Shown here piece by piece: positions 1 to 64,000 of a stretch of 64,000 nt of DNA (position 1 is its first letter; every line of letters starts with the position of its first letter). Under the pieces are notes generated by a model. That model searched no databases and was not told where the DNA came from. It saw nothing but the letters and a program-made list of their open reading frames with translations. Source of the DNA: a virus; the IMG/VR virus record IMGVR_UViG_3300008259_005066, positions 1 to 64,000 of that record. One strand, written 5' to 3'. A program made the translations under genes and the position numbers.

Positions 1-603
1 TTCTGTGACACGGATATCAGTCCTATGATACTCGTCTGCCTTTCCTGATGGATCCACGTGCCAGGCATAGAACTTAGACCATGGATAATCTTGTTTGAGG
101 CTAAGAAAAGCATTTAAATTGGGCACAGAATCATCATACATGATGATCTTGTCGTAGTGTTCTTTGCCCAAGAGATGTTGTAGTATGATCTTTTTCTTTT
201 CTTCTGTGGCGGCTTTGATGTTCAAGTTACCAGCACGATACACATGCACTTTTGACATGTCAATGCCATACTGGCGGAATGTGTCCAGGAAAACTTCTCG
301 GTCATTGAAGTCCGAGCGGGCAGTAAGCATGATCACTTTGTTGCCCGTGGCGATGTCTTGTTTGAGTTGGCGGATCATGCCGGGTATGGGCCGGGCCTGT
401 GTGTAGAATTCGCGGGCATCACGGAAAGCACCAAAGTCAAACTCTTCACCGGGCTGTAAGTGATAGTGCGTGAAATCGTGACTGTTGAGTTGCTTCACGA
501 TCCGGCCATCTCGCACCACATTGACCTTGGTGTCTGTGTTGACCAGGGTATCGTCGATGTCAAAGATGACTAGTTTGGAATTAGCGAATTCTTGTGCTCT
601 CAT
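1..603 (-). CDS. HAD-superfamily phosphatase-like protein (3' part outside window)
   Basis: The first 201 residues are visible and the gene runs off the left edge. HAD motif I (D-I-D-D-T) lies near residue 17, a motif II-like 'M-L-T-A-R-S' near residue 80 and an acidic motif (M-Y-D-D-S) near residue 135, as in HAD phosphatases and the 3'-phosphatase domain of phage polynucleotide kinases. The ATG at 603 overlaps the stop of the upstream gene (ATGA), so translation is probably coupled. The first residues, MRAQEF, repeat the N-terminal tag of the next two genes upstream. The substrate cannot be told from the sequence. Confidence 0.75.
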   Translation of the reverse strand, partial: MRAQEFANSKLVIFDIDDTLVNTDTKVNVVRDGRIVKQLNSHDFTHYHLQPGEEFDFGAFRDAREFYTQARPIPGMIRQLKQDIATGNKVIMLTARSDFNDREVFLDTFRQYGIDMSKVHVYRAGNLNIKAATEEKKKIILQHLLGKEHYDKIIMYDDSVPNLNAFLSLKQDYPWSKFYAWHVDPSGKADEYHRTDIRVTE

Positions 604-998
604 ATCATCATCTCTGGTAATGTTTCCAAGTTGGCTTTAATCTTGGCAAAGTTCATCATATATCGGTTGACAAAGTTGGCATAGCCGGCAGGATCTCGGG
701 CTTCCCAATCTGCCAATCTTTCTTTCATTGCTGTGTATTCTTCATTAAATGCCACAGCATTGTCGCTTTTACTTTTCCAAAGCCGTTTGACTGTTTCTTC
801 TAGTTCTCGGGTGTTGGGGTTGTTGGGATAGTGTTTTTTACATATCACCCACAACATGGCAGCCGAGTTGATAATCTTGGTGATGTTCCGATCGGATTGA
901 GCCTGTGCCGATCCCAATGCCGCAGAGCCAGCCACGGCACCTGCACCACGCAAGAAGTCTCTGCGAGTGATTTCGACTAATAATTCTTGTGCTCTCAT
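600..998 (-). CDS. Small protein with capsid-targeting-like N-terminus followed by a Tat-type signal
   Basis: This 132-residue protein starts MRAQELLVE, resembling the short capsid-targeting peptide of T4 internal proteins and ending in L-V-E, a T4 prohead-protease type site. Directly after it comes T-R-R-D-F-L-R-G, then a short hydrophobic stretch and A-Q-A, the layout of a twin-arginine signal peptide with a signal peptidase site near residue 33. The remaining ~100 residues are helical and charged with no recognised domain. It overlaps both neighbours by ATGA. Dual targeting (head, then Tat export in the host) is inference. A lone Tat signal acquired from a host gene is the alternative. Confidence 0.7.
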   Translation of the reverse strand: MRAQELLVEITRRDFLRGAGAVAGSAALGSAQAQSDRNITKIINSAAMLWVICKKHYPNNPNTRELEETVKRLWKSKSDNAVAFNEEYTAMKERLADWEARDPAGYANFVNRYMMNFAKIKANLETLPEMMI

Positions 999-1579
999 AG
1001 GCTGTAGGGGTCCATTATCACTAGATGTCCATCACTGCGGCGGCGAAGGTTCTCTATCTGGCTGAGATCCAATGGTGCCTGGCCGCCCAAGGCTTGTTCT
1101 AATTTCAGCGTAGTATTTACTAAACCCACGATGTCATCACGATCCAGTTCTTTAGGAGCAGGATTGTTCTTCATGAACTCCTGCACACGATCACGTCCGC
1201 GTGCCACTGCTGACATGAGATTTTCTAGATAGTCCAGCGTGGCTTCTTCGTTGGCCACATAGTCTAGATATTCCATCTCATACACAAAATATGTTTCTCC
1301 ATCTACTTCAAAATCACCCACGTTGTAAATCCTGGGAATATAAGGATCGTTCTGATTGTTGACGAAAAATTTCACGTAGTTTTTTACTATCTGTTCGCGC
1401 TCATCTTCACCTATGCCCAAGACTTTGAGTATGGTGTTTCTGGGACTCAACAAGGCTATCTGATCGCGTCCTTCGCCGGCCAACTGATAGCCGCGATCAA
1501 AAAAATAGTTTTGTATGCGGTCGCTCACTGATAACTCATCGGGAAAGTTTACTTCTGAGATAAATTCCTGAGATCGCAT
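995..1579 (-). CDS. Conserved phage protein with capsid-targeting-like N-terminus
   Basis: 194 residues beginning MRSQEFISE-V, very close in pattern to the T4 internal-protein targeting peptide and ending in I-S-E, a prohead-protease type site. The body has 'T-I-L-K-V-L' near residue 50 and 'Y-F-V-Y-E-M-E-Y-L' near residue 100, loosely like the lysine strand and hinge of a protein-kinase N-lobe, and ends H-L-V-I-M-D-P-Y. No complete kinase catalytic loop is visible, so kinase activity is not claimed. The start overlaps the stop of the giant gene upstream (TAATG) and its stop overlaps the next start (ATGA). Confidence 0.7.
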   Translation of the reverse strand: MRSQEFISEVNFPDELSVSDRIQNYFFDRGYQLAGEGRDQIALLSPRNTILKVLGIGEDEREQIVKNYVKFFVNNQNDPYIPRIYNVGDFEVDGETYFVYEMEYLDYVANEEATLDYLENLMSAVARGRDRVQEFMKNNPAPKELDRDDIVGLVNTTLKLEQALGGQAPLDLSQIENLRRRSDGHLVIMDPYSL

Positions 1580-4500
1580 TATCTCAACTCTGGAACGACT
1601 TCTACAGGATCATCAAATCTAGTGCGTTGGACCCATTGTTGTGCCACACGATTGGCATCGCCTTGACTGTTGCCTATGCCACTGAATGTGTAAACCACTT
1701 CTCCGGTATTGGCATTACGAACTTGCCACTGTCCTGAGAATTCGCCCTGTGTTGATGTGGCAACAGGTTCTCGATTGCGCCGCCAGGCTGGTGGCTGTTG
1801 GGGGTGTGCAGATATCTGTATGACATCTCGACCTTGCATTTGCAACGCATCTAGCACATTCTGTCTGGCTGCTTCGGCACTGGCAGCATCAATGTTCAAA
1901 GAATCACTGGTTACTGTTCCATTCCTGCGCTCATCCCACATCACACGATAGTGTCCGGCGTCTGATACTGCGCCTGCGGGTTGAGGCTCACCTATGCGGG
2001 CCTGTATCTGTTCACGATCTCGCTCATTGTCTGCGGCCACTGCCGGTGTGACCTTGGGTTCTTTGAGGCGTTTGGCCACTTGAGCACGTGGACTCAGTTT
2101 CTTTTCTGGCTCAGGAGTGTCATCGGGCCTGCGATATATCTCCCAATCGTCGGAGAGTCGATCCCCATACTCTGCCTGGACCTTTTGTTTGGCGCTGTCA
2201 AAATCTCTGGCTCTCACAGTGAGTATGATGTCACCGTAGGAATCCTTGACATCATACCAGGGTTGTTTCTTACGGATGTCCAAATTGCGCCATTCGGGTG
2301 TGTTGCCATACTTGTCCTGGGCTTTCATATAGGCAGTGTCATATTCATCAGCATAGAAAGAGTCGATCACTCCATCCGGACCAGACTTGCGCTGATCATA
2401 CACTTCCCACTCTTCTTGACCAGTGGTGGGTATCTCTTTCTGGAGCACAGCATTGGCCCACTGTTTCTTGAGTTCTTCTGGAGTTATGGTGCCAGCGGCA
2501 AATTGAGAAAATAACTTGAGACCGTCATCCTGTGCACCAGGTGAGATCAGTTTATAGAGTTTCTTGGCATACTCTCGACGTTCCAGGCTGGGGCTGCCTG
2601 CGATCTGCATGGCCCGAGCAAAACGCAACATGGTATTGCGGATGTCATCATATTCACCGCGACTCTCCATGCTCAAATAATCACCACCAGGGCTACGGAA
2701 CTCGATGTAGCCGTCCTGGATGTGTGCGGAAGTATACTTGCTGTCTCCCACACCGTTCTGCACATAACGAGCAGCCAGTTCAATGAGATTTTTCTGCACC
2801 AGTTCTAGCGCACCCATGGGATCAAATCGGGCTTCAGTCAAGGTGCCACGGCGGCGTGCCACTCGCATGCTGTTGCGTAGTTTTTCCATGGCCGATGCCG
2901 CATAGGTGTTGGAAGCACGACCAAACTTGTCTAACACATATTCGTCGCCCATGAACAGCACCAATTTGACATAGTCTACGTCACCGCCCACATAGGGTAT
3001 AGAGATGCCCATGTGCAAGCCGGTGGACGAGTTGGTGTAGGCATCGGCTTCTGAGTTACCCCACTCAATGACCTGTTTTAATTTTTCCAGGGTTTCTGGC
3101 AAGGGCAAGGGCGGAGACACGATCTCCAGGCCCATTTCATCATCACGATCATCGGGATCTAGGCTGCCGTCGGGTTCGATGATCCATAGACCGGGCCGGC
3201 GTGTGGTTGAGTGATAGCCTGAACTCACTCTCACTGGCATGTCAATGGCACGCTGTAAACTGTCACCAATATCGCTCCACTCACGGCTGCCAGTGCCAGA
3301 GGAACCGCCGCTCCAGTAGGGCCAGTCAAGGCTTTCTTCGTTGGCGATGTCAGTCATGTAACCATAGCGGTCACGGAGGAAGTCGCGCTCGTCAAACTCG
3401 CCGCCTTCTCGCGTCATGTCCCAATAATATTCGCGAGCCGCATCGTAATATTCGCCTTGGCTTTCAAACTCATTGGTTATTTCTTCTTCGAATGCTTCGT
3501 AGGCCGCATCGGATGCTTGCTTGAATTTTTGGTATAATTCGTTGGATTGTGCATATTCATCTTGATCTGAACTCCGGGTGAATCTTGGTGCGCTGTCGCC
3601 GGCTTTCATTATAGCGGGCACTGCCTCGTCACCAAACATTTCCTCGACCTTGTCTTGGATACGGCTTTCGCGTTCTGAGTCATCGTCCCAGACGTTGGTC
3701 TCCATGTAGTCACGCACTTGATCTTCGGCATTCTCGTCCCAACTCTCGCTGATCTGTTCATCCACCCATTCCGTATAGGCTTCCCACAGGCTTTCTCGTA
3801 GATTCCTGGCGCCTTGGCGACTCAAACCATAGCCATAGTCATCATTGGAGAAGAAGTCTATGACATGGTCGATGTCATCGGGCCGCTCATCGTAGTCGTA
3901 GTCAGGTTCTTGATCGTAGTCTTCATCTTCGTCACGGCGGGTATCACGGAAGATCATTTCTGCTTCAAAGCCAGCACGTATACCTTCGGCTTCAGGTGAT
4001 CGTGCCCAGGCTTCCAAGGCCCCGGGCGACATCTTGACTTCCATGAGATCTTCGTCTTCTTTGACTTCGATATTGACGAATCTTGGATTGCCAGTGCTCG
4101 ATGGTGTTTTTTTCTTTGGTCGGTCTTGTGGTCTTTGTCGTTTCTGGGCCTGCCCTTGATATGGATCTATTTTTTGTCGTGGGTCTGGCACGGCAGGAGT
4201 CACGGGATTGACTGCTTCAAACACTCCAGTCTCTTTGTATTCCTTCAAGGCATTGGCCAAGTTCTTGATCAACAGTGCAGGACGTCCTTGGCTGTCGGTC
4301 TGCAATCCCAACTTGTTGGCTTCCTTGCCTACCTGTCCAGGTCGGATGTCCACTGTGAGTGCTGTTTTGAAACGTGGATCTCGGGCCTGCTTCTTGGTGG
4401 GGATGTATCCTGCGGCATCTTCGGCCACTTTACCTTGTATTTTCTGTTGTAGACGATAGGTCTTGATGAATTCTTGTTCCGAGCGTGTCAAAGGACGACC

Positions 4501-6678
4501 TGTCGTGGCCTTGCCCATGACAAACTTGTAGTAATCTTCGCGATCCTTTTGGCTGCGACTCACAGGCGTCTGTATGGATTCTCTGCGCGGTGCAGGACCT
4601 TCTATGGCCACCATGGCACGGAATGTGTTGCCCATCTGGTCGGCTTCATAATCCACAACTTTCCAACCGCCGGGGCCCAGTGTGATAGGACCATGCTGTT
4701 GTTGTGCGCGGTTGATGGCATTTTCCAGGGCCTGTCGATAGGCTTCTTCTGCTGATGCAGCCGCGGCGTTTGACGCAACACGCTCACCTTGCGGTCTAGG
4801 GCCACCATAGATCAACTTGCCACCCACACGTATTTCTCTGCTGCCACGTGCCATGTCTCGGGCTATGCCCTTGAGTTCTTCTTCAGCACCTGCACGGGTG
4901 AATATGCCCGAGGGTTGATATATCTGCTTGCCTATCTGATAGGCCGTGCGCCCCACATCCTGTGCCTGTGCTGGCTGTCCCAGTGCGGCAGCGGCTGCCA
5001 AGGCACCAGTGGCCAGTGTTTTTCCTAGACCCTCGTCTACATTGTAGGTAGGATCGGTCTTGACTTTTCGCATGCCAGCGGGTTGCCGGGGATCCTTGGG
5101 ATCGATGTCAGTGACATCTAGGCCCGTGGCTTCAAGATCTTTGATAAACTTATGTTCAGTTTCTTCATCGCCAAACGAGATTATGGAACTGGGCGGACCT
5201 GCACCAAAGTCATGCTTGCCCAAGCCTTTCATGTTGGAGATATGCTGTCCCAGTTTATACCAGTCATACACATCGCTCACATCTACCCTCACAGTGCCTG
5301 CGGGCATGGTAGGAGGGAATTCTGGTCCTGGTGGAGTCTGATCACCATAGTGTGCTTCGATGTCATCGTCTTCACCGGTAGCACCAGACTGTGCGGGTGA
5401 AAACTCCGTGAGTTGTTCTTCCACTGTTTCTGCGCCAAAGAATTCTGGATAACGATTTTGGAAATGGCGCATAATTATGCCGGCCTTGGCATTGGCTTCA
5501 TTTTCGTAGGGACTGCCAGTGCGACCCGCTGTGTCAGGCATGTCTCGGCCCAAGCGTTCATGCTGTTTGTAATGTGTGAGTTCATGTGCCACGGTGCGCA
5601 GGATGTCCATGATGTGGCGACCGTGCGTGGCCACCTCGATCATTTTCTTGTCATCTACATAATGGCCCATTGAATGGATGTGCTTGGTAAATTTTTCACC
5701 TTGCAAGATGATGCGAGGCAGTTGATCTAGTTTGAGATAGTGCGCGGCAAAATGCACGAAGCGTCGCACCACTTTGTCTATGGGTATGCTCTTGGCTTGG
5801 ACTTTGATCTCTGTGTCTTCGCGCACACTTTCTCCGCCCCCATCACCACCACCGTCTGCGGCTTCGGCGTCGCCGGTCTGACCATAATAACCATAGCCTG
5901 GATAATAGTATCCACCAAAAGAACCGTAACGGAATTTCTTTTTGGATTTTTTCTTTTTCTTTCGGCGCTCAGCCAGGCTCAGTTTTGAATCTTCTAGGCT
6001 GGCACGATGATCAAACAATCGCTTGACCAAGCCCTGTGTGCGCAGGATCTTGTAGGCCAGATTCTCAGGTCCGAACTCGCCATGTTCATCCAATCCGGCC
6101 TGCCGATATCGTTTTATCACGTCAGTGAGATTGGTGACTGTTTGGAGATCATCGCTGGTCAGTGCAAGCTCAATCAGGTCTCTGAGTTTTTCGTATTTTG
6201 CTTGGGTTGATTTTTCGTCGAGATTGCCTTGGCGTCGCACGGGAATACGAGTCCAGTCGTCACGCACGATGGAATACTCACCAAGGCTGCGAACAGGCTT
6301 GCCTGCGTCTTGCACATAGAGCTCGACGTCATAGCCTCTGATTTTTATATCGTGTTGATCGTTGTATTGATATTTCTTTGCGTTGAACAGCTCTTGATAT
6401 ACTTGGTCGGGATTGAGCTTGCTGAAATCTACTAAGAGATGCAGATCTATGTCGGAATGGGGAGTATAGGTGTATGCGGCATTGGATCCACTCACAGTGA
6501 TATCTTCCACTGCGAGATCACTGATGCCCAGGAATTCGCGGAAATCATCGGCGATTTTGATCAGGGCCTCACGCACTTCGGGACGCATGCGATCGCCGTC
6601 CCAGAGTGCAGGGTTTAATTCAGTGTGAAACTTTACCGCGTCCGACAGGCGGTAACTGTCTAATTCATTGATGTCCAT
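1579..6678 (-). CDS. Giant multidomain protein: nucleotidyltransferase, HExxH metallopeptidase and amidoligase-like segments
   Basis: 1699 residues. Residues 1-190 look like a Pol-beta-type nucleotidyltransferase (G-S-N at 64-66, D-I-D at 76-78). A Lys-rich linker (238-249) and a Gly/Tyr-rich segment follow. Residues ~290-415 carry H-E-L-T-H (365-369) with a downstream Y-E-N-E-A (E392/E394), the zinc-peptidase pattern. At 551-574 there is a signal-peptide-like hydrophobic run ending A-Q-A-Q. Residues ~903-1345 fit the phage amidoligase (COOH-NH2 ligase) family: G-F-E-A-E-M, G-L-E-I-V-S-P, T-G-L-H-M-G and E-F-R-S-P-G-G. The last ~300 residues hold about four similar beta/alpha modules (W-x-V...A-x-x-A). 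L-x-E motifs at 237, 425 and 880 fall between segments and could be prohead-protease cuts. A late promoter lies directly upstream. Likely a virion-interior protein; activities are inferred from motifs only. Confidence 0.8.
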   Translation of the reverse strand: MDINELDSYRLSDAVKFHTELNPALWDGDRMRPEVREALIKIADDFREFLGISDLAVEDITVSGSNAAYTYTPHSDIDLHLLVDFSKLNPDQVYQELFNAKKYQYNDQHDIKIRGYDVELYVQDAGKPVRSLGEYSIVRDDWTRIPVRRQGNLDEKSTQAKYEKLRDLIELALTSDDLQTVTNLTDVIKRYRQAGLDEHGEFGPENLAYKILRTQGLVKRLFDHRASLEDSKLSLAERRKKKKKSKKKFRYGSFGGYYYPGYGYYGQTGDAEAADGGGDGGGESVREDTEIKVQAKSIPIDKVVRRFVHFAAHYLKLDQLPRIILQGEKFTKHIHSMGHYVDDKKMIEVATHGRHIMDILRTVAHELTHYKQHERLGRDMPDTAGRTGSPYENEANAKAGIIMRHFQNRYPEFFGAETVEEQLTEFSPAQSGATGEDDDIEAHYGDQTPPGPEFPPTMPAGTVRVDVSDVYDWYKLGQHISNMKGLGKHDFGAGPPSSIISFGDEETEHKFIKDLEATGLDVTDIDPKDPRQPAGMRKVKTDPTYNVDEGLGKTLATGALAAAAALGQPAQAQDVGRTAYQIGKQIYQPSGIFTRAGAEEELKGIARDMARGSREIRVGGKLIYGGPRPQGERVASNAAAASAEEAYRQALENAINRAQQQHGPITLGPGGWKVVDYEADQMGNTFRAMVAIEGPAPRRESIQTPVSRSQKDREDYYKFVMGKATTGRPLTRSEQEFIKTYRLQQKIQGKVAEDAAGYIPTKKQARDPRFKTALTVDIRPGQVGKEANKLGLQTDSQGRPALLIKNLANALKEYKETGVFEAVNPVTPAVPDPRQKIDPYQGQAQKRQRPQDRPKKKTPSSTGNPRFVNIEVKEDEDLMEVKMSPGALEAWARSPEAEGIRAGFEAEMIFRDTRRDEDEDYDQEPDYDYDERPDDIDHVIDFFSNDDYGYGLSRQGARNLRESLWEAYTEWVDEQISESWDENAEDQVRDYMETNVWDDDSERESRIQDKVEEMFGDEAVPAIMKAGDSAPRFTRSSDQDEYAQSNELYQKFKQASDAAYEAFEEEITNEFESQGEYYDAAREYYWDMTREGGEFDERDFLRDRYGYMTDIANEESLDWPYWSGGSSGTGSREWSDIGDSLQRAIDMPVRVSSGYHSTTRRPGLWIIEPDGSLDPDDRDDEMGLEIVSPPLPLPETLEKLKQVIEWGNSEADAYTNSSTGLHMGISIPYVGGDVDYVKLVLFMGDEYVLDKFGRASNTYAASAMEKLRNSMRVARRRGTLTEARFDPMGALELVQKNLIELAARYVQNGVGDSKYTSAHIQDGYIEFRSPGGDYLSMESRGEYDDIRNTMLRFARAMQIAGSPSLERREYAKKLYKLISPGAQDDGLKLFSQFAAGTITPEELKKQWANAVLQKEIPTTGQEEWEVYDQRKSGPDGVIDSFYADEYDTAYMKAQDKYGNTPEWRNLDIRKKQPWYDVKDSYGDIILTVRARDFDSAKQKVQAEYGDRLSDDWEIYRRPDDTPEPEKKLSPRAQVAKRLKEPKVTPAVAADNERDREQIQARIGEPQPAGAVSDAGHYRVMWDERRNGTVTSDSLNIDAASAEAARQNVLDALQMQGRDVIQISAHPQQPPAWRRNREPVATSTQGEFSGQWQVRNANTGEVVYTFSGIGNSQGDANRVAQQWVQRTRFDDPVEVVPELR

Positions 6679-6686
6679 GGCACATC

Positions 6687-6697
6687 TATTTATTTAG
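6687..6697 (-). promoter_or_regulatory. T4-type late promoter for the giant gene
   Basis: The minus strand reads CTAAATAAATAG, two overlapping TAAATA motifs, less than 10 bases before the ATG at 6678. It overlaps the stop codon of the glycosyltransferase gene. Confidence 0.6.
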
Positions 6698-7634
6698 ATT
6701 GTGCTTTGGCCTTTTTTGCTTGAGGTTTGGTTTTGGCCACCACTTTGGCCTGCACAGGCACAGGTTGTGTGGGCACAGCGTCGGCGGCTGGCACAGCAAG
6801 TTTTTCATGCTGGCTGTAGTCGCTGGTCTGTGTGGTAGATACCGGTGTATTCACGGGTTGTGCCACTGGTAGCTGTCCGTTGCGTTCCATTTCTTCCTTG
6901 AGACTCTGATACAAGGCCGGTTGCACAGCATAGTCAAACACATAGGTTCCTGTGTGCTTGAGCAACACACGCTTGTCTACCCATACTTCGCCACCGAAAT
7001 CGCGCCAGTTTTCACAGAACGTCCAGTCTTCAGAATAGTAGCGATTTTCACGCACTGCTGTGTCAAAGTAGGTCTTCATGTGTGGATCAAGTTCTTTGGG
7101 CAGGCCGATATCATTGGCGAAAGTTTTCACAGCAGGATGGCGAGCGAGCTTTTCAAACACATGTCGCTTGATCAACATAAAGCCTGTGCCTGTTTTTGAT
7201 ACTTCCTGTAAGGGTCCTTCTTCTTTGGCACCTTCGAAGCCATTGACCACCCACTTAACGGGCATGGTCTTCATTGGGTATAAGCCACCAATGACGTCTT
7301 TGTCTGCGTTTAGTAGCACCAGCAAATGCCACGGTTCCCAACCAATGTCAGCATCCACGAACATCAAGTGTGTGCTGCCAGGAGTGTTCAAGAACTTGGC
7401 AACTAGAGTATTTCTAGCACGTGAAATCAATGATTCATTGGTCATGGTTTCTATAGTCCAGTCCAAGCCCAACTGTCGGCATGTGTTTGACCATTTGATA
7501 TAACTCATGAATGTAGACTCAGTGAGCTGGCCACCATAGCAGGGCATACAGAGATGCACACGCTGTTGGCGCAAGAAATCTACATTGACTTGGATCTGGG
7601 TCTGGCCCGGTTGTGGTTGCTGTTGTTCGCTCAT
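6690..7634 (-). CDS. GT-A fold glycosyltransferase-like protein
   Basis: 314 residues. The N-terminal half has the nucleotide-sugar transferase layout: L-C-M-P-C-Y near residue 28, S-L-I-S-R-A-R-N at 68-75, and the metal-binding D-A-D at 94-96 in 'M-F-V-D-A-D-I-G-W'. The segment 'T-G-T-G-F-M-L-I' near 150 is the usual acceptor-site strand. The C-terminal ~80 residues are Pro/Ala/Gln/Lys-rich and probably disordered. Such enzymes in T4-like phages modify virion proteins, DNA or host glycans; the acceptor is unknown. GAGG lies just before the ATG. Confidence 0.75.
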   Translation of the reverse strand: MSEQQQPQPGQTQIQVNVDFLRQQRVHLCMPCYGGQLTESTFMSYIKWSNTCRQLGLDWTIETMTNESLISRARNTLVAKFLNTPGSTHLMFVDADIGWEPWHLLVLLNADKDVIGGLYPMKTMPVKWVVNGFEGAKEEGPLQEVSKTGTGFMLIKRHVFEKLARHPAVKTFANDIGLPKELDPHMKTYFDTAVRENRYYSEDWTFCENWRDFGGEVWVDKRVLLKHTGTYVFDYAVQPALYQSLKEEMERNGQLPVAQPVNTPVSTTQTSDYSQHEKLAVPAADAVPTQPVPVQAKVVAKTKPQAKKAKAQSK

Positions 7635-7659
7635 GGAGTCCTCTAAAATAATGTGCGTA

Positions 7660-7666
7660 TATTTAG
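7660..7666 (-). promoter_or_regulatory. T4-type late promoter (CTAAATA)
   Basis: CTAAATAT on the minus strand about 26 bases upstream of the glycosyltransferase ATG at 7634, with a GAGG ribosome-binding site between. Confidence 0.65.
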
Positions 7667-7685
7667 TCTAGCGATTGTAGCACGA

Positions 7686-9206
7686 TTATTTCATTGGGTC
7701 AATGATGGTGTTCCAATTTGAACGGGTATGGATCAAGCGCATTCCGCTGTTGTCCATCCTCATGCGCCAGCCCAGCATTTGCAGATCTCTGCGCAGTGGA
7801 GCCAACATAGGACCAGGATCCTGTATCTTTTCGTCTTTGGCTATGTCTACTATTTTGAAGGCCAATTGTTTGGCTTGCTCATAGCCCTCGGGCGGAGTGG
7901 CCGAGGGCGGAAACGGAACCACATCACCTTCTTCGATATAGTCGGGAGATTCTTCCACAGGCATCCTCATCCGGATTTTTTCTGCGAGATTGAGTTGGCT
8001 CATGTCAACTTCTCGGCCACGTGCTATGGGTCTGCGACCTTGTTTCTGCATGAAACGCTCGTATTCTGCCAAGGCGTCAACCAAGCTCTTGACCACGCCA
8101 CCTTTGTAAAGTGCATATTGCAGTCCAGAGTAGTTTTTGCCTTTGACCATGTTGACCATGTCGGCAAACTTACGGGCGAGATTGTTGACCATGCTGGCCT
8201 CGTCCCAGGTGCCCATGCCACCGTCAGGTATGATCTGATGGCCAGCGTCTGGATCATTTACCAGCACTGCTTCAGTGGTTGGTGCAGGGTGGGTCTTGAT
8301 CCATTGTGCTATCTGAGATTTCACGTTTGGTGGAATCAGACTAGAATCAAGAGTGAATACATTGTCCGAATCCATTTTGCGACTAACATCAGTCACACGA
8401 TCATTGAGTTTAAGAGTCACAGCCTCTTGCGGTGGCACCCAGCGAATTTTGGAATTAGTGACCAGAGGGTTGCCTGGCTGACCAAATCTATCAGTCACAC
8501 GATATCCTATGTCAATAAACTGATCATTGCCCATTTTGATATAGTCTGTGCGTTTATTGAAAAGATCTAGTTCATTGAGTTGTTCCTCATTGACGTCTTT
8601 CCCGACGCCCATCACTGTGTCTAGTATTTCCACGATCTTGGCTATCTTTGCTTGATTGTCGGCTGCCAAGGGATACAGCACACCAGCCAGAGCGGCTTTT
8701 TGTTTGGGATCCATGCCGGGCCATTTGGCACGGATTTCAGTGGCTGACGTCATGCCCGGACCAAACTGCACAGTGGGCAGATAAGTCATGTAAGCATGAT
8801 CTTTCATGGGTTCGAGACCGTTGCGACGGTAGGGCTGTAAATAAGGGCTCAGTCCTTTACGAGGACCACGTGTGATTATCTGTCCAGGCTGGCCTGGCTG
8901 AGGATTCTGATCGCGATCTTTGTCTGAACGAACAAAAATCAACTGTGTTTCGTTGGGATCAAAATGTTGGGTTATTTCTTCTGCGCTGAAAGGTGATTTT
9001 ACCTGGATGAATCTGTTGCTGGGGATGCCGGCTTGCTGTGCCAGGAACTTCTTGGTCTTGAATGGAAATGGACGACCAGTGGTATCGTCTGTGGCCGCCA
9101 CATACACTTCGGCCGAAGGAAACGCTTCACGTGCGGCATCATACAAGGCTTTGTGCCCGGCATGATAAGGGTGGAATCCACCTGGTATGATCACTAATTT
9201 TTTCAT
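7686..9206 (-). CDS. HxGH nucleotidyltransferase fused to a C-terminal phage domain
   Basis: 506 residues. Residues 1-160 form a cytidylyl/adenylyltransferase-like domain: G-G-F-H-P-Y-H-A-G-H (HxGH at 15-18) and T-S-A-T-E-I-R (153-159), the ISSTxxR-type motif seen in NMN, pantetheine-phosphate and FAD adenylyltransferases. The remaining ~340 residues are not recognised and contain L-x-E sites at 212 and 409 that resemble prohead-protease cuts. Given nadE elsewhere in the window, NMN adenylyltransferase activity is possible but the substrate is not decidable by eye. The start is fixed by the domain. Confidence 0.75.
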   Translation of the reverse strand: MKKLVIIPGGFHPYHAGHKALYDAAREAFPSAEVYVAATDDTTGRPFPFKTKKFLAQQAGIPSNRFIQVKSPFSAEEITQHFDPNETQLIFVRSDKDRDQNPQPGQPGQIITRGPRKGLSPYLQPYRRNGLEPMKDHAYMTYLPTVQFGPGMTSATEIRAKWPGMDPKQKAALAGVLYPLAADNQAKIAKIVEILDTVMGVGKDVNEEQLNELDLFNKRTDYIKMGNDQFIDIGYRVTDRFGQPGNPLVTNSKIRWVPPQEAVTLKLNDRVTDVSRKMDSDNVFTLDSSLIPPNVKSQIAQWIKTHPAPTTEAVLVNDPDAGHQIIPDGGMGTWDEASMVNNLARKFADMVNMVKGKNYSGLQYALYKGGVVKSLVDALAEYERFMQKQGRRPIARGREVDMSQLNLAEKIRMRMPVEESPDYIEEGDVVPFPPSATPPEGYEQAKQLAFKIVDIAKDEKIQDPGPMLAPLRRDLQMLGWRMRMDNSGMRLIHTRSNWNTIIDPMK

Positions 9207-9211
9207 ACCAG

Positions 9212-9219
9212 TATTTATA
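9212..9219 (-). promoter_or_regulatory. Exact T4 late promoter TATAAATA
   Basis: The minus strand reads TATAAATACTGGTATG, with the motif ending five bases before the ATG at 9206. With T4 spacing the transcript would start at or beside the start codon, so a leaderless or very short-leader mRNA is implied. Confidence 0.7.
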
Positions 9220-9222
9220 GTA

Positions 9223-9657
9223 TCACATGTTCTCTAGCAACCAGAGATAAACTGGCGCTGAAAATTTCATTTGCACATGCCCGTTACAGCCAAGGTCTCC
9301 AAAGAAATCATGCACAGCAATGGTTTTACTATTGTTGCCATCATGCACATAGTCGGCCAACGAATGCATCATGGTGTCAATGTTGATTTCATCCAAACAA
9401 ACATTGCTGACATTGATTAGGGCATCGCTGACAATATTTCCGTGTTCGTCGATGTGCGTATTTTCATGAGTCTTGTTCTTGAGCACGATTTTCAACCAAT
9501 GATCTCCATCCGCACACTCAAACTCATGTATGACATGATGACGACCAGGCGACACTGTGTTATCAAAAAATTTGTCACGGTCTATCCATAATTCTATACC
9601 CATATTATGATATTCAGAGGCATTGATTACATCCAGGCTAATTTTGATACGATCCAT
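9223..9657 (-). CDS. Hypothetical protein, probably virion-associated
   Basis: 144 residues, His/Asn/Asp-rich and predicted mostly beta. Alternating hydrophobic strands around 'I-E-L-W-I-D', 'D-H-W-L-K-I-V-L' and 'H-V-Q-M-K-F' suggest a beta-sandwich. No family was recognised. It sits three bases after the next upstream gene, in a run with other small structural-looking genes. Confidence 0.6.
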   Translation of the reverse strand: MDRIKISLDVINASEYHNMGIELWIDRDKFFDNTVSPGRHHVIHEFECADGDHWLKIVLKNKTHENTHIDEHGNIVSDALINVSNVCLDEINIDTMMHSLADYVHDGNNSKTIAVHDFFGDLGCNGHVQMKFSAPVYLWLLENM

Positions 9658-9660
9658 GAT

Positions 9661-10032
9661 TTAGTATGTGAGCAATACGCTGTTGATAGTGCCGCCTAGG
9701 AAGCCAGTGACCGTGGCTCGCATCCAGGCGAAATTGCCCGTGATGGCCACGCTCACTGTGGCAGACGTGGCCGCTGAATCGTCGGGGAATGTATAGACGT
9801 CGAACCATTCGGCATTCTGCGTGGGATCTGCATCCAGCGAACCCTGGATCTTGATGTCACCTATGAAATCGTTAACATCAAACAGCACGCTCTGTGTGCC
9901 CGATGCCCTGCGATAATAGGCCACGGCTTTCTGTCGATCGCCTGCAAAGTCCGTGTCGGAACTGCCATCATAGTTGCCAGATGGTGTGCCATAGATAGTC
10001 AACGGAAGTAGCACTAGATCTTCGGTTTTCAT
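9661..10032 (-). CDS. Hypothetical structural-type beta protein
   Basis: 123 residues, Ser/Thr/Asp/Gly-rich with a regular beta pattern and very few lysines, as in small virion or fibre-associated proteins of T4-like phages. The ATG at 10032 overlaps the stop of the 54-residue gene upstream (ATGA). Function unknown; the structural role is inferred from composition and context. Confidence 0.6.
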   Translation of the reverse strand: MKTEDLVLLPLTIYGTPSGNYDGSSDTDFAGDRQKAVAYYRRASGTQSVLFDVNDFIGDIKIQGSLDADPTQNAEWFDVYTFPDDSAATSATVSVAITGNFAWMRATVTGFLGGTINSVLLTY

Positions 10033-10193
10033 TCGGTAGCGATTTCTACCAATACATTGGATCCAGCAAGCTCTTGGATTACCTGTTCGAGACTGGCCAC
10101 GGTTTCAGCGCCCATTATGGGTTGTGCCTGTTCTGTGTCCTTGAGCAATTTGCTTACTTTGACTACGATGATTTCTTCGTGTAATTTTGCCAT
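10029..10193 (-). CDS. Small acidic 54-residue protein
   Basis: An ATG at 10193 opens a 54-residue frame: M-A-K-L-H-E-E-I-I-V-V-K-V-S-K-L-L at the start, then a Gln/Glu-rich helical part, ending E-I-A-T-E. It fills the gap between two genes exactly, ends in an ATGA overlap with the next start, and has a TAAATA motif just upstream. No family recognised. Confidence 0.65.
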   Translation of the reverse strand: MAKLHEEIIVVKVSKLLKDTEQAQPIMGAETVASLEQVIQELAGSNVLVEIATE

Positions 10194-10199
10194 GGTTTT

Positions 10200-10895
10200 T
10201 TATTTATCGCGTATGAGTTTGACTGTTTTCCTTGTGATACGAGGTAACAACAGGCTCAGCATAGTAACTATGCCCATGCCATCATGATCAATGAAAAAGT
10301 TTTCACTGACATAATAGTGTTTTTGATCCTGTTCAATAAACTGCGCCAGACCCGGTCCCAATCGTATGCTTTCTTGCTTGATCAAGAAGTCCACTAGATT
10401 GTGGCGTTGAGGTTCATCCAGACGCTGTGCCCGGAAATAGGACCGGAACTCGTGCTGGCTGTTCTGGATCCTCAGCGTGTCTCTGGGGCGATCCAACACA
10501 CTGCGTTTCACGCTCACTGCATGCACATAAGGCAACTGTTCTATGGTGCGGATCAGGCCCAGATCGCTGGTGTAAACATATCCCCAATCACCTGACACTG
10601 TGATTTTGTAATTCTGTTGTGCCTGCAGGAAATCCAACATGGCATGGCAATTGGCTCGCTGTTCTTCGGTGATCTGACCCCGGCGGCTGGCCCAAGATCC
10701 ACCAAAGTTCGGACTGCGTTGCCGCCAGTCATTGCGATGGTTGATCATGCGATCGATGCGGTCATGCTCCATCTCTCGCACACAACTCATCTCGTCCATG
10801 CGGAAAGCCAAACAATACTCATAGAGATCGAAATAAGATCTATCTCTACGATGTATTTTAATGGTCAAAGGGCTAGTCGACTTGTATGATACCAT
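10200..10895 (-). CDS. Conserved phage protein of unknown function
   Basis: 231 residues from the ATG at 10895, which overlaps the 3' end of the Clp ATPase gene by 23 bases. This start was preferred over longer options because those run deep into the upstream gene. The sequence is Arg-rich in the first half ('R-Q-R-S-P-N-F-G-G-S-W') and ends in 'L-S-L-L-L-P-R-I-T-R-K', an amphipathic tail. No catalytic motif was recognised. Confidence 0.6.
   Translation of the reverse strand: MVSYKSTSPLTIKIHRRDRSYFDLYEYCLAFRMDEMSCVREMEHDRIDRMINHRNDWRQRSPNFGGSWASRRGQITEEQRANCHAMLDFLQAQQNYKITVSGDWGYVYTSDLGLIRTIEQLPYVHAVSVKRSVLDRPRDTLRIQNSQHEFRSYFRAQRLDEPQRHNLVDFLIKQESIRLGPGLAQFIEQDQKHYYVSENFFIDHDGMGIVTMLSLLLPRITRKTVKLIRDK
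10201..10206 (-). promoter_or_regulatory. Late promoter-like TAAATA
   Basis: GATAAATA on the minus strand about 8 bases upstream of the ATG at 10193. It overlaps the stop codon of the preceding gene. Confidence 0.45.
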
Positions 10896-12126
10896 CGGCG
10901 TCCACGGTTCCTGTGCTGGGTATTGGGTTGAGATCGCTGAAAGCCACTGTGCCATCGCGATAGTCTGCTGTGATTTCGCAGTCCTGCAAGCGATCAAACA
11001 GGATCTTGCGGCTCAATGGCACGCGGATCAGTTCGTCGATTTTGCGACCCAACGGCCTCGCACCCATCTTGGGATCATAGCCAACGTCTGCTAGATGCTC
11101 CACCATGGCTTCTGTCAGCGTGAGTCTGATGTTGCGATCCACTAGACTGCGTTTGAGTTCGTCTACGAACTTGATGACCACTTTCTTGATACTCAGCGGA
11201 TCCAGTTTGTTGAATTTGCAGATGAGATCCAAGCGATTGCGCAGTTCCGGGCGGAAGTAATCTTTCACAGCGCGATCTTCTTCGCCGGTCTTCTCGAGGC
11301 TCTGGCCAAACCCGATTGTGTTATTTTCATTGTCTCGAGCACCTAGATTTGACGTCATGATGATGATGCAGTTCTTGACGTCCACGGTCTTGCCATTGCT
11401 TCCAGTGATGGTGCCTTCGTCCATCATCTGCAGGAAGATGTTGGCTATGTCTGGGTGGGCTTTTTCCACTTCATCGAACAACAGCACTGAGAATGGATGT
11501 TTAGAAAGATCATTGATCAGTTTGCCCCCGGCCAGTTGGCTGTCATCATAGCCCACATAGCCCGGAGGTGCTCCCAGCAGTGAACTCACGGTGTGTCGAT
11601 CTTGATATTCGCTCATGTCGTATCTCAACAGTTTCATGTCGAGATTGTCGGCCAACAGCCGTGCCAGTTCTGTTTTACCTGTGCCAGTGGGGCCCAGGAA
11701 AAGGAAACTGCCCACTGGCCTGCGACCTGATGCGATACCAGCGAAGTTCACATAGATACGTTCCAACACTTGATCCACCACATGATCCTGACCGTAAAGT
11801 TTTTGCTTGATGTTGCTGTCTAGTTCGGTCACTCGGGTGTTTACATCATTCTTCACACGTTCGGGTGGAATATTGGCCACACGGCCCACTTGATCCTGGA
11901 TCAAATCTGCGGTGATCACCACATCATCAAGATCTTTGATGCGTTCTCGGGCACAGGCCGCATCTACTAGATCTATGCTCTTGTCAGGATTTTTGCGATC
12001 AGTGATATAACGACTGGCCAGTTCCACTGCTTTGGTGATGGCATCTGCGTTGATTTTGACCCGATGGAATTCTTCCATGCGAGGTTGCAATCCTGTCAGT
12101 ATGCGTATAATGCGCGATCTTTTTCA
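10873..12126 (-). pseudogene. C-terminal part of a split Clp/Hsp100 ATPase (second AAA+ domain)
   Basis: This frame continues the Clp ATPase from just after the first AAA+ core. It opens with 'I-R-I-L-T-G-L-Q-P-R-M', matching the family segment that follows the arginine-finger region, then holds the complete D2 module: Walker A G-P-T-G-T-G-K-T, Walker B 'L-L-F-D-E-V-E-K-A-H', sensor 1 'I-I-M-T-S-N-L-G' and the C-terminal 'G-A-R-P-L-G-R-K-I-D'. The first usable start inside it is TTG at 12090 or ATG at 12078. By comparison with ClpA/ClpB about 50-55 bases are missing between this frame and the upstream one, so they cannot be rejoined by a simple one-base shift. Confidence 0.75.
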
Positions 12127-13082
12127 AACGACTCATAGTATTCTTCCCAAGTGGTTGATGCTATGACTTTGAGCAAGCCCTTGGTTATGGCCGGCTTGAT
12201 CATGTTGGCAAAGTCTAGACTGGATCCAGACCCTGCACCAGCACCGCGCATGGTGTGCGCTTCATCTATGAACAGTATGACATTTTTCTTATGTTCCAAG
12301 GCCATGAGCACGGCCTTGAGTTTTTCTTCGAACTCGCCGCGATATTTGCTTCCTGCCAGCAATGAGCCAATCTCCAGGCTCCAGACTTCATGATCCTTTA
12401 GGAATTCTGGCACTGTGCCGTTGTATATCAGCGTGGCCAGGCCCTCGGCGATGGCAGTCTTGCCCACTCCGGGATCTCCTACCATGAGCACGTTTGACTT
12501 AAACTTTTTGGCCAATACCGTGATGATTTCATTGAGTTCTGTGGATCGCCCGATCAAGGGCTCCAGTTTATCCTCTCTCGCCCGCTGGCTGAAATTGATA
12601 CAGTGTTCGGTGAGGATTTCGTTGGCCTGATCATCACTGATCACTCCGTCCTTGGTAGTGTAGTTGGCTTGCCAAAATTCGATGAACTCTTTCTTTTCCA
12701 GCCCGTGCTTGAGGAAATAATAGTGTGCATGGCTGTTTGACTCGTTCATGATGGCCAACCATAGATCTATAGTGGTCACTTGCCTGCGGCCTGTGAACAA
12801 CACCTGGGTGAGCGCACGATTGAACACACGTTCCAATCCATTGGTTTTCTTGGGATCTTCGTCGCGATTCATACGCAGGCTGACCATGCTGTCGATATAA
12901 CTTTCAAGGTCTTGATCGAGATGATCCACAGGCGTGCCAAACTTGACGATGACCTGCGTGAAAGGCTGATGCCTTACCAAGGCCAAGGCCAGGTGTTCCA
13001 GCGTGACATATTCGTGTCGCTTTACGCGGGCCAGTTTTTGCGCCTGGGCTAATATTTGTTCAATTTCAGGATTCTGTTGCAT
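12096..13082 (-). pseudogene. N-terminal part of a split Clp/Hsp100 ATPase (Clp-N repeat and first AAA+ domain)
   Basis: 328 residues from the ATG at 13082, chosen because AAGGA lies 8 bases upstream. It has an N-terminal Clp repeat ('Y-V-T-L-E-H-L-A-L-A'), Walker A G-D-P-G-V-G-K-T-A, Walker B 'I-L-F-I-D-E-A-H-T' and sensor 1 'K-V-I-A-S-T-T'. The frame then stops three codons after 'F-E-K-D-R-A-L', exactly where the family has the arginine finger (R-R-F). A two-subunit product is conceivable, but loss of the finger argues for decay or an assembly error. It overlaps the deformylase 3' end by 17 bases. Confidence 0.75.
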
Positions 13083-13512
13083 TCTGTTCCTTGGCTCGAT
13101 CATGCATGGTTATTCCTTGTAGATGATCCAACTCGTGTTGGAAACATCTGGCTTCAAGTCCCGAAAGATCTGCTTCGACCCAATCACCGAAATGATTTTG
13201 GTATCTCGCCCTGATCGCATCGGGTCTTTTAAGTATACATGAGTCTCCGGGAAAACTCAAGCATCCTTCCTCAAATTCGGCAAACACATCACTGCTAGAC
13301 ACTATGACAGGATTAAAGCACGCCCGATCGTGTCCGTCAACGCTCATCACAAACAATCGTTTGGAAAGGCCAATCTGTGGAGCTGCCAATCCTATGCCAT
13401 TTTGCAAGCGCATCAACCCAAACATCTGGGTGGCCAGATCATGATTGCGGACAGGATACTGGAAATCTACAGGCTTGGCTTGATTGTGTAAAACCCTGCG
13501 TGTCAACTTCAT
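13066..13512 (-). CDS. def: Peptide deformylase
   Basis: 148 residues with all three deformylase motifs: G-I-G-L-A-A-P-Q-I-G, E-G-C-L-S-F-P (metal cysteine) and Q-H-E-L-D-H-L (metal histidines and catalytic glutamate). It removes the formyl group from nascent proteins, and short versions like this are well known in marine phages. ATG at 13512 was chosen; longer readings run back into the DnaJ gene. It lies in a chaperone/processing cluster with DnaJ and the Clp ATPase. A TAAATA motif precedes it. Confidence 0.93.
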   Translation of the reverse strand: MKLTRRVLHNQAKPVDFQYPVRNHDLATQMFGLMRLQNGIGLAAPQIGLSKRLFVMSVDGHDRACFNPVIVSSSDVFAEFEEGCLSFPGDSCILKRPDAIRARYQNHFGDWVEADLSGLEARCFQHELDHLQGITMHDRAKEQNATES

Positions 13513-13516
13513 AAAA

Positions 13517-14218
13517 TTATTTATTGGTGTGTTTTTCCAGTATAGCGATGATTTCTTCGGGTATGTTACCGGGCATTTCGGCACGCAATCTCACTATCAA
13601 ATCGCCGGTGGTGTGTCCTTCTCGCACGACTCCGCGTCCTCGCGCTCGTAACATAGTTCCGGGACGTGTGCGTGGTGGTATGGCCAAACTCAACACACGA
13701 CCTTGTAGATCTGTGATCTCTAGATTATGACCCAGGATCAATTGCCAGAAATCCACACCTCGTTCGGTATAAAGATCTTGTCCATCTCGCTGCCAGCCGG
13801 GGTGCCCATGCACACGATAGTTGACAATGAGATCTTGACCACCCGGGCCCAAGCCCGGATAACGCACATTTTCATTGTCATTGATCCCCGGTGGTATGGT
13901 TATTTCCAAGGCCTGTGTGCCTGTTTGGGTGTGCATGCTCACAGTGCGAGGTCCACCAACCACAGCAGTCTCCAATGAAATCCAGATACTGATGCGCTGA
14001 TTGCGCGGTGCTTGTTGGCCACGTGGATTCATCCTTGCACCGAACATCTCAAATATGGTATCAAAGTTGAAAGGTCCACCACCGCCGCCGTGGAAAGGAT
14101 TGCCGTTGACGTTGATACGCACCTGAGGATTGTCATAGTGCTGGCGCTTGGTGGCATCGCCCAAGGTATCATAGGCTTCATTGATTTCTTTGAATTTTTT
14201 CTCATCACCACCGCCGTG
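13517..14218 (-). pseudogene. dnaJ: DnaJ-like co-chaperone lacking the start of its J domain
   Basis: The frame opens directly after a stop codon with 'H-G-G-G-D-E-K-K-F-K-E-I-N-E-A-Y', the second half of a J domain just after the HPD motif. A Gly-rich linker and two DnaJ C-terminal beta domains follow ('I-T-I-P-P-G-I', 'D-L-I-V-N-Y', 'T-T-G-D-L-I-V-R'), with no zinc-finger domain, as in CbpA-type proteins. About 35-40 N-terminal residues including HPD are absent. No ATG lies in frame; TTG at 14164 is the first candidate. Without HPD it could not stimulate Hsp70. Confidence 0.75.
13518..13523 (-). promoter_or_regulatory. Late promoter-like AATAAATA
   Basis: AATAAATA on the minus strand, about 6 bases before the deformylase ATG at 13512 and overlapping the DnaJ stop codon. 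Confidence 0.45.
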
Positions 14219-14232
14219 CTACCTTTTAGAAG

Positions 14233-14448
14233 CTATTTCTTTTCAGGAACTTTGGTTCCTTCGTGCTTTTGATGTGCTTTGACTTCTCGGCAGTTCTGCT
14301 TGTTAGTGCCATCTTTGTTTTTGACCACTTTTCCATCTTTGTCCTTGACATCCACACAGACTTTGCGAGTCTCTGGTTTGGTATCAGCGGCGATCACCGG
14401 ATAAGATACTGCCAAGGCCAATCCCGCGGCGAATATGATATGTTTCAT
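14233..14448 (-). CDS. Small exported Lys-rich protein with Sec signal peptide
   Basis: 71 residues. M-K-H-I-I-F-A-A-G-L-A-L-A-V plus V-I-A-A is a clear Sec signal peptide with cleavage near residue 21. The mature part is short, Lys/Asp-rich and has two cysteines that could form a disulfide. It sits next to the lysis cassette, so a role at the host envelope during late infection is plausible but unproven. Confidence 0.7.
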   Translation of the reverse strand: MKHIIFAAGLALAVSYPVIAADTKPETRKVCVDVKDKDGKVVKNKDGTNKQNCREVKAHQKHEGTKVPEKK

Positions 14449-14451
14449 TTT

Positions 14452-14571
14452 TTACCCTTTCTTGAATAGACCCACGATCCGGGCCTGTATAGTTTTAGCG
14501 AATTCGGGTTGAGGAAAGTTCCACCCTATAAACGCTCCCAATGCCAACCAAAATATAGTTTCCAGCATCAT
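14452..14571 (-). CDS. Small 39-residue single-pass membrane protein in the lysis cassette
   Basis: AGGAG precedes the ATGs at 14571/14568. The product is a 39-residue peptide with one membrane segment (L-E-T-I-F-W-L-A-L-G-A-F-I-G-W) and a basic tail ending F-K-K-G. It lies between the holin-like gene and the secreted protein gene. Size, topology and place suggest a lysis-associated membrane peptide. Confidence 0.65.
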   Translation of the reverse strand: MMLETIFWLALGAFIGWNFPQPEFAKTIQARIVGLFKKG

Positions 14572-14587
14572 ACTTCTCCTTTAAATT

Positions 14588-14917
14588 TTAACTTTTAGAT
14601 TCTTTGTCTTTTTGCATGTAATTGTCAAACAATGCATTGGCCACCCAGGCACCCATGTATCCAACAAAATACCATTCTGAAAAACGCTGATCCACTATGA
14701 GGTAGACAAAACCCCATGTGCTGACCACCCAGGCGCCCAGGCGTGTGAATTTCTTTTCATCGATCTTTCCATCGGTGCAGAATAGATCTTTGATATCTAC
14801 ATTGTTTGAACTGTCTCTTTGATACACCCACAAGATGATCAGGAGGAAGATAAAACACAGGGCCAACACCAGGCTCATGCTGATCTTGGTCTCCATCAGC
14901 ATCATGATGTCCATCAT
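14588..14917 (-). CDS. Holin-like two-helix membrane protein
   Basis: 109 residues with a membrane helix at about 14-33 (S-L-V-L-A-L-C-F-I-F-L-L-I-I-L) and another hydrophobic region at about 66-100, separated by a polar charged loop, and a charged C-terminus. The ATG at 14917 overlaps the Rz stop (ATGA). Its position after endolysin and spanin genes makes a holin or antiholin the best guess; sequence family not recognised. Confidence 0.6.
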   Translation of the reverse strand: MMDIMMLMETKISMSLVLALCFIFLLIILWVYQRDSSNNVDIKDLFCTDGKIDEKKFTRLGAWVVSTWGFVYLIVDQRFSEWYFVGYMGAWVANALFDNYMQKDKESKS

Positions 14918-15522
14918 CGTATGGACTCCCAGATTCGTTTCTGATCTCTATACCACTGCTGCCATGCTTCTAATCTCGCCGCGTTGTCGTGGCAGGAGCC
15001 GTAGTTTTCGACGACTGTGGTAAGGAGCTGACTGGCTTTAACTTCACTGGGGGTTCCATCAGTTCCTTCGGCACGTCCGGCCACTTCATTTTGACTGGCG
15101 CGGTCATGCACGCTGACAGCACTACGGGGCAAGCGGCAAGTAGCATCAATCTGCCCACCAGTGACTTCCTTGATGATTTCTCTGTTGACATACACAGTTT
15201 CCTTTATGACTTTGGCTTTTTTCTTTACTTCTTCAGCCAGTTGCTCGTTGGCTTCTCGGCTTTGTTGTTCTGCGACTCGCACTTTTTCTCGATATTCAGC
15301 AATCATTTCTCTATAGGCCACACCACCGTAGAAATAAGCGCCAACTACCAAGACCGCTACACCTATCAGCTCCACTGGTAGTTTGTAAGTGCTGATCACG
15401 GGCAACCACAACAGAACCTTGCTGGCCACGTAGGCACCAAGGCCTGCAGCCAGCATGGCATAGGTGATCCAAACAAAGATGCTGTCTGGAATCAACTGTA
15501 GCATCATCTGGATGCTAAACAT
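14914..15522 (-). CDS. Rz-like inner-membrane spanin
   Basis: 202 residues. Three hydrophobic segments lie in the first 75 residues, followed by a long charged coiled coil (~75-120, rich in E, K, R, Q) that would span the periplasm, then a polar C-terminal region. An out-of-frame lipoprotein gene is nested inside the 3' half, the classic Rz/Rz1 arrangement. The start overlaps the endolysin stop (TGATG). Spanins fuse the inner and outer membranes at lysis, which implies a Gram-negative host. Confidence 0.75.
   Translation of the reverse strand: MFSIQMMLQLIPDSIFVWITYAMLAAGLGAYVASKVLLWLPVISTYKLPVELIGVAVLVVGAYFYGGVAYREMIAEYREKVRVAEQQSREANEQLAEEVKKKAKVIKETVYVNREIIKEVTGGQIDATCRLPRSAVSVHDRASQNEVAGRAEGTDGTPSEVKASQLLTTVVENYGSCHDNAARLEAWQQWYRDQKRIWESIR
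14970..15191 (-). CDS. Rz1-like outer-membrane spanin lipoprotein, nested in Rz
   Basis: 73 residues in a different frame wholly within the Rz-like gene. A basic N-terminus and hydrophobic stretch lead to the lipobox L-S-A-C, so Cys27 would be lipidated. The mature part is short and Pro-rich (P-D-V-P-K-E-L-M-E-P-P), as in Rz1 proteins. Its nesting, lipobox and composition together make this a real gene rather than a shadow frame. Confidence 0.75.
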   Translation of the reverse strand: MSTEKSSRKSLVGRLMLLAACPVVLSACMTAPVKMKWPDVPKELMEPPVKLKPVSSLPQSSKTTAPATTTRRD

Positions 15523-16142
15523 CAGTGAGCTCCCAGCACGTGGAGGGCATGCTCATAATGCTTTTTGCGGTCTTCGAGACCGATGGTTCCACCGTTGATG
15601 CGTTTGGTAAGAGTGAGGATGTCTCGCTTGTCTGCCCAATCGTTGAGTTTGTTTTGCTCCCAGAAGAAACAGGCACTTTGCACAGCACCTTCAAAGGTCT
15701 GCAGATATTCAGCGGCTTCTTCCACGGGTATGTCAAGACTGCCTGCAAAGAAAGCATAGTTGTCGTGCCCAGTGAGTTGGATCAGGCCGCGACCACGATA
15801 GCGCCATCCGTCTCCAGATGCTTCATCGCTGTTGCCCATTCTGTTAGCATATATCCTGTTGGCAATGCGTTCGGGCTGTTTTTCATAGGCTGCCGCGAGT
15901 TCATCAGTGGGGAAGTATTTGGGGAAAACTTTGCGCAGGCTAGCGGCTTTGTAGTTGAGGTTTTCTGTGAGGAACTTGAATCCACCCGATTCGTGTGCGC
16001 ACTGTGCGACAAAAGCGGCCACACGCTCGGCAGTATTGATGCCGTATTCTGGCAGTATGGCATTGAGTGCTTGGCACCACTGGTCTAGATAAGCATTGTT
16101 GCCTATGCATTCTTTGAGTTGATCGCGAGATATCACGGACAT
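15522..16142 (-). CDS. Endolysin, glycoside hydrolase family 19 type
   Basis: 206 residues. Motifs of the GH19 chitinase/lysozyme fold are present: 'A-A-F-V-A-Q-C-A-H-E-S-G-G-F' with the catalytic glutamate near residue 51, 'Y-R-G-R-G-L-I-Q-L-T-G' near 115, and 'T-K-R-I-N-G-G' near 183. In phages these enzymes cut peptidoglycan. No signal peptide, so it needs a holin. AAGGAG precedes the ATG and a late promoter lies 20 bases upstream. Confidence 0.9.
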   Translation of the reverse strand: MSVISRDQLKECIGNNAYLDQWCQALNAILPEYGINTAERVAAFVAQCAHESGGFKFLTENLNYKAASLRKVFPKYFPTDELAAAYEKQPERIANRIYANRMGNSDEASGDGWRYRGRGLIQLTGHDNYAFFAGSLDIPVEEAAEYLQTFEGAVQSACFFWEQNKLNDWADKRDILTLTKRINGGTIGLEDRKKHYEHALHVLGAH

Positions 16143-16162
16143 TGTTTTGCTCCTTGTGTCGG

Positions 16163-16169
16163 TATTTAG
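16163..16169 (-). promoter_or_regulatory. T4-type late promoter for the lysis cassette
   Basis: CTAAATAC on the minus strand, about 20 bases upstream of the endolysin ATG, with AAGGAG between. It is placed so that it also overlaps the end of the radical SAM gene upstream. Confidence 0.65.
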
Positions 16170-17279
16170 TTATTTTGTGGGCTCAAATAGCCAAGTATGG
16201 TCTTGTTTTCTCAAGACGTCTAGTTCTAGGTTCACACGTTGGGCAGTGGTCCATGCATCGGAGTCAAATTCATGCTGGATGATGTTGTTGCGCAGATCTA
16301 CCAGGACATCACGTGCAGAATCTACAAAATCCAGAGCCAACAAACAATCAAGATAGTCAATGGCCGCAGGACGCATATGATCTGGCCAGTTAATGGGAGA
16401 GAAGTATCTAGGATGGTTGCATATCTGTATGAACTGTGTGCGTCCGTTGGGACGATCGTTGAATTTCCGGACGATGTTGATAAATGCCAGCAAGGGTCCA
16501 AGTTGGAAAAAATTTAGTTGCGTTATCACTGTGCTGAAGTTCACACTGTGACCATGGTTGGCTAGATACAGGACGTTGCGCTCGATCTGCGACCAACTGG
16601 TGCCGTGGCGTATGATTTCTGCAGCTGGGCCCACAGCATCAAGACTCACAGTGAAATTAACATTGGGCATGGTGCTGGCGATTTCCAACCACCATGGATC
16701 ACGGAAGCTGCCATTGGTGATCATGATGATCTTGGTATCTAACTGCTCACGTCGTATACGATTGACTATTTCTTTTACTTCGGGCAATAAGGTAGGTTCA
16801 CCGCCGGTGAACATCAGTCTATCAATGGTCGATATGTTGTCCAAGATCCATTGTTTGTCTGACACTGTGGCGGTTTTTTCTGGCGGAATCTGATAGAGAG
16901 TTTGTAAGAATTCGCTCTGGCGCACATCTTGTGCGATACCGTTGGAAAAATAAGGTTCGCATGACCGGCATCGAAAGTTGCAGACGTTGCTGGAACGATA
17001 ATCCACATAATCTATATCAGTGTCTGACACAGGAGTGGAACCATAGTGTTGCAACGCTCCCAGTCTGGTGCCCACACCATGCTGTTGTTCGTTACGGATA
17101 CAGTCAGCACATCCAGAGTCTATGGATCCTGACAGGATGTTTTGTTGCAAATTCCTCAATCGATCACTGGACAACCACTGAGTCACAGTGATCGGAGCAG
17201 TCTCTGTGAAACTGCAACAAGGCTTGATACCTCGTGGCTCAATGAAAACATGTCGGAATGGCAAAGGACAATAACTCAT
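16170..17279 (-). CDS. Radical SAM protein with N-terminal cysteine-rich segment (copy 1)
   Basis: 369 residues from the ATG at 17279, which overlaps the SGNH gene stop. The [4Fe-4S]-binding C-x3-C-x2-C is at 100-107 (C-N-F-R-C-R-S-C), followed by 'M-F-T-G-G-E-P-T-L', the GGE-type SAM-binding motif. Upstream cysteines (C4, C21, C22, C57, C60) may hold an auxiliary cluster, as in twitch/SPASM-type peptide-modifying enzymes. The substrate is unknown. Pairing with an SGNH-like gene in one operon is repeated elsewhere in spirit and suggests a shared pathway. Confidence 0.85.
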   Translation of the reverse strand: MSYCPLPFRHVFIEPRGIKPCCSFTETAPITVTQWLSSDRLRNLQQNILSGSIDSGCADCIRNEQQHGVGTRLGALQHYGSTPVSDTDIDYVDYRSSNVCNFRCRSCEPYFSNGIAQDVRQSEFLQTLYQIPPEKTATVSDKQWILDNISTIDRLMFTGGEPTLLPEVKEIVNRIRREQLDTKIIMITNGSFRDPWWLEIASTMPNVNFTVSLDAVGPAAEIIRHGTSWSQIERNVLYLANHGHSVNFSTVITQLNFFQLGPLLAFINIVRKFNDRPNGRTQFIQICNHPRYFSPINWPDHMRPAAIDYLDCLLALDFVDSARDVLVDLRNNIIQHEFDSDAWTTAQRVNLELDVLRKQDHTWLFEPTK

Positions 17280-17893
17280 AGTGCAGACACTCTGTGTAAC
17301 CAATGATCAGCGGCTGCCACATGCGCTGCCTCCAGTGGATGCCAACCTGGGCTCTCGGCAAAGCCACGACCTCGGCTCCATTCGAGGAATGTCTGTCCAT
17401 CAAAATCCTGGAGATGTTGGTGTATTTTGCTTTGTAAAACCTGCACATAATCCGGAGCATGCCATTGTTGATCCAACAGCAATCGATCCATGTAAGTCAT
17501 CACACATCGATGACCTTGCATCATGTCGCACGCATGTGATACATAGATCAAATTCCGGAACTTGTCTGACAGTTCACCGTGGAAATGTCTATAGTAAAGA
17601 TCGTCATTTGGTGAATCATCCAATGCGGGCCGTATGGTATGCCACTGGGCGTCTTGGCTGTGGACATAATCAAAACGATCAATCCAGGTCCAGTTGACGA
17701 GATAGGTGGCCCGGGGCCCAAAACGATCCAGCGCCTCAATCACTTGTTGTAGTATGCGGAGATTGCCCACGCCAGGTTGGGCTAGACAATGATACTCTGA
17801 GTCCAGTCTCTGCGCGACCAGCGCGGGCCATGTGCTGTTTGCATCTTGTAGATCGCTACCGTAGAAAAAACTGTCGCCACAACTCACTATCAT
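17276..17893 (-). CDS. SGNH-hydrolase-like protein (copy 1), coupled to radical SAM gene
   Basis: 205 residues. Starts with the block I motif 'C-G-D-S-F-F-Y-G-S', then 'Q-P-G-V-G-N' (block II/III Gly and Asn) and a C-terminal 'P-G-W-H-P-L-E-A-A-H' holding the likely catalytic His. The usual Asp three residues before the His is not evident, so catalysis may differ. It shares 'W-H-A-P-D-Y', 'F-L-E-W-S-R' and the C-terminal block with the gene at 34680-35375. It ends in an ATGA overlap with the radical SAM start. Confidence 0.75.
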   Translation of the reverse strand: MIVSCGDSFFYGSDLQDANSTWPALVAQRLDSEYHCLAQPGVGNLRILQQVIEALDRFGPRATYLVNWTWIDRFDYVHSQDAQWHTIRPALDDSPNDDLYYRHFHGELSDKFRNLIYVSHACDMMQGHRCVMTYMDRLLLDQQWHAPDYVQVLQSKIHQHLQDFDGQTFLEWSRGRGFAESPGWHPLEAAHVAAADHWLHRVSAL

Positions 17894-17909
17894 AGGAGTA
17901 TGTAGCAGC

Positions 17910-18443
17910 TTATATCAGACCGGCAGCACTTTGTAAGGTTCTGATATCTGCTTCGCGTTCATAGATCTGCCGCACAGGCAAGCCAGATGCAGAACGCATT
18001 TCGTTGAGATCGCTCTCCACACGACGGCGATACTCTTTGGGACTGGTAGGCACAGTGGCGTTGAATGCTTCCACTGACCATGGTTGATCTTTGCCTCTGT
18101 AGACCAAGGTCCATTTGGAACTGTCTTCGTATTCTGTGAGCGTGGAAAAATCGCTGAGTATTTCTTCCAGTTTGTCTGCTACATTGGATCGGCGTTTCAT
18201 TTCTGTGTAGACCAGATATCGATTGGGTCGGATCTCGCCGGGACTGGTATCTGCATCAATCACTGCATCGTAGCCCTTTTCCAACCAGTTCACTATGTCC
18301 TTGGCGGCTTGGCGATCGCGCACGAAAAATGATGCTACCAAGATCTCGTCATCATCACCCATCTTGGATGAGAACTCATCGATGTGTATGGTGGGCTTCA
18401 TCATGCCTACCAAGTCTTTGAAATTAAGTCCTTCAGACAACAT
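17910..18443 (-). CDS. Conserved phage protein, unknown function
   Basis: 177 residues from the ATG at 18443, which overlaps the preceding gene by 11 bases. Predicted alpha/beta with repeated beta strands: 'I-L-V-A-S-F-F-V', 'R-Y-L-V-Y-T-E-M', 'K-W-T-L-V-Y-R-G-K'. The layout resembles a ferredoxin-like fold. I recall similar proteins in T4-like marine phages but no function. The C-terminus is helical and charged. Confidence 0.65.
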   Translation of the reverse strand: MLSEGLNFKDLVGMMKPTIHIDEFSSKMGDDDEILVASFFVRDRQAAKDIVNWLEKGYDAVIDADTSPGEIRPNRYLVYTEMKRRSNVADKLEEILSDFSTLTEYEDSSKWTLVYRGKDQPWSVEAFNATVPTSPKEYRRRVESDLNEMRSASGLPVRQIYEREADIRTLQSAAGLI

Positions 18444-19017
18444 TGGGGATTCCTCCAGATGGTGCCAACGTGGCCTGGGCCTGCTGTACGGCACCTTGGT
18501 CTTGATATTGTTCCTGATCTAGATCCTGCTCATAGGCTTGATCCAGTTCTTCTAGGTCTATGGTCTCATCTTCCAGTTCCACGGCACCGGTGCGGATGTC
18601 ATTCATGAGATTCTTGGGCATGACGATTTCTACCAACCATACGGGTTTGTCTATGAGTTTGGCTTTGTGTGTGCCAGGACGGAAATCCGTGGGTTTTTCG
18701 ATCTTCTTGGGCACTTTCATGCGGGTCTTTTTGAAGCGCACTTCGCAGTCAAAGGGCAACAATCTACGGGCACCGCGTGGGTCTGGCATGAGTTCCCCGG
18801 GCCACATGAATATGCAACCTACTTTGTATTTGCCAATGTCGGGTCCTGACACTAACTCGCCCAACTGCCAGTTTTTAAAGGCATAGATATCCAGTTCGTC
18901 TAACACACGCTCAAAATCCAGCAATGTGCTGAGGCTGCCGTCACTGAGATAGATGTCGCGGATGTTGTCGGCTATGAGCCAATAGTCTTGATCGTTTTTG
19001 AAGATATTGCTGTCCAT
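18433..19017 (-). CDS. Conserved phage protein, unknown function
   Basis: 194 residues from the ATG at 19017, chosen because a TAAATA motif lies just before it and the longer reading has no domain character. Core 'L-L-D-F-E-R-V-L-D-E-L-D-I-Y-A-F-K-N-W' followed by basic 'R-F-K-K-T-R-M-K-V-P-K-K' and a Glu/Asp/Gln-rich C-terminal tail. Coupled to the next gene by an 11-base overlap. No catalytic motif seen. Confidence 0.65.
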   Translation of the reverse strand: MDSNIFKNDQDYWLIADNIRDIYLSDGSLSTLLDFERVLDELDIYAFKNWQLGELVSGPDIGKYKVGCIFMWPGELMPDPRGARRLLPFDCEVRFKKTRMKVPKKIEKPTDFRPGTHKAKLIDKPVWLVEIVMPKNLMNDIRTGAVELEDETIDLEELDQAYEQDLDQEQYQDQGAVQQAQATLAPSGGIPNVV

Positions 19018-19024
19018 GGTCAAG

Positions 19025-19030
19025 TATTTA
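19025..19030 (-). promoter_or_regulatory. Late promoter-like CATAAATA
   Basis: ACCATAAATACTTGACCATG on the minus strand; the motif ends about 8 bases before the ATG at 19017. Confidence 0.5.
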
Positions 19031-19082
19031 TGGTCAGCGATAGTTTGCTGTTTTTTGCCTGGCAGGCATGGGCAAAGCCTAA

Positions 19083-19089
19083 TATTTAG
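19083..19089 (-). promoter_or_regulatory. T4-type late promoter, minus arm of divergent pair
   Basis: CTAAATAT on the minus strand, directed at the 18433-19017 gene. It faces away from the plus-strand motif at 19138, so the intergenic region here is a divergent late promoter pair. Confidence 0.55.
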
Positions 19090-19137
19090 TGGGCTGATCT
19101 TGGAATTCTGTCCTGTGTTATGACTCAAGTTAATGAC

Positions 19138-19144
19138 CTAAATA
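19138..19144 (+). promoter_or_regulatory. T4-type late promoter, plus arm, for phoH
   Basis: CTAAATAT on the plus strand, about 22 bases before the phoH ATG at 19166. Confidence 0.55.
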
Positions 19145-19165
19145 TTCATGTGAGGTAGCGCACAA

Positions 19166-19918
19166 ATGTTCAAAGGAGAATTGACATTGAGTAGAGCAAG
19201 AGGGGCCAAAGCCCAACGACGTATTCACACACAGCAAGAAAACACCATCAACTTTAACCAAGCACTCCGACAAACCAGGCACATAGATCTAGTGCCAAAA
19301 ACCCGCAATCAAGAACATCTCATTTTAACCCTGTTAGATCCCAGCCAACACATAGTGGTGGCTGTAGGTCCTGCTGGAACGGGCAAGACCTATTTGGCCA
19401 TGCAAGCGGCCATCAAGGCTCTCAAAGCCGGGCAATGTGAAAGGATAGTTCTAACCCGTCCTGCGATAGGAGTAGAGGATGAGCGACATGGATTCCTGCC
19501 CGGCGATCTGATATCAAAGATGGAACCGTGGACCAGGCCACTGCTGGATGTGTTGCGTGAATACTACAGACCACAAGACATTGTCAAGATGATGGACGAC
19601 CAGATCATAGAAATCTCACCCTTGGCTTTCATGCGAGGCAGGACTTTCAAATCCAGTTGGATCATCGCTGACGAGATGCAGAATGCCACTCCGGGACAGA
19701 TGAAAATGCTTTTGAGCCGCATTGGCAGCGGTTCAAAAATCGTAGTTACCGGGGACGTTGAACAGACCGACCGCACCAAGCGAGACAATGGCCTACTAGA
19801 TCTCTGCGAGAGACTGAAATCTCAATCAGGAAATGGCCTAGCAGTATGCACCTTAGGAAAACGGGATATACAACGTCACCCCATCATTGACACAGTGCTA
19901 GGACTCTATGCTGAATAA
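19166..19918 (+). CDS. phoH: PhoH-family ATPase
   Basis: 250 residues with Walker A 'G-P-A-G-T-G-K-T-Y' near residue 72, the PhoH-typical 'R-P-A-I-G-V-E', Walker B 'I-I-A-D-E-M-Q-N-A' and 'V-V-T-G-D-V-E-Q-T-D'. PhoH is common in marine phages; its role in infection is unsettled (RNA-linked ATPase). It is one of very few plus-strand genes. Either ATG 19166 (GAGG 10 bases upstream) or TTG 19193 (AAGGAG upstream) could start it. Its 3' end overlaps the convergent HAD gene by 13 bases. Confidence 0.92.
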   Translation: MFKGELTLSRARGAKAQRRIHTQQENTINFNQALRQTRHIDLVPKTRNQEHLILTLLDPSQHIVVAVGPAGTGKTYLAMQAAIKALKAGQCERIVLTRPAIGVEDERHGFLPGDLISKMEPWTRPLLDVLREYYRPQDIVKMMDDQIIEISPLAFMRGRTFKSSWIIADEMQNATPGQMKMLLSRIGSGSKIVVTGDVEQTDRTKRDNGLLDLCERLKSQSGNGLAVCTLGKRDIQRHPIIDTVLGLYAE

Positions 19919-20523
19919 GAGGATCCTGTGACTTGACGGAAAATGTCCGCCCAGTTCTTGCATATTGTAATATCTGGGTGGTCATATCCCATGTTGTGCC
20001 CATGCTCTAGGAGGATGGGTTTGAGCCCTTGTTGCCAGCCTGCTAGAGCATTTTCGGGCTTGTCTTCGACCCACCAACATCCAGTGCCTTCGTATTCCTG
20101 CAAGATTTCGTCTTTATGGGCACCGGTATCCAAACACACGATGCGTTCAAATACTGTGGCACCATAGATTTTTTGCAGATTCATTTCACGCAGTTTCTGT
20201 GCGTTCTCATCTCGACTGAGACTGGTAATACAGTGGAATCTGAAACCATACTCCTCGTGCAGACGTTTGACATAGTAGACCGAATCTCTCAAGGCCGGAA
20301 GGAATCCGATAGAAGCGGATTCATTGAATATCTTTATGAGTTTGCGTATCTGTTCTTTGGACGTGCCGTAGCGTATGCCCATGTCGTAGTGCAGTTTTGC
20401 ATCGGGCTGTTCTACGAACCCGTGCTGTTGCACCCACACATTGAACGCCCACTCCCAATCCAGGAGCACTCCATCACAATCAGTTAGGATCAGTCGATCC
20501 AGGTTCCGCAGTTTTGATCTCAT
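19906..20523 (-). CDS. HAD-superfamily hydrolase
   Basis: 205 residues from the ATG at 20523. HAD motif I is 'T-D-C-D-G-V-L-L-D', motif II 'H-C-I-T-S-L-S', and the acidic motif 'W-W-V-E-D-K-P-E-N-A'. A helical cap sits between motifs I and II. In phages such enzymes act on nucleotides or 5'/3' nucleic acid ends; the substrate is unknown. The gene overlaps the preceding one by 44 bases and phoH (convergent) by 13. Confidence 0.75.
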   Translation of the reverse strand: MRSKLRNLDRLILTDCDGVLLDWEWAFNVWVQQHGFVEQPDAKLHYDMGIRYGTSKEQIRKLIKIFNESASIGFLPALRDSVYYVKRLHEEYGFRFHCITSLSRDENAQKLREMNLQKIYGATVFERIVCLDTGAHKDEILQEYEGTGCWWVEDKPENALAGWQQGLKPILLEHGHNMGYDHPDITICKNWADIFRQVTGSSYSA

Positions 20524-20770
20524 AACCGTTTTCGTTGAATAGTCTTTCGATGATGTTGGGGTAATGTTGATGATAGAATGCAACGATACGATCGAAATCT
20601 TTGGGCACTGACTGACCATCCAGCGTGGCTTTTAAAACTTTACATTCTTTGAAATCTAAAATCACCGCGGCTGATTGCCAGTCGCGCATCTTGACCTTTT
20701 TGCTTACCGTGGTGGCTTCGTCCAATTTGCCATTGGGTTTGCGGTAGTAATTGATGATGAGATATCTCAT
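20480..20770 (-). CDS. Conserved small protein coupled to the clamp loader gene
   Basis: 96 residues, beginning 'M-R-Y-L-I-I-N-Y-Y-R-K-P-N-G', with a central beta/alpha part and a negatively charged tail. Its ATG overlaps the clamp loader stop (ATGA). The position is where T4 has gene 62, but size and sequence do not support gp62. I recall counterparts next to the clamp loader in T4-like cyanophages; function unknown. Confidence 0.7.
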   Translation of the reverse strand: MRYLIINYYRKPNGKLDEATTVSKKVKMRDWQSAAVILDFKECKVLKATLDGQSVPKDFDRIVAFYHQHYPNIIERLFNENGYEIKTAEPGSTDPN

Positions 20771-21687
20771 CTGAGTCCCGCTAGTTCGATCATGGTAGCG
20801 GCAAGATTGATCTCCTGATCTGCTACCATGGGTATGTTGGCTATACCATTGCGTATGATCACTATGGCTTGATCTTGTTTGTGGACATCAGTGTGCCAAA
20901 GATCTAAATTGTCATACATCCAACGGAACACGTCTTCCATTTCCTCAGGCCTGGCTGACTGACACAACAGCACACGGGCTTCTCGGATGCGACCTTGTTT
21001 AAACAGATCTACGACATCCAGTTTCCACTCTCGTGTGCCACCTTCGTCACCGTGTGGACGTTCTAGTTTGCCACCTGTGGAATTCATTTGGCACATGTTC
21101 AAACACTTACGCAAATCCGGATAAGTGGCTTTGACATAGGTATCTAGAGTATCAAGATCAAACTCCACACTTTCTGTTACCAGAACAGTAGCCATGCGAG
21201 CAGTAAACTCAGTGACGTCAACCCGCTCGATATGAAATCCTTGGCATCTACTGTGCAGAGCAGGAATAACGCGGTTAGGATAGTTACAAGTAAGTATGAA
21301 CCGAGCACTAGCATGATAAGTCTCCATAACACCACGCAGTGCGGCCTGACCGTTGGGCGATATGTAATCTGCCTCGTCTAGTAGCACCACTTTAAATACG
21401 CCATAAGGCATGGTTTGCACAAAGCCAGTGATCTTGTCTCGGATGGTGTCCACTGAGTTTTCGCGGCTGGCGTTGATTTCTAATATATCATAGTCATCAA
21501 TCTTTAGTTCATTGATCAGTATCTTGGCCAAGGTAGTCTTGCCCACACCTGGGGCGCCCGAAAATAGCAGATGTGGAATAGCCCCACTTTTGACCCAGCC
21601 TTCTACCTGTTGCCGTTGTGCGTCATCGCGGAACACATAATCTTTGAGTTCACGTGGGCGATATTTTTCTGTCCATAGTTCTTTCAT
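20767..21687 (-). CDS. Sliding clamp loader ATPase subunit (T4 gp44 / RFC small subunit type)
   Basis: 306 residues. Opens 'W-T-E-K-Y-R-P', the RFC box I signature, then Walker A 'G-A-P-G-V-G-K-T-T', Walker B 'V-L-L-D-E-A-D', the 'S-A-R-F-I-L-T-C-N' sensor 1 and the 'H-S-R-C' (SRC) motif with the arginine finger. It loads the DNA polymerase clamp in an ATP-dependent way. The C-terminal third is a helical collar. The start overlaps the stop of a 39-residue gene. Confidence 0.93.
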   Translation of the reverse strand: MKELWTEKYRPRELKDYVFRDDAQRQQVEGWVKSGAIPHLLFSGAPGVGKTTLAKILINELKIDDYDILEINASRENSVDTIRDKITGFVQTMPYGVFKVVLLDEADYISPNGQAALRGVMETYHASARFILTCNYPNRVIPALHSRCQGFHIERVDVTEFTARMATVLVTESVEFDLDTLDTYVKATYPDLRKCLNMCQMNSTGGKLERPHGDEGGTREWKLDVVDLFKQGRIREARVLLCQSARPEEMEDVFRWMYDNLDLWHTDVHKQDQAIVIIRNGIANIPMVADQEINLAATMIELAGLR

Positions 21688-21803
21688 TTTTTATTACCAA
21701 TCCGACGTTTTGTATAATCACACATTTTATGATAACCCATGTTGTAACAGGCACAGTGTTGTCCCAATATCCATCGAGCCAATGCCATCCTCAATCGTTT
21801 CAT
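21684..21803 (-). CDS. 39-residue basic Cys-containing protein
   Basis: The frame opens at ATG 21803, overlapping the stop of the upstream gene (ATGA), and closes in an ATGA overlap with the clamp loader start, so it fills its slot exactly. The product is basic (M-K-R-L-R-M-A-L-A-R-W) with three cysteines and 'G-Q-H-C-A-C-Y'. It could bind metal or nucleic acid. No family recognised. Confidence 0.65.
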   Translation of the reverse strand: MKRLRMALARWILGQHCACYNMGYHKMCDYTKRRIGNKK

Positions 21804-22003
21804 TCGCCTTTTCCTGTTGTGCAACTATCGCCCCATGTTTCCTGGGCTTGTTTTTTGTATTGTTCAAATTCCCACTCGCTTAGTTTAACACGATAAGCAT
21901 CTTCTGTCAAGGCATGCCACCCACAGCATTTGCCAGTTGGACTACGCCCACAACCACACTTACCAAATTCTTCAGGATTTTGTTTAACTCTTATTTGCAT
22001 CAT
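21800..22003 (-). CDS. Small Cys-rich protein with a CDGSH-like motif
   Basis: 67 residues from the ATG at 22003 (22000 is an alternative). The segment 'C-G-C-G-R-S-P-T-G-K-C-C-G-W-H' follows the C-x-C-x2-S-xn-C-x-G-x-H order of CDGSH [2Fe-2S] proteins, but with four instead of five residues between Ser and the third Cys and Cys-Gly in place of Asp-Gly. The rest is a charged helix. Metal binding is likely; a true CDGSH cluster is a hypothesis. Confidence 0.65.
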   Translation of the reverse strand: MMQIRVKQNPEEFGKCGCGRSPTGKCCGWHALTEDAYRVKLSEWEFEQYKKQAQETWGDSCTTGKGE

Positions 22004-22205
22004 CGTCCTTTCTATATGCTTTGGGATTGGGCAAGCCGCTGTAATGGTCCCATCCATCATCTAAGTCGTAATATTCGTCTCGCAGGAAGGCTTCGGCCTG
22101 CAGTTCACCTTCGGTCTTTTTGGGTTTTTTAAAAATCTGATCCCAATTGGAATCAAAGGTTGATTGATCAACTGAAAACGGTCTTGGCGTGCTACCTTTG
22201 CCCAT
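21984..22205 (-). CDS. Small acidic hypothetical protein
   Basis: 73 residues, Asp/Glu/Lys-rich, with 'F-D-S-N-W-D-Q-I-F-K-K-P-K' and 'Y-Y-D-L-D-D-G-W-D-H-Y'. It overlaps both neighbours by 14-20 bases in the same operon. Function unknown. Confidence 0.6.
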   Translation of the reverse strand: MGKGSTPRPFSVDQSTFDSNWDQIFKKPKKTEGELQAEAFLRDEYYDLDDGWDHYSGLPNPKAYRKDDDANKS

Positions 22206-22434
22206 GCTGTTCTTTCTTGCTCAATACCTCTACCATGCGTATCTTTTCCCATGTTTCTTCGTCGCCGAATCTAGGGAGATCCTGATAGAGATCTTCCAGC
22301 ATGCATTTGAGTTGATAGAGTTCTAGTTTGAGATATGCTGAAGTGAATCCATCGTTGTAAGGACTGCGTATTTCGGTCGCGGCCTTCCTTATGGCCATTT
22401 CAGCACCGTGTAAATCAGGTTTTTGGAAACCCAT
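22192..22434 (-). CDS. Small helical hypothetical protein
   Basis: 80 residues, predicted nearly all helical ('A-E-M-A-I-R-K-A-A', 'L-K-L-E-L-Y-Q-L-K-C-M-L-E-D-L'), a likely coiled-coil dimer. TGATG coupling to the GroES-like gene upstream. Function unknown. Confidence 0.6.
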   Translation of the reverse strand: MGFQKPDLHGAEMAIRKAATEIRSPYNDGFTSAYLKLELYQLKCMLEDLYQDLPRFGDEETWEKIRMVEVLSKKEQHGQR

Positions 22435-22805
22435 CAGGTCCCTGACACTGCCTCAGATATGGTATCATCAGATCCTGGATGCTCGTCGCTGATCAACAAG
22501 ATATCCTTGGGATCTACCTTGCGTATGGTCTTTACGCCGCTGTCATCTTCTATCTCTAGTCCGCGTGTCCAACGACCATGGGCCACGCAGATCCACTGTC
22601 CTGGGCGAACATCCTGCTGTTCGGGTCCCACTTCATAGACCTGACCCCAGCGTGGTCGGATGCCGTTGGCTTTGCCGTTGTCGTTCATGAGGATGATACC
22701 CGAACTGAGTTGTCGTCCTTTGAACTCCATGTCTGACACTATCACAGCGTCATGCAACGCTTTCAATTTGTGTATACGATGCGGAGCAAAAGCGGCTCTG
22801 GTCAT
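22434..22805 (-). CDS. GroES/gp31-like co-chaperonin
   Basis: 123 residues. The order of GroES elements is present: 'K-A-L-H-D-A-V-I-V' first strand, a mobile-loop-like 'R-Q-L-S-S-G-I-I-L' near residue 31 (GroEL-binding hydrophobic triplet), 'R-W-G-Q-V-Y-E-V-G-P' and 'D-V-R-P-G-Q-W-I-C-V-A-H-G-R-W'. T4 gp31 replaces host GroES to fold the major capsid protein, and this is the likely role here. A short acidic extension follows the barrel. Confidence 0.8.
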   Translation of the reverse strand: MTRAAFAPHRIHKLKALHDAVIVSDMEFKGRQLSSGIILMNDNGKANGIRPRWGQVYEVGPEQQDVRPGQWICVAHGRWTRGLEIEDDSGVKTIRKVDPKDILLISDEHPGSDDTISEAVSGT

Positions 22806-23260
22806 ATTTTCTGCACTCCTGGTGTGTCTTGTCGTTGTTGTCGAGGTGATTTCAATGGTTCTTGTTTGATCGAGCGTGCTTTGGCTATAGCGGCTGCCAA
22901 TCCACCTTCTGGTATTGGCGATGGCGAGGCAGCTGATGTGGGAGATTCCACCACGGGTTCGGCCACGGTTTCCGCAATGGGTTGATCCTGGATCACTGTG
23001 TCATTTACCACTTCGTCGGCCTGCATCTCGTCTTGGCGTGATTTGGTTTTGCGCTGGTCGCTGACATTGGTGGTCTGGCGGGCATACTGCCGTCCCACAC
23101 GTTGATTGCGCGAATCGATGGAACGATTCTGTCCATCTACCCTGTCACCACGAGCGTTCACGCCCATGTTGCCCACGGCACGCACTGTTTCATTTTGTAA
23201 GATCAGGCTGCCAAGATCCACTGTCTTGCCTTGCGCTGTCCTATATACTTTTTTGGTCAT
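22802..23260 (-). CDS. Conserved T4-like phage protein, possibly structural
   Basis: 152 residues. The N-terminal 40 ('K-K-V-Y-R-T-A-Q-G-K', 'N-E-T-V-R-A-V-G-N-M-G-V-N-A-R-G-D') are a segment I recall as conserved across T4-like phages. The remainder is low-complexity and disordered (Gln, Ser, Pro, Glu). AGGAG lies upstream of the ATG, and a TAAATA motif precedes it. Function unknown. Confidence 0.65.
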   Translation of the reverse strand: MTKKVYRTAQGKTVDLGSLILQNETVRAVGNMGVNARGDRVDGQNRSIDSRNQRVGRQYARQTTNVSDQRKTKSRQDEMQADEVVNDTVIQDQPIAETVAEPVVESPTSAASPSPIPEGGLAAAIAKARSIKQEPLKSPRQQRQDTPGVQKI

Positions 23261-23283
23261 TTTTCCTACTCCTGGTAATAGTG

Positions 23284-23289
23284 TATTTA
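23284..23289 (-). promoter_or_regulatory. Late promoter-like TTAAATA
   Basis: GTTAAATAC on the minus strand, about 25 bases before the ATG at 23260, overlapping the end of the DnaE-like gene. Confidence 0.45.
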
Positions 23290-23808
23290 ACGGAGGAATT
23301 CTACAGGATCTAAATCATAGAACATCGAATCAATCCTATGCACGCCCAGTAGATACAGCACATAACTGGCCACGCTGGATCCTCGACCCACTCCCCAAAT
23401 AACATTGTTTTGTCGCATGACATCCACGAGATATTTGAGATATCGCAAGAGATCAAATAGTTCACGTTCCTGGAACATCAGCAGTTCCGCACCAGCCCTT
23501 TGCAGTTGTTCCGGTGTGTCACACAACGACAGCACATGCTGGGCTATGTCCAGTTGCTGATATTCGTCGGGCATGAACCAATGGCCTTGCCTGACACGAT
23601 CAAACTCCGGCACAGCGATGTCGGATGCTTCAGGGAATCCCCAAGTCAACAAACTCTTGGGATCGTCCAGCATGACAGCCACTTGCTCTATGTTCACACT
23701 GGGGTCCACTGTCACATGTGACATGTTAGCGACATCACGGCCTTGCATGAGCAGATCGCAGAGATCTGGTTCACCCAGTATGATTTCACCAAATTTATTT
23801 GTCTTCAT
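23287..23808 (-). CDS. DnaE/PolC-like fragment carrying only the GRGS polymerase motif
   Basis: 173 residues. The C-terminal 40 ('V-I-W-G-V-G-R-G-S-S-V-A-S-Y-V', then 'I-D-S-M-F-Y-D-L-D-P-V-E-F-L') match the GRGS nucleotide-binding region of bacterial DNA polymerase III alpha, ending where the 'L-x-F-E-R-F-L' strand lies in that family. The catalytic Asp triad, PHP domain and fingers are absent. The protein ends cleanly at this point, so it is a stand-alone domain rather than a visibly frameshifted gene. Role unknown. Confidence 0.65.
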   Translation of the reverse strand: MKTNKFGEIILGEPDLCDLLMQGRDVANMSHVTVDPSVNIEQVAVMLDDPKSLLTWGFPEASDIAVPEFDRVRQGHWFMPDEYQQLDIAQHVLSLCDTPEQLQRAGAELLMFQERELFDLLRYLKYLVDVMRQNNVIWGVGRGSSVASYVLYLLGVHRIDSMFYDLDPVEFLR

Positions 23809-24385
23809 CTTTGCGGAATGCTACCACGTTGGATTTCACATCGTCGTCATCTTGCGTCCAGTGCAGATCCAGGCTTTTCCAAGTCTGGCTGGCACCAATA
23901 TCTACCACTTTGCCTGCAGTGGGCCTAGCATCACTGCACACAGGTTCGGGATTCTGCCACCAACCGGGCTGGGCCAATGGCCCTAGAGATTCCATGTTGT
24001 TTTGATAATAGATCACATTTTCTCCCAATTCCGAACTCAGAGACAGTTGCATGACCGATATGCGACCTTCCATCACTGCTTCTAATTTAGAGTATAACAT
24101 CATGCCTATCACTTGGTCAACTGGAGGTGCGGGCAACGGCACAGTCCTCAGGCCTGCCGCTTCCAAGCGTTTTATGGTGGCTTTTTCTCGGGCATCAATG
24201 AACACCGAATTCTGCATGGCCTGGAACAGGATCCATTTCAAGCGTTCCAGGGCCACGTTTTGCTCTACCGCATCATTGGTGCCAGTGATCATCTCACAGC
24301 GCACGGTGTAGCAATTCATCAGCACTGAGTCCTCCCAATGGGCGGCAGCCAGGAACTCAGCAGGGTATTCTATACGGACATTCAT
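23795..24385 (-). CDS. Conserved phage protein, unknown function
   Basis: 196 residues. N-terminal half alpha/beta ('M-N-C-Y-T-V-R-C-E-M-I-T-G-T-N-D', a conserved-looking strand-turn), then a helical middle and an acidic C-terminal tail (D-D-D-D). Overlaps the DnaE-like gene by 14 bases, so the two are probably co-translated. No catalytic motif recognised. Confidence 0.65.
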   Translation of the reverse strand: MNVRIEYPAEFLAAAHWEDSVLMNCYTVRCEMITGTNDAVEQNVALERLKWILFQAMQNSVFIDAREKATIKRLEAAGLRTVPLPAPPVDQVIGMMLYSKLEAVMEGRISVMQLSLSSELGENVIYYQNNMESLGPLAQPGWWQNPEPVCSDARPTAGKVVDIGASQTWKSLDLHWTQDDDDVKSNVVAFRKDEDK

Positions 24386-24624
24386 CAGTGGTTGGAAATG
24401 TTTATCTTGTCGTCGAAATTTTTCTGTGCTTCTTGATATTGTTTATCTTGTATCTGTCGAGCGCGGTTGGTATAACTTTCTATGGCCATGCGCAGTTGAT
24501 CGCACAGGTAACCATTGCCAGATCTCGCCGCCACACCCAACTTGCGATGCAGTTCATTGATCTTTTCGTGCAGTTGTTCCAAGGTGAGTTCTCCGAGATC
24601 ACCGATCAAAGGATGTTCCATCAC
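24385..24624 (-). CDS. Small helical protein
   Basis: 79 residues, mostly helical with heptad character ('L-T-L-E-Q-L-H-E-K-I-N-E-L-H-R-K-L'). Coupled by ATGA to mazG and overlapping the next gene by one base. Function unknown. Confidence 0.6.
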   Translation of the reverse strand: MMEHPLIGDLGELTLEQLHEKINELHRKLGVAARSGNGYLCDQLRMAIESYTNRARQIQDKQYQEAQKNFDDKINISNH

Positions 24625-25061
24625 AGATCTCCCGGCAGGCGATGCTCGCTGTGATAAGGGTCGAATGTGCCTCCAGGATATCGGCTCTGGAGTTTGCGCA
24701 CATTCTCAGCGATGACTTCATTGGGATCGAGATCCAGTGCCCTACAGGCATTGATCCAATACCACATGATGTCGCCCAATTCGCGTTTCATATGGAAAAC
24801 TGCTTCTTCGTTGAGTGCTTTGTTCTGGAAGAAGATCTTTTTGGGGATCTCGCAGAACTCACCGGTCTCGGCCGCCATGCCCAAGGCCGCGGTCAGCAAC
24901 AATGGCACATTGATGTCGGGTCCGTGGCGCATCTCACCATCAAACAGTTCATAATTGGCATCGAGTCGATCCAGGGTATTCATGAACGTGGTAAGGTCAT
25001 TGCTGGCACCGCTGGTGACCTTTTGGACGAATTCGCTGTAACGATTGAGATCTATGGGCAT
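24621..25061 (-). CDS. mazG: MazG-like nucleotide pyrophosphohydrolase
   Basis: 146 residues. The MazG metal motif is split as 'A-E-T-G-E-F-C-E' (E-x2-E near residues 68-72) and 'E-L-G-D-I-M-W-Y' (E-x2-D near 95-98). Phage MazG proteins hydrolyse nucleoside triphosphates or alarmone-related nucleotides. It starts 10 bases after a hairpin whose 3' arm contains its Shine-Dalgarno sequence. Confidence 0.85.
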   Translation of the reverse strand: MPIDLNRYSEFVQKVTSGASNDLTTFMNTLDRLDANYELFDGEMRHGPDINVPLLLTAALGMAAETGEFCEIPKKIFFQNKALNEEAVFHMKRELGDIMWYWINACRALDLDPNEVIAENVRKLQSRYPGGTFDPYHSEHRLPGDL

Positions 25062-25068
25062 AAATGAA

Positions 25069-25099
25069 AACTCCTCTATGCTAGTGTAACATAGAGGAG
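25069..25099 (-). terminator. Hairpin plus U-tract upstream of mazG, sharing its ribosome-binding site
   Basis: A perfect 10-bp stem (25071-25080 with 25090-25099, nine-base loop) is followed on the minus strand by TTTTCATTT. It could end transcripts of the fibre gene upstream. The 3' arm contains AGAGGAG, the only Shine-Dalgarno candidate for mazG, so read-through mRNA would mask it. Confidence 0.65.
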
Positions 25100-25122
25100 C
25101 GGGTGTGTCAATGACGTTTGGA

Positions 25123-26016
25123 TCAACTGAAAGTGACGCCGTTGTTACCGATCACGAACCATTTGGAGTTCACATACTGCATGGTGCAGGCCGAACCCAC
25201 CGCAGAAAGGTTAGCGATGTTGGATCCGCCCCAGGCCGCATTGGCCACGGTGATTCGGGTGTTTCCGGCAGCGGCATTGCCATAGGCCAAGATCTTGATC
25301 TGTCCCGTGGTGCCGGCATTGAGGTTGCCCGTCCTGTTGGCGTTGGAAGTGAACACCGTGGTGGAATTGGTCAGGCTCACGTTGCCGTTGGCCGCGAATG
25401 ATTCGGGCACTTGCAGGAACAAAGGATTCATGAATTGGTTGCGTGGTCTATCTAGATCTTCTACATCCACCGAAGAACCACCGTCGCTGGTAGAAAACTT
25501 CAGACTATAGGTGCCGCTTTGATTGAAAGTGACCACGTTGTTGGCATCTGCGCCTTGTATGTTGGTGTTGCCGATGGAAACTGAACTAGGTAGTGTCACA
25601 GCATTGCCAGCATTGGCCACGATCAACTGCACGGTCCATTCTGCGTAGTTGCCTGCGCTGGGAATGTTGGTAAATGCTAGATTGATGTTGCCGTTTTGAT
25701 TGATGCGATAATAACTGCCGGCGGCGAAGTCCACAGTGATGTTGCCCGATGTGGCCGTGGGCGCGATGCGTGTGTAACGAACGCCACGCATGGTAGGTGC
25801 CACCAGGGCCGCTCCAGCCATGTTGTTGTCTAGGGTGGTGCCTGTGAGCGCGGCTTTGAGCAGGACCTTGCTCTGCAGGTCGTCAATTTCTTGTTCGGCG
25901 AACTCAAAGTTGGTCTTGATGTTGGTAAAGTTATCGCGGAAACCCTGCGAATCGTTGTCCTGACCAGCGATGGGATACGCTGTGTCAATGTTGTTTGGGT
26001 TGATGTTTGATGCCAT
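25123..26016 (-). CDS. Virion structural / tail fibre protein
   Basis: 297 residues. The N-terminus 'I-D-T-A-Y-P-I-A-G-Q-D-N-D-S-Q-G-F-R' with 'F-T-N-I-K-T-N-F' is a form of the repeat that opens baseplate/fibre proteins in T4-like marine phages. The rest is Asn/Thr/Ser/Gly/Ala-rich beta structure ending near a possible knob. A late promoter lies upstream and a terminator downstream. Confidence 0.75.
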   Translation of the reverse strand: MASNINPNNIDTAYPIAGQDNDSQGFRDNFTNIKTNFEFAEQEIDDLQSKVLLKAALTGTTLDNNMAGAALVAPTMRGVRYTRIAPTATSGNITVDFAAGSYYRINQNGNINLAFTNIPSAGNYAEWTVQLIVANAGNAVTLPSSVSIGNTNIQGADANNVVTFNQSGTYSLKFSTSDGGSSVDVEDLDRPRNQFMNPLFLQVPESFAANGNVSLTNSTTVFTSNANRTGNLNAGTTGQIKILAYGNAAAGNTRITVANAAWGGSNIANLSAVGSACTMQYVNSKWFVIGNNGVTFS

Positions 26017-26040
26017 CTTTATATTCCTAGTTTATGGATA

Positions 26041-26047
26041 TATTTAG
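26041..26047 (-). promoter_or_regulatory. T4-type late promoter
   Basis: CTAAATAT on the minus strand, about 25 bases upstream of the ATG at 26016. Confidence 0.6.
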
Positions 26048-26074
26048 CCGGATTGGCGCAGTCATTGAAAAACG

Positions 26075-28909
26075 CTATTCTTGTAGATCGGGCCCCAGGA
26101 TATTGACTTTGGGGAACAGCAAATAACGGTTGTATTCATCGGTGTATTTCCACTGATCGCTGGGTGCGTTGAACAGCAGACTGCGATCATCGAAAGTGGT
26201 TTCTTGGGTGGCTGGCTCAGGAATCAGGCTCCATACCCGTGCGATCTGATTGGGCAGATACAGTTCGGTGTTAGCCCATGTTGCACCACGTGTGATAAAC
26301 ACATAGTCATAGATGTTGGCTTCTTTGACCAGGCTCAAGGAGATGTAATTGCCCCCTACCACGGTCATCTTCCATATGGCTAGCCGTTGTTGCTGGGGAA
26401 GTATGGAACTAGGGTCCAATGGAGTGCTGTCATAGATCAACTGATCGTAGGTGCTGGGCCAGTCTGTGAATGCTTCATCATCGGTTTCGCCACCGGGCCA
26501 ATCATACTGTTTCTTGAACACCAAGGTGCGATTGTTCAGCGCACTACCAATGTCACCATCTATGCCGCCCAAGCTGGCGATATAGGCCAAGGTTTGGTTG
26601 TTGACGTCAGCAAAACTGAGTTCAGTGGCATAGTCCACACGCCCAATGAAGTTGAGATTGCTGGGCCTGTCAAAACGATCAAATGTGGTGGAACTTGGGC
26701 TCGGTTCCCATTCCCCATCTATGGTAGAATCATCGAAGGCCACCCAGTTGCGAGTCATCAAACGATCCAGGATCAAACGATCCACTTCAAAATCCACTAA
26801 GTTCAATCGCTCACCCCACTGTGTGCGGATGTTGTAGGCCAATTGATTGCCTCGATCGGGCTTGGTATAGGCTATGATGAAGGCTTTGGTAAAGCCCAAC
26901 ACACGCCCGTTGGCCTGCTTGGATGTCATCCACAACGGCAACACCTGGCTATACTGTCCTACGGTATCAATGACCTGGTCTCGCATCTCGATCAGGCTGT
27001 TGGGATATACGTCAGTGATGGTCACTGAAGGATCATAGGGATCCTGGAACGGGAAAGCCACGGGCACTGATTGTGGTGGACTTTCGCCCGCATCGTTCAC
27101 GCCCGAATCTATGATCTCACTGTAGACCACTTCATAGGCCACGGCTCCGGTATTGTTGTATCGGGCCTGTGCTACCTTGATCTCGCCCAATGTCAACTGT
27201 TTGCGGAAATGGTTGAGGTCCAAGGCCTCTACATATTGCTCCAGCGTGGCAGCTCTTAATCCAAACGCATGCTGATATACGACATTACGGCTCACACCAT
27301 ACCATGGATCATCATCGCGGAATATGAGATCTGGATCCATGATGTCCTGGTTCTGGAGCAGACTGTCAATGAGTTCTCTGTCGGCTTCGCTGGGCATGGC
27401 CTGTATATACAGGCTCTCATAGGGCTCGTTGAACTCACGATTGACAGTGATATAAAAATTCTTGAACGTGGATATCAGTCCATCTGAACTGTAGACTTCC
27501 ACTGTGAAGTTAAACACCGAATCAAATGTTGTAGGCGCGGGCACCAGCCGTGTGGTGCGCATGTTATCGAATGTAGTGGTTCCACCATCCAGAGCAAAGG
27601 TATTGAAACTCACACGGCCTGATATGTGTCCAGATGATAATAAATTCAACCCTTGAGGCAGTTTGTTGTAGACTCCGGGAACATAATTTTCGGCAGCGCC
27701 GGCACCGGGTTTGAGTCGATACTGCAGAGATCTATCGCTGTTGGTCACAGCTTCTACTGCGAACAAACTCAATCCACCATTGTCGATGATGCCAATGTTG
27801 GTGGGCGTGATCCAGGTCACAGCAGTTTCTATGTCACCAATGGTATCTATGCTGTAAGGATAAGGATTGGAAATCAGTGTGGGATTGTCTTTTTTGTAGA
27901 CGTATACCACAAAATTGTATGCATTTTCCGTGGCGCCTTGATCGGGTATGTAACCATACAACCAACCAGTGGTTTGATCCAAGGTCAGACCAGGAGGCAG
28001 GTCAGCAGAGTCACCGGCTGCTATCTCAAAAAGGTATTGATCGCCGTCGAGATCTATGGCCTGGAACTGATAGGCAAAGAAGTTGGAATGGCGATACAGT
28101 CCGATATATCCATCAGGTGGATAGTTAGTGATCAATGGTGCTCGTTGTGGCAGCACGTCGGCAGTGATTTCATTGTTGTCGGCTGTGAAGTCTGTGGTGT
28201 CGGCTGTGAGGCTGTCACGGCTCACGACAAACATCTCAAAAGTTCTTTGTGTGCGATCTTTACCGTCGGATATCTGGAGAGTAAACTGGTAGTTGGTAGA
28301 GATCGATCGGGATGAAAAATCAAAAGGATATTGATCGAATGCAGTGCCAGTTCTATCATACCCTGCGATGGCAGTGTCTGGCAGAGGAGCCACAGGTTCA
28401 ATATAACCTTCAATCAGGCCAGTGGCTGATATGCGCAGACCTGGAGGCAAATCACCATCTTCCAGTGTGACTACGACCAGATCGTTTTGATCACTGTCTT
28501 CGTAGAGGATCTGGTATTCCACTGTGTCGCCATCATAGAACAGACCAATGGATCCGGCCGGCGTGATGAACTGTGGCAAATCCTGTCCCGTCACAGTGAT
28601 GGTAAAAGTTCGGTCATTGAGTCGAACTATGCCGCCGGGTGTTTCCACATAGGCACGCACAGCGAAACGACTGGTTATGTTTTCAGAAACTTCAATGGGC
28701 ACGCCCTGCACAGATGCAAAGGCCGCGGGCACACCTTCGATCACACCGTTGGCTTTGACTTGGATGCCTCCGGGCAAGGTGCCGGCTATGAGCCTATATT
28801 TTACCGTGCCGCCGTCGGGATCCACTGCCTCAACGGGCGTTTGGAAAAACAAGCCCTCGGCTATGGTTCCTAGGTCTCCAGCAGGAGTTATCCACTGTGG
28901 TTGTGCCAT
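26075..28909 (-). CDS. Large virion protein with Ig-like (He_PIG/cadherin-type) repeats
   Basis: 944 residues. The first ~500 hold several repeats of the putative Ig type seen in He_PIG domains: 'V-E-A-V-D-P-D-G-G-T-V-K-Y-R-L' followed by 'L-P-G-G-I-Q-V' and 'G-V-I-E-G-V-P', recurring as 'G-L-I-E-G-Y', 'G-W-L-Y-G-Y' and 'G-H-I-S-G-R'. The C-terminal ~400 residues are a different, Trp/Tyr-rich domain. Likely a tail or baseplate adhesin that contacts carbohydrate or protein on the host. Confidence 0.75.
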   Translation of the reverse strand: MAQPQWITPAGDLGTIAEGLFFQTPVEAVDPDGGTVKYRLIAGTLPGGIQVKANGVIEGVPAAFASVQGVPIEVSENITSRFAVRAYVETPGGIVRLNDRTFTITVTGQDLPQFITPAGSIGLFYDGDTVEYQILYEDSDQNDLVVVTLEDGDLPPGLRISATGLIEGYIEPVAPLPDTAIAGYDRTGTAFDQYPFDFSSRSISTNYQFTLQISDGKDRTQRTFEMFVVSRDSLTADTTDFTADNNEITADVLPQRAPLITNYPPDGYIGLYRHSNFFAYQFQAIDLDGDQYLFEIAAGDSADLPPGLTLDQTTGWLYGYIPDQGATENAYNFVVYVYKKDNPTLISNPYPYSIDTIGDIETAVTWITPTNIGIIDNGGLSLFAVEAVTNSDRSLQYRLKPGAGAAENYVPGVYNKLPQGLNLLSSGHISGRVSFNTFALDGGTTTFDNMRTTRLVPAPTTFDSVFNFTVEVYSSDGLISTFKNFYITVNREFNEPYESLYIQAMPSEADRELIDSLLQNQDIMDPDLIFRDDDPWYGVSRNVVYQHAFGLRAATLEQYVEALDLNHFRKQLTLGEIKVAQARYNNTGAVAYEVVYSEIIDSGVNDAGESPPQSVPVAFPFQDPYDPSVTITDVYPNSLIEMRDQVIDTVGQYSQVLPLWMTSKQANGRVLGFTKAFIIAYTKPDRGNQLAYNIRTQWGERLNLVDFEVDRLILDRLMTRNWVAFDDSTIDGEWEPSPSSTTFDRFDRPSNLNFIGRVDYATELSFADVNNQTLAYIASLGGIDGDIGSALNNRTLVFKKQYDWPGGETDDEAFTDWPSTYDQLIYDSTPLDPSSILPQQQRLAIWKMTVVGGNYISLSLVKEANIYDYVFITRGATWANTELYLPNQIARVWSLIPEPATQETTFDDRSLLFNAPSDQWKYTDEYNRYLLFPKVNILGPDLQE

Positions 28910-28912
28910 GTT

Positions 28913-29176
28913 TTACCAACTCGTGTCAAGCGAGATCCTGCCCCAGATCACTGATGAACCATCATAGTCCTGGAAGCACACATAGTAGTAAGAGCCATCA
29001 TAGGCTGTTTGCCCTGCTGAATCGCCCACTGAACCCGTGCTCAGTGTGGGTGCATTGTTGCTGGTGAATGAGTTCAGGAACGCAAAATTGTTGTTACACT
29101 TGATGTAAGCCGTGCGTAAGCCATCTCCAGTTCCATCATTGGGCACAGTTCCTACGTTGATCACTTCTATCGACAT
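28913..29176 (-). CDS. Short fibre-type structural protein
   Basis: 87 residues opening 'V-G-T-V-P-N-D-G-T-G-D-G-L-R-T-A', the T4-like fibre/virion N-terminal repeat, then a small beta domain ending W-G-R-I-S-L-D-T-S-W. It follows a late promoter and lies in the fibre cluster. Confidence 0.75.
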   Translation of the reverse strand: MSIEVINVGTVPNDGTGDGLRTAYIKCNNNFAFLNSFTSNNAPTLSTGSVGDSAGQTAYDGSYYYVCFQDYDGSSVIWGRISLDTSW

Positions 29177-29195
29177 GTTTTACCTCGCTTTGAGA

Positions 29196-29201
29196 TATTT
29201 A
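29196..29201 (-). promoter_or_regulatory. Late promoter-like CATAAATA
   Basis: GCATAAATATC on the minus strand, about 20 bases before the ATG at 29176. Confidence 0.5.
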
Positions 29202-29218
29202 TGCTATTTTGGAGGCGT

Positions 29219-29947
29219 TTACAAACCGTAAGTAGCCTTTGTAGCGTTGTAGTTTTGTAGGATTTCTGCAGAGTCTAAAACACGATTATAGACAAATACC
29301 TGTCCTAGATCGCCCACATACTGGTAACTGCCAGTTGGGCTTCCACCTGTGAATGCGCTTCGTCCTACCCAGAGTTCTTGAGCATTTGAAATAGTGCCCG
29401 ATGGAAATGATCCTGCGGCTGTGGCGATCTGGGCGCCATTCACATACAAGGTTTGAGTTGCAGTGCTACGGGTATACATGACAAGATACCAGGCGCTGTT
29501 GTTGTAGTTGGTCAATGGGCTGTTGATGTTTCTAGTTGATGCACCGCTCTGTGCGATGTCACCTATGATCTGTCCGCCGTTGAGCCAGATGCGATAGTTC
29601 CAAGGCCACCCTCCTGTTTCCTCTTTGCTAAGTATCATCTTGATGCCGCCGGCTGATGATCGGAACCAAGCACCCACTGAAAATTCTTCTGCAGATAGAC
29701 TTTGATTGGTGTCCACATACTCAGTGGTGCCATCAAAATTAAAGTAGGTTGAATTGAAAGCCGGTGCACCAATCAAGGTGGTTGAATAAGCATTTGGGCT
29801 CAAGTCAGTCCAGGTCGTGCCTGAACCTGGATAGCTGGCCGGATCAGCCGCGTTCAAATACAGTTGCAGATTCAAGGTCACAATGCTGGGAGCGGGAGTC
29901 GCGGCCTGTTGCACATTGTTGGCCACCATCTGCATGATGCCGCTCAT
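29219..29947 (-). CDS. LamG/concanavalin-like lectin-domain virion protein
   Basis: 242 residues. The jelly-roll pattern is clear: 'L-Y-L-N-A-A-D-P-A-S-Y', 'Y-F-N-F-D-G-T-T-E-Y-V', 'F-S-V-G-A-W-F-R-S', 'W-Y-L-V-M-Y-T-R', 'T-L-Y-V-N-G' and 'F-V-Y-N-R-V-L'. Such domains bind glycans and are common in phage adhesins. TAATG overlap with the long fibre gene suggests the two products are made together and may assemble together. Confidence 0.8.
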   Translation of the reverse strand: MSGIMQMVANNVQQAATPAPSIVTLNLQLYLNAADPASYPGSGTTWTDLSPNAYSTTLIGAPAFNSTYFNFDGTTEYVDTNQSLSAEEFSVGAWFRSSAGGIKMILSKEETGGWPWNYRIWLNGGQIIGDIAQSGASTRNINSPLTNYNNSAWYLVMYTRSTATQTLYVNGAQIATAAGSFPSGTISNAQELWVGRSAFTGGSPTGSYQYVGDLGQVFVYNRVLDSAEILQNYNATKATYGL

Positions 29948-32900
29948 TAGCTGACTCCGGTGCCGTTGATGAACCAGGTGTCTGTGGCCACCTTCATGAT
30001 TGTGGCCATACCAAATGTGGCCACTGTCCTGTTGCCTGATGTGGCATTACCAGCCAGGTAAAGAGTTACTCCAGATCCTTGGGCCACTGTGATATTGCCT
30101 GTGCCTTGATTGATCACTGTGATGGCTGCACCTGTCGCAAACCCTTGGCTGGCGTTGTTGGCTATTGTGAGGATGTAGTCGGTGCTTTGGGTGGAGTAGA
30201 AGTGCTTGCCAGCGTCTGTGGTAGCAATGGTTGCGTTAGCTGTGAATGCGACCTGCGGTATGTCTCTATAACCTAGGGCAAAGCCGGCTGTGTTGCCGGT
30301 GATGTTGCCTGCGGTGATAATGTTTCCACCTGAGATGTTACCAGTTACACTGATAGCATTACCATAGGTGATTTCTTTTGATGTGGTATTATAGAACACG
30401 ACTTCAGCCACATTGGCCACATCATTGCGTATGGGTGCCACTGTGAATGTATTGGCAGTGGTTTGATTAAGTATGCCACCGGTGGCATTGATGATGATTG
30501 AATTGTTGCCTTGATTGGTGTCACCAGCACCGTAGCCCAAGGCTACCGCATATTCGCCTTGTGTGATTCGACCAGCTCCGTCACCTACGGCCACTGCTGA
30601 GACGCCTTGTGTGTCGGTACCAGCCATTTCACCAATGGCCACTGCTGAACCACCACTGCTCTGCCCGGCAAACCCAGCTTCTTGACCAATGGCCACTGCG
30701 TAGGCACCTTGTGCGTTGCCGGCTTCTCGACCAATGGCCACTGCTCCAATGCCTTGTGAGGTTATGGCAGCTTGGAAGCCCATGGCCACTGCATAGTTGC
30801 CTTGTGATGTTTCACCAGCTTGTTGTCCAATGGCCACTGCATCACCTGCGGTGTCTCGTATCACTGCACCGTTGGTGAGTGTGATCTTGCCAGTGTTGAC
30901 GTTGCCGCCTGTGATGTTACCAGCAACACTTATGACATTGCCATAGGTAATTTCCTTGCTGGTAGTGTTGTAGAACATGACCTCAGCCACATTGGCCACA
31001 TCATTGCGTATGGGTGCTACATAGAAACTATTTGTTTGTGCGGGCACGCCTCCCATATTTGTGCCTGTGGCATTTAGGAAGATGGTGTTATCAGGTTGTG
31101 CTACACCAACTCCATTATAACCAGCGTACTTACCAATTGCTATGGCATCGGCACCCTGGAGTTGAGCACCAGCAAAAGCACCAATAGCCACAGCACCATC
31201 TTCTTGCCCAGTTTGGCCTGCGGCATATCCAATTGCTATAGCATTATTACTTTGATTGGATTGACCAGCCTGCCAACCAACGGCCACGGTTAATCCACCT
31301 TGGTTGGTTTGACCTGCATTATATCCGATGGCCACAGTTCCAAATCCAGGTGTGTAAGTAAATGTTTGGTGAACATTTTCTCCTATTGCTATATTTTGTG
31401 GTCCATTGGCATTAGTGATATTACCAATATTAGCCCAGTCAGTGCTAGGCAAGTTTGTGAGTTGGCTGCCGTTGCCAATGAAATAGTTGCCGGTGATGTT
31501 GCCACCCGCATTGATGTTGCCATTTACTCCAACGCCACCCAAGACCTTGAGAGCTCCTGTGTTGGGATCCACACTGACAGTTTGATCCGATACTATGACT
31601 TCGCCACCGTCGGCGTTGAGATACAAGTTGCCTGAGGGTTCTATCTTGATGTCTACACCAGAACCGCCTGATGTAGCGATCAGTGCTCCGGTGCCAGGAT
31701 AGTTACCATACAATGCCAAAGTGCCACTGACGCTGAAACTGTTGCTGATATCAACGTGTTGGTTGGTAGGATCCCATTCCATGATGGCATTGCCACCCAG
31801 GAAAGAGATACCGGGCACGCTCAGGACAGCAGTTTGTAGATTGCCAGGCACTGTGCTGATATTGGCAGCGCCGATGTTGATGTTACCGGAAAGATTGATA
31901 TCTTTCCATCTTCTTGTGGTGGTGTTGCCCAGGCTGTAAGTGGCATTGGCCGAGGGTATGATATTGCCAGCCCATCCTGCTTCGCCATAGGCTGCCACAT
32001 TGGCGTTGGCATAACTGGACACGCCGGTGAGCAAGCTACCATTGCCAACGAAATAGTTGGCCGTGATATTGGCACCAGTGATGTTACCGCCCACATTGAT
32101 GTTGCCATTTACTCCAACGCCACCCAAGACTTTGAGTGCTCCTGTGTTGGTATCCACACTGGCGGTTTGATCAGAAACAATCACTTCCCCGCCATCGGCG
32201 TTGAGATAGAGATTGCCTGAGGGTTCAATGGTTATGTCTACCCCAGACCCGCCGCTTGTGGTAATTACCGCTCCATCGCCGGGATAGTTGCCGTATAATT
32301 GCAGTGTGCCAGAAATAGAAAAACTGTTGGAAACATCCACGTGTTGATTTACTGCGTCCCATTCCATGATGGCTGATCCGCCTTGGAACGCGATTCCGGG
32401 CACCTGAAGGATGTAGGGTTGGCTGTTGCCTGCGACTGCTCGGAGATTGGCGCCACCTAGATAAAAATTGCCTGTGGCACGATTGTAGGTAAAGTTGGCG
32501 TTGCCGCCAAAGTTGCCGGCATCATTGAACTGTATGTAGGTGTTGCTGCCGCCAGGCGTTTTGCCTATGGGTTGACCGTTGGCGTAGGTGATCGGTAGAT
32601 TGGTGACCCAGGAGTTGGAAGTGGAATTGTAAAGGAACGTGGCTATGTTGTCCGAAGCACCCACAGTGATGCCCGATCCATTGGCCTGGATGGCATTGGC
32701 CGCTGTGTTGGCCAACTGTATGGTCTTGGTGTCAGTGACGATGTTGCCAATCTGTATGGTATCGCCTTCCACAGTGAGATTGCCCTGGATCACAGCATCG
32801 CCGGGCACTGTGAGCGTGCCAGTGATGGTTATGTTGCCGGTTTCTACCGACGCCGTATACAAACCGCGCCACTGCATGGTGGCAGAGCCCAGGAACCAGG

Positions 32901-33147
32901 TGTTGTTGGCGCCGGGAATGGTGTTGTTGTTGAGGCGCACATTGCCCACACCATTGGGGCTCAGGGCTAGATCTTGATTGACCTGGAGCGTGGAGATGAC
33001 GTTGCCTGCGATACGGACATTGGATCCTACAGGACCGGCTGTCCAGATCTGATTGAAATTGTCGTTGGTTTTGTCAAACGCTGTGCGTAAATTGTCACCC
33101 TGCCCGTCATTGGGCTGTGGGCCAATATTGATAATATCTTGGGCCAT
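29947..33147 (-). CDS. Long tail fibre with YadA-head-like repeats
   Basis: 1066 residues. It opens 'I-G-P-Q-P-N-D-G-Q-G-D-N-L-R-T-A', the T4-like fibre start. Two copies of a ~170-residue unit follow, with near-identical 'G-G-V-G-V-N-G-N-I-N' and 'Y-F-V/I-G-N-G-S' segments. From about residue 590 there are two blocks of left-handed beta-roll repeats (A-I-G-x-x-A-G-x-x-x-Q-G), as in the head of trimeric autotransporter YadA. The C-terminus is beta-rich. Probably a trimeric receptor-binding fibre. Confidence 0.85.
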   Translation of the reverse strand: MAQDIINIGPQPNDGQGDNLRTAFDKTNDNFNQIWTAGPVGSNVRIAGNVISTLQVNQDLALSPNGVGNVRLNNNTIPGANNTWFLGSATMQWRGLYTASVETGNITITGTLTVPGDAVIQGNLTVEGDTIQIGNIVTDTKTIQLANTAANAIQANGSGITVGASDNIATFLYNSTSNSWVTNLPITYANGQPIGKTPGGSNTYIQFNDAGNFGGNANFTYNRATGNFYLGGANLRAVAGNSQPYILQVPGIAFQGGSAIMEWDAVNQHVDVSNSFSISGTLQLYGNYPGDGAVITTSGGSGVDITIEPSGNLYLNADGGEVIVSDQTASVDTNTGALKVLGGVGVNGNINVGGNITGANITANYFVGNGSLLTGVSSYANANVAAYGEAGWAGNIIPSANATYSLGNTTTRRWKDINLSGNINIGAANISTVPGNLQTAVLSVPGISFLGGNAIMEWDPTNQHVDISNSFSVSGTLALYGNYPGTGALIATSGGSGVDIKIEPSGNLYLNADGGEVIVSDQTVSVDPNTGALKVLGGVGVNGNINAGGNITGNYFIGNGSQLTNLPSTDWANIGNITNANGPQNIAIGENVHQTFTYTPGFGTVAIGYNAGQTNQGGLTVAVGWQAGQSNQSNNAIAIGYAAGQTGQEDGAVAIGAFAGAQLQGADAIAIGKYAGYNGVGVAQPDNTIFLNATGTNMGGVPAQTNSFYVAPIRNDVANVAEVMFYNTTSKEITYGNVISVAGNITGGNVNTGKITLTNGAVIRDTAGDAVAIGQQAGETSQGNYAVAMGFQAAITSQGIGAVAIGREAGNAQGAYAVAIGQEAGFAGQSSGGSAVAIGEMAGTDTQGVSAVAVGDGAGRITQGEYAVALGYGAGDTNQGNNSIIINATGGILNQTTANTFTVAPIRNDVANVAEVVFYNTTSKEITYGNAISVTGNISGGNIITAGNITGNTAGFALGYRDIPQVAFTANATIATTDAGKHFYSTQSTDYILTIANNASQGFATGAAITVINQGTGNITVAQGSGVTLYLAGNATSGNRTVATFGMATIMKVATDTWFINGTGVS
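30460..31420 (-). repeat. Two blocks of degenerate YadA-like coding repeats
   Basis: Units of about 14-16 codons encoding A-x-A-I-G-x-x-A-G-x-x-x-Q-G repeat through two blocks (about 30.47-30.84 kb and 31.07-31.40 kb), each followed by a near-identical 'I-R-N-D-V-A-N-V-A-E-V' segment. This is internal duplication within the long fibre gene. Confidence 0.7.
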
Positions 33148-33150
33148 CTA

Positions 33151-33181
33151 CCTGTTCCTTTGGTATATTTACCGGAACAGG
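33151..33181. promoter_or_regulatory. Inverted repeat enclosing the late promoter of the long fibre gene
   Basis: CCTGTTCC at 33151-33158 and GGAACAGG at 33174-33181 are perfect 8-base arms. Inner GGTA/TACC arms extend the symmetry. The loop holds TAAATA (33166-33171, minus strand), about 20 bases before the fibre ATG. It may be an operator, or chance symmetry. Confidence 0.5.
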
Positions 33182-33196
33182 CAGTTTGGATCTATG

Positions 33197-33520
33197 CTAG
33201 TAAGGTGAGAAACTTGATCCGCAACCGCAGGTGGTCTGTGCGTTGGGGTTTTCTATGCTGAAACTACTGCCCATGATGTCGTCTTTGTAGTCTATTGTAG
33301 CACCTTGCAGGTAGCCCCATGACATGGAATCTACCAAGAGTTTGACACCATTGTAATCAAAATCAAAGTCGTCTTCGTTTTGTGCTTCATCAAATGTGAA
33401 ACCATACTGCATGCCCGAGCAACCACCGCCCTGCACGAACACACGCAGTTTGAGATTGGCATTGTTTTCCTCGGCGAATATGTCTTGTATCTTGCTCTGT
33501 GCTGATTCCGTTAACTGCAT
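33197..33520 (-). CDS. A-type iron-sulfur cluster carrier (IscA/ErpA-like)
   Basis: 107 residues, full family length. The three cluster-binding cysteines are present: 'G-G-C-S-G-M-Q-Y' and the C-terminal 'T-C-G-C-G-S-S-F'. A-type carriers deliver Fe-S clusters to apo-proteins in the cytoplasm. Known in some marine phages. The window encodes three radical SAM proteins that need such clusters, which gives a plausible client. It overlaps no neighbour but is tightly packed against the SOD gene. Confidence 0.92.
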
Positions 33521-33523
33521 AGT

Positions 33524-34102
33524 TTATTCCTCGATGATACCAATGCGCTCGTTGATGATGTCCCAGTTGATGATGCGCCACACATTGTTGAGATAGGCTT
33601 CTTTGTCACTTTGGTAATCCAGGGCCCAGGCATGTTCCCACCAGTCGATCAGCAAGGCTATGTCAGTGCGAACAGCATGATTTTTGATGGTCTTGATTTC
33701 GCCTGCAGTGGATAGATATACCCATCCCGATCCCTGTATCTTCATGGCGGTTTCTTTCACTGAGTCCTTGAATGTATCAAAATCTTCAAACTTTTGCTCG
33801 ATGAGTTTGAGGCTGGATCCTCTAGGGCGATTGCCGCTCTTGGGAGCACGAAACTGCGGGAAGAACATGTTGTGCAAGAAACTGCCAGCACGATTGAAAT
33901 CTGCGTTGCCTTCACCTGCGTTGTAGCGTTTGGCGTAGCCACGGGCCAGATGCTCAAAATGATAATCCAGGGTTTTTTCGCTCATCACCGGATCTAGATC
34001 TTTCATCCCGTAGGGCAAAGGAGTGGTTTCCAGTTTGGCAGGACGAGTAGATGCTTCTACTAGATTGATAAATTCTGCTATTGCGGCGGCTGTTTCCATC
34101 AT
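33524..34102 (-). CDS. Fe/Mn-type superoxide dismutase
   Basis: 192 residues. The family pattern is complete: 'L-P-Y-G-M-K-D-L-D-P' opening, first His in 'D-Y-H-F-E-H-L', second in 'S-F-L-H-N-M-F-F', and 'D-W-W-E-H-A-W-A-L-D-Y' with the Asp and last His ligands, then 'Y-L-N-N-V-W'. All four metal ligands are present. It would detoxify superoxide in the infected cell or protect Fe-S enzymes. The second ligand is in F-L-H-N rather than the usual W-N-H-x-F, so it is a divergent member. Confidence 0.85.
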   Translation of the reverse strand: MMETAAAIAEFINLVEASTRPAKLETTPLPYGMKDLDPVMSEKTLDYHFEHLARGYAKRYNAGEGNADFNRAGSFLHNMFFPQFRAPKSGNRPRGSSLKLIEQKFEDFDTFKDSVKETAMKIQGSGWVYLSTAGEIKTIKNHAVRTDIALLIDWWEHAWALDYQSDKEAYLNNVWRIINWDIINERIGIIEE

Positions 34103-34530
34103 GTTTGCCTCACTACCAACCCACCAGAGTTGTTGAAATACACCTGACCAATGGCCACTCCGCCTGCGGCGGCTGTGGCATCGTTACTGTAAGGTCCCAT
34201 AAAACTAAATCCGCTACCTGTTTCTATGTTGGCCACGGTGTTGGCCACGCTGTCCAGTGCGCCCTGCACATTGGCTAGCACTGTGGGCCAGTCTCCTGGA
34301 TTGGTCTGGGAGTAACTCACTGAATTTGCAGTAACATTACCACCGCCGAATACCACTGCAACACCGTTGGCATATCGATAGCCATTTGTGAGTATGTTTG
34401 CGGCGGCAACATTTCCGCCGATGGTTATGCTCTGGAACGTGACCTCACCGAGATCGGCGTCTCCTATCGAGCCTTCCAGTGGATTTTTAATAGAACGGGG
34501 TTTACCGTCGTTGCCTTTTACGAATCCCAT
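34099..34530 (-). CDS. Small structural protein
   Basis: 143 residues, Gly/Ala/Asn/Val-rich, with segments like 'I-T-I-G-G-N-V-A-A-A-N-I' that resemble the long fibre composition. Its ATGA overlaps the SOD start. A late promoter lies in front, made partly from the stop codon of the infA remnant. Probably a fibre or decoration protein. Confidence 0.65.
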   Translation of the reverse strand: MGFVKGNDGKPRSIKNPLEGSIGDADLGEVTFQSITIGGNVAAANILTNGYRYANGVAVVFGGGNVTANSVSYSQTNPGDWPTVLANVQGALDSVANTVANIETGSGFSFMGPYSNDATAAAGGVAIGQVYFNNSGGLVVRQT

Positions 34531-34547
34531 AAAGCATTCCTTTATGG

Positions 34548-34554
34548 TATTTAG
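34548..34554 (-). promoter_or_regulatory. T4-type late promoter formed by the infA-remnant stop codon
   Basis: CTAAATAC on the minus strand, in which TAA is the stop codon of the infA fragment. It is followed by AAAGGA and the ATG at 34530. Confidence 0.6.
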
Positions 34555-34655
34555 CGCCTGCGTGTGATGCGACCTTTGGTTAGATCGTAGAGGCTGAACT
34601 CCATCTCTACCCTATCGCCCAGCAGGATCTTGATGTTGTGCATGCGCATCTTGCC
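34551..34655 (-). pseudogene. Remnant of the 3' end of infA
   Basis: 105 bases encode the last 34 residues of IF-1 plus stop, identical in protein sequence to the end of the intact gene at 36259-36477. I count eight base differences, all silent. An in-frame TAA lies directly before it, so it is not translated as IF-1. It is in direct orientation with the intact copy, and the two flank the two SGNH-like genes. Confidence 0.9.
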
Positions 34656-34676
34656 TTAAACTAATGTGCATATAGA

Positions 34677-34683
34677 TATTTAG
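34677..34683 (-). promoter_or_regulatory. Late promoter-like CTAAATA at the SGNH copy 2 stop
   Basis: GACTAAATATC on the minus strand, the TAA being the stop of the 34680-35375 gene. It reads toward the infA remnant and the structural gene beyond. Confidence 0.45.
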
Positions 34684-35375
34684 TCTTTTAATGCTTGGGC
34701 ATAACTATCCACCCACAAATCACAGGCTGCATCATGAGCCTCTTTTAGGGGGTGCAGACCTGGGTCGGTGACTGTAAATCCCTTTGACCTGCTCCAATCC
34801 AAGAAATTCAAACCCTGAAAATTTTGCATGCAAGGCCTAGTAAAATCTTGCAAGGTCCTGATGTAGTCTGGAGCATGCCATTGAGTGTCCCAAAGTTCAT
34901 AATCCATGTAAGTCTGAATATTGGATATTTTTTTATGTTTTAAAAATGTTTGCACCATGTAGATTGTTTGCAGACTCCGCCATTTGTCCCATAAGGTAGA
35001 ATGTCCAGGATATTTGTTATAAAATTCCAGTATTTTTTCTGCTTCTTCTATTCCTACCATTGGTGCCAGTTTGCTAGGAACACAGGTTAAACCCAACGTG
35101 GTCCATTGTTCCAATCCTGGAACATAAAAATCCCATCGAGCTCCCCAGGTCCAATTGATCACTGCTACCACATCATCTGATGGATTGTTAGAAAAATATG
35201 TCAGTATTTGTCGAGCGATATTTTCGTTACCGCATCCTGGAACAGCAGTGGTCTCATATGTGACTCCTAGTTTTTTTGCCGATAGGCCGATCCAGGAGTT
35301 ATGTCCGTCGTCGTTGTCATCAAGTTCACTGCCAAATACGAAACTATCCCCGAACCCCACAATTTTGTTTTTCAT
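34680..35375 (-). CDS. SGNH-hydrolase-like protein (copy 2)
   Basis: 231 residues. Block I 'G-F-G-D-S-F-V-F-G-S', 'P-G-C-G-N-E-N' (Gly and Asn), 'V-I-N-W-T-W-G-A-R' and C-terminal 'D-P-G-L-H-P-L-K-E-A-H' with Asp and His. It is a clear paralog of 17276-17893: both share 'W-H-A-P-D-Y', 'L-Q...F-x-G', 'W-S-R-x-x-G-F' and the last block. Base composition is visibly richer in A and T than its flanks. It lies inside a cassette bounded by infA sequence. Confidence 0.75.
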   Translation of the reverse strand: MKNKIVGFGDSFVFGSELDDNDDGHNSWIGLSAKKLGVTYETTAVPGCGNENIARQILTYFSNNPSDDVVAVINWTWGARWDFYVPGLEQWTTLGLTCVPSKLAPMVGIEEAEKILEFYNKYPGHSTLWDKWRSLQTIYMVQTFLKHKKISNIQTYMDYELWDTQWHAPDYIRTLQDFTRPCMQNFQGLNFLDWSRSKGFTVTDPGLHPLKEAHDAACDLWVDSYAQALKD

Positions 35376-35388
35376 GATTAGTTTTATA

Positions 35389-36258
35389 TCATCCTTTTAC
35401 AATATCGTATAGATAATCTGCCCACAATTCATGCCCTCGTTCAGTGGGATGTTTGGTGGCTTTTTTATAGTTTAGATCACTGTCCATCAACCAATCTATA
35501 GCCAGCGAAGCTGAACTCATGAGACCATATAAATCTCGTCGCCAGGACCGATGCAACGATCGTTTTTGTAAATATTCTTCCAACGGAACAAATCCTAACT
35601 GACTGACAATTCTAGCGTCCTGTGGATACAATGATTTATCTTCTTGTGCTTCTGCTAAGATATCAACCCAGGTTTTTTTCAGCATATACGGAAACTTACT
35701 GATGTTTGATGGATAGGACACTGTAAAGTTTCTTGCCAAGATCCATTGCACATCAGGATGCTCAAGCATGGCCGCATGAAAAGTTGCCAGCATATTGTAT
35801 TCATAGTCTGTTAGGAATCCATCCAATGAATTTTCAGTTGGCGCTGGGTCTAACCACCATGGATCCCCTGTGATTTCTCTCATTAATTCTGTGAGCGTGA
35901 TTACCACAGTAATTTTACGATATTTTGATTTGATCTGATCGATATACCCAAACGCCATTCTGTGTATTTCCGAATTGGTAGCACCACACTTGGCCAACAT
36001 GAGAAAGTCTCTGTTTAGTTTGTCTGCCAGCAGTCTGCCAAAAACATGCGAAGTCCTGTGAGTGATATCATCGAAGATTCCTTTGTCAAAATCGATCTGA
36101 CCCAGACTATCTCCCCAGGTCCAACTGTCTCCCACAGTGATCAAGAGATCTTGTTTTCCGGTCACAAATTCGTAGTACCAGGATCTTTCCGGTGCTTCAC
36201 CGTAAGTAAATTTGGTATTGTGTGTGTCCAAACTGGGCACAATGTAGAAAGACAACAT
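35389..36258 (-). CDS. SGNH-hydrolase-like protein (copy 3, divergent)
   Basis: 289 residues. 'V-G-D-S-W-T-W-G-D' (block I) near residue 42, 'C-G-A-T-N-S-E-I' near 90, and 'K-H-P-T-E-R-G-H-E-L-W' near the C-terminus match the SGNH order; the usual Asp before His is not seen. It is longer and more divergent than copies 1 and 2. Its ATG directly abuts the infA stop (TAAATG), so it is translated with infA. A/T-rich like its neighbour. Confidence 0.75.
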   Translation of the reverse strand: MLSFYIVPSLDTHNTKFTYGEAPERSWYYEFVTGKQDLLITVGDSWTWGDSLGQIDFDKGIFDDITHRTSHVFGRLLADKLNRDFLMLAKCGATNSEIHRMAFGYIDQIKSKYRKITVVITLTELMREITGDPWWLDPAPTENSLDGFLTDYEYNMLATFHAAMLEHPDVQWILARNFTVSYPSNISKFPYMLKKTWVDILAEAQEDKSLYPQDARIVSQLGFVPLEEYLQKRSLHRSWRRDLYGLMSSASLAIDWLMDSDLNYKKATKHPTERGHELWADYLYDIVKG

Positions 36259-36477
36259 TTATCTCCTACGGGTGATGCGCCCTTTGGTTAGGTCGTAGAG
36301 ACTGAACTCCATCTCTACCCTATCTCCCAGCAGGATCTTGATGTTGTGCATGCGCATCTTGCCCGAAATGATGCCCATCACAGGATTTTCGTGCCCGTCT
36401 ATTTTTACCCGGAACATGGCATTGGGTAGCACGTCAACCACAGTGCCTTCCATTTTTACGCCTTCTTCTTTAGCCAA
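36259..36477 (-). CDS. infA: Translation initiation factor IF-1
   Basis: 72 residues, exact family length. S1-like OB fold: '[13 protein letters not shown]', 'P-N-A-M-F-R-V', 'I-S-G-K-M-R', 'I-L-L-G-D-R-V' and 'Y-D-L-T-K-G-R-I-T'. IF-1 binds the 30S A-site during initiation. A phage copy may bias translation toward phage messages. Its last 105 bases are duplicated at 34551-34655. Start overlaps the upstream gene by 8 bases. Confidence 0.95.
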
Positions 36478-36772
36478 GATTGAATGTGATCCGTTTTAGA
36501 CGATCCCAGCGGAAACTGCGCCAGGCGTTTTGATTGGTATCCCAGACCACGCAGGTGTCAGGATGAGGTTTTTTTCGTGTGCTTTCATTGGTGGAATATT
36601 TAGCCCCTGCGCTCTCGGCCAGTGTGCATTCCATGCGCCTGGGGCTACCATCGGCCTTGACGAATTCCACAGTGACCACTCGTTCCTGTAGCAGGCCACG
36701 CAACCACTTTTTTAGTTGTTCTCGCTCTTCGGCATCCACTTGATCGTATTCCCAAAGTCCTTGTTCTATCAT
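36470..36772 (-). CDS. WYL_2/DUF2693-type small beta protein
   Basis: 100 residues from the ATG at 36772, which overlaps the stop of the upstream gene (ATGA). '[19 protein letters not shown]' and the C-terminal '[16 protein letters not shown]' follow the phage SH3-like family (WYL_2) that I recognise from T4-like phages. Role unknown, possibly nucleic-acid or protein binding. Confidence 0.7.
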
Positions 36773-36987
36773 CGTTGCTCCGGTAAAGTGCGGGCTGACC
36801 AACCTGTCAAAAACAACATGCGGTCCTGCTCGGTGTAAAATTTGAAATCCATGTAGTTGGCATCCAGTTCAGTGACATAACGATCGCCGGGAAGTCCAAA
36901 CACTTCGATCACGCTCTCCAAGAATCCGTCCCAACTCAGTATGGTATCTCCGGCTTGCCATTCTACTCTTGCTGGATATAGGATCAT
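36769..36987 (-). CDS. Small hypothetical protein
   Basis: 72 residues. 'W-D-G-F-L-E-S-V-I-E-V-F-G-L' helix, then 'Y-M-D-F-K-F-Y-T-E-Q-D'. Its ATG overlaps the stop of the small membrane gene, and its end overlaps the next start. Function unknown. Confidence 0.6.
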   Translation of the reverse strand: MILYPARVEWQAGDTILSWDGFLESVIEVFGLPGDRYVTELDANYMDFKFYTEQDRMLFLTGWSARTLPEQR

Positions 36988-37073
36988 GACAAAAATATGT
37001 AAAGCGCGGCCAAGGCCAAGGGCACGACCACACAGAACAACACATAAGCGATCAACGGTCCTGGATTAGGCAT
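36984..37073 (-). CDS. 29-residue single-pass membrane peptide
   Basis: ATG at 37073 overlaps the upstream stop (TAATG) and the stop overlaps the next ATG (ATGA), so the slot is filled exactly. The product is nearly all membrane helix: 'P-L-I-A-Y-V-L-F-C-V-V-V-P-L-A-L-A-A-L'. Function unknown. Confidence 0.6.
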   Translation of the reverse strand: MPNPGPLIAYVLFCVVVPLALAALYIFLS

Positions 37074-37474
37074 TATCGTCTCATGTGAGCGATGGCTTCG
37101 GCTTCTTCGTCTGAAAAGATAGGAACTGCATTAGATTTGTGCATGGTACCTATGCCCTTGATCTTGGTGCCAGTGTAGACCTTGTCCGGCGCTTTCACTG
37201 CCGGGGTAGAATCCACACCACCATTGAGGCTGGGGATATAAGGAGTCTCGCGTCCGGGTGGCGGACCGTAGGATGGAAATTTTTTGCTCACAGTCACAGA
37301 AACTTTTTTACCGGAAAAATTAGGAGCCAGTTTGGCCCATTCCAGTTGTCGTTGCTCCCACTCGGCTTTGAGATCACGGGCTCGGCGGGCCGCATCAGCA
37401 GATGCCCACCGGCGGCGTTTGCTTTTTACTTTGCCAGTGGTGGTCAACCAAGGGCCTTCCAAGTGCATGGTCAT
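37073..37474 (-). CDS. Basic hypothetical protein, conserved in phages
   Basis: 133 residues from the ATG at 37474 (GGAG upstream); ATG 37468 is an alternative. 'K-S-K-R-R-R-W-A-S-A-D-A-A-R-R-A-R-D' forms a strongly basic helix, with a Pro/Gly-rich middle and an acidic C-terminal helix. Possibly nucleic-acid binding. A sigma70-like promoter is directly upstream. Confidence 0.65.
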   Translation of the reverse strand: MTMHLEGPWLTTTGKVKSKRRRWASADAARRARDLKAEWEQRQLEWAKLAPNFSGKKVSVTVSKKFPSYGPPPGRETPYIPSLNGGVDSTPAVKAPDKVYTGTKIKGIGTMHKSNAVPIFSDEEAEAIAHMRR

Positions 37475-37503
37475 TGATGACTCCAAAATGTTATCATTGT
37501 ATT

Positions 37504-37532
37504 ATTATAATACCTTTTGGATTATTGGTCAA
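37504..37532 (-). promoter_or_regulatory. sigma70-type early promoter
   Basis: TTGACC (37527-37532), 17-base spacer, TATAAT (37504-37509) on the minus strand. The -35 box lies in the last codons of the radical SAM copy 2 gene. It drives the infA-containing operon. Confidence 0.75.
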
Positions 37533-38928
37533 CCTGCTGAAAAATAGGCTCTAACCAAGGAAAAACTCGTTGCCAATTGGTTGCTCTACGCCGATCGAGT
37601 TCGGTTAAAAATTCTCGGAGCTTTATGATTTCCTCTGTGTCAAATCCTTTGCTGGCGCTTTCTTGAGCAATGCCTTGCAGATATTTTTTGATATTGATCT
37701 GCTCCGCATCATTCTCGGGCATGATCTGGATAGCTCTATTAAAATCATCCACGAAAACATCGCCTAAAATATCAACATGCATGTGCAACGGTGATTCTGC
37801 ACTGTTCATGTAATGAGATACATGGCGTATCTTTCTCCATTGATTGATGCGCTCAATAAGATCAGGCAGAGTCTTGATAGTGAGAGGAGTCAGTGTGCTA
37901 CCTACTATTAATCTAATCCAAGATTGATCAAGCAGGTATCGGAAATTTTTTTCCCAAATGTCTAGTTTGAGAGGAAAACGTGCATATTCTTGTTCAGGTC
38001 CCCAGCAATCGAGACTGGCAGTTACCACAAAAGTTTTGAGATGTTGTTTGTCAATGAGATTTTTAATTTTGCTTACCACCGCAGACACTCGAGCCGGAGT
38101 AGCATTGAGATTGGTAAAAATCTGGAACTCTAGTTCCGGCATTGGGTTGTGATCAAAAAAATCCAGACAATCATCGAGATCTTTTTGGAACAAAGGCTCG
38201 CCGCCAAGGAAATTAAAGTTGGTAAGGCTATGTCCGTGTTGCGATATCCACTCAAACATCTTGGTTTTATTTTTTGCGATATCAGGACTTTTCTTAAATG
38301 TATTCGAGATGATCAAACCATTTTTTTCAAACTTACCATGTTTTTTGTTTTCAGCATCCCATAAACTGCTGAAATGCGGACCGCAATACACACATTTCAA
38401 ATTACAGACATTGTCAAAGTAAACTTCTAATATACGAGGAGTGACTTGGATAGCAACAAGATCATCATCCAGTTCTGGCGGAGCAAACATTCCAGGCATA
38501 TCAAGATTGGTTATCCTGTCACTTTGTCCTCCGGCCGTTTCTATATCTCGACAATAACCACAACCTTTTTCGGGCCAAAATCCCTGGAGCATGCGAGATC
38601 TATCGTCCAACTTGCTAGGAGTGTTGTGAAAATCAAATACATCGATATCAAACTTGTGATGATTGGTGCGATGACAACTGGCAGTATTTTCTGTCGTAAG
38701 ATAAACTGTGCTCCAGTTCCATTTGAGTTGACAAGCTGTGGCAGTTTTTATGGGAAATGTTTTGTGTTGATATCGAGGCTGATTTCTGTAACTACCTATC
38801 ACATAACCATGAACTTGTTGACACTCATCCTGTATCCACTGTGGTAGAGATAAAAAATCTTGTTCATGGTCGCAGTCCGGCCATGATGAATCTTTTATGC
38901 TTAGATAAAATTCCTGCCAAGGCGTCAT
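37522..38928 (-). CDS. Radical SAM protein (copy 2)
   Basis: 468 residues. C-x3-C-x2-C at 175-182 (C-N-L-K-C-V-Y-C), then 'F-N-F-L-G-G-E-P-L-F' for SAM binding. N-terminal cysteines, including 'C-G-Y-C' at 123-126, could bind an extra cluster. The N-terminal ~150 residues are longer than in copy 1. Start overlaps the nadE stop (ATGA), so it is co-translated with NAD synthetase. A/T-rich relative to neighbours. Substrate unknown; probably peptide or protein modification. Confidence 0.85.
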   Translation of the reverse strand: MTPWQEFYLSIKDSSWPDCDHEQDFLSLPQWIQDECQQVHGYVIGSYRNQPRYQHKTFPIKTATACQLKWNWSTVYLTTENTASCHRTNHHKFDIDVFDFHNTPSKLDDRSRMLQGFWPEKGCGYCRDIETAGGQSDRITNLDMPGMFAPPELDDDLVAIQVTPRILEVYFDNVCNLKCVYCGPHFSSLWDAENKKHGKFEKNGLIISNTFKKSPDIAKNKTKMFEWISQHGHSLTNFNFLGGEPLFQKDLDDCLDFFDHNPMPELEFQIFTNLNATPARVSAVVSKIKNLIDKQHLKTFVVTASLDCWGPEQEYARFPLKLDIWEKNFRYLLDQSWIRLIVGSTLTPLTIKTLPDLIERINQWRKIRHVSHYMNSAESPLHMHVDILGDVFVDDFNRAIQIMPENDAEQINIKKYLQGIAQESASKGFDTEEIIKLREFLTELDRRRATNWQRVFPWLEPIFQQVDQ

Positions 38929-39692
38929 TCTTGATCTTTGAATTTACACACCGGAATAGCCTGCATCTTGTGTAGATTGCGAGCACGGATCTCTCGATAT
39001 CGTTTTAGATTTTTCTTGAGCTCTTTGTTATCGCACTGTATTTCGCCCTGGTCCATGCGCATGGCCACTTCAAGGTCGGCGTAGGTCATGCCTAACTGTT
39101 GTTCGTCAGTGCGACCATCTGCCCATAAACCATCAGTGGGAGCGGCATCAATGATATCTTGCAACACGCCCAGTTCACGACCCATGGCCCACACTTCAGT
39201 TTTCATGCAGTCTCCAATGGGACTGATATCCACACCACCGTCGCCATACTTGGTAAAGAACCCCACTCCAAAGTCTTCAACCTTGTTGCCTGTGCCCACA
39301 ACGATGCCGGAGTTGGCTTGCGCTAATTGATACAAGGTCATCATGCGTAATCTAGCACGACTGTTGGCATAGGCCAGTTCATCGCTGAACACACGGGTAG
39401 CATGTTCAAATTGTTCAAAGGCGGATGTGAGATCGATAACAAAGTGATCCACCAGTTCAAACGTGTCTTTCAGCCACTGTCCATGCCGCATGCTGAGATC
39501 ATGTGTGTGTTCGCTTTGCCGGATGGGCATGCTCACAGCAATGACATACAGTCCTGCACGAGCACACAGCGTGGATACCACGGCCGAATCTATGCCGCCC
39601 GATACACCCACCACCAAGGTATTGATTTTGTGTCTGGTGGCATAACTTTTAATCCACTTTGTAATGTAGTTGATACGTTGTTTTGGTGTCAT
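38925..39692 (-). CDS. nadE: NAD synthetase, ammonia-dependent type
   Basis: 255 residues. P-loop 'G-V-S-G-G-I-D-S-A-V' near residue 30, 'V-V-G-T-G-N-K-V-E-D' and 'Y-G-D-G-G-V-D-I-S-P-I-G-D' are the NadE signatures; no glutaminase domain, so it uses ammonia. It makes NAD from deamido-NAD. Phage NAD synthesis can offset depletion by host defences or support replication. It overlaps both neighbours by ATGA. Confidence 0.93.
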   Translation of the reverse strand: MTPKQRINYITKWIKSYATRHKINTLVVGVSGGIDSAVVSTLCARAGLYVIAVSMPIRQSEHTHDLSMRHGQWLKDTFELVDHFVIDLTSAFEQFEHATRVFSDELAYANSRARLRMMTLYQLAQANSGIVVGTGNKVEDFGVGFFTKYGDGGVDISPIGDCMKTEVWAMGRELGVLQDIIDAAPTDGLWADGRTDEQQLGMTYADLEVAMRMDQGEIQCDNKELKKNLKRYREIRARNLHKMQAIPVCKFKDQE

Positions 39693-40126
39693 TTGATTTC
39701 AGGTGGTGGCATCTTTTTCAGTGTGTCCCACATCTTTGATTTTTCTTCTATGTTGCGCACCATGTCGCGATAGCGATCGCCCAGGACCCGGAGTTCCGAC
39801 CACTCGTTTTCTAGATCTTCACGGGCATGTAGCAGGCCCAGGCGACTTTCGATGCCGTCTAAGATCTGCATGACACTGCGTCCGTTGATCTCTATGTCAG
39901 CGTTTTCGCCTGTGAGTTGTATCTTGGCTGAGTTGGGTGCTACCAACCTGGACTCGTCCAGGGTCCACTGTCCCGCAGACGTTGTGGACCACGTGTTGGG
40001 TGAAACTGTGATGGAAGGTATGGCGCCGTAATGAGGATCCCACGCAATACCAGTGGAACTCATAGAGGTGTCGCAAGAAATATTGCCTAGATCGATTGAG
40101 AAGGTGTCTTCTTTTGTATAGTCCAT
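39689..40126 (-). CDS. Conserved virion-type protein
   Basis: 145 residues from the ATG at 40126. 'M-D-Y-T-K-E-D-T-F-S-I-D-L', a Trp/Ser/Thr-rich beta part, then 'G-E-N-A-D-I-E-I-N-G-R-S-V' and a coiled-coil-like tail with 'L-R-V-L-G-D-R-Y-R'. I recall similar proteins in T4-like marine phages, annotated as structural or unknown. Overlaps the next gene upstream by 40 bases. Confidence 0.65.
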   Translation of the reverse strand: MDYTKEDTFSIDLGNISCDTSMSSTGIAWDPHYGAIPSITVSPNTWSTTSAGQWTLDESRLVAPNSAKIQLTGENADIEINGRSVMQILDGIESRLGLLHAREDLENEWSELRVLGDRYRDMVRNIEEKSKMWDTLKKMPPPEIK

Positions 40127-40269
40127 GTTCCGTCCTTGTTGTCGACCCATTCCACCTCATCACCTGGCTGCCAACCCAATTGGTCGCACAGCGCCAGACC
40201 AAGGTCCAGCATCAGTTCTCCGGTGTCAGGATCTTCTACCACTTCAGCAGACCAAGTTGTCTGCGTCAT
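40087..40269 (-). CDS. Small AbrB-like protein
   Basis: 60 residues. 'L-C-D-Q-L-G-W-Q-P-G-D-E-V-E-W' resembles the swapped-hairpin AbrB fold (L-x-x-L-G-W-x-x-G-D). Such proteins bind DNA as dimers. Overlaps flanking genes by 4 and 40 bases. Function inferred from the motif only. Confidence 0.65.
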   Translation of the reverse strand: MTQTTWSAEVVEDPDTGELMLDLGLALCDQLGWQPGDEVEWVDNKDGTWTIQKKTPSQSI

Positions 40270-40472
40270 ATTTTCCTGGTGCAGGTAAAGGCGCTGGTTT
40301 CCACTCTAAATGAATTGGCATACTTGCAATCCAAAGCGATGTCACTGCCCTTCATATACCATCCTGCCCAATAACCAATGACCAGCACAGCCAAGACCAG
40401 CAGGGTCTTGGGTGCGGCTTTGATCATTTTATCTCGGAGTGATTTCCACTCTTCGGGAGTGAGAAAAATCAT
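40266..40472 (-). CDS. Small membrane protein
   Basis: 68 residues with one membrane helix (T-L-L-V-L-A-V-L-V-I-G-Y-W-A-G-W) and a short Cys-containing tail. Coupled to the AbrB-like gene by ATGA. Function unknown. Confidence 0.65.
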   Translation of the reverse strand: MIFLTPEEWKSLRDKMIKAAPKTLLVLAVLVIGYWAGWYMKGSDIALDCKYANSFRVETSAFTCTRKI

Positions 40473-40474
40473 GG

Positions 40475-41143
40475 CTATTCTCGATTACCAAACAGTTGCA
40501 ACAGGCTCACGAAGATGTTGATGAAGTTGATATATAGGCTCAATGCACCAAACCATTGCATGCGACCTATTTCCTGCTCACTGGCCGACCAGAACATGTC
40601 ACGGATGCGATTCATGTCATAGGCAGTGAGTCCCAGGAATATCAGGATGGTCAATACATTTATGGTCATCTGCAGGGCAGTGGATGCCACGAACATACCG
40701 ATCACGCTGGCGATGATCAAACCGATCACACCTGCGAACAGGAACGGACCCCAACCCGAGATGTCTCGTTTGGTGAAATATCCCCAACCCGCTAACGCAG
40801 TGAAACTCACAGTGGTGCCAACCAAGGCCTGCACTATGGATCCGGTGGTATACACAGCGAACAACAGGCTGAGGCTCAGACCCATGGCTGCCGCGAAGGC
40901 AAAGAACCACAGTTTGATACCTTGCTCAGTGAGACTGTCACCTTTCCACATGAGAAATAAACTCATCAGCAAAGGTGCGAATATGATCACGTAGCCTAGG
41001 ATACCTGAGAACAGCACAGGAACCAGGCCCATGCCAGCAACCAAGGCTGCGAATACCAAGGTAGCAAACACTCCCCCGGCCATGCGACCCAAGACTCCGG
41101 CCACTGCGGTGTTGAGACTCTGTGCGGCTGATAATGTAGACAT
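40475..41143 (-). CDS. Bax inhibitor-1 / YccA-type membrane protein
   Basis: 222 residues with seven hydrophobic helices. The BI-1 family pattern is visible: 'G-L-T-A-Y-D-M-N-R-I-R' (conserved Asp), 'A-L-S-L-Y-I-N-F-I-N-I-F-V-S-L-L-Q-L' at the C-terminus and 'F-T-A-L-A-G-W-G-Y'. Bacterial YccA modulates the membrane protease FtsH; in phages it may protect membrane proteins or block cell death. Known in T4-like phages. Confidence 0.85.
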   Translation of the reverse strand: MSTLSAAQSLNTAVAGVLGRMAGGVFATLVFAALVAGMGLVPVLFSGILGYVIIFAPLLMSLFLMWKGDSLTEQGIKLWFFAFAAAMGLSLSLLFAVYTTGSIVQALVGTTVSFTALAGWGYFTKRDISGWGPFLFAGVIGLIIASVIGMFVASTALQMTINVLTILIFLGLTAYDMNRIRDMFWSASEQEIGRMQWFGALSLYINFINIFVSLLQLFGNRE

Positions 41144-41154
41144 AGTGATGCTCC

Positions 41155-41343
41155 TTATTTGGTAGCTGCCATGGCCTCTTTTTCAGCCGTGATTTCTTTG
41201 CGGCGTTCCTTGATGGCCTTTGACATTTCTTGCAGGGCTTTGCGGGCCCGGGCCGCGGCGGCTTTGACACCTTTGCCTGCGAACTTGTCGTTCTCGGCGA
41301 TGTAGGTTTCAAAAGCGGTTTTGATTGCGTCGTGATTGCTCAT
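41155..41343 (-). CDS. Small basic helical protein, histone-H1-like
   Basis: 62 residues from the ATG at 41343. 'G-K-G-V-K-A-A-A-A-R-A-R-K-A-L' and 'K-A-I-K-E-R-R-K-E' make it Lys/Arg/Ala-rich, like bacterial Hc1/H1-like proteins. It could bind DNA. AAGGAG lies upstream. Histone similarity is by composition. Confidence 0.65.
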   Translation of the reverse strand: MSNHDAIKTAFETYIAENDKFAGKGVKAAAARARKALQEMSKAIKERRKEITAEKEAMAATK

Positions 41344-41344
41344 A

Positions 41345-41515
41345 CTATTCTCCTTGTGTTTTTGCTTGTTGGCGCAAGGCATTCTGCCTGCGCACGTTGT
41401 CGTGCATCTGTTGCTTGACTGCATCGGGGTCTTGGGCCGTGGCCAGTGATCTACTGAGTGACCGATATTCGTCCAGCAATATCTTGATCTGTTCGGTAAA
41501 TTGTGCGTTGTCCAT
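41345..41515 (-). CDS. 56-residue helical protein
   Basis: ATG at 41515, with AGGAG upstream and a strong sigma70-type promoter directly before it. Predicted helical and polar ('F-T-E-Q-I-K-I-L-L-D-E-Y-R-S-L', 'V-R-R-Q-N-A-L-R-Q-Q'). Ends two bases before the histone-like gene start. Function unknown. Confidence 0.7.
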   Translation of the reverse strand: MDNAQFTEQIKILLDEYRSLSRSLATAQDPDAVKQQMHDNVRRQNALRQQAKTQGE

Positions 41516-41535
41516 TTCAACTCCTTGCTTGCGAT

Positions 41536-41564
41536 ATTATGTATGAATGTTGCAGGGTTGTCAA
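41536..41564 (-). promoter_or_regulatory. sigma70-type promoter
   Basis: TTGACA (41559-41564), 17-base spacer, CATAAT (41536-41541). About 20 bases before the ATG at 41515. Confidence 0.75.
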
Positions 41565-41574
41565 GTGGTTTTTA

Positions 41575-41856
41575 TCACCACCAGAGCACAGCCACACCAA
41601 AACCATACACATTGATGATCATGAAGTAAGCCGTGAGCAACATGGGCCAGATCAACTGGCGCCGGTAGTAGCCCCAACAGCCAGCGGCGCTACCAATAAA
41701 AAAGATTGGATAAATCAAGGCCATGTTAGGTGCCACTGCCGAAACAGCCAACCAAACGCTGGCTATCACGGTGAACACGAAACTGGTTATCTCTAAGGCA
41801 AAAGCACGGGGGTCTGAGTGCAAACTGGCACTCCAGAATTCTCGGAATCGTTGCAA
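41575..41856 (-). CDS. Small multi-pass membrane protein
   Basis: 93 residues with about three membrane helices. Starts at TTG 41856, immediately after the TGA of the upstream gene; no closer ATG exists before the first helix. 'P-N-M-A-L-I-Y-P-I-F-F-I-G-S-A' recalls small transporter-like phage membrane proteins, but no family is assigned. Confidence 0.6.
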   Translation of the reverse strand: MQRFREFWSASLHSDPRAFALEITSFVFTVIASVWLAVSAVAPNMALIYPIFFIGSAAGCWGYYRRQLIWPMLLTAYFMIINVYGFGVAVLWW

Positions 41857-42081
41857 TCAGCGGACCTCTAGGTGGCGCTTGTTCCAGCAATCCCATATGG
41901 TCACGGCACTCCAGGTCTGGGTCCAGGTCATACGGAATTTATCAAGCATGTTTTGATTATAGAGATTCAATCGGTTTTTGTCAACATGACGTTGATCCAA
42001 TCCGTGTTGTTTTGCCCAAGACAAGAGGTGCTTCTGGGCATCGGATCCACGGAAGATCACGATATAAAGTGGTTCGTTCAT
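41857..42081 (-). CDS. Small hypothetical protein containing an internal promoter
   Basis: 74 residues. Start ATG 42081 overlaps the upstream stop by one base. Polar with many Trp near the C-terminus. A perfect sigma70 promoter lies inside the coding sequence. Function unknown. Confidence 0.55.
   Translation of the reverse strand: MNEPLYIVIFRGSDAQKHLLSWAKQHGLDQRHVDKNRLNLYNQNMLDKFRMTWTQTWSAVTIWDCWNKRHLEVR
41956..41984 (-). promoter_or_regulatory. Perfect-consensus sigma70 promoter inside a gene
   Basis: TTGACA (41979-41984), 17-base spacer, TATAAT (41956-41961), within the 74-residue gene. It would drive the membrane-protein gene downstream. Confidence 0.7.
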
Positions 42082-42350
42082 CAGTGTAAAGTGCTGTCGG
42101 CTGGGCGTGTTTCAATCAACTCGCTGGTTTCGCCTTCTTCTTTTATTTTTTGTTGTATGTCCGTGATGACCATTACATCACCATCGTAGTCGGAGGCAGT
42201 TTCGCAATCTATTCCTACCAACCGCATGAGCCCACCCACGTGGATCTCGGTTATGCCATGTTCGGTAAGGACCCAACAGAGGTTTACCACCAACTCTCTT
42301 ACGGCTTCTTCGTTGAGTATTTCAAATGCCAGATCTTCTTGACGATCCAT
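42081..42350 (-). CDS. Acidic hypothetical protein
   Basis: 89 residues, Glu/Asp-rich, alpha/beta ('L-V-V-N-L-C-W-V-L-T-E-H-G-I', 'D-G-D-V-M-V-I-T-D-I'). Follows a strong terminator. Function unknown. Confidence 0.6.
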   Translation of the reverse strand: MDRQEDLAFEILNEEAVRELVVNLCWVLTEHGITEIHVGGLMRLVGIDCETASDYDGDVMVITDIQQKIKEEGETSELIETRPADSTLH

Positions 42351-42381
42351 GGTGTAGTTATTTAATCCTTTTTGAAGTCAT

Positions 42382-42411
42382 AAAAAAAGCGGCCCTGCTG
42401 GAGCCGCTTTT
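42382..42411 (-). terminator. Intrinsic terminator after the 42430-42765 gene
   Basis: Stem AAAAGCGGC (42385-42393) with GCCGCTTTT (42403-42411), nine-base loop, followed on the minus strand by a run of seven Ts. Confidence 0.85.
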
Positions 42412-42429
42412 GTAGATCGCTGACAGCGA

Positions 42430-42765
42430 TTAGGCTTCGTCGGCCACAGCAGTGGTCTGCTTGGCTTTCACAGCCTTGGGCTTGGCCGCGACCTTGATCT
42501 CGCCACGCTTGGCGATCTTGGTCTTCTCAGCCAACTTGTTGGCTACTGCATAGCCAGCATCACCAGTCTGACCTTGCTCTTGCAGATACTGCAATGCCTC
42601 GAGTTTGGTCATGGCACGTGGAAGTTCCACGAGGTTGATGTTGGAGCACTTGGCCTTGGTCAAGATCTTGACGCGGGCTACCATGTCGTTGGCGAAACGA
42701 GCCTTGGTTGTGCCATCTGGGTTTGTTGCTGTGCCTGCTACAGTAAAGAGTTTTTCAGTTGCCAT
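42430..42765 (-). CDS. Small Lys/Ala-rich protein, monocistronic unit
   Basis: 111 residues. N-terminal alpha/beta part ('L-F-T-V-A-G-T-A-T-N-P-D-G-T') and a basic Lys/Ala tail. It has its own strong promoter (TTGACA-17-TAAAAT, 42842-42870), a ~70-base leader and its own terminator, so it is probably made in quantity early. Possibly nucleic-acid binding by its tail. Confidence 0.7.
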   Translation of the reverse strand: MATEKLFTVAGTATNPDGTTKARFANDMVARVKILTKAKCSNINLVELPRAMTKLEALQYLQEQGQTGDAGYAVANKLAEKTKIAKRGEIKVAAKPKAVKAKQTTAVADEA

Positions 42766-42841
42766 AATAAAATTGCCTTTCTAAGTTGCCTAAAGTTGAA
42801 TTTAAATTAAACTTGATATGCCAATTTCTTAGCATACCCAT

Positions 42842-42870
42842 ATTTTAGCAAGATTCCGATTTTGTGTCAA
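42842..42870 (-). promoter_or_regulatory. sigma70-type promoter
   Basis: TTGACA (42865-42870), 17-base spacer, TAAAAT (42842-42847). The -35 lies in the end of the gene upstream. Confidence 0.75.
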
Positions 42871-43183
42871 CCGGTTTCTGCTTCTTTGATTTGCCCATTT
42901 TGCCGGATTTTGGGCCAGCAGTTTGGGCAAGTTCAAAGTCTCGGACCTGTGCCCTGAGCCCATGCAGGCCACGACACACGGTTTCATAGGTGCGGAAGGT
43001 GCGCTCAAAACGGTTGGCATAGACCTGTCGGTAGGCTGTCAGTGCCTCTACCATTTCGGCCTGGTCCATGTGTCCGCTTTGGAGATCTTCCACGATCTCT
43101 CTGATGTCATCCACGATGTTCCAGCATCGCAGGATCTGTTGTTCTAGATCAAAGTTGGCGTCAGTCAAAGGGTCAAGACTCAT
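42845..43183 (-). CDS. Helical hypothetical protein
   Basis: 112 residues, nearly all helical with a Lys-rich C-terminal tail. 'L-E-Q-Q-I-L-R-C-W-N-I-V-D-D-I-R-E' and later helices suggest a bundle or coiled coil. Overlaps a small membrane gene by ATGA. Function unknown. Confidence 0.65.
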   Translation of the reverse strand: MSLDPLTDANFDLEQQILRCWNIVDDIREIVEDLQSGHMDQAEMVEALTAYRQVYANRFERTFRTYETVCRGLHGLRAQVRDFELAQTAGPKSGKMGKSKKQKPVDTKSESC

Positions 43184-43305
43184 TTGGTAAGTTCCTCGGT
43201 TTGGGTTTTCACTGCTTCTACTCCACGGTCCAGCATGCGAGCCACACCGCTGAAACCAGCAGTGGCGATCACGATGCCTACCACGATACCTATCAAGAAT
43301 TGCAT
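43180..43305 (-). CDS. 41-residue membrane protein
   Basis: ATG at 43305 with GGAGAC upstream. One membrane helix ('F-L-I-G-I-V-V-G-I-V-I-A-T-A-G-F') and a charged tail. Fills the gap before the next gene, ending in ATGA overlap. Confidence 0.65.
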   Translation of the reverse strand: MQFLIGIVVGIVIATAGFSGVARMLDRGVEAVKTQTEELTK

Positions 43306-43314
43306 ACGGTCTCC

Positions 43315-44025
43315 TTATGCCAAACGCACACGATTGAGTTGGGTGGCATCCGGTCTGTGTGCTTTCACGGTGCCACGGAAATCGATCTCACTGTCCACTG
43401 CCAGGCGCTCTCTGTAACTGAAGAACACCATGTGATTGGTATCAGTCTTGGCAGTGACGAAGTAGACATTGTAATTGGTGCTGTAGACCACGCGGATCAC
43501 TCGGGCATGTCCCGATACCTTGGCACCCACGTCAGCCAACGGAGCCCGGTTCACATCGTCCATCACGGCTTCGATGCGTGTGCCTTCACGGAATGCACGG
43601 ATCTGGCTGGTCACAAGAGCGATTTCATAGCGATCTGCACCGGTCTGGAATTCAGTGATGTCAACCACTGAGGTCAAAGAACGATCGAAATCTGACATAG
43701 ATCCTTTGAGACCTTTGATAATCAGATTCTTGCGGACATAATCCAAAGCGGCACGACCGGTATCACGATCTGCGTCAGTGATCAGGGAGTTGTCGCGGAT
43801 GGCCGCCCACATGTGGACCTTGTTGGGCTGGCGCACCACTTCGTCAGTGATGGTGCCATCTTCGCGCACACGATATTCGGGCTCCTTGCGATACTCACCA
43901 CCGTTGACCCTGTCCGCATGAGCCGCGGCACCCCATACTGTTTCAGCTGATACCACTGCATCAGCGGGCTGTTGGCGAGGTTTGCGGCTACGGGCTGTCA
44001 TTGGGCGGAAATAAGTTCTATACAT
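43315..44025 (-). CDS. Conserved hypothetical protein, unknown function
   Basis: 236 residues from the ATG at 44025, chosen because GGAG lies 7 bases upstream; a TTG at 44037 would add four residues. Arg-rich N-terminus, then alpha/beta with 'V-I-R-V-V-Y-S-T-N-Y-N-V-Y-F-V-T-A' and 'S-E-I-D-F-R-G-T-V-K-A-H'. It has its own palindrome-associated promoter. No family recognised. Confidence 0.7.
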   Translation of the reverse strand: MYRTYFRPMTARSRKPRQQPADAVVSAETVWGAAAHADRVNGGEYRKEPEYRVREDGTITDEVVRQPNKVHMWAAIRDNSLITDADRDTGRAALDYVRKNLIIKGLKGSMSDFDRSLTSVVDITEFQTGADRYEIALVTSQIRAFREGTRIEAVMDDVNRAPLADVGAKVSGHARVIRVVYSTNYNVYFVTAKTDTNHMVFFSYRERLAVDSEIDFRGTVKAHRPDATQLNRVRLA

Positions 44026-44054
44026 AAGTGGCTCCAATCATTTACTATACCTAT

Positions 44055-44084
44055 ATTATAACCGAAAATGCCATTTCTGGTCAA
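44055..44084 (-). promoter_or_regulatory. sigma70-type early promoter (palindrome module A)
   Basis: TTGACC (44079-44084), 18-base spacer, TATAAT (44055-44060). Upstream palindrome at 44101-44120. Confidence 0.75.
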
Positions 44085-44100
44085 CCACCCTAAAATCGCT

Positions 44101-44120
44101 ATGTTAGTGCGCACTTACCT
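44101..44120. promoter_or_regulatory. Palindromic element A upstream of early promoter
   Basis: The core GTTAGTGCGCACTTAC is a near-perfect palindrome, its centre 26.5 bases from the upstream edge of the -35 box. Confidence 0.65.
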
Positions 44121-44124
44121 AGTT

Positions 44125-44346
44125 CTAGCACCCTGCGTCCTGCGGTGGGCGCATGATGCTCCGGATTTCTGGAGAAATATACTGCGGGCGATTCTTGTGT
44201 CGGCGATACTGAGTGCGCAAGAACCATCGATACTGGCGCCAGTATTCCGTCATGGAATAAGGTGGTTCACCATAAGCATCATGCTCTTCGCAATTGGCCA
44301 ACCACATGTGGCGCAACCAAAGTCTGAAATCGGTTTCTTTTACCAT
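44125..44346 (-). CDS. Small basic hypothetical protein
   Basis: 73 residues, Arg/Trp/Tyr-rich ('W-L-R-H-M-W-L', 'Y-W-R-Q-Y-R-W-F-L-R'). Overlaps the upstream gene by 7 bases. Function unknown. Confidence 0.6.
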   Translation of the reverse strand: MVKETDFRLWLRHMWLANCEEHDAYGEPPYSMTEYWRQYRWFLRTQYRRHKNRPQYISPEIRSIMRPPQDAGC

Positions 44347-44750
44347 GATGAATTGTAGAATACTTTGAGACCCATGAACAATTCCGCACGGGCGTTTTTG
44401 ATAAACTCTAAGTCATCGTTGTAGTAGTCAGCATCGGAGTTGTTGCCGAAGAAGAAACCTTGTGTCTGGGGCAGTTCGCCATTCCGCACATCGTATTCCA
44501 GGCGTTCCAGCATGTCCCAGGTGATCTCCAGTTCATCACCATTGAACGAACCTTCGTTGCCCAGGCTTTCCCATTCGGCCCGAAACCAGCCGTGTAGGTT
44601 GGGATGCTTGCGCCAGTAGGCGATCTCTCTGGGTCGGGCCACGGTCTTGCTCTCATATTCGTTGCTACCTTGGGCCAACTCAGCCGTGTCCCAGAATTCT
44701 TTTTGTTGTCCAGCGCGGGCGGCCGCGTAAGCATACATGTCTAGACCCAT
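44340..44750 (-). CDS. Conserved phage protein of the 'MGLDMY' type
   Basis: 136 residues. The opening M-G-L-D-M-Y-A-Y and the middle 'A-Y-W-R-K-H-P-N-L-H-G-W-F' are shared by a family I recall from phages and bacteria with no known function. Mostly helical. Start overlaps the upstream stop. Confidence 0.7.
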   Translation of the reverse strand: MGLDMYAYAAARAGQQKEFWDTAELAQGSNEYESKTVARPREIAYWRKHPNLHGWFRAEWESLGNEGSFNGDELEITWDMLERLEYDVRNGELPQTQGFFFGNNSDADYYNDDLEFIKNARAELFMGLKVFYNSSW

Positions 44751-44947
44751 TATCTCGTCCTCCGGTCATTGATTATTGGTGTGAAACGTTCTAAGAAACT
44801 TTCTATATAACATGAATGTTCATGACATTCAGGGCACTCCTGGTCACGATAATGCACCCAGGTGTGTCCATCTACATCTACCACATGGAGCACCACGAAT
44901 TCTTTGCCGTCGCTACTGCTCCACAGACTTCCTTGTTTCACTTGCAT
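44750..44947 (-). CDS. Small protein with a C-x2-C motif
   Basis: 65 residues with 'E-C-P-E-C-H-E-H-S-C', a potential zinc site, after a small beta domain ('F-V-V-L-H-V-V-D-V-D-G-H-T-W-V-H'). Function unknown. Confidence 0.65.
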   Translation of the reverse strand: MQVKQGSLWSSSDGKEFVVLHVVDVDGHTWVHYRDQECPECHEHSCYIESFLERFTPIINDRRTR

Positions 44948-44956
44948 ATCTTCTCC

Positions 44957-45295
44957 TTACCTAATCTTTATTGTATCCTCTCTCGCTCGATCTGAATAAA
45001 ATTTATGACCAATCCTCCGCACAGTATCGGCCATCTGTTGTGGAGCATCTTCGAATGCCTGAGTGATATCTTCCACAGTGATGTCATCCTCTATTTCCAA
45101 GAGATAGATCTCGTAGTGCCTTTGCGTGTTGGCCTGGGCTCGTAAACGCCAGTGCATGAGGTTGGGCTCGGTTCGCACTTTGGTCAGATCCTGGCCTTTC
45201 AGTGCGGCCCACATCCTTTGCTGATTGATGTCAGTGACATTCACAGCGGCCTCCAAGCCCAGACAATCCCACATCAGCGCCACGGTCTTGCTCAT
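44957..45295 (-). CDS. Hypothetical protein
   Basis: 112 residues. N-terminal 'M-S-K-T-V-A-L-M-W-D-C-L-G-L-E' and a central 'Y-E-I-Y-L-L-E-I-E-D-D' strand. AGGAG precedes the gene downstream. No family recognised. Confidence 0.6.
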   Translation of the reverse strand: MSKTVALMWDCLGLEAAVNVTDINQQRMWAALKGQDLTKVRTEPNLMHWRLRAQANTQRHYEIYLLEIEDDITVEDITQAFEDAPQQMADTVRRIGHKFYSDRAREDTIKIR

Positions 45296-45296
45296 A

Positions 45297-45764
45297 TCAA
45301 CTGCCGGTGCTCAACCGCAGATGCCCGGGTTTATCAGCGATGGGCTCAAATGATTCGATGAAGCAATGATGGCCATCGCCCGAGGCTTGTATGGCAGAGT
45401 CAGCGGCGCGATACAAGGCATTCCAATCTCGGCCTTCGATCTTGCGAACCACTTCACCACCGTCGCCCCAGTGCTGATCATAGACCACATACTCTGCGTC
45501 CTTGTAGGGATGGCATAGGGTCATGTTGTCCACTTCGTAGATGCTCCAGGTGCTGGTCAGCCCGTAGTGCCCACGCCAATGATCATATTGTTTCCATTTG
45601 CGGTCGAATGCCGCCGAATCTTGCTCGTAGGCACCTTTGAGGGCTACCTCGCGGATGCGTTCGACTAATTCAGACACTCGAGGATGGTCGATAGTGCTCA
45701 AAGCACAGAGGCTGTTGTGCAACACTTTGAATTCTTCTGCGGTCAGTGTAGGTGAACAGTTCAC
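45297..45764 (-). CDS. Hypothetical protein
   Basis: 155 residues, GTG start at 45764 with AAGGAG upstream. C-terminal 'A-E-Y-V-V-Y-D-Q-H-W-G' and a His/Tyr-rich middle. Function unknown. Confidence 0.6.
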   Translation of the reverse strand: MNCSPTLTAEEFKVLHNSLCALSTIDHPRVSELVERIREVALKGAYEQDSAAFDRKWKQYDHWRGHYGLTSTWSIYEVDNMTLCHPYKDAEYVVYDQHWGDGGEVVRKIEGRDWNALYRAADSAIQASGDGHHCFIESFEPIADKPGHLRLSTGS

Positions 45765-45773
45765 ATTGTCTCC

Positions 45774-45965
45774 TTAACTATTGATGGTTCGATAAGGGCC
45801 AAGGTCTTCAAACACACCCCGGCGAGCAAGTTCTAATTCTAGCAAATCTCGCACCATGATGTCAACCACTCCCATGCTTTTGAGATCACGATACAGTTCG
45901 TATCTTTGTTTCAACACCACGATGTCGCTACGGGAGATTTCGGCTTTGATGTCTTCAAATTTCAT
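45774..45965 (-). CDS. Small helical protein
   Basis: 63 residues, mostly helical and charged ('I-V-V-L-K-Q-R-Y-E-L-Y-R-D-L'). Preceded by AAGGAGA. Function unknown. Confidence 0.6.
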   Translation of the reverse strand: MKFEDIKAEISRSDIVVLKQRYELYRDLKSMGVVDIMVRDLLELELARRGVFEDLGPYRTINS

Positions 45966-45974
45966 GCTGTCTCC

Positions 45975-46316
45975 TTAGTCTAAGCGGCTACCAGCATAGG
46001 CACGGAAACCATACTTCTCAAAAATCTTGGCGGCCGCTTCGGCACCGGCTTCAAGAGTGTCAACGTTCTGGCAACCATAATTGGCTGGGTTCCAGATCTG
46101 CAGACCGCCTGAGTAACTCTTGCGCAGACCTGCTGTCTTGAGCATGCGACCCAATCGGGTATTACCTTTGATACCAAAGATGTCAACCCAGGCAAACCCA
46201 CAGGCCATCTGGTCTCGGCCGCCCAAACGAGTCTGGAAAAAATTGTCTGCGGCCTTGAATGCTTCGCTTTTGGCTTCGGCCACGATTGCGTTCACTTGAT
46301 CTTGAGTGTATTCCAT
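45975..46316 (-). CDS. Hypothetical protein
   Basis: 113 residues. 'G-F-A-W-V-D-I-F-G-I-K-G-N-T-R-L-G-R' and 'Y-G-C-Q-N-V-D-T-L-E-A-G' look like a compact alpha/beta domain. I recall relatives in other phages without a function. AAGGAG-type site upstream. Confidence 0.6.
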   Translation of the reverse strand: MEYTQDQVNAIVAEAKSEAFKAADNFFQTRLGGRDQMACGFAWVDIFGIKGNTRLGRMLKTAGLRKSYSGGLQIWNPANYGCQNVDTLEAGAEAAAKIFEKYGFRAYAGSRLD

Positions 46317-46326
46317 TTTGGGCTCC

Positions 46327-46626
46327 TTACTTGGAAAGGTTCATGATACGAGCATCGTGCTCGAGGAAATCAACTTCAAAAGGCACGTAGACCAGTTTGC
46401 CTACTCGGCTACCTCGGGTTCCTTCGGGCTGGTCTTCACCACCGAACACGTCACGGGTGGCTTTGATGCAGAAACATGAATAACCCATTTCAGGATTGTA
46501 ACCTTTGGTGATGACCTTGCCTTCCACATAGCAGTCTTCACGACCTGCCATGGGTTTGAAATCGTATGCACGGATGATGTCATCGATGTCCGCGGCATTG
46601 GTGAATTTCAGTGTTCTTTTTAACAT
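46327..46626 (-). CDS. Hypothetical protein
   Basis: 99 residues, alpha/beta, with 'D-C-Y-V-E-G-K-V-I' and 'K-L-V-Y-V-P-F-E-V-D-F-L-E'. It is the first gene after a palindrome-associated promoter. Function unknown. Confidence 0.6.
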   Translation of the reverse strand: MLKRTLKFTNAADIDDIIRAYDFKPMAGREDCYVEGKVITKGYNPEMGYSCFCIKATRDVFGGEDQPEGTRGSRVGKLVYVPFEVDFLEHDARIMNLSK

Positions 46627-46658
46627 AGGGCTAACTCCTTATCATTTACTATACCTAT

Positions 46659-46687
46659 ATTATAGCAAAATGGTAAATTTCGGTCAA
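46659..46687 (-). promoter_or_regulatory. sigma70-type early promoter (palindrome module B)
   Basis: TTGACC (46682-46687), 17-base spacer, TATAAT (46659-46664). Confidence 0.75.
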
Positions 46688-46704
46688 CCTGGGCAAAAAC
46701 CCGT

Positions 46705-46724
46705 AGGTTAGTGCCCACTTACCT
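46705..46724. promoter_or_regulatory. Palindromic element B
   Basis: AGGTTAGTGCCCACTTACCT, centre 27.5 bases from the -35 edge. It overlaps the stop codon of the gene at 46719. Confidence 0.65.
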
Positions 46725-46985
46725 AAAATACACCGCAAAACGGTTGGCATCTTGTTTCCAAGTGGTGCTTTGCCCGTGGTATCGATTTTTGCGCCCACGG
46801 AACATGATGTAGGTCTTGCGTCCGCTGAGGGCTCGGATGCGGGCCAGGATAGGGCGCACCTGTTCCAGGGCGCCAATGGGCACATCTTTGACTAGGCTGG
46901 ATTCTGTGGTGGGGCTGGCGAATGCTGTGAAGAACTGTTGATCTTCTCTGCTGAGATTGAACTGCGTCCATGGGTCCAGTTTCAT
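46719..46985 (-). CDS. Hypothetical protein
   Basis: 88 residues, with 'L-A-R-I-R-A-L-S-G-R-K-T-Y-I-M-F-R-G-R' and a Tyr/His-rich end that could form an RNA- or DNA-binding surface. Its own palindrome-associated promoter lies upstream. Function unknown. Confidence 0.6.
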   Translation of the reverse strand: MKLDPWTQFNLSREDQQFFTAFASPTTESSLVKDVPIGALEQVRPILARIRALSGRKTYIMFRGRKNRYHGQSTTWKQDANRFAVYFR

Positions 46986-47011
46986 AGGGCTCCTTTTTAA
47001 AGTATGTCCTA

Positions 47012-47040
47012 ATTATAGCAAAATGGCTATTTCTGGTCAA
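47012..47040 (-). promoter_or_regulatory. sigma70-type early promoter (palindrome module C)
   Basis: TTGACC (47035-47040), 17-base spacer, TATAAT (47012-47017). Confidence 0.75.
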
Positions 47041-47045
47041 CCGCG

Positions 47046-47065
47046 GGGTCAGTGGGCACTAACCT
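47046..47065. promoter_or_regulatory. Palindromic element C
   Basis: GGGTCAGTGGGCACTAACCT, a variant with its centre 15.5 bases from the -35 edge. It overlaps the methyltransferase stop codon. Confidence 0.6.
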
Positions 47066-47784
47066 AGGGTCTGCCCAAAATGTTGGTATGCGTGTGGGTT
47101 GAGTTCGAATCCAACGAATCTACGTCCCAACCGGAGAGCGGCACGGCCCGTGGAGAACGATCCTCCAAAGGGATCCAGCACCAAGTCTCCTAGATTGGAA
47201 CTGTAATCGATGAACTTTTCAATGAACGATTCGGCCAACTGATTGTTGTTGCGGATCTCGCCCGTCTTGTATTCTCTAGGCAAGGTCTGCACACTGAGTC
47301 GGTCGTTGTATGATTCTGTGGTATCAGCAAAACGACAATGTGTGTTGAAGATCCTCTTCTGTTGGCCTCGTTCTCGCTTGGACCAGAACAGCACATGGTA
47401 ATGGCTCGAGACCCATTTCTTTTTGGTGTATACTCCAAAGGTGTATTGGGCGATGATATGATTGATTTCTTCGAGTTGTGTGTAGTGCAAGGCGTTGAGA
47501 ATATGATGTAGATTTGAATAGCCAGACACGATATACAAGGATCCACCGGGCCGCAACACTCGCTCACATTCCTGGATCCAGGCATGACACCATTGGGCAT
47601 ATTGATCTCTGGGCACATCCACATAACCGGCGATGACCTTGCTGTCGTCTCGATTGTAGTGCGTGTCTAGTTGATCACCGGCTATGCCATAGGGCGGATC
47701 AGTGAATATGAGATCTACTGTGCCATCGGCCACGTGTTCCTGCATGCCCACTACACAGTCCTGCTGGTAGATGCTATGTGTCAC
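47059..47784 (-). CDS. DNA methyltransferase, DPPY type
   Basis: 241 residues, GTG start at 47784. Motif IV 'T-D-P-P-Y-G-I' near residue 32 precedes motif I-like 'V-L-D-P-F-G-G-S-F-S-T-G' near 210, the beta-class order of N6-adenine or N4-cytosine methyltransferases. The final 'F-V-G-F-E-L-N' is motif X-like. No restriction partner is next to it, so it probably protects phage DNA. Overlaps the upstream gene by 11 bases. Confidence 0.9.
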   Translation of the reverse strand: MTHSIYQQDCVVGMQEHVADGTVDLIFTDPPYGIAGDQLDTHYNRDDSKVIAGYVDVPRDQYAQWCHAWIQECERVLRPGGSLYIVSGYSNLHHILNALHYTQLEEINHIIAQYTFGVYTKKKWVSSHYHVLFWSKRERGQQKRIFNTHCRFADTTESYNDRLSVQTLPREYKTGEIRNNNQLAESFIEKFIDYSSNLGDLVLDPFGGSFSTGRAALRLGRRFVGFELNPHAYQHFGQTLG

Positions 47785-48142
47785 GGCGGATATCAGAAAA
47801 TGTGTTTTCTACTTCCCACTCCACCCAGTTGCGGATGGTTTCGAATGGTATGGTTTCGTCCACCCACTCATATACATAGTCATTGTGTCCGCTGACGAGA
47901 TAATCACGGAAGGCTGCCTTGAGACGATGTTCCAGTTCTCGGATAGGGCGTTCGGGCCCAGACCAAGTGGCCGCCCAGCGCACTGCGTGTCCCACATGAC
48001 CTTCATAGCCATTTTGCCTGGAATCGAGATTGCCAGTGATACCAAAACAGGTGCGTGTGATCACTGCTTCGGTATCATCGTCCACATAACGATGGCGCCA
48101 AAGGTAAAAATTATGTGCGTCAGAGAGACTTGTATTCGTCAT
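47774..48142 (-). CDS. Hypothetical protein
   Basis: 122 residues, Trp/Tyr/Asp-rich, with 'L-E-H-R-L-K-A-A-F-R-D-Y-L' and 'V-E-W-E-V-E-N'. Overlaps the ParB-like gene by 23 bases and the methyltransferase by 11. Function unknown. Confidence 0.6.
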   Translation of the reverse strand: MTNTSLSDAHNFYLWRHRYVDDDTEAVITRTCFGITGNLDSRQNGYEGHVGHAVRWAATWSGPERPIRELEHRLKAAFRDYLVSGHNDYVYEWVDETIPFETIRNWVEWEVENTFSDIRRDT

Positions 48143-49259
48143 AGTTTGGCACTGTGGGCAGAGGCAGTGTGCCTCCTTTTTTCATGTAGTCTTTGATCCA
48201 GATGGGCAACAGACAGGCATCCTTCCATCCCGATCCGGCCCATTTTTTGTAGCGTTGCCAGCAGTCTTGATGGAACGCTTTAGGCGACCCATAGCGTTTC
48301 ATGTGCTTGTAGAATTCTAGTTCATGCTCGCGAGTGATTTCTATGCCTTGGTTGCGACACAGCACAGCGAATCTACCAAACGTGATGAGATAGCCGCCAT
48401 CTACACCTTTTTCGCTGGCATAGAACTGATCATGCCACTTGAGCACCCAGTCAAGATCACCCTTGGTCACTTCAAAGTGGTCAGGTTCAGTGCCATGTCC
48501 GGCCAGCTTGAGCATGCTACTGACATGGGTTACCATACCGGGTTTGGCTCGTTGACCTTGTGCTTCTACTCCGGGAGCGGCAAACATGTTGTGCGATTGT
48601 AGCATGTTCTGTATCTCATTGGCCTGCAGGTCTTCAGTAAGTTCACTGTCATACAATCTGACACCATTGACCATGCTACGGAAAATATAGAACAGATCGG
48701 GCTCTTTGCGACCTTTGTAGTTGATGCAACGGAAACCATAGTTGCCCACTGCTTCACCTCGAAGTGTGGATCCTGGAACCTCAAGATCATCATCCACAAC
48801 CTTGCACTGAATCAGTGTGTCTGGATCGATCAATCCAAAGTAAAACATCAGTGCAAAGGCTGTTCCACTCTGTTGGCCCTCCCAGGCACTGTAGCGACCA
48901 GTGGCCTTGATGTAGATCACGTTCAAAGGTTGCATGATCCTGGGATCAAACAGTTCAATGATGTTGCCACCGATGTGCGCTTTTTCCAGCAGACGTTGGA
49001 TATCAATGTTGATGTCAATCAGATTTGGATCAATCAGTTCTAGGCGACCGAAGTGTTCCTGTTTGTATCGCTGACCACCAAGTCTAGCCTTCAGCGATTC
49101 AATGGCTTTTTCAATTACATCTTCGTTGGCGATGCCCATGGCACGTTGTACCAGAGGTTCGTAGATATTGCCCGTAGATACCAAAGGTGTCTGGATGTCT
49201 TTGGGAGGAGGTGCAAATGGATTGGTGCCTTTGGTTGCAGTTTTAAAATATGATGTCAT
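48120..49259 (-). CDS. ParB/sulfiredoxin-like phage protein (copy 1)
   Basis: 379 residues. 'L-N-V-I-Y-I-K-A-T-G-R-Y-S-A-W-E-G-Q-Q' near residue 115 resembles the strand-D-G-x-H-R core of ParB-like proteins, but the basic pair is altered. The overall layout (N-terminal linker, ParB-like core, helical C-terminal half) matches the gene at 54016. Nuclease, ATPase or DNA-binding function is not claimed from sequence alone. Confidence 0.6.
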   Translation of the reverse strand: MTSYFKTATKGTNPFAPPPKDIQTPLVSTGNIYEPLVQRAMGIANEDVIEKAIESLKARLGGQRYKQEHFGRLELIDPNLIDINIDIQRLLEKAHIGGNIIELFDPRIMQPLNVIYIKATGRYSAWEGQQSGTAFALMFYFGLIDPDTLIQCKVVDDDLEVPGSTLRGEAVGNYGFRCINYKGRKEPDLFYIFRSMVNGVRLYDSELTEDLQANEIQNMLQSHNMFAAPGVEAQGQRAKPGMVTHVSSMLKLAGHGTEPDHFEVTKGDLDWVLKWHDQFYASEKGVDGGYLITFGRFAVLCRNQGIEITREHELEFYKHMKRYGSPKAFHQDCWQRYKKWAGSGWKDACLLPIWIKDYMKKGGTLPLPTVPNYDEYKSL

Positions 49260-49280
49260 GATGAGAAATTAAATTGAAGT

Positions 49281-50303
49281 TTAAAAAGGCCAGGATTTTT
49301 TGGATGCCACTGTTTGGCCAGTTTCAAAGGCCGGATCCCATGGTTCGTCTGGCTCATCTGATTGTGGACAGTTGTTCCAGTCAGACGTGTCCCAGTTCAA
49401 TCCTGTCCATGAAACCACACCATCCTGATCGATGGATTGCTCTTTGTTGTATTCAAAATCTACAAATGCCGTGCCGTTCCAATACAGTTTGCCAAAGGTG
49501 TTACCATAGCCCCAGTTGCATTCATACCAGCCTTGATGCACCGGTTTGTGTTTTTTAAACTTGAAAGAAATCTTTTCATCATCATCGGGGTAGTAACTGG
49601 CTGGCCAACCCGCACCACCGTTTTCTTCGCCTTCTGGAACAGCATCAGAGGGATCATAGGCTTCTTCGTCTCCACCAAAGATCCATTTGTTCTCGCCCCA
49701 CTTGCCTGTGGTGCTGAGATCGTTGTTGTCGATGGACTCACCGTCGTAGTCAACTCCGTTGCAGATATACCATCCATCAGCATTGGAGAAATTCAACATG
49801 AGTTTCTTGGGATCAAACGGTTCCTTGATTTCAAATTCGCCACCGAACAACAGACCCTTTTCACCCTGTGCTCCCCAGTAGGCCACTTCACCGTTTTTGA
49901 GATCGTCCATGGTAAATGATTCCCACTCATTGACTGGAATCTCAGAATCGTCCAGGGCATTGAGATCTAGGCTGTGTCGCCAAACTTCTTCACCGTTTTC
50001 GTCATACACAGTGATATAGTTGGTATCGTCCATGGTTGCGCCTGATGCATGCACTAAGCCATCGCATTCGTAGGGCGATCCAGGAGGAAAAGGTTGCATT
50101 TCATCGGGCACTTCTAGTTCGTTGTCCCAGTCAGATGCGAATTCGTCTAAATCAATATTGCGGCTCTGGAAGTATTGGTAGATTTTGCGATCAACGCGAC
50201 CAGCATACACTTCACCGCCATAGGCACCCAACTCCACACGATAGGTGCGAGGGGTGAATTTCAAAGTATTGATCAAATCTTGTTTCTGTTTACGAGTTGC
50301 CAT
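49281..50303 (-). CDS. Acidic Trp-rich hypothetical protein
   Basis: 340 residues from the ATG at 50303 (GGAGAGC upstream). Very acidic, with repeated Trp/Gly/Tyr segments ('G-W-Y-E-C-N-W-G-Y-G-N', 'G-E-N-K-W-I-F-G-G-D-E-E'). The repetitive W/G/Y pattern suggests a beta structure. No family recognised. Confidence 0.6.
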   Translation of the reverse strand: MATRKQKQDLINTLKFTPRTYRVELGAYGGEVYAGRVDRKIYQYFQSRNIDLDEFASDWDNELEVPDEMQPFPPGSPYECDGLVHASGATMDDTNYITVYDENGEEVWRHSLDLNALDDSEIPVNEWESFTMDDLKNGEVAYWGAQGEKGLLFGGEFEIKEPFDPKKLMLNFSNADGWYICNGVDYDGESIDNNDLSTTGKWGENKWIFGGDEEAYDPSDAVPEGEENGGAGWPASYYPDDDEKISFKFKKHKPVHQGWYECNWGYGNTFGKLYWNGTAFVDFEYNKEQSIDQDGVVSWTGLNWDTSDWNNCPQSDEPDEPWDPAFETGQTVASKKSWPF

Positions 50304-50442
50304 TGATGCTCTCCTCGGAACTGAAACAGTGTGGCACCCATCCACAGAAGGCTATGGCCCAGGCCACGGCCGCTGGGGTGTTCCAGGTCAGGGCAAACAT
50401 GGCGCCAGACAAGCCAGCGATCAAGATAGCAAGGATTTTCAT
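50290..50442 (-). CDS. 50-residue membrane protein
   Basis: ATG at 50442. Two short hydrophobic helices ('L-A-I-L-I-A-G-L-S-G-A-M-F-A-L' and 'A-V-A-W-A-I-A-F-C-G-W-V'). Overlaps the next gene by 14 bases. Function unknown. Confidence 0.6.
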   Translation of the reverse strand: MKILAILIAGLSGAMFALTWNTPAAVAWAIAFCGWVPHCFSSEESINGNS

Positions 50443-50696
50443 TATTGTCGACCTTTCAATTCGCGCTCGATCTGTTTCTGCTCTAGATCGTATAGAGTGT
50501 AACTGAAACGAAACCAAGCACGGGCCGCGTCAATGACCACGATAGCACCACCTAGGATCGTCATGATCATGGGCCAGGGTTTGGGGCATCCGGCCGCTAG
50601 TGCAACCAAAGCCAGGATGGTCAACGCAAAGCCATAAAAACTGGGACTGCTCAGTGTGCCTTCAAACTGCCAACGTAAAAAACCTCGTATGTTCAT
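50442..50696 (-). CDS. Small membrane protein
   Basis: 84 residues from the ATG at 50696. Two membrane helices and a charged C-terminal helix ending L-K-G-R-Q. Overlaps the preceding gene's stop by one base. Function unknown. Confidence 0.6.
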   Translation of the reverse strand: MNIRGFLRWQFEGTLSSPSFYGFALTILALVALAAGCPKPWPMIMTILGGAIVVIDAARAWFRFSYTLYDLEQKQIERELKGRQ

Positions 50697-50698
50697 AG

Positions 50699-50965
50699 TC
50701 AACTCCATTTCAAAGTAAAAGCAAAATAATCCTGATCGCTGTCAAAGTAAAAAATATATCTACCCGGACGATGATCAGAACTCATATCCACCATCTGCCA
50801 ACGCCAATCTTCGCGGCATTCGGACTTGCACCATCGTATGATGTCGTCTATGGCACCAAATGGTTTGATCACTTCGGTGGCATGGCGGAAACTGTCCCCG
50901 TCGCGCACTTGGTAACCATTGGCCGCTAAAACGGCACGGAATCTTTGTCTGGTGACTTCGTCCAC
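50699..50965 (-). CDS. Hypothetical protein
   Basis: 88 residues, GTG start at 50965. Alpha/beta with a 'Y-I-F-Y-F-D-S-D-Q-D-Y-F' strand. A sigma70-type promoter lies just upstream (50977-51005), inside the GGCT-like gene. Function unknown. Confidence 0.6.
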   Translation of the reverse strand: MDEVTRQRFRAVLAANGYQVRDGDSFRHATEVIKPFGAIDDIIRWCKSECREDWRWQMVDMSSDHRPGRYIFYFDSDQDYFAFTLKWS

Positions 50966-51387
50966 TGTTCTTTTTCATTATACGCAGGAAGCAATATCTG
51001 GTCAACCTGTTGCCAAAGTGGCTCGGTATCCAGATTCCAATCCTGATAGCCTTGGGCTATGAGGTCTACATAACTCCAATAGGTTGATCCATATTGGGGT
51101 CGGTTCATGATATAGACCATGAATTCGTAGCCGTCCTGCGCCAGGATCCTTTTGGAATAATAGAGAGGGTAACCTTCAAAGGCATCCAAACTGGCTTCGC
51201 AGTCGTCAGTGATGCGCCACAGCGCACCGGGCACCGATCGTCCTGGGTTGGGTCGTATTGTGGCATGCGTGGCAAAATCCAGTTGCCAACCACGCAGATA
51301 GAATGATTGGAATGGGCGGGCACGAGGACAGCGATGGGCCATGCTTTCGTGGCTGAGATTGGCACCATAGGCGAAATACAGTTTCAC
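50926..51387 (-). CDS. Gamma-glutamylcyclotransferase-like (AIG2/GGCT fold) protein
   Basis: 153 residues, GTG start. 'Y-F-A-Y-G-A-N-L' (the GGCT signature), 'V-P-G-A-L-W-R-I' and 'L-D-A-F-E-G-Y-P' with the catalytic-type Glu match the family. GGCT enzymes cyclise gamma-glutamyl groups to release 5-oxoproline. Its role in a phage is unclear. Confidence 0.85.
   Translation of the reverse strand: MKLYFAYGANLSHESMAHRCPRARPFQSFYLRGWQLDFATHATIRPNPGRSVPGALWRITDDCEASLDAFEGYPLYYSKRILAQDGYEFMVYIMNRPQYGSTYWSYVDLIAQGYQDWNLDTEPLWQQVDQILLPAYNEKEQWTKSPDKDSVPF
50977..51005 (-). promoter_or_regulatory. sigma70-type promoter
   Basis: TTGACC (51000-51005), 17-base spacer, TATAAT (50977-50982), within the GGCT-like coding sequence. 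Confidence 0.65.
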
Positions 51388-51588
51388 TTAGATTCCTTTG
51401 TGTTGCTTGTCATTGATTTCCTCTACTGTCTTGATTTCTATGGCATGGTTGTATCTCCATGCATGTTCAACCTGTTGTTGGGCCTGCTCAGGAGAATCTG
51501 CTTCTACGACTTCGGTCCTTACCAACCAATATTTTTTAGGTGGACAACAGTTCTGCTGTTGTTGCCGGAATCTCACTTGATATTTCAC
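51388..51588 (-). CDS. Small Cys-containing hypothetical protein
   Basis: 66 residues, GTG start with GTGA coupling to the upstream gene. 'N-C-C-P-P-K-K-Y-W-L-V-R' and helical tail. Function unknown. Confidence 0.6.
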   Translation of the reverse strand: MKYQVRFRQQQQNCCPPKKYWLVRTEVVEADSPEQAQQQVEHAWRYNHAIEIKTVEEINDKQHKGI

Positions 51589-51824
51589 AGCAGATAGTGC
51601 CGGTGTATGCGCTCTCGGGCACGTTGTATGTCTCGTTCATAATACAAGAAATTGTCCGTGATTCCAAACTCGTTGCAGAACGCCTGGCCATATCGCTGAT
51701 CGCGCATGGCATCGAAGATGAATCCTCTGTCCCATTGTTGGTATGTATCTCGTGTCAGAGTCTGCCGGGCTGTTCTACCATGCAGTGCCAGTGTGAGTTC
51801 ATCCACGGCATGTTTCAAACTCAT
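51585..51824 (-). CDS. Small hypothetical protein
   Basis: 79 residues from the ATG at 51824. Helical, Arg/Tyr-rich ('R-D-I-Q-R-A-R-E-R-I-H'). Coupled to the next gene upstream by ATGA. Function unknown. Confidence 0.6.
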   Translation of the reverse strand: MSLKHAVDELTLALHGRTARQTLTRDTYQQWDRGFIFDAMRDQRYGQAFCNEFGITDNFLYYERDIQRARERIHRHYLL

Positions 51825-52534
51825 ATCAACTCCACGTTGCTGATCCTGAAATACACTGTGCTCTGCCGGGTGCCGCGATGGCGAGTGGGATGCCAAGACG
51901 CTCGCACACCGACGGGCTGACCTCGCTCATAGAGACTGCGCACCACGCTGGCCAAGGGATTTGCAGTGTTCACGGACCACTGCACTGCATGACCTTCGGG
52001 ATCAGTCCACCACCATTGATGGCTTTCCTGGTTCTTGCGACTGGCGAACACATAGGTCAGAGGCGTGATAGTCTGTTCGTGGGCGGTCACTGCATAACCA
52101 CCCGGGAGATCAACGCTTTGGGTCTGGGTTACCATGGCGTCCAGCGCCACATCCTCTATGTAAAAATATGGAATCTTCATCAGCGCACCCATCTGGTCTG
52201 ACATGATAGACTGTTCGCCCGACACGATGCCATACAGCACGGTCTGGAACGCTGTCAATGGTTTGCCTCTAAGCACCTGCATGGTAAAGCGATCTCTATA
52301 GTATCTGCGAGTCACTGCCGCTATCTCACGATCATGTTGATGGGCATCCACTTCGTTGAGATTGACCCAGCGTCTGGTAGGAAATTTCTGCCATACATGA
52401 TAACTGGCCCAGCTTAGAGCGATGGGATCATCGGCAAAGGCCAGTTCTTGCACGGGTTTTTTATCTCGCACATCATCCACCCATTCTGACAGCAATTCAT
52501 GGATGGTGCGGGGTGCGTTTGCGGTCAGTCCCAT
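51821..52534 (-). CDS. Conserved phage protein, unknown function
   Basis: 237 residues, mostly helical first half, beta second half. 'M-K-I-P-Y-F-Y-I-E-D-V-A' and 'Q-W-W-W-T-D-P-E-G' stand out. Overlaps both neighbours by 4-10 bases. No catalytic motif seen. Confidence 0.65.
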   Translation of the reverse strand: MGLTANAPRTIHELLSEWVDDVRDKKPVQELAFADDPIALSWASYHVWQKFPTRRWVNLNEVDAHQHDREIAAVTRRYYRDRFTMQVLRGKPLTAFQTVLYGIVSGEQSIMSDQMGALMKIPYFYIEDVALDAMVTQTQSVDLPGGYAVTAHEQTITPLTYVFASRKNQESHQWWWTDPEGHAVQWSVNTANPLASVVRSLYERGQPVGVRASWHPTRHRGTRQSTVYFRISNVELI

Positions 52535-53250
52535 AGTGCCTCATAGTATTTGCCAAACAATCGGAATCCGTTGGAGATGCGATCCTGCACAGCCTTCATG
52601 CCGTCCATGTCGATTTCATGTGTGTCCTTGGGACCACGGCGCATCTCCATATATTTGTGTTCGCCTTTGGCGACTTCGTTGCCATCTTTGTCCACTGGCA
52701 CCCACAGCATATCAATCTCGCCTGAATGAAACTCTGAGGCCCAATCATCTTTGTTCTTCATTTCAAATGCATAGATCATTTCACCAATAGCCCAGTCCCA
52801 ACGCAGGAAGTGATTGGCATCAGTGTCATACTCGTTTTCTCGGGGCGGAGCGGCAGTGCTACGCAGATGCTCAGGCACGTCTGCATCATCCACAAACGGA
52901 GCACCATGCTTGGTGTCTTGCAGTTGTCGCAACATGGGCAACACGATCTGGGCCAGGGTGGAATCCATGGACCAGGTATCCCAGTGATCGATCTTGACAT
53001 AGTTCACGGGCGGATGGATCTTGTCCAACACCCACTGGATGGCGCGGCTCATGGGTTCGATCCTATCCGCCCAGCGGTCCACCCACTCAGGATGGTCCAC
53101 CCACTGGCTCTTTTCTCTCTTTTCGTCTTCAAGAGTTTGCGTGAGATTCCAGCGACCACAACGGCTCCAGTCAGTCCAGAAAAATGTATATTCTAGGATC
53201 TTGTAAGGACTATACCAGTGATGGCGATAGTTAGAAATGTAAACTTTCAT
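52525..53250 (-). CDS. Conserved phage protein, unknown function
   Basis: 241 residues from the ATG at 53250, whose GGAG lies in the 3' end of the gene upstream. Trp/Asp/Glu-rich. 'Y-V-K-I-D-H-W-D-T-W-S-M-D', 'W-A-I-G-E-M-I-Y-A-F-E' and 'F-R-L-F-G-K-Y-Y-E' are distinctive; I recall this protein in T4-like cyanophages without a function. Confidence 0.65.
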   Translation of the reverse strand: MKVYISNYRHHWYSPYKILEYTFFWTDWSRCGRWNLTQTLEDEKREKSQWVDHPEWVDRWADRIEPMSRAIQWVLDKIHPPVNYVKIDHWDTWSMDSTLAQIVLPMLRQLQDTKHGAPFVDDADVPEHLRSTAAPPRENEYDTDANHFLRWDWAIGEMIYAFEMKNKDDWASEFHSGEIDMLWVPVDKDGNEVAKGEHKYMEMRRGPKDTHEIDMDGMKAVQDRISNGFRLFGKYYEALWD

Positions 53251-53459
53251 TCTTTGACTCCAAAATGTTCTTTGATCAACATGCCTTTGGTCTTGGTGAT
53301 ATATCCACATCCAAGCGAACTAGGTCGTTCTACATCGGCAATCTCAGCACACTCTTTAACAATCAACTGGGCGAATTCTTGAACTTTGTGTTCCCACAGT
53401 GGACTGGTCGCGATAGTCAGATTGGCCTGTTCAGCAAGTTCTCTAATCCGTTGGTTCAT
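53247..53459 (-). CDS. Small tandem-paralog protein A
   Basis: 70 residues from the ATG at 53459. 'E-F-A-Q-L-I-V-K-E-C-A-E' helix and the end 'L-I-K-E-H-F-G-V-K'. Paralog of 53456-53656, next to it. The coding of E-H-F-G-V doubles as the GGAG ribosome-binding site for the next gene. Function unknown. Confidence 0.7.
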   Translation of the reverse strand: MNQRIRELAEQANLTIATSPLWEHKVQEFAQLIVKECAEIADVERPSSLGCGYITKTKGMLIKEHFGVKE

Positions 53460-53656
53460 TTGACTCCAAAATGTTCTTTTAAAATCCACACAGCGGTTTT
53501 CTCATCAAATGGAAAAGGTTCGTTCTTCCACTCTAGCAGTTGCTCAATGCACTCCTGCACGATCAACTCGCCAAATCGTTGCTGTAGATCTGGGTTGATA
53601 CTAGGATAATGGCTGCCGCCTGCCATCAAACTAAGTTGCTTAAATCTTTCGTGCAT
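53456..53656 (-). CDS. Small tandem-paralog protein B
   Basis: 66 residues from the ATG at 53656. 'R-F-G-E-L-I-V-Q-E-C-I-E' and 'W-I-L-K-E-H-F-G-V-K' align with protein A. Overlap by ATGA-type ends. I recall short single-copy relatives in marine T4-like phages. Function unknown. Confidence 0.7.
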   Translation of the reverse strand: MHERFKQLSLMAGGSHYPSINPDLQQRFGELIVQECIEQLLEWKNEPFPFDEKTAVWILKEHFGVK

Positions 53657-53859
53657 TACCACACCTCCACGTCTGTTATATCATCTTCGAAACTGCGTTC
53701 GATCTGACTTTTATTAAACAAGGCATGATGGCTAGCACCAATGCCGGATGTGTTAGTTTCAAAAATAGTCACACTCTCAATGCCATCATCAAGAGCCATG
53801 TGTGTTATTATACGTTCTAACTGTTTTCTTGTCAAGGTAATTGTTGCGGCCATTGCCAT
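53656..53859 (-). CDS. Small protein with internal promoter
   Basis: 67 residues from the ATG at 53859 (53853 alternative). Helical N-terminus, 'V-T-I-F-E-T-N-T' strand. A perfect sigma70 promoter is inside, and a shorter product could start at an ATG just after it. Function unknown. Confidence 0.55.
   Translation of the reverse strand: MAMAATITLTRKQLERIITHMALDDGIESVTIFETNTSGIGASHHALFNKSQIERSFEDDITDVEVW
53807..53835 (-). promoter_or_regulatory. Perfect-consensus sigma70 promoter inside a gene
   Basis: TTGACA (53830-53835), 17-base spacer, TATAAT (53807-53812), within the coding sequence. It would drive the two tandem paralogs and beyond. Confidence 0.65.
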
Positions 53860-54026
53860 TCTTTGTCGCAGGCTGGACAAATTTCTCCTGGTTTTGCCTG
53901 ACAAGGTTGAGATAAATCCCCAAGGCCGTGACCTTGATTACCTATCTCTTTTTCCCATTCTTCGGCCCAGGCACGCATTTCGTGACCCGGGCTTTTCCAA
54001 CATGGATCGTTGGTATTATTCTTCAT
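53832..54026 (-). CDS. Small protein with a C-x2-C motif
   Basis: 64 residues from the ATG at 54026. 'E-I-C-P-A-C-D-K-E-W-Q-W' gives a possible zinc site at the end. Overlaps both neighbours. Function unknown. Confidence 0.6.
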   Translation of the reverse strand: MKNNTNDPCWKSPGHEMRAWAEEWEKEIGNQGHGLGDLSQPCQAKPGEICPACDKEWQWPQQLP

Positions 54027-55026
54027 CCTCGTCTTCAAATTTCTTGCTATGACGGCGTTTAAGATCGTTTAACGTAGTCATTCCGATTTGAGGGAATCCA
54101 CGAACTCCTAACCAAAATCTAAACTTTTTAGCAATACCGTATGCTATCGCATCTTCCCAACTTGGTGCCCAATTTCTGTTGGCAAAAAACTTTAAACCTT
54201 TGTCAAAAGATAAACTTTGAGGAACTACGTTGATAAACCACTCATCAAATCTTTGACTTAGTTTAGTTGTTGGGTCCATGATCTTGTCGTATTCTCTAAT
54301 ACCAAGAAACGTAGTCAATCCCAGAAGTTGTTGATCAATATTTTTTTTCTCCTGTGGGTAGGCTTTGCGTATCAAAGCAAGTGCTCTGATTGTTTCGTCC
54401 TCTCCTATAGCAATACATTTTTCAAATCCTGCGACATTGACTTGTATATTTCTATTTCCTTTGGAGTCGAGCTCATTTACAATTCCGCATCCAAGACCAC
54501 ATTTAACTAATATACGCTCAATATTCAAGGCCTGTGGGTCTTGAGCAACAATATCTGCCCAAAGTCTTTCTTCACGAGTAACCGCATCACTGGCTCCACC
54601 GTTCATATAACCAAATAATTTGGCTACATAAACTTCGTCATCTTCTTCGATGATGTGTGCTGGAACATCTTTAATGCTGGGATCCAAAGTCTTAATAAGA
54701 CTAATACGATGTTGCCCGTTGATAATGCATGTTTCGCCTGTTTTTTTGTTTCGAACAGCAGTAGCTACACCAAACAAATTCCAATCAATCTGGCCTTTAG
54801 TTTTTATAATGTTTTTGCGAACATTTTTTGGATGAAAAGGTCGCTGAGCTATTGCCATTGGAGCATTAACTGATACTCGTTCGTAACCGGCCATAACTCC
54901 TCTCGGAGGTGCACCAAACAGCGGCAATGATTTCAGTTCATCGTCGAGTTCGATAGGATCAACTATGCGAGTTTGCGGGATAGGTGTGTGGGCATGCCAC
55001 GATTGTGGGGTAGTTTTAGTAAGCAT
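54016..55026 (-). CDS. ParB-like phage protein (copy 2)
   Basis: 336 residues; ATG 55026 chosen over 55029 for better spacing from AAAGGAG. 'T-C-I-I-N-G-Q-H-R-I-S-L-I' near residue 100 is a clear ParB-type N-G-Q-H-R motif, preceded by 'N-L-F-G-V-A-T-A-V-R'. Helical C-terminal half. It has an A/T-rich sequence unlike its flanks, a strong promoter and a structured leader. It may bind DNA or hydrolyse CTP like ParB, but this is unproven. Confidence 0.75.
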   Translation of the reverse strand: MLTKTTPQSWHAHTPIPQTRIVDPIELDDELKSLPLFGAPPRGVMAGYERVSVNAPMAIAQRPFHPKNVRKNIIKTKGQIDWNLFGVATAVRNKKTGETCIINGQHRISLIKTLDPSIKDVPAHIIEEDDEVYVAKLFGYMNGGASDAVTREERLWADIVAQDPQALNIERILVKCGLGCGIVNELDSKGNRNIQVNVAGFEKCIAIGEDETIRALALIRKAYPQEKKNIDQQLLGLTTFLGIREYDKIMDPTTKLSQRFDEWFINVVPQSLSFDKGLKFFANRNWAPSWEDAIAYGIAKKFRFWLGVRGFPQIGMTTLNDLKRRHSKKFEDEDEE

Positions 55027-55081
55027 CATTTCTCCTTTGTAGAATGCTTGTATCACTAACTAAATCTTCAGACCTAGCTAG

Positions 55082-55135
55082 ATTACATCTTCAGATGTAA
55101 TAAAATAATAGTATCAAACTGATTTTTAATACTAT
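55082..55135 (-). promoter_or_regulatory. Structured 5' leader with two hairpins
   Basis: ATTACATC...GATGTAAT (55082-55101, four-base loop UGAA in the RNA) and ATAGTAT...ATACTAT (55108-55114 with 55129-55135). They lie between the promoter and the start codon. Possibly an autoregulatory site. Confidence 0.55.
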
Positions 55136-55141
55136 GCCATT

Positions 55142-55170
55142 AGTATAGCAAAGATATTTATTATTGTCAA
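55142..55170 (-). promoter_or_regulatory. sigma70-type promoter for the ParB-like gene
   Basis: TTGACA (55165-55170), 17-base spacer, TATACT (55142-55147). Confidence 0.75.
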
Positions 55171-55240
55171 CTCTCAGTATATCCAATTAAAATCAAATAG
55201 TCTAAAATATTTTTCTTTGCCACTGTGATCTCTGTGGCCA

Positions 55241-55444
55241 TTACCAATCTCCCGAGTCGATCCAAACCCGAATAGTAACACCAAGGAAGCCGCAGGCGTA
55301 GGTGTGTTCTGCGGCTCCCCATTCTGCTACCGTTTCATTCCTGGCCCAGGGTAACACCTTCCACCACAGTGGATTTAGTGCTACAATGACACTGACTCCG
55401 CTGTAGCGGACATACTGTCCAAATCTATGTATTTTGCCTGCCAT
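55241..55444 (-). CDS. Small membrane-type hypothetical protein
   Basis: 67 residues from the ATG at 55444. 'Y-S-G-V-S-V-I-V-A-L-N-P-L-W-W-K-V-L-P' is hydrophobic, followed by a Cys/Trp-containing tail. It overlaps the 3' end of the phosphoesterase frame by 64 bases. Function unknown. Confidence 0.55.
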   Translation of the reverse strand: MAGKIHRFGQYVRYSGVSVIVALNPLWWKVLPWARNETVAEWGAAEHTYACGFLGVTIRVWIDSGDW

Positions 55445-56201
55445 CGGTCGGCCCTTTCTTCGTGTCCAATGTAGCCGCGTGGGTTGCATACCACACGGGT
55501 TGATCCGATCATGTAATCAAAATCTTCGTGAGTGTGACCATGTGTCCATAACACGATCTCCGGGTGTGTTAGGATGAAGTTGAGGAACGGCTGGGCGCAT
55601 GATGTCCAACCACTACCACCCGGCGATCGCGCAGACCTTGATCTCTGCGGTTGTCCAGCACCACCCGGATGTAATCTCGCATGGCATAATGGTCTCGCAA
55701 GGTATGCTCGGGGATCAGTTTCCAGATGCCCGAAGCATGCCCAGAATTAGAATTGCGGATTCCGTGATAATCGTTCATGCCCCATGACGCATGTTGCATG
55801 GTCTGAAGATCGGCTCCGTTAAAGTCTGTCCACAAGGTGCCACCGATGAATGTCCAACCATCTATATCCCGGCACGCTTTTTCCAAAAGGTAAACATTGT
55901 GGAGATGGGTGTCGGCCAACATGTTTTTCAGGATGCTGTAACTCTTTGCAAAGTCTCCGTGATAGTGTTCATGATTGCCCATGACAAAAATCACATGAGG
56001 GAATGCCTCGCTTACACGCTGGAAGAAATCTCGTATGCGTTGGCTACGAGCACCTTCCATGAAATTGGTGGTATCCGGGCGACCGATGTCGCGGGCTACA
56101 CAGATATCGCCCGATAGGATCAGCACATCGGCTGACTCTGTGTTGGGGATATCACAATCTCCAAATTCCAGATGCACATCACTGGCTACTGCTACTTTCA
56201 T
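55381..56201 (-). pseudogene. Metallophosphoesterase interrupted by a frame-breaking loss
   Basis: Frame 1 (55569-56201) has 'S-D-V-H-L-E', 'S-G-D-I', 'G-N-H-E-H-Y' and 'V-V-V-V-G-H-H-A-P-S', the calcineurin-type order. It then stops early. The other frame (from about 55600 down to 55381) continues with 'F-I-L-T-H-P-E-I-V-L-W-T-H-G-H-T-H' and 'V-C-N-P-R-G-Y', the family's C-terminus including the GHxH metal motif. About 20-25 residues seem missing at the junction. Unless repaired, the product lacks the last metal ligands. Confidence 0.75.
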
Positions 56202-56547
56202 TTAATTGCTCTTTCAGTTGTTGGAGAACTGCTTCGTCACCGGCCACCACGCTCACACGTATGTTGGACCAGCGGGCTTTGATGCGCTCTCTCAGTTCGG
56301 TCAAGGTATTGCCTTGTGCCATAAATTCATTGGTTTGATCATTATACACGAAAAACATGCCTTGATGCGACTCCACACGGCACGGTATCATGTCTTCTTC
56401 GTGATATTGCTCTATGGCCTTCTCTAGGTCCTGTAATTCTTTGCTGGCTCGGGCCACAGTGATATGCACGGCCATTTTCATCACAAGATAGAACAGCCAT
56501 ATGCCCAGGAGCATGCCCAGGATACCACCTACAATAAAATCACTCAT
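56179..56547 (-). CDS. Membrane-anchored coiled-coil protein
   Basis: 122 residues. N-terminal hydrophobic helix ('G-G-I-L-G-M-L-L-G-I-W-L-F-Y-L-V'), then a charged coiled coil, a small beta domain and a Gln/Ser tail. Overlaps the phosphoesterase by 23 bases. Function unknown. Confidence 0.6.
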   Translation of the reverse strand: MSDFIVGGILGMLLGIWLFYLVMKMAVHITVARASKELQDLEKAIEQYHEEDMIPCRVESHQGMFFVYNDQTNEFMAQGNTLTELRERIKARWSNIRVSVVAGDEAVLQQLKEQLNESSSSQ

Positions 56548-57073
56548 CTTTGATCAGTCCTTTGTCTTTGGCACCTTGTATATACCATTCTGTCAAGGGC
56601 TCTTCGTCTTCGTATTCGGCCATGGTTTCTGAGATGGCGAACCAATCGTCTAGATCCGGGGGCAAGGCTTCTTTGGCGGCCTTGCTGTCCATGTCTGTGA
56701 GATCGTAGTTGTCGTCTGAACCGCCAGAGTAGATCCCTGCGAACGCACAACCAGGCTCATAATACATGGCTTCCACATCAAATCCTTGATCGAGCATGAC
56801 ATCATAGGCCGCTGTGGGCGGTGCCCAAGCCGAATCAAAGTTCACGGTCATGCTTCGACCATCATCAGAGATGTCAGGTTCACCATAATCTTTGCCGCCC
56901 ACGTCCCATTTGGTTCCCCAATGTTCGCATGACCATTCATAGTTCCATTCACTGCTGGGATTGGGCACCAATTCTTGTAGGAGTTCTCCGCGTTGGAACG
57001 CATCGGCCGCGCGACGTATTTGTGCAGGATCTTCGTGCGACAGGGTCAAAGTGTTGGAACACCAGTTGGGCAT
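56540..57073 (-). CDS. YubB/Api92-like ferredoxin-like domain protein
   Basis: 177 residues. It opens 'M-P-N-W-C-S-N-T-L-T-L', the signature of a phage/plasmid family (DUF1281/YubB), followed by 'W-G-T-K-W-D' and 'F-D-S-A-W-A-P-P'. Function of the family is not known. Overlaps the next gene by 8 bases. Confidence 0.8.
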   Translation of the reverse strand: MPNWCSNTLTLSHEDPAQIRRAADAFQRGELLQELVPNPSSEWNYEWSCEHWGTKWDVGGKDYGEPDISDDGRSMTVNFDSAWAPPTAAYDVMLDQGFDVEAMYYEPGCAFAGIYSGGSDDNYDLTDMDSKAAKEALPPDLDDWFAISETMAEYEDEEPLTEWYIQGAKDKGLIKDE

Positions 57074-57077
57074 GGCC

Positions 57078-57542
57078 TTACTCCTTGTTGTTTAGCAAAC
57101 GTCTCAGTTGGAAATATTCGTTGTGGGGGATCCACTTGTTGTTAAACAAAAATCCCCATTCGCGTCGATGTGGTCCGGGCATGAACAAGGTCCAGGCAGT
57201 CACACCCGGTTTGAGTTCAATGCGATGGTAACTGCCAGCACCACAGATGCGGAAATGTCCGGGGCCACGCCAGTGACGAATCTCACTGGATTTGCGCCCT
57301 TGGCTATCAAACTGTGGAACCCATTCATAGTATCCGCCTTTCAATATCAGAGTGGCATAGGGCCAGGGATGATCATGCACATCGTGGGGATCACCCTTGA
57401 GGAATCGGTGCAAGAACACATTGAACGGAAACCGTTGGCGATCCTTGAGGAATAGATAATATCTTTCCAGATAAGGTTCGTCGTCCTGGCGATCCATGAT
57501 CACCCGATGTCGTCCTAATCGTTGCATGAGTTTTTTTAGCAT
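57078..57542 (-). CDS. Cupin-fold protein
   Basis: 154 residues from ATG 57542; a start at 57497 is possible because the promoter -10 box is only a few bases upstream of 57542. 'H-D-V-H-D-H-P-W' is a cupin metal motif, with 'L-I-L-K-G-G-Y-Y-E' and a second-half His near 'Y-H-R-I-E-L'. Cupin enzymes vary widely, so no reaction is assigned. Confidence 0.75.
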   Translation of the reverse strand: MLKKLMQRLGRHRVIMDRQDDEPYLERYYLFLKDRQRFPFNVFLHRFLKGDPHDVHDHPWPYATLILKGGYYEWVPQFDSQGRKSSEIRHWRGPGHFRICGAGSYHRIELKPGVTAWTLFMPGPHRREWGFLFNNKWIPHNEYFQLRRLLNNKE

Positions 57543-57547
57543 ATCTA

Positions 57548-57576
57548 ATTATAGCAAAAAAGAAATTACCGGTCAA
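57548..57576 (-). promoter_or_regulatory. sigma70-type promoter
   Basis: TTGACC (57571-57576), 17-base spacer, TATAAT (57548-57553), just upstream of the cupin gene. Confidence 0.7.
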
Positions 57577-57608
57577 TCAAAAAAAAAAGGCTACCGTGGT
57601 AGCCTTTT
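57577..57608 (-). terminator. Strong intrinsic terminator
   Basis: AAAAGGCTACC/GGTAGCCTTTT stem (57585-57595 with 57598-57608), two-base loop, then a long U-tract on the minus strand. It ends the 57650-57919 gene. Confidence 0.9.
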
Positions 57609-57649
57609 GGACAAGGGTGACCAATTTGGGTTGGCCAGCGAACCTTTGA

Positions 57650-57919
57650 TTAGACCGTGATACCCATGGCCTGTGCTTTGTATGCCAAAGCAACCATGTT
57701 ACGGCTTGGTTTGCCCAACACATACTCAGTCACGTTCACACCATTACCTGCGGTGCGACGGTTGGTGTAGACAGCGAATCCATGCTGGCGGATGCGATGG
57801 ATTTCGGCGTTGAGATTGCCGATGCCCATTTTCTTGGCCTTGGATTCGGTCACGGGTTGACCATTTTGCAGTGCTTTGAGCACACGGAACGTCTTGGTTT
57901 CGGGATTGATAAATTTCAC
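57650..57919 (-). CDS. Small winged-helix-like protein, monocistronic
   Basis: 89 residues, GTG start at 57919. 'T-F-R-V-L-K-A-L-Q-N-G-Q-P-V-T-E-S-K-A-K-K' and 'N-A-E-I-H-R-I-R-Q-H-G-F-A-V-Y-T' fit a winged helix-turn-helix. The leader has a hairpin and a -10-like TATAAC. It has its own terminator, like the 42430 gene. Possibly a transcription regulator. Confidence 0.7.
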   Translation of the reverse strand: MKFINPETKTFRVLKALQNGQPVTESKAKKMGIGNLNAEIHRIRQHGFAVYTNRRTAGNGVNVTEYVLGKPSRNMVALAYKAQAMGITV

Positions 57920-58111
57920 AGTATTACCTTTCTATAGTAAGTCGCTGTGTTTTACAGCGTGTTATAATAATACACTATGTCGGCAGTAAGATCTACGATT
58001 TTGGTAGAATTACTGCTGTGAGTTTACCCATCTTGTATCATTGAAACGTGATATATAGCATTGTGGGCAGGATGGTCTTGCTCACACCGCTTTTATCCAA
58101 TTGGAGGAATC

Positions 58112-58270
58112 ATGAAAGCAATCGCAACTCTTATCGCTGGTCTTTTTGCCGCTGGTGTGGCCGTCGCCCAGACACCCGCTCCTGCTAAGAAAGAAGAGCC
58201 AAAAAAAGCCGAAGTGAAGAAAGAAGAAAAGAAGGACAAGAAAGACGAAAAGAAAGAAGCCAAGAAGTAA
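58112..58270 (+). CDS. Secreted Lys/Glu-rich 52-residue protein
   Basis: One of very few plus-strand genes. ATG 58112 has GGAGG upstream. 'M-K-A-I-A-T-L-I-A-G-L-F-A-A-G-V-A-V-A-Q' is a Sec signal peptide; the mature part is a Lys/Glu repeat with Pro. A terminator follows. The lysine-rich tail could bind envelope or nucleic acid. Function unknown. Confidence 0.75.
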   Translation: MKAIATLIAGLFAAGVAVAQTPAPAKKEEPKKAEVKKEEKKDKKDEKKEAKK

Positions 58271-58297
58271 TCCAGGCTCACCGGGTTTTCGAAAGGA

Positions 58298-58325
58298 TAA
58301 ACCGCCCTTGAGGCGGTTTATTTTT
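58298..58325 (+). terminator. Intrinsic terminator after the plus-strand secreted gene
   Basis: TAAACCGCC/GGCGGTTTA stem (58298-58306 with 58312-58320), five-base loop, then TTTTT on the plus strand. The hairpin covers the stop codon of the convergent gene at 58318. Confidence 0.85.
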
Positions 58326-58719
58326 GGGCAGTTTGCAGTTCGTCCACATGCCGACAATGGCGTCGGAATCCAAATCCGGGACAGGTGCATGACCAGTGTC
58401 CGGCCGAAAGATTGACAAAATATTGGTTGCCTTTGCTCCCTTGCACAGTCCAGATCTCACCTTGAGGTTCTGGCTCTTTGGCAGGGGCTTCGGTCTGTAT
58501 TGATAGATCGAACTTCCAGGTGTTCTTTTTGACTTCTTCAAACTTTCTGCCCCTGCGATCCATGCGGAGAAAGGTCTTCTTGTATTGGGGCTCGCTTTGA
58601 CCCCATTTGGAGTAGGCATAGACCTTGTCGCCATCCATGAGATACACATGGTTGGGCAGGCGATATTCCACGCCCTTCCATTCAGTGACTTCGCGCATGA
58701 TCTTCAGCGCCACGATCAC
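58318..58719 (-). CDS. SWIM zinc-finger protein
   Basis: 133 residues, GTG start with GTGA coupling. The C-terminal 'S-C-T-C-P-G-F-G-F-R-R-H-C-R-H' is a C-x-C-xn-C-x-H SWIM zinc motif after two beta strands. SWIM domains bind nucleic acid or protein. N-terminal half unknown. Confidence 0.8.
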   Translation of the reverse strand: MIVALKIMREVTEWKGVEYRLPNHVYLMDGDKVYAYSKWGQSEPQYKKTFLRMDRRGRKFEEVKKNTWKFDLSIQTEAPAKEPEPQGEIWTVQGSKGNQYFVNLSAGHWSCTCPGFGFRRHCRHVDELQTAQK

Positions 58720-58994
58720 ATGCTCCAGTAGGATTCGGATGCAGGCGAGCAGAAGTAAGGAGTGTTCACATCTTCTTGGAACTCCTGGCCTGACATCAAA
58801 TTCCGACGAGTGACCATGCGTGGTTGGTAATCGCGGGTGTGAGTGATTTCAAACTCGTTGCCCTTCCAACCGGCTTTCTTGACCAATCTAGTGATGGTGG
58901 CCTTGGCGGCACCTTGAGTGCGATAGGCACGAGTGCGATTTGGGCCATCCGAAACGATGAGTCCTGTGGCTTTGACTATGATGTAATATGACAT
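58716..58994 (-). CDS. Hypothetical protein
   Basis: 92 residues. 'S-Y-Y-I-I-V-K-A-T-G-L-I-V' strands and a basic helix ('A-A-K-A-T-I-T-R-L-V-K-K'). First gene after a palindrome-associated promoter. Function unknown. Confidence 0.6.
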   Translation of the reverse strand: MSYYIIVKATGLIVSDGPNRTRAYRTQGAAKATITRLVKKAGWKGNEFEITHTRDYQPRMVTRRNLMSGQEFQEDVNTPYFCSPASESYWSM

Positions 58995-59023
58995 ATCTGC
59001 TCCTTGATGTTTACTATACCTAT

Positions 59024-59053
59024 ATTATAACCGAAAATGGCTTTTTTGGTCAA
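59024..59053 (-). promoter_or_regulatory. sigma70-type early promoter (palindrome module D)
   Basis: TTGACC (59048-59053), 18-base spacer, TATAAT (59024-59029). Confidence 0.75.
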
Positions 59054-59058
59054 CCGCT

Positions 59059-59078
59059 AGGTTAGTGCGCACTTACCT
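59059..59078. promoter_or_regulatory. Palindromic element D
   Basis: AGGTTAGTGCGCACTTACCT, centre 15.5 bases from the -35 edge, overlapping the stop of the next gene at 59073. Confidence 0.65.
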
Positions 59079-59303
59079 AGTGAAAAATAACCCTACAAGG
59101 TATATGGACAATAAGCCCACGTTCACAGTGATCATGGCACGGTCGCGGATACGCACGGCCCATAGCACAAAAACCAAACTGCCTAGATTCAGCAGATATA
59201 CGTTCAAAGGATCAATGCGGAGGCTGGTGCAGAGTGCTCCAGCCAGGGTTACGATAGTTCCGGCCCATTTGAGGCCCCAGGTGATTCGGTCATTTCTTAG
59301 CAT
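59073..59303 (-). CDS. Small membrane protein, possibly leaderless
   Basis: 76 residues from the ATG at 59303, with two membrane helices ('T-I-V-T-L-A-G-A-L' and 'L-N-L-G-S-L-V-F-V-L-W-A'). The -10 box ends seven bases upstream, so the transcript would begin at or next to the ATG. Function unknown. Confidence 0.6.
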   Translation of the reverse strand: MLRNDRITWGLKWAGTIVTLAGALCTSLRIDPLNVYLLNLGSLVFVLWAVRIRDRAMITVNVGLLSIYLVGLFFTR

Positions 59304-59309
59304 ACCCAT

Positions 59310-59339
59310 ATTATAACCGAAATCACTATTTCTGGTCAA
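59310..59339 (-). promoter_or_regulatory. sigma70-type promoter without palindrome
   Basis: TTGACC (59334-59339), 18-base spacer, TATAAT (59310-59315), overlapping the methyltransferase stop region. Confidence 0.7.
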
Positions 59340-60130
59340 CCAGCGGTTTCTGCGGCTATGCGATCCAGGGCAAAGTCCCTGTAGTTTGCATCAATTTCAA
59401 AGCCCATCCATGACAGACCACAGCGATGGGCCGCGATGGCAGTAGTGCCTGATCCCATGAATGGGTCCAGCACAGTGCCTGATGTGATGCCTGACACACG
59501 GATGCAATTTTCGGCCAAGGCCACAGGAAAAGTGGCCGGATGATCGCCTCGATGCTTGGCCCGGTTGCTGATGGTCTCATAGGGTATGAACCAGGTGTTG
59601 CCACGACAGCGTAGATTGGGTTTGGTTCCGGCAGTCTTGGGATTGCGTAGATTCTCCGCATAGTATTCGTAGGGCACACCAATGGTGAGTTTGTCCAATG
59701 GGCTCCGACCTGCCTTGGTGAAATGGAACACATGCTCCCATGTGGGAGCGATGTAACGTTCGGAGTTCACTGGTTTGAAGTGTCCCGATGTCTTTCCGTT
59801 GACATAGATCGATTTGACCCACATCACGGAATTCTGGAGCACGAAATGATCACGAGCCACCTGCGCCACGTCTTGTGCCACCCAGGGATCTTGATTGCTG
59901 TAACCTACGTTGAGCCAGAAGTGTCCGTCATCGGTCAGCACTCTTTTGATCTCGCCGAACACCGACCCCAGCCATCGGAGATAGTCCTGCCGTGGCCGGT
60001 CGTCGCGATAGGTGCTGTAACCAATGCCCAGGTTGTAGGGCGGAGAAGTCACGCAGATATCGACACTGGCTTCGGGCAAGGCCTGCATGCCTGTGACGCA
60101 GTCCTGCAATATGATGTTATTTTTATCCAA
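59336..60130 (-). CDS. DNA methyltransferase, SPPY type
   Basis: 264 residues. Motif IV 'T-S-P-P-Y-N-L' near residue 29 and motif I-like 'L-D-P-F-M-G-S-G-T-T' near 230 give the beta-class order; S-P-P-Y is usual for N4-cytosine enzymes. TTG at 60130 is the likely start, since the first ATG is inside the domain. It overlaps the nuclease-like gene by 8 bases, suggesting a paired function. Confidence 0.88.
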   Translation of the reverse strand: MDKNNIILQDCVTGMQALPEASVDICVTSPPYNLGIGYSTYRDDRPRQDYLRWLGSVFGEIKRVLTDDGHFWLNVGYSNQDPWVAQDVAQVARDHFVLQNSVMWVKSIYVNGKTSGHFKPVNSERYIAPTWEHVFHFTKAGRSPLDKLTIGVPYEYYAENLRNPKTAGTKPNLRCRGNTWFIPYETISNRAKHRGDHPATFPVALAENCIRVSGITSGTVLDPFMGSGTTAIAAHRCGLSWMGFEIDANYRDFALDRIAAETAG

Positions 60131-60578
60131 ACAGTCGTTCTCGTTCTTGTGTGGGTATCTTGCCCGCAGGATAGTTTTCTACCAATTCGGTTCCACGTTT
60201 GAACACGATGCGCACCCGGGGGAATTCTGTGATATCACTCAGTATGTAGTCGATGGTGAGAGCATGCTCATGCAATTTCTCTCTATCGATCTTGCGCCCG
60301 GCACCCAGCATGTTGCTGGGAGCATAACTGGCACCACCGCGGGTGAAGCCTTTGAGGTCCAGCCTGCGACCAGTGGATGTCTGCACATGATCATAGCCGT
60401 CTTGATCCACGTATTCTAGATCTTCGAACCATACTGGCAAGATGTTCTCCAGGAACTTGCTGGCCACACGACCATCCTGGAACAAGTCATGCACGGTATC
60501 TATGGGCAGATCACCAAACTGCACCCGGCCCGTGAGGTCAAACTCAAAGGTATGATCGTATCGGATCTGCTGTTTCAT
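60123..60578 (-). CDS. Possible PD-(D/E)xK-type nuclease next to a methyltransferase
   Basis: 151 residues. 'V-D-Q-D-G-Y-D-H-V-Q' followed by 'R-R-L-D-L-K-G-F-T' could be the D...(D/E)xK metal core of a restriction-type nuclease. The assignment rests on this weak pattern plus the coupled methyltransferase. It could instead be a DNA-binding accessory protein. Confidence 0.5.
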   Translation of the reverse strand: MKQQIRYDHTFEFDLTGRVQFGDLPIDTVHDLFQDGRVASKFLENILPVWFEDLEYVDQDGYDHVQTSTGRRLDLKGFTRGGASYAPSNMLGAGRKIDREKLHEHALTIDYILSDITEFPRVRIVFKRGTELVENYPAGKIPTQERERLFG

Positions 60579-60850
60579 ACTCGTTCCAAAAGGTTGGCCG
60601 GAACATTGTAGCGACCACCCAGTGTCTGCACCAGGATAAATTTCTGCTTCACACGGTCCACGGTGCCAAAGATGTCCTGGCCCAGTTTGGGATGATAGAA
60701 CTTCACCGGAGTGCCCACACGGATGGTGACTTTTACTTCTTGTCCAATCTGGCGCCGGCGATACTTGATGGCCAGGGCGATGGCATTGAGTTGATCATTG
60801 GTGAAATCGCCGTGCATGATTTCGTGATTGACTTCGCTGATTGTGGGCAT
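60575..60850 (-). CDS. Conserved small T4-like phage protein
   Basis: 91 residues. 'G-D-F-T-N-D-Q-L-N-A-I-A-L-A-I-K-Y' and 'G-T-V-D-R-V-K-Q-K-F-I-L-V' with 'V-P-A-N-L-L-E' at the end; I recall relatives in T4-like cyanophages with no function. Its leader can fold as a pseudoknot, and AAGGAG precedes the ATG. Confidence 0.7.
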   Translation of the reverse strand: MPTISEVNHEIMHGDFTNDQLNAIALAIKYRRRQIGQEVKVTIRVGTPVKFYHPKLGQDIFGTVDRVKQKFILVQTLGGRYNVPANLLERV

Positions 60851-60876
60851 GTGTATCTCCTTGTGATATAATAAGT

Positions 60877-60917
60877 GCTGATTTTTCTTTATAGTCTATA
60901 ATCAGCAAAAATAGACT
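60877..60917 (-). promoter_or_regulatory. H-type RNA pseudoknot in the leader of the 60575-60850 gene
   Basis: In the minus-strand RNA, 5'-AGUCUAU pairs with AUAGACU (7 bp) and GCUGAUU with AAUCAGC (7 bp), interleaved 1-2-1'-2'. Loops are UUUU, none, and A-rich AUAAAGAAA. This is the geometry of an H-type pseudoknot, upstream of the ribosome-binding site. Confidence 0.55.
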
Positions 60918-60980
60918 GCTTCGGGTTCTGGGGTATCAAGGCTCCCCAAGGCAGGCACCTGCCTATCACGGCCTCAAACA

Positions 60981-61355
60981 TCAAGCCGCCTTACGGAAAT
61001 AACCGTAAGGCAGGCCCAGTTGGAAACAGAGATACTCATCGTCTCCCTGGGTATCGTGTGATTCATGCAACCAACGTATCGCTGTCGCACGATCCCGGGC
61101 ACCTGAACGCATCAGGGTGTCAATGGCTTTCTCCACCCGGGCCGTGGCCTCGGCTTCGCTTTCGCGGCGTTGGGCTTCTTCGGCTTCGATGACCTGACCT
61201 AGGGATGCAAACTCGCGGTCGAAATCCGCCAAGGTCCAGCCGCTGGTGTCGATGCCACGTGGGCGCACACCGTAGGCGTCTTTATACATGTCCCAGAAAG
61301 TGCATGATGCACGTTCTAGATCTGACATTTCTTCCCAAGATTTAAAGTCGCTCAT
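60981..61355 (-). CDS. Hypothetical protein
   Basis: 124 residues, helical, Glu/Arg-rich middle ('E-A-E-E-A-Q-R-R-E-S-E-A-E-A-T-A-R'). I recall it as a phage family without function. First gene after palindrome module E. Confidence 0.6.
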   Translation of the reverse strand: MSDFKSWEEMSDLERASCTFWDMYKDAYGVRPRGIDTSGWTLADFDREFASLGQVIEAEEAQRRESEAEATARVEKAIDTLMRSGARDRATAIRWLHESHDTQGDDEYLCFQLGLPYGYFRKAA

Positions 61356-61384
61356 TGTTGCTCCTTGTGTATCACTATACCCAA

Positions 61385-61413
61385 ATTATAGCAAAATGGC
61401 GATTTCTGGTCAA
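61385..61413 (-). promoter_or_regulatory. sigma70-type early promoter (palindrome module E)
   Basis: TTGACC (61408-61413), 17-base spacer, TATAAT (61385-61390). Confidence 0.75.
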
Positions 61414-61430
61414 CCTGGGCAAAAACACTG

Positions 61431-61448
61431 GGTTAGTGCGCACTAACC
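61431..61448. promoter_or_regulatory. Palindromic element E (perfect)
   Basis: GGTTAGTGCGCACTAACC is a perfect 18-base palindrome, centre 26.5 bases from the -35 edge. Confidence 0.7.
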
Positions 61449-61489
61449 TTGGTTGTCATAATATTTTAACATTTTGTGGTAGTGCAACA

Positions 61490-61497
61490 TATAAATA
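61490..61497 (+). promoter_or_regulatory. Exact T4 late promoter TATAAATA, plus strand
   Basis: TATAAATA about 30 bases upstream of the ATG at 61528, with AAGGA between. Confidence 0.7.
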
Positions 61498-61527
61498 TCA
61501 GTAGAAACCATGAGAAAGGAAATAAAG

Positions 61528-61662
61528 ATGAAAAATTTTTGGAATTCTGTATATTGTTTTTTTGAATCCATAGCACGGGCCAGAGCGGCCAGCTTCCACG
61601 CCCGACAAGGAAATTACAAAACGGCTCAGCGTATAATGGGAGAAAAAAGCCAATGCTGTTAA
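61528..61662 (+). CDS. 44-residue basic protein, plus strand, late
   Basis: ATG at 61528 preceded by AAGGAAA and an exact late promoter. 'M-K-N-F-W-N-S-V-Y-C-F-F-E' amphipathic start, then Arg/Ala helix and a C-C end. Too short for family recognition; supported by promoter and ribosome site. Confidence 0.65.
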   Translation: MKNFWNSVYCFFESIARARAASFHARQGNYKTAQRIMGEKSQCC

Positions 61663-61727
61663 ATTGGTGGCCTTACACCGACGAAGAGTGGGAACAATTG
61701 AACTATCCCAGTCGCAAACCTAACTAA
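61653..61727 (+). CDS. 24-residue peptide overlapping the 61528 gene
   Basis: ATG at 61653 lies inside the end of the preceding gene, with GGGAGAA upstream, and reads W-W-P-Y-T-D-E-E-W. Translational coupling is plausible, but a peptide this short is weakly supported. Confidence 0.4.
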   Translation: MLLNWWPYTDEEWEQLNYPSRKPN

Positions 61728-62191
61728 TCGTAGATCCAACCCAGATCCTCGATCCGGTGTATCCAAGTAAACACTGGGATGTCGAAATCCAGTGTCCAGA
61801 TTCCATTCCATCCCAGGTAAGTGTGAGCAGATAGATATTCTGGTAGATCCTGTCCAGACTTCCGTTGTTCAGTGGCCCAGGGTTCTGGGTATCGAGGACG
61901 ATAACGTCCTTGCCATAGTAATTTGTCAGTGCTGATATCGTTTAATCTCACACCCTTTATTACCACGGCTTTGTCTTTGTTCCCCACTGTGTCTGAATCT
62001 TGTTTGTTGAGCAATTCAACTGAAACTTTGGCATCACCTTTGCCGGATTCCCATGTATGGGAAAAATGGGTGGCTTTTTCGAGAGGGCCGGCCCAGCGCC
62101 ATTCTGGGCCTATCTTCACGATTATCTCAGGCAGTTCCTCATGCCACACAGAATCGATTTCGATATCGATCTTAGTTCTGTAGGTAGCCAT
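61724..62191 (-). CDS. Beta-rich protein coupled to radical SAM copy 3
   Basis: 155 residues from the ATG at 62191, which overlaps the radical SAM stop by 20 bases. Beta-sandwich look: 'K-I-D-I-E-I-D-S-V-W', 'V-V-I-K-G-V-R-L-N-D', and the end 'W-T-L-D-F-D-I-P-V-F-T-W-I-H' with 'L-G-W-I'. I recall a similar C-terminal motif in other phages. It may bind a carbohydrate or be the target of the radical SAM enzyme. Confidence 0.65.
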   Translation of the reverse strand: MATYRTKIDIEIDSVWHEELPEIIVKIGPEWRWAGPLEKATHFSHTWESGKGDAKVSVELLNKQDSDTVGNKDKAVVIKGVRLNDISTDKLLWQGRYRPRYPEPWATEQRKSGQDLPEYLSAHTYLGWNGIWTLDFDIPVFTWIHRIEDLGWIYD

Positions 62192-63494
62192 GCTTGTCAA
62201 GTATGTGGGCAAATTCTGGATACAACACACGAGCGTCAAATCCAAACACACGATCCCAGCGATCGAGATGCTGTACCAATGCTGACCAACGACGATCTCG
62301 ATCATCAGGTTCTGGTAGATCCAATATCCGCAGTATTTGTAATATCTGATTTTTGGCCACCCTGCGGAAGTTGTTGGGGTCACTTTCGTTATAGTCAGAC
62401 CACACATCGGCTTCATCCAGTGCATATCTTGTCAACAAATCAAGATATGGCAGTCGATACTGATCTCTTATGTTTTTGGGTACCACAGTGATATCAAGGA
62501 AATCTGGATCTGTGCAGAGATTGCTTTTGATCAACAACCCCTTTTGCAAAGCCAACTCAATGACTTGCCAATAACTGCGCACTGTCAGCAATCCCGGTGC
62601 TGGTCTCAAGGTCACTGTGATCGTGGTGCCATTGCACTCATTGATGTAATTCTCGATGTTGGCCAGCACCATGCTATTATCTGTGCCCTGGCGAGTGTAT
62701 TCATTGAGCGTGTCCAGAGTTTCTATGCTGATCTCAAGACCCACCCTGGGGAACCGTTTGAGTTTTTCGATGATCTTTTTGTCAAAGGAAGTGCCATTGG
62801 TCACGAAACTCATGCACACATCTGTGCGACCATGATCGATCAGGAAATCCACTAGATCATGGAACCGAGGTTGTATTATGGTCTCCCCGCCCATGAAATG
62901 TATGTTCTTGAGTTTGGATATTGATACTAACTCCTCGCGGAATCTATTCCATACTTCTGGATCAGCGGTCCAATCCTGTGATACAGCACTGATCATGTTC
63001 CATTGACGATGTTGGCTGGCGATGCGGCTGGATGCTGACGGGTTACACATCTTGCAGGCGAGATTGCAGTAGTTGCCAAGATCAATGTGCAGATCGATTG
63101 GCATGCCATCATATGCACCTGCGTTGGATCGACTGTGTTCAAATTTTTCGAACCCAGGACTTTGCTGGTAACTTTCTGCAAAATTCTGCTTGGTGAATAT
63201 CACTGATTTCTGATTGCTACGATGCCGACGACTGGTGTCACTGACCTGTTCTTCGTGCCAGCATCTAGCACAATGATTCCATTGCTGATCCCCTAGCACT
63301 TGTAATCTAGCTTCACGCATGGGCACAGAATCATACCACTCCTTTATGGACATGTTCCTGATGTTGTATCGCTGTTTCAGCGATGTATCATAGGGAACAT
63401 TGGGAGTGGCATGACAGCAAAACGCCAAAGCGCCGTCCCAGTAGATATGTAATTCATACCACGGGCTGTTGCAGAATATTCTTTGATTAGACAT
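62172..63494 (-). CDS. Radical SAM protein (copy 3)
   Basis: 440 residues. C-x3-C-x2-C at 143-150 (C-N-L-A-C-K-M-C) and the SAM motif 'F-M-G-G-E-T-I-I'. N-terminal cysteines (C8, C26, C27, C75, C78) match the pattern of copy 1 and could hold an auxiliary cluster. Start overlaps the clpP stop, and a beta-rich partner follows. Substrate unknown. Confidence 0.85.
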   Translation of the reverse strand: MSNQRIFCNSPWYELHIYWDGALAFCCHATPNVPYDTSLKQRYNIRNMSIKEWYDSVPMREARLQVLGDQQWNHCARCWHEEQVSDTSRRHRSNQKSVIFTKQNFAESYQQSPGFEKFEHSRSNAGAYDGMPIDLHIDLGNYCNLACKMCNPSASSRIASQHRQWNMISAVSQDWTADPEVWNRFREELVSISKLKNIHFMGGETIIQPRFHDLVDFLIDHGRTDVCMSFVTNGTSFDKKIIEKLKRFPRVGLEISIETLDTLNEYTRQGTDNSMVLANIENYINECNGTTITVTLRPAPGLLTVRSYWQVIELALQKGLLIKSNLCTDPDFLDITVVPKNIRDQYRLPYLDLLTRYALDEADVWSDYNESDPNNFRRVAKNQILQILRILDLPEPDDRDRRWSALVQHLDRWDRVFGFDARVLYPEFAHILDKHGYLQN

Positions 63495-64000
63495 CTCGTT
63501 GGGTGATGATGCGATCAGCTAGGCCATACTCCACGGCCTGTTGTGCTGTCATCCAGTTGTCTCGATCCATATCTTTCTCCAGAGTCGCATAGTCTTTGCC
63601 GGTGTGCTGGACATAGAGTTCAGTCAAGGTCTTCTTCCAGCGCATGAGTTCTTTGTAACGGATCTCCACTTCAGTGACCTGTCCTTCAGCTCCACCCAGA
63701 GGTTGATGGATCATGTGCTGGCTGTGTGGCAGGATGAACCGCTTGCCAGCAGTGCCGGCGCAGGCCAGCATGGAGCCCATCGACGCGGCCAATCCACACA
63801 CTATGGTAGAAACATCACACTTGATGAACTGCATGGTATCATAGATGCTCATGCCCGCTGTGATTGACCCGCCTGGTGAGTTGATATAGAACAAGATGTC
63901 TCTGTCAGGATTTTCCGCTTCTAGGAACAGCATCTGCGCCACTATGAGGCTGGCTGAATGTGAGTTTACGTCTGTATCCAGCATGATGATGCGATCTCTC
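63487..64000 (-). CDS. clpP: ClpP-type serine protease (5' end outside window)
   Basis: 171 residues visible, missing the N-terminus. Full active site: 'G-L-A-A-S-M-G-S' (Ser), 'M-I-H-Q-P-L-G-G' (His) and a C-terminal 'E-Y-G-L-A-D' (Asp). Very close to bacterial ClpP. It degrades proteins with a Clp ATPase; the window's own Clp ATPase is broken, so it may use the host's. Overlaps the radical SAM start by 8 bases. Confidence 0.95.
   Translation of the reverse strand, partial: RDRIIMLDTDVNSHSASLIVAQMLFLEAENPDRDILFYINSPGGSITAGMSIYDTMQFIKCDVSTIVCGLAASMGSMLACAGTAGKRFILPHSQHMIHQPLGGAEGQVTEVEIRYKELMRWKKTLTELYVQHTGKDYATLEKDMDRDNWMTAQQAVEYGLADRIITQRDV

What the first reader, a model, noticed from the sequence alone, without database searches (positions are those of the whole stretch)
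1..9206. Cluster of capsid-targeted, prohead-protease-processed proteins
Three consecutive genes start MRSQEFISE, MRAQELLVE and MRAQEF. The first two end in I/L-x-E, like the T4 internal-protein targeting peptide (removed by gp21 after L/I-x-E). The adjacent giant protein and the HxGH protein contain L-x-E motifs between recognisable segments (237, 425 and 880; 212 and 409). Together they suggest a head-interior polyprotein set delivered with DNA.
Basis: partly seen in the sequence, partly recalled or inferred. Interest (0 to 1): 0.85.

Follow-up and report, generated by a model that had tools for sequence, protein, structure and literature searches.

The report
Head-packaged, protease-cut phage effector cassettes
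This large phage and its relatives put one short address label on many unrelated proteins, and join others end to end with the same cutting signal. The pattern implies that dozens of effectors are packed into the virus head, trimmed by the head protease and injected with the DNA, some carrying an export signal that only the trimming would expose.

Summary
The 9-residue N-terminus M[RK]AxEF[ILV]xE, matching T4's capsid-targeting peptide (MKTYQEFIAE), sits on at least 40 unrelated protein families in this phage and its uncultured relatives (46 DNA-pattern hits versus 0 in the control). The genome encodes a T4 gp21-type prohead protease and a gp23 capsid protein.

The strongest evidence is new. 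Modules that follow the tag in one phage occur inside longer proteins in others, and there hydrophobic-x-E directly precedes them in 53 of 79 junctions (expected about 1.4). Merely counting L-x-E motifs in the giant protein gives chance level; their position at swap points is what counts.

A cultured cyanophage, S-CREM2, supports packaging. Its four gene-start tags all lie on proteins found by mass spectrometry in virions, and a homologue of the giant protein's first domain is also there.

Unexpectedly, Tat- or Sec-like export signals lie directly behind several cleavage sites, in relatives in front of peptidoglycan hydrolases.

This is a large polyprotein variant of T4's internal-protein strategy, merged with 'polyvalent' effectors. 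Processing and injection are inferred, not shown.

The parts
1..603 (-). HAD-phosphatase-like gene, 5' part (201 aa in the window; 614 aa in near-identical record G001). Tag MRAQEF without a cleavage site; VTE at residue 201 is a module junction.
   Evidence: PF03767 E 1.4e-6, phrog_415 polynucleotide kinase 9e-13; junction VTE201|VSADRL matched by stand-alone tagged MRAQEFVSE|ISDEKL in L012
600..998 (-). Tagged protein with Tat-type export signal, small helical cargo of unknown function
   Evidence: PF10518 TAT_signal at residues 9-29, E 1.1e-6
972..998 (-). Capsid-targeting tag MRAQELLVE
   Evidence: L-V-E at residues 7-9; tag family
900..971 (-). Tat-like signal ITRRDFLRGAGAVAGSAALGSAQA, made N-terminal only by cleavage after LVE
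   Evidence: same arrangement in L089, L138/L214, L215
995..1579 (-). Tagged protein-kinase-like domain
   Evidence: phrog_15752 E 1e-4 here, 8e-11 best among tagged relatives; Foldseek protein kinase/APH fold, E 7e-5; 12 related loci
1553..1579 (-). Capsid-targeting tag MRSQEFISE
   Evidence: exact pattern match; E9 invariant in 11 homologues whether behind a tag or internal
1579..6678 (-). Giant polyprotein, 1699 aa: nucleotidyltransferase / basic Gly-Tyr + zincin (HELTH) / signal-peptide module / amidoligase and further modules; short N-terminus MDINE|
   Evidence: phrog_36119 3e-42, PF12224 8e-7, PF01909 weak; boundaries at hydrophobic-x-E
5968..6678 (-). Module 1: nucleotidyltransferase, residues 1-237, ending LSLAE
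   Evidence: 35% identity to S-CREM2 ORF156, a protein detected in virions
5404..5967 (-). Module 2: basic KKKKKSKKK/Gly-Tyr stretch and zincin, residues 238-425
   Evidence: stand-alone tagged forms MRASEFIVE|RKKKRKK (L142), MRAYEFISE|TKKRKRK (L088), MRARHFLCE|DVMDK (L081)
4963..5031 (-). Sec-like signal GLGKTLATGALAAAAALGQPAQA directly behind TYNVDE549
   Evidence: DPTYNV[DNG]E is followed by different modules in relatives
2779..4038 (-). Amidoligase module behind DLME880
   Evidence: PF12224; (L/I)xE|(V/I)(K/R/N)M(S/N) in 8 relatives
7686..9206 (-). HxGH nucleotidylyltransferase (NMNAT/cytidylyltransferase-like) with swappable modules after VNE207/QLNE212; no N-terminal tag in this phage
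   Evidence: PF01467 weak; relatives carry other modules at this point behind (I/L)xE; S-CREM2 cytidylyltransferase ORF154 carries tag MKNFSSFLTE and is in virions

Best explanation
These genes make head-packaged effector proteins. A short N-terminal peptide, M[RK]AxEF[ILV]xE, works like the T4 capsid-targeting sequence: it binds the prohead core so the protein is enclosed in the assembling head. The phage's gp21-type prohead protease then cuts after hydrophobic-x-E, removing the tag and cutting longer chains (giant protein, HAD protein, probably the HxGH protein) into separate modules. The freed enzymes (kinase, nucleotidyltransferase, zincin, amidoligase, HAD; in relatives also acetyltransferases, ADP-ribosyltransferases and peptidoglycan hydrolases) are ejected with the DNA and act on the host before phage genes are expressed. 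Because every module begins just behind a cleavage site, modules can be swapped freely between phages. Where a Tat or Sec signal lies directly behind the site, cleavage would place it at the new N-terminus, so export to the periplasm could begin only after maturation.

Shown here: tag conservation on unrelated cargo, presence of the protease gene, hydrophobic-x-E at module junctions, signal segments behind such sites. Shown by others: T4 tag and gp21 function, and presence of tagged proteins in S-CREM2 virions. Inferred: cleavage, packaging and injection in this phage, and export.
For: Tag: 46 versus 0 control matches; 37 of 43 unbiased starts have hydrophobic-x-E at 7-9; at least 40 unrelated families. 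T4 IPII/IPIII begin MKTYQEFIAE; T4 targeting depends mainly on residues 4 and 7 and processing on 8 and 10, with gp21 cutting after L/I-x-E (PMC9026906).
Protease and capsid: PF03420 2.5e-27, PF07068 5.6e-99; 10 of 10 records of at least 147 kb have PF03420. The capsid propeptide site YLKE|NASAGSTVSGNIA matches a tagged small protein FIKE|TASAGATTSGNIA, 0 of 2000 shuffles as good.
Junctions: 53 of 79 at the predicted residue against 1.7% background; 19 of 31 module families; tag-independent boundary test peaks sharply at hydrophobic-x-E; DPTYNV[DNG]E followed by different modules in relatives; kinase alignment with E9 invariant behind tag or fusion.
Virion data: S-CREM2's four gene-start tags (ORFs 6, 13, 14, 154) are all MS-detected in virions; ORF156 is a homologue of giant module 1 (PMC10665884).
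Against: No virion of this phage has been examined; no cleavage product is known. The HAD protein has no site behind its tag, and the HxGH protein has no tag. Several junctions in other families lack the motif (26 of 79), though some of these are alignment-register shifts. Cultured jumbo phages with the most similar proteases (PA5oct, Atu_ph07) show no such tags, so the tag does not simply follow the protease. S-CREM2 authors note that the non-structural proteins might be contaminants.
Confidence: 0.85

Rival explanations
1. Polyvalent proteins processed by their own embedded zincin peptidase, as proposed for phage P1 DdrB; the head protease is not involved.
For: The giant protein carries an HELTH zincin motif; Iyer et al. 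2017 propose release by embedded peptidase domains (PMC5512222).
Against: The same hydrophobic-x-E junctions occur in polyproteins in which no zincin was recognised (L088, HAD protein, kinase fusions), and the same motif ends the stand-alone tags, which match T4's gp21-processed tag.
Confidence: 0.07
2. The tag is a scaffold-binding peptide only; internal hydrophobic-x-E motifs are flexible linkers tolerated at recombination points, and the polyproteins stay uncut.
For: The motif count in the giant is at chance; cleavage has not been observed; some tags have D at the cut position (MRAQEFVQD), a change that in T4 blocks processing but not targeting.
Against: Exact positional match at 53 of 79 junctions, residue preference identical to gp21's, and signal peptides that would be functional only after cutting.
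Confidence: 0.06
3. The shared N-terminus is a DNA- or RNA-level element (ribosome binding, translational coupling, recombination target) and not a protein signal.
For: Genes overlap by 4 bases or less and are consecutive, as expected for coupled translation.
Against: Codons vary freely while amino acids stay fixed (AGA/CGA/CGT, GAA/GAG, TTT/TTC), and hydrophobic-x-E persists inside proteins where there is no start site.
Confidence: 0.02
4. For the signal-bearing modules: the hydrophobic stretch is not an export signal but inserts in the membrane during ejection, as with T7 core proteins, so the hydrolases open the wall from the tail side.
For: Some segments lack a twin arginine; virion-associated wall hydrolases and membrane-inserting ejection proteins are known in other phages (own knowledge).
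Against: Segments have signal-peptidase-like AxA ends and several carry canonical RRxFL directly after the cut site.
Confidence: 0.35

Closest known systems
T4 internal proteins IPI-IPIII and Alt with capsid-targeting sequence and gp21 protease
   Same: Short N-terminal peptide, MKTYQEFIAE against M[RK]AxEF[ILV]xE; cleavage motif L/I-x-E; gp21 and gp23 homologues in the genome; unrelated, variable cargo
   Different: Tens of cargo families instead of a handful, clusters of 4-8 consecutive tagged genes, modules joined into polyproteins with several sites, and export signals behind the sites
Polyvalent proteins (Iyer et al. 2017, PMC5512222)
   Same: Very large multidomain proteins with zincin, kinase, ART and other effector domains, thought to be packaged and injected
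   Different: There, release was ascribed to embedded peptidases and no targeting peptide or prohead-protease site turned up in the passages searched; here every module is bounded by a prohead-protease-type site
SPN3US/phiKZ head ejection proteins processed by gp245/gp175 (PMC5694885)
   Same: Inner-head proteins cut by a gp21-related protease after x-x-E motifs
   Different: Several propeptides there exceed 100 residues, and the motif is A/S-x-E
Virion-associated regulatory proteins of cyanophages such as S-CREM2 (PMC10665884)
   Same: Kinase, cytidylyltransferase and NTase homologues detected in virions; tags MKDFDSFLEE, VKRFDAFLTE, MKNFSSFLTE found here
   Different: No targeting or cleavage terms were found in that paper; fewer tagged genes; 10-residue, T4-like tag form

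Membership tests
T4-type capsid-targeting system | Short N-terminal peptide with F-hydrophobic-x-E shared by unrelated proteins | tested here: met
   T4 tag read from NC_000866
T4-type capsid-targeting system | gp21 (S77) protease, gp22-like scaffold and gp23 in the same genome | tested here: met
   PF03420 and PF07068, phrog_207 and phrog_138; the scaffold assignment rests on gene order and matches only phrog_10922 (unknown function)
T4-type capsid-targeting system | Tagged proteins present in virions | tested here: inconclusive
   Not measured for this phage; met for four tagged proteins of S-CREM2 in published MS data
T4-type capsid-targeting system | Cleavage after the E and loss of the tag | not testable with these tools
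   Needs N-terminal peptides from virions
T4-type capsid-targeting system | Ejection into the host with the DNA | not testable with these tools
   Needs infection experiments
Polyvalent proteins | Two or more unrelated effector domains in one chain, with shuffled architectures | tested here: met
   Giant protein domains; shuffling
Polyvalent proteins | Domains typical of the class (ART-PolyVal, Kinase-PolyVal, zincin) | tested here: inconclusive
   ART-PolyVal 4e-6 and Kinase-PolyVal 3.5e-4, one tagged relative each; zincin only as HELTH by eye, no Pfam match
Tat signal peptide (600-998) | RRxFL, hydrophobic core and AxA end at the mature N-terminus | tested here: met
   PF10518 above cut-off; only with the tag removed is it N-terminal
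Tat signal peptide (600-998) | Tat-dependent export | not testable with these tools
   Reporter test needed
Protein kinase fold (995-1579) | Kinase-like fold | tested here: inconclusive
   Foldseek E 7e-5 but TM about 0.4; phrog_15752

The most novel reading that the evidence does not exclude
Prohead-protease-unmasked export signals: phages hide Tat or Sec signals behind a capsid-targeting tag or inside a polyprotein. The effector cannot be exported in the cell that makes it; the head protease exposes the signal during maturation, and the protein is exported to the periplasm of the next host after injection, there acting on the cell wall. This would be a phage-head-to-periplasm delivery route.
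Probability: 0.4. Interest if true: 0.92.

Novelty: new variant of a known kind. Interest (0 to 1): 0.8.

Why it matters
It gives a sequence rule for recognising head-packaged, injected phage proteins: a tag, or a hydrophobic-x-E module border in a genome with an S77 protease. Dozens of unknown genes in uncultured large phages thus become candidate early effectors or anti-defence proteins. It offers an answer to how multidomain 'polyvalent' proteins could be loaded and cut in T4-type phages, and predicts exact cleavage sites that existing virion mass-spectrometry data could confirm. The signal-peptide modules suggest a timed route from the phage head to the host periplasm that, to my knowledge, has not been described. 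Natural tags are also a catalogue for loading cargo into T4-like heads.

Tried and rejected
Counting L-x-E motifs in the giant and HxGH proteins as evidence: at chance level. A T4-type late promoter: TATAAATA lies at 9212-9219 on the minus strand just before the HxGH gene, but 2 in the window against 0.9 expected is not significant. Hydrophobic segments behind all hydrophobic-x-E motifs in all phage proteins: not enriched (0.9% against 1.1%); enrichment is seen only within tagged/polyprotein chains (15 of 19 against 21% background). Cultured records with kinase or Tat-protein relatives: none in 50,697 phage records. Kinase relatives in bacterial genomes: none. PA5oct as a proteomics test case: no tags. 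Literature for a prior description of prohead-protease sites in polyvalent proteins: only Iyer et al. 2017 held both terms, and 'prohead protease' occurs there only in a reference; later searches on polyproteins and signal peptides gave nothing closer. The library holds only open-licence papers, so an earlier description cannot be excluded.
Full report
Setting. The window is the first 64 kb of a 209,518-base virus record. A 315,778-base record (G001) carries the same cluster with identical proteins and shows that the HAD gene cut off at window position 1 is 614 residues long. Further out in the record lie a gp23 major capsid gene (188165-189361), a scaffold-like gene and a gp21-type protease gene (190498-191121; PF03420, E 2.5e-27). 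This is a T4-type head.

The tag. Three consecutive minus-strand genes begin MRSQEFISE, MRAQELLVE and MRAQEFANS. Twelve loci related to the kinase-like gene show runs of such genes with unrelated contents. A DNA pattern for the tag gave 46 matches in 13 records and none when read backwards. Choosing starts by M[KR][AS]xEF alone, 37 of 43 continue as hydrophobic-x-E. In all, 235 tagged proteins fall into 40 groups without detectable similarity behind the tag. T4 IPII and IPIII begin MKTYQEFIAE. In T4, targeting depends mainly on residues 4 and 7, processing on residues 8 and 10, and gp21 cuts after L/I-x-E (PMC9026906); F, I and E of the present tag align with T4 residues 7, 8 and 10.

The polyprotein evidence. 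Cargo that follows the tag in one phage was searched inside longer proteins of others. At 79 distinct junctions, 53 have hydrophobic-x-E exactly in front of the module, where 1.7% is the background. Grouped by module, 19 of 31 families show it in the majority of their junctions. In the kinase alignment residues 1-8 are unrelated between tagged and fused forms, apart from the hydrophobic residue at 7, while E9 is invariant. A second test used no tags: where two proteins share a module but not what precedes it, the shared block begins at hydrophobic-x-E far more often than anywhere nearby. In the giant protein DPTYNVDE549 is followed in relatives by different modules, and 7 of 10 boundaries lie at such a motif (p about 0.0006). 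Since the motif is not enriched overall (33 against 30 expected), position is the evidence, not number.

Calibration inside the genome. The capsid protein's conserved N-terminal region reads YL[KR]E|NAS[AS]GSTVSGNIA; a small tagged protein reads FIKE|TASAGATTSGNIA. Processing of the T4 capsid propeptide by gp21 is established (PMC5694885). All 10 records of at least 147 kb that were searched carry PF03420; six fragments under 129 kb do not, as expected for partial genomes.

Independent virion data. The nucleotidyltransferase at the giant protein's start is 35% identical to S-CREM2 ORF156. The published S-CREM2 virion proteome (PMC10665884, Table 3) lists ORF156, a cytidylyltransferase (ORF154), a kinase (ORF14), a SAM hydrolase (ORF6) and ORFs 13, 136 and 137. 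Scanning the whole S-CREM2 genome for a T4-form tag at gene starts gave exactly four genes, ORFs 6, 13, 14 and 154, all among the 52 detected proteins of about 219 (chance about 0.003, my calculation). ORF137 carries the DWQK module behind MNE. The terms searched for targeting and cleavage do not occur in that paper. The authors caution that such proteins may be contaminants; the shared tag argues against that.

Export signals behind the cut. The 600-998 protein has a Pfam Tat signal beginning at the tag's last residue. A pattern for tag plus RRxFL that did not demand E9 found four stretches in IMG/VR, all with E9. Two (near-identical) have GH19 hydrolase cargo, one is a different GH19 protein and one has other cargo. 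Sec-like segments of the form E|GWK...AxA occur inside polyproteins; in L088 one precedes LysM and GH19 domains. Within tagged or polyprotein chains 15 of 19 signal-like segments have hydrophobic-x-E within 13 residues upstream, against 21% for random positions. The window has two such signals: 900-971 and 4963-5031.

Mechanism. Most likely: core binding through the tag, cleavage by the S77 protease into modules, retention with DNA, ejection. Export of signal-bearing modules is a further inference. The function of individual cargo is read from domain matches only; the kinase call is supported by fold (E 7e-5, TM about 0.4) and PHROG, and is not proven.

Limits. No cleavage has been observed; homologous junctions are not fully independent; the collections searched are fragmentary; hosts are unknown; the literature library is partial.

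Noticed in passing
window 10873-13103: A ClpA/ClpB-like ATPase is split into two open frames here, but the same gene is one 760-residue frame in the near-identical record G001 (150413-152695): a frameshift or an assembly error in the window's copy.
   Followed up: partly
window 38925-39692 and 7686-9206: An NAD synthase (PF02540, 6e-49) and an NMNAT/cytidylyltransferase-like gene in one phage suggest NAD replenishment; the second sits in the packaged-effector cluster.
   Followed up: partly
window 33197-33520: Fe-S cluster biosynthesis protein (PF01521, 8e-20); a second IscA-like and an IscU/NifU-like gene appear at record positions 105515-106220 (by eye).
   Followed up: no
window 63487-63984, 13066-13584 and 62172-63494: ClpP protease (3e-71), peptide deformylase (1e-40) and a radical-SAM/SPASM protein.
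   Followed up: no
G008 131544-132377 and G006 2-919: Natural tags with D instead of E at the cut position (MRAQEFVQD, MRAQEFVRD); in T4 this change blocks processing but allows targeting, so these may be packaged uncut.
   Followed up: no
L169 2916-5680, L144 5073-5492: Tagged proteins in relatives include a lysozyme/LysM chain, an ART-PolyVal protein (4e-6), and an isochorismatase-like protein by eye.
   Followed up: no
L218 (S-CREM2 ORF12, 7704-10313): A virion-detected protein annotated as Cas9 has a T4-like tag (RFASFMAE) near residue 25, suggesting a head-packaged nuclease or a wrong start codon.
   Followed up: no
L168 7403-7597 and related small tagged proteins: Tagged proteins of about 60 residues whose start copies the mature N-terminus of the major capsid protein (ASAGxTxSGNIA).
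   Followed up: partly
L009 14379-14819 and equivalents: An untagged Dps-like ferritin-fold protein (by eye) sits in the middle of the tagged cluster in many relatives.
   Followed up: no
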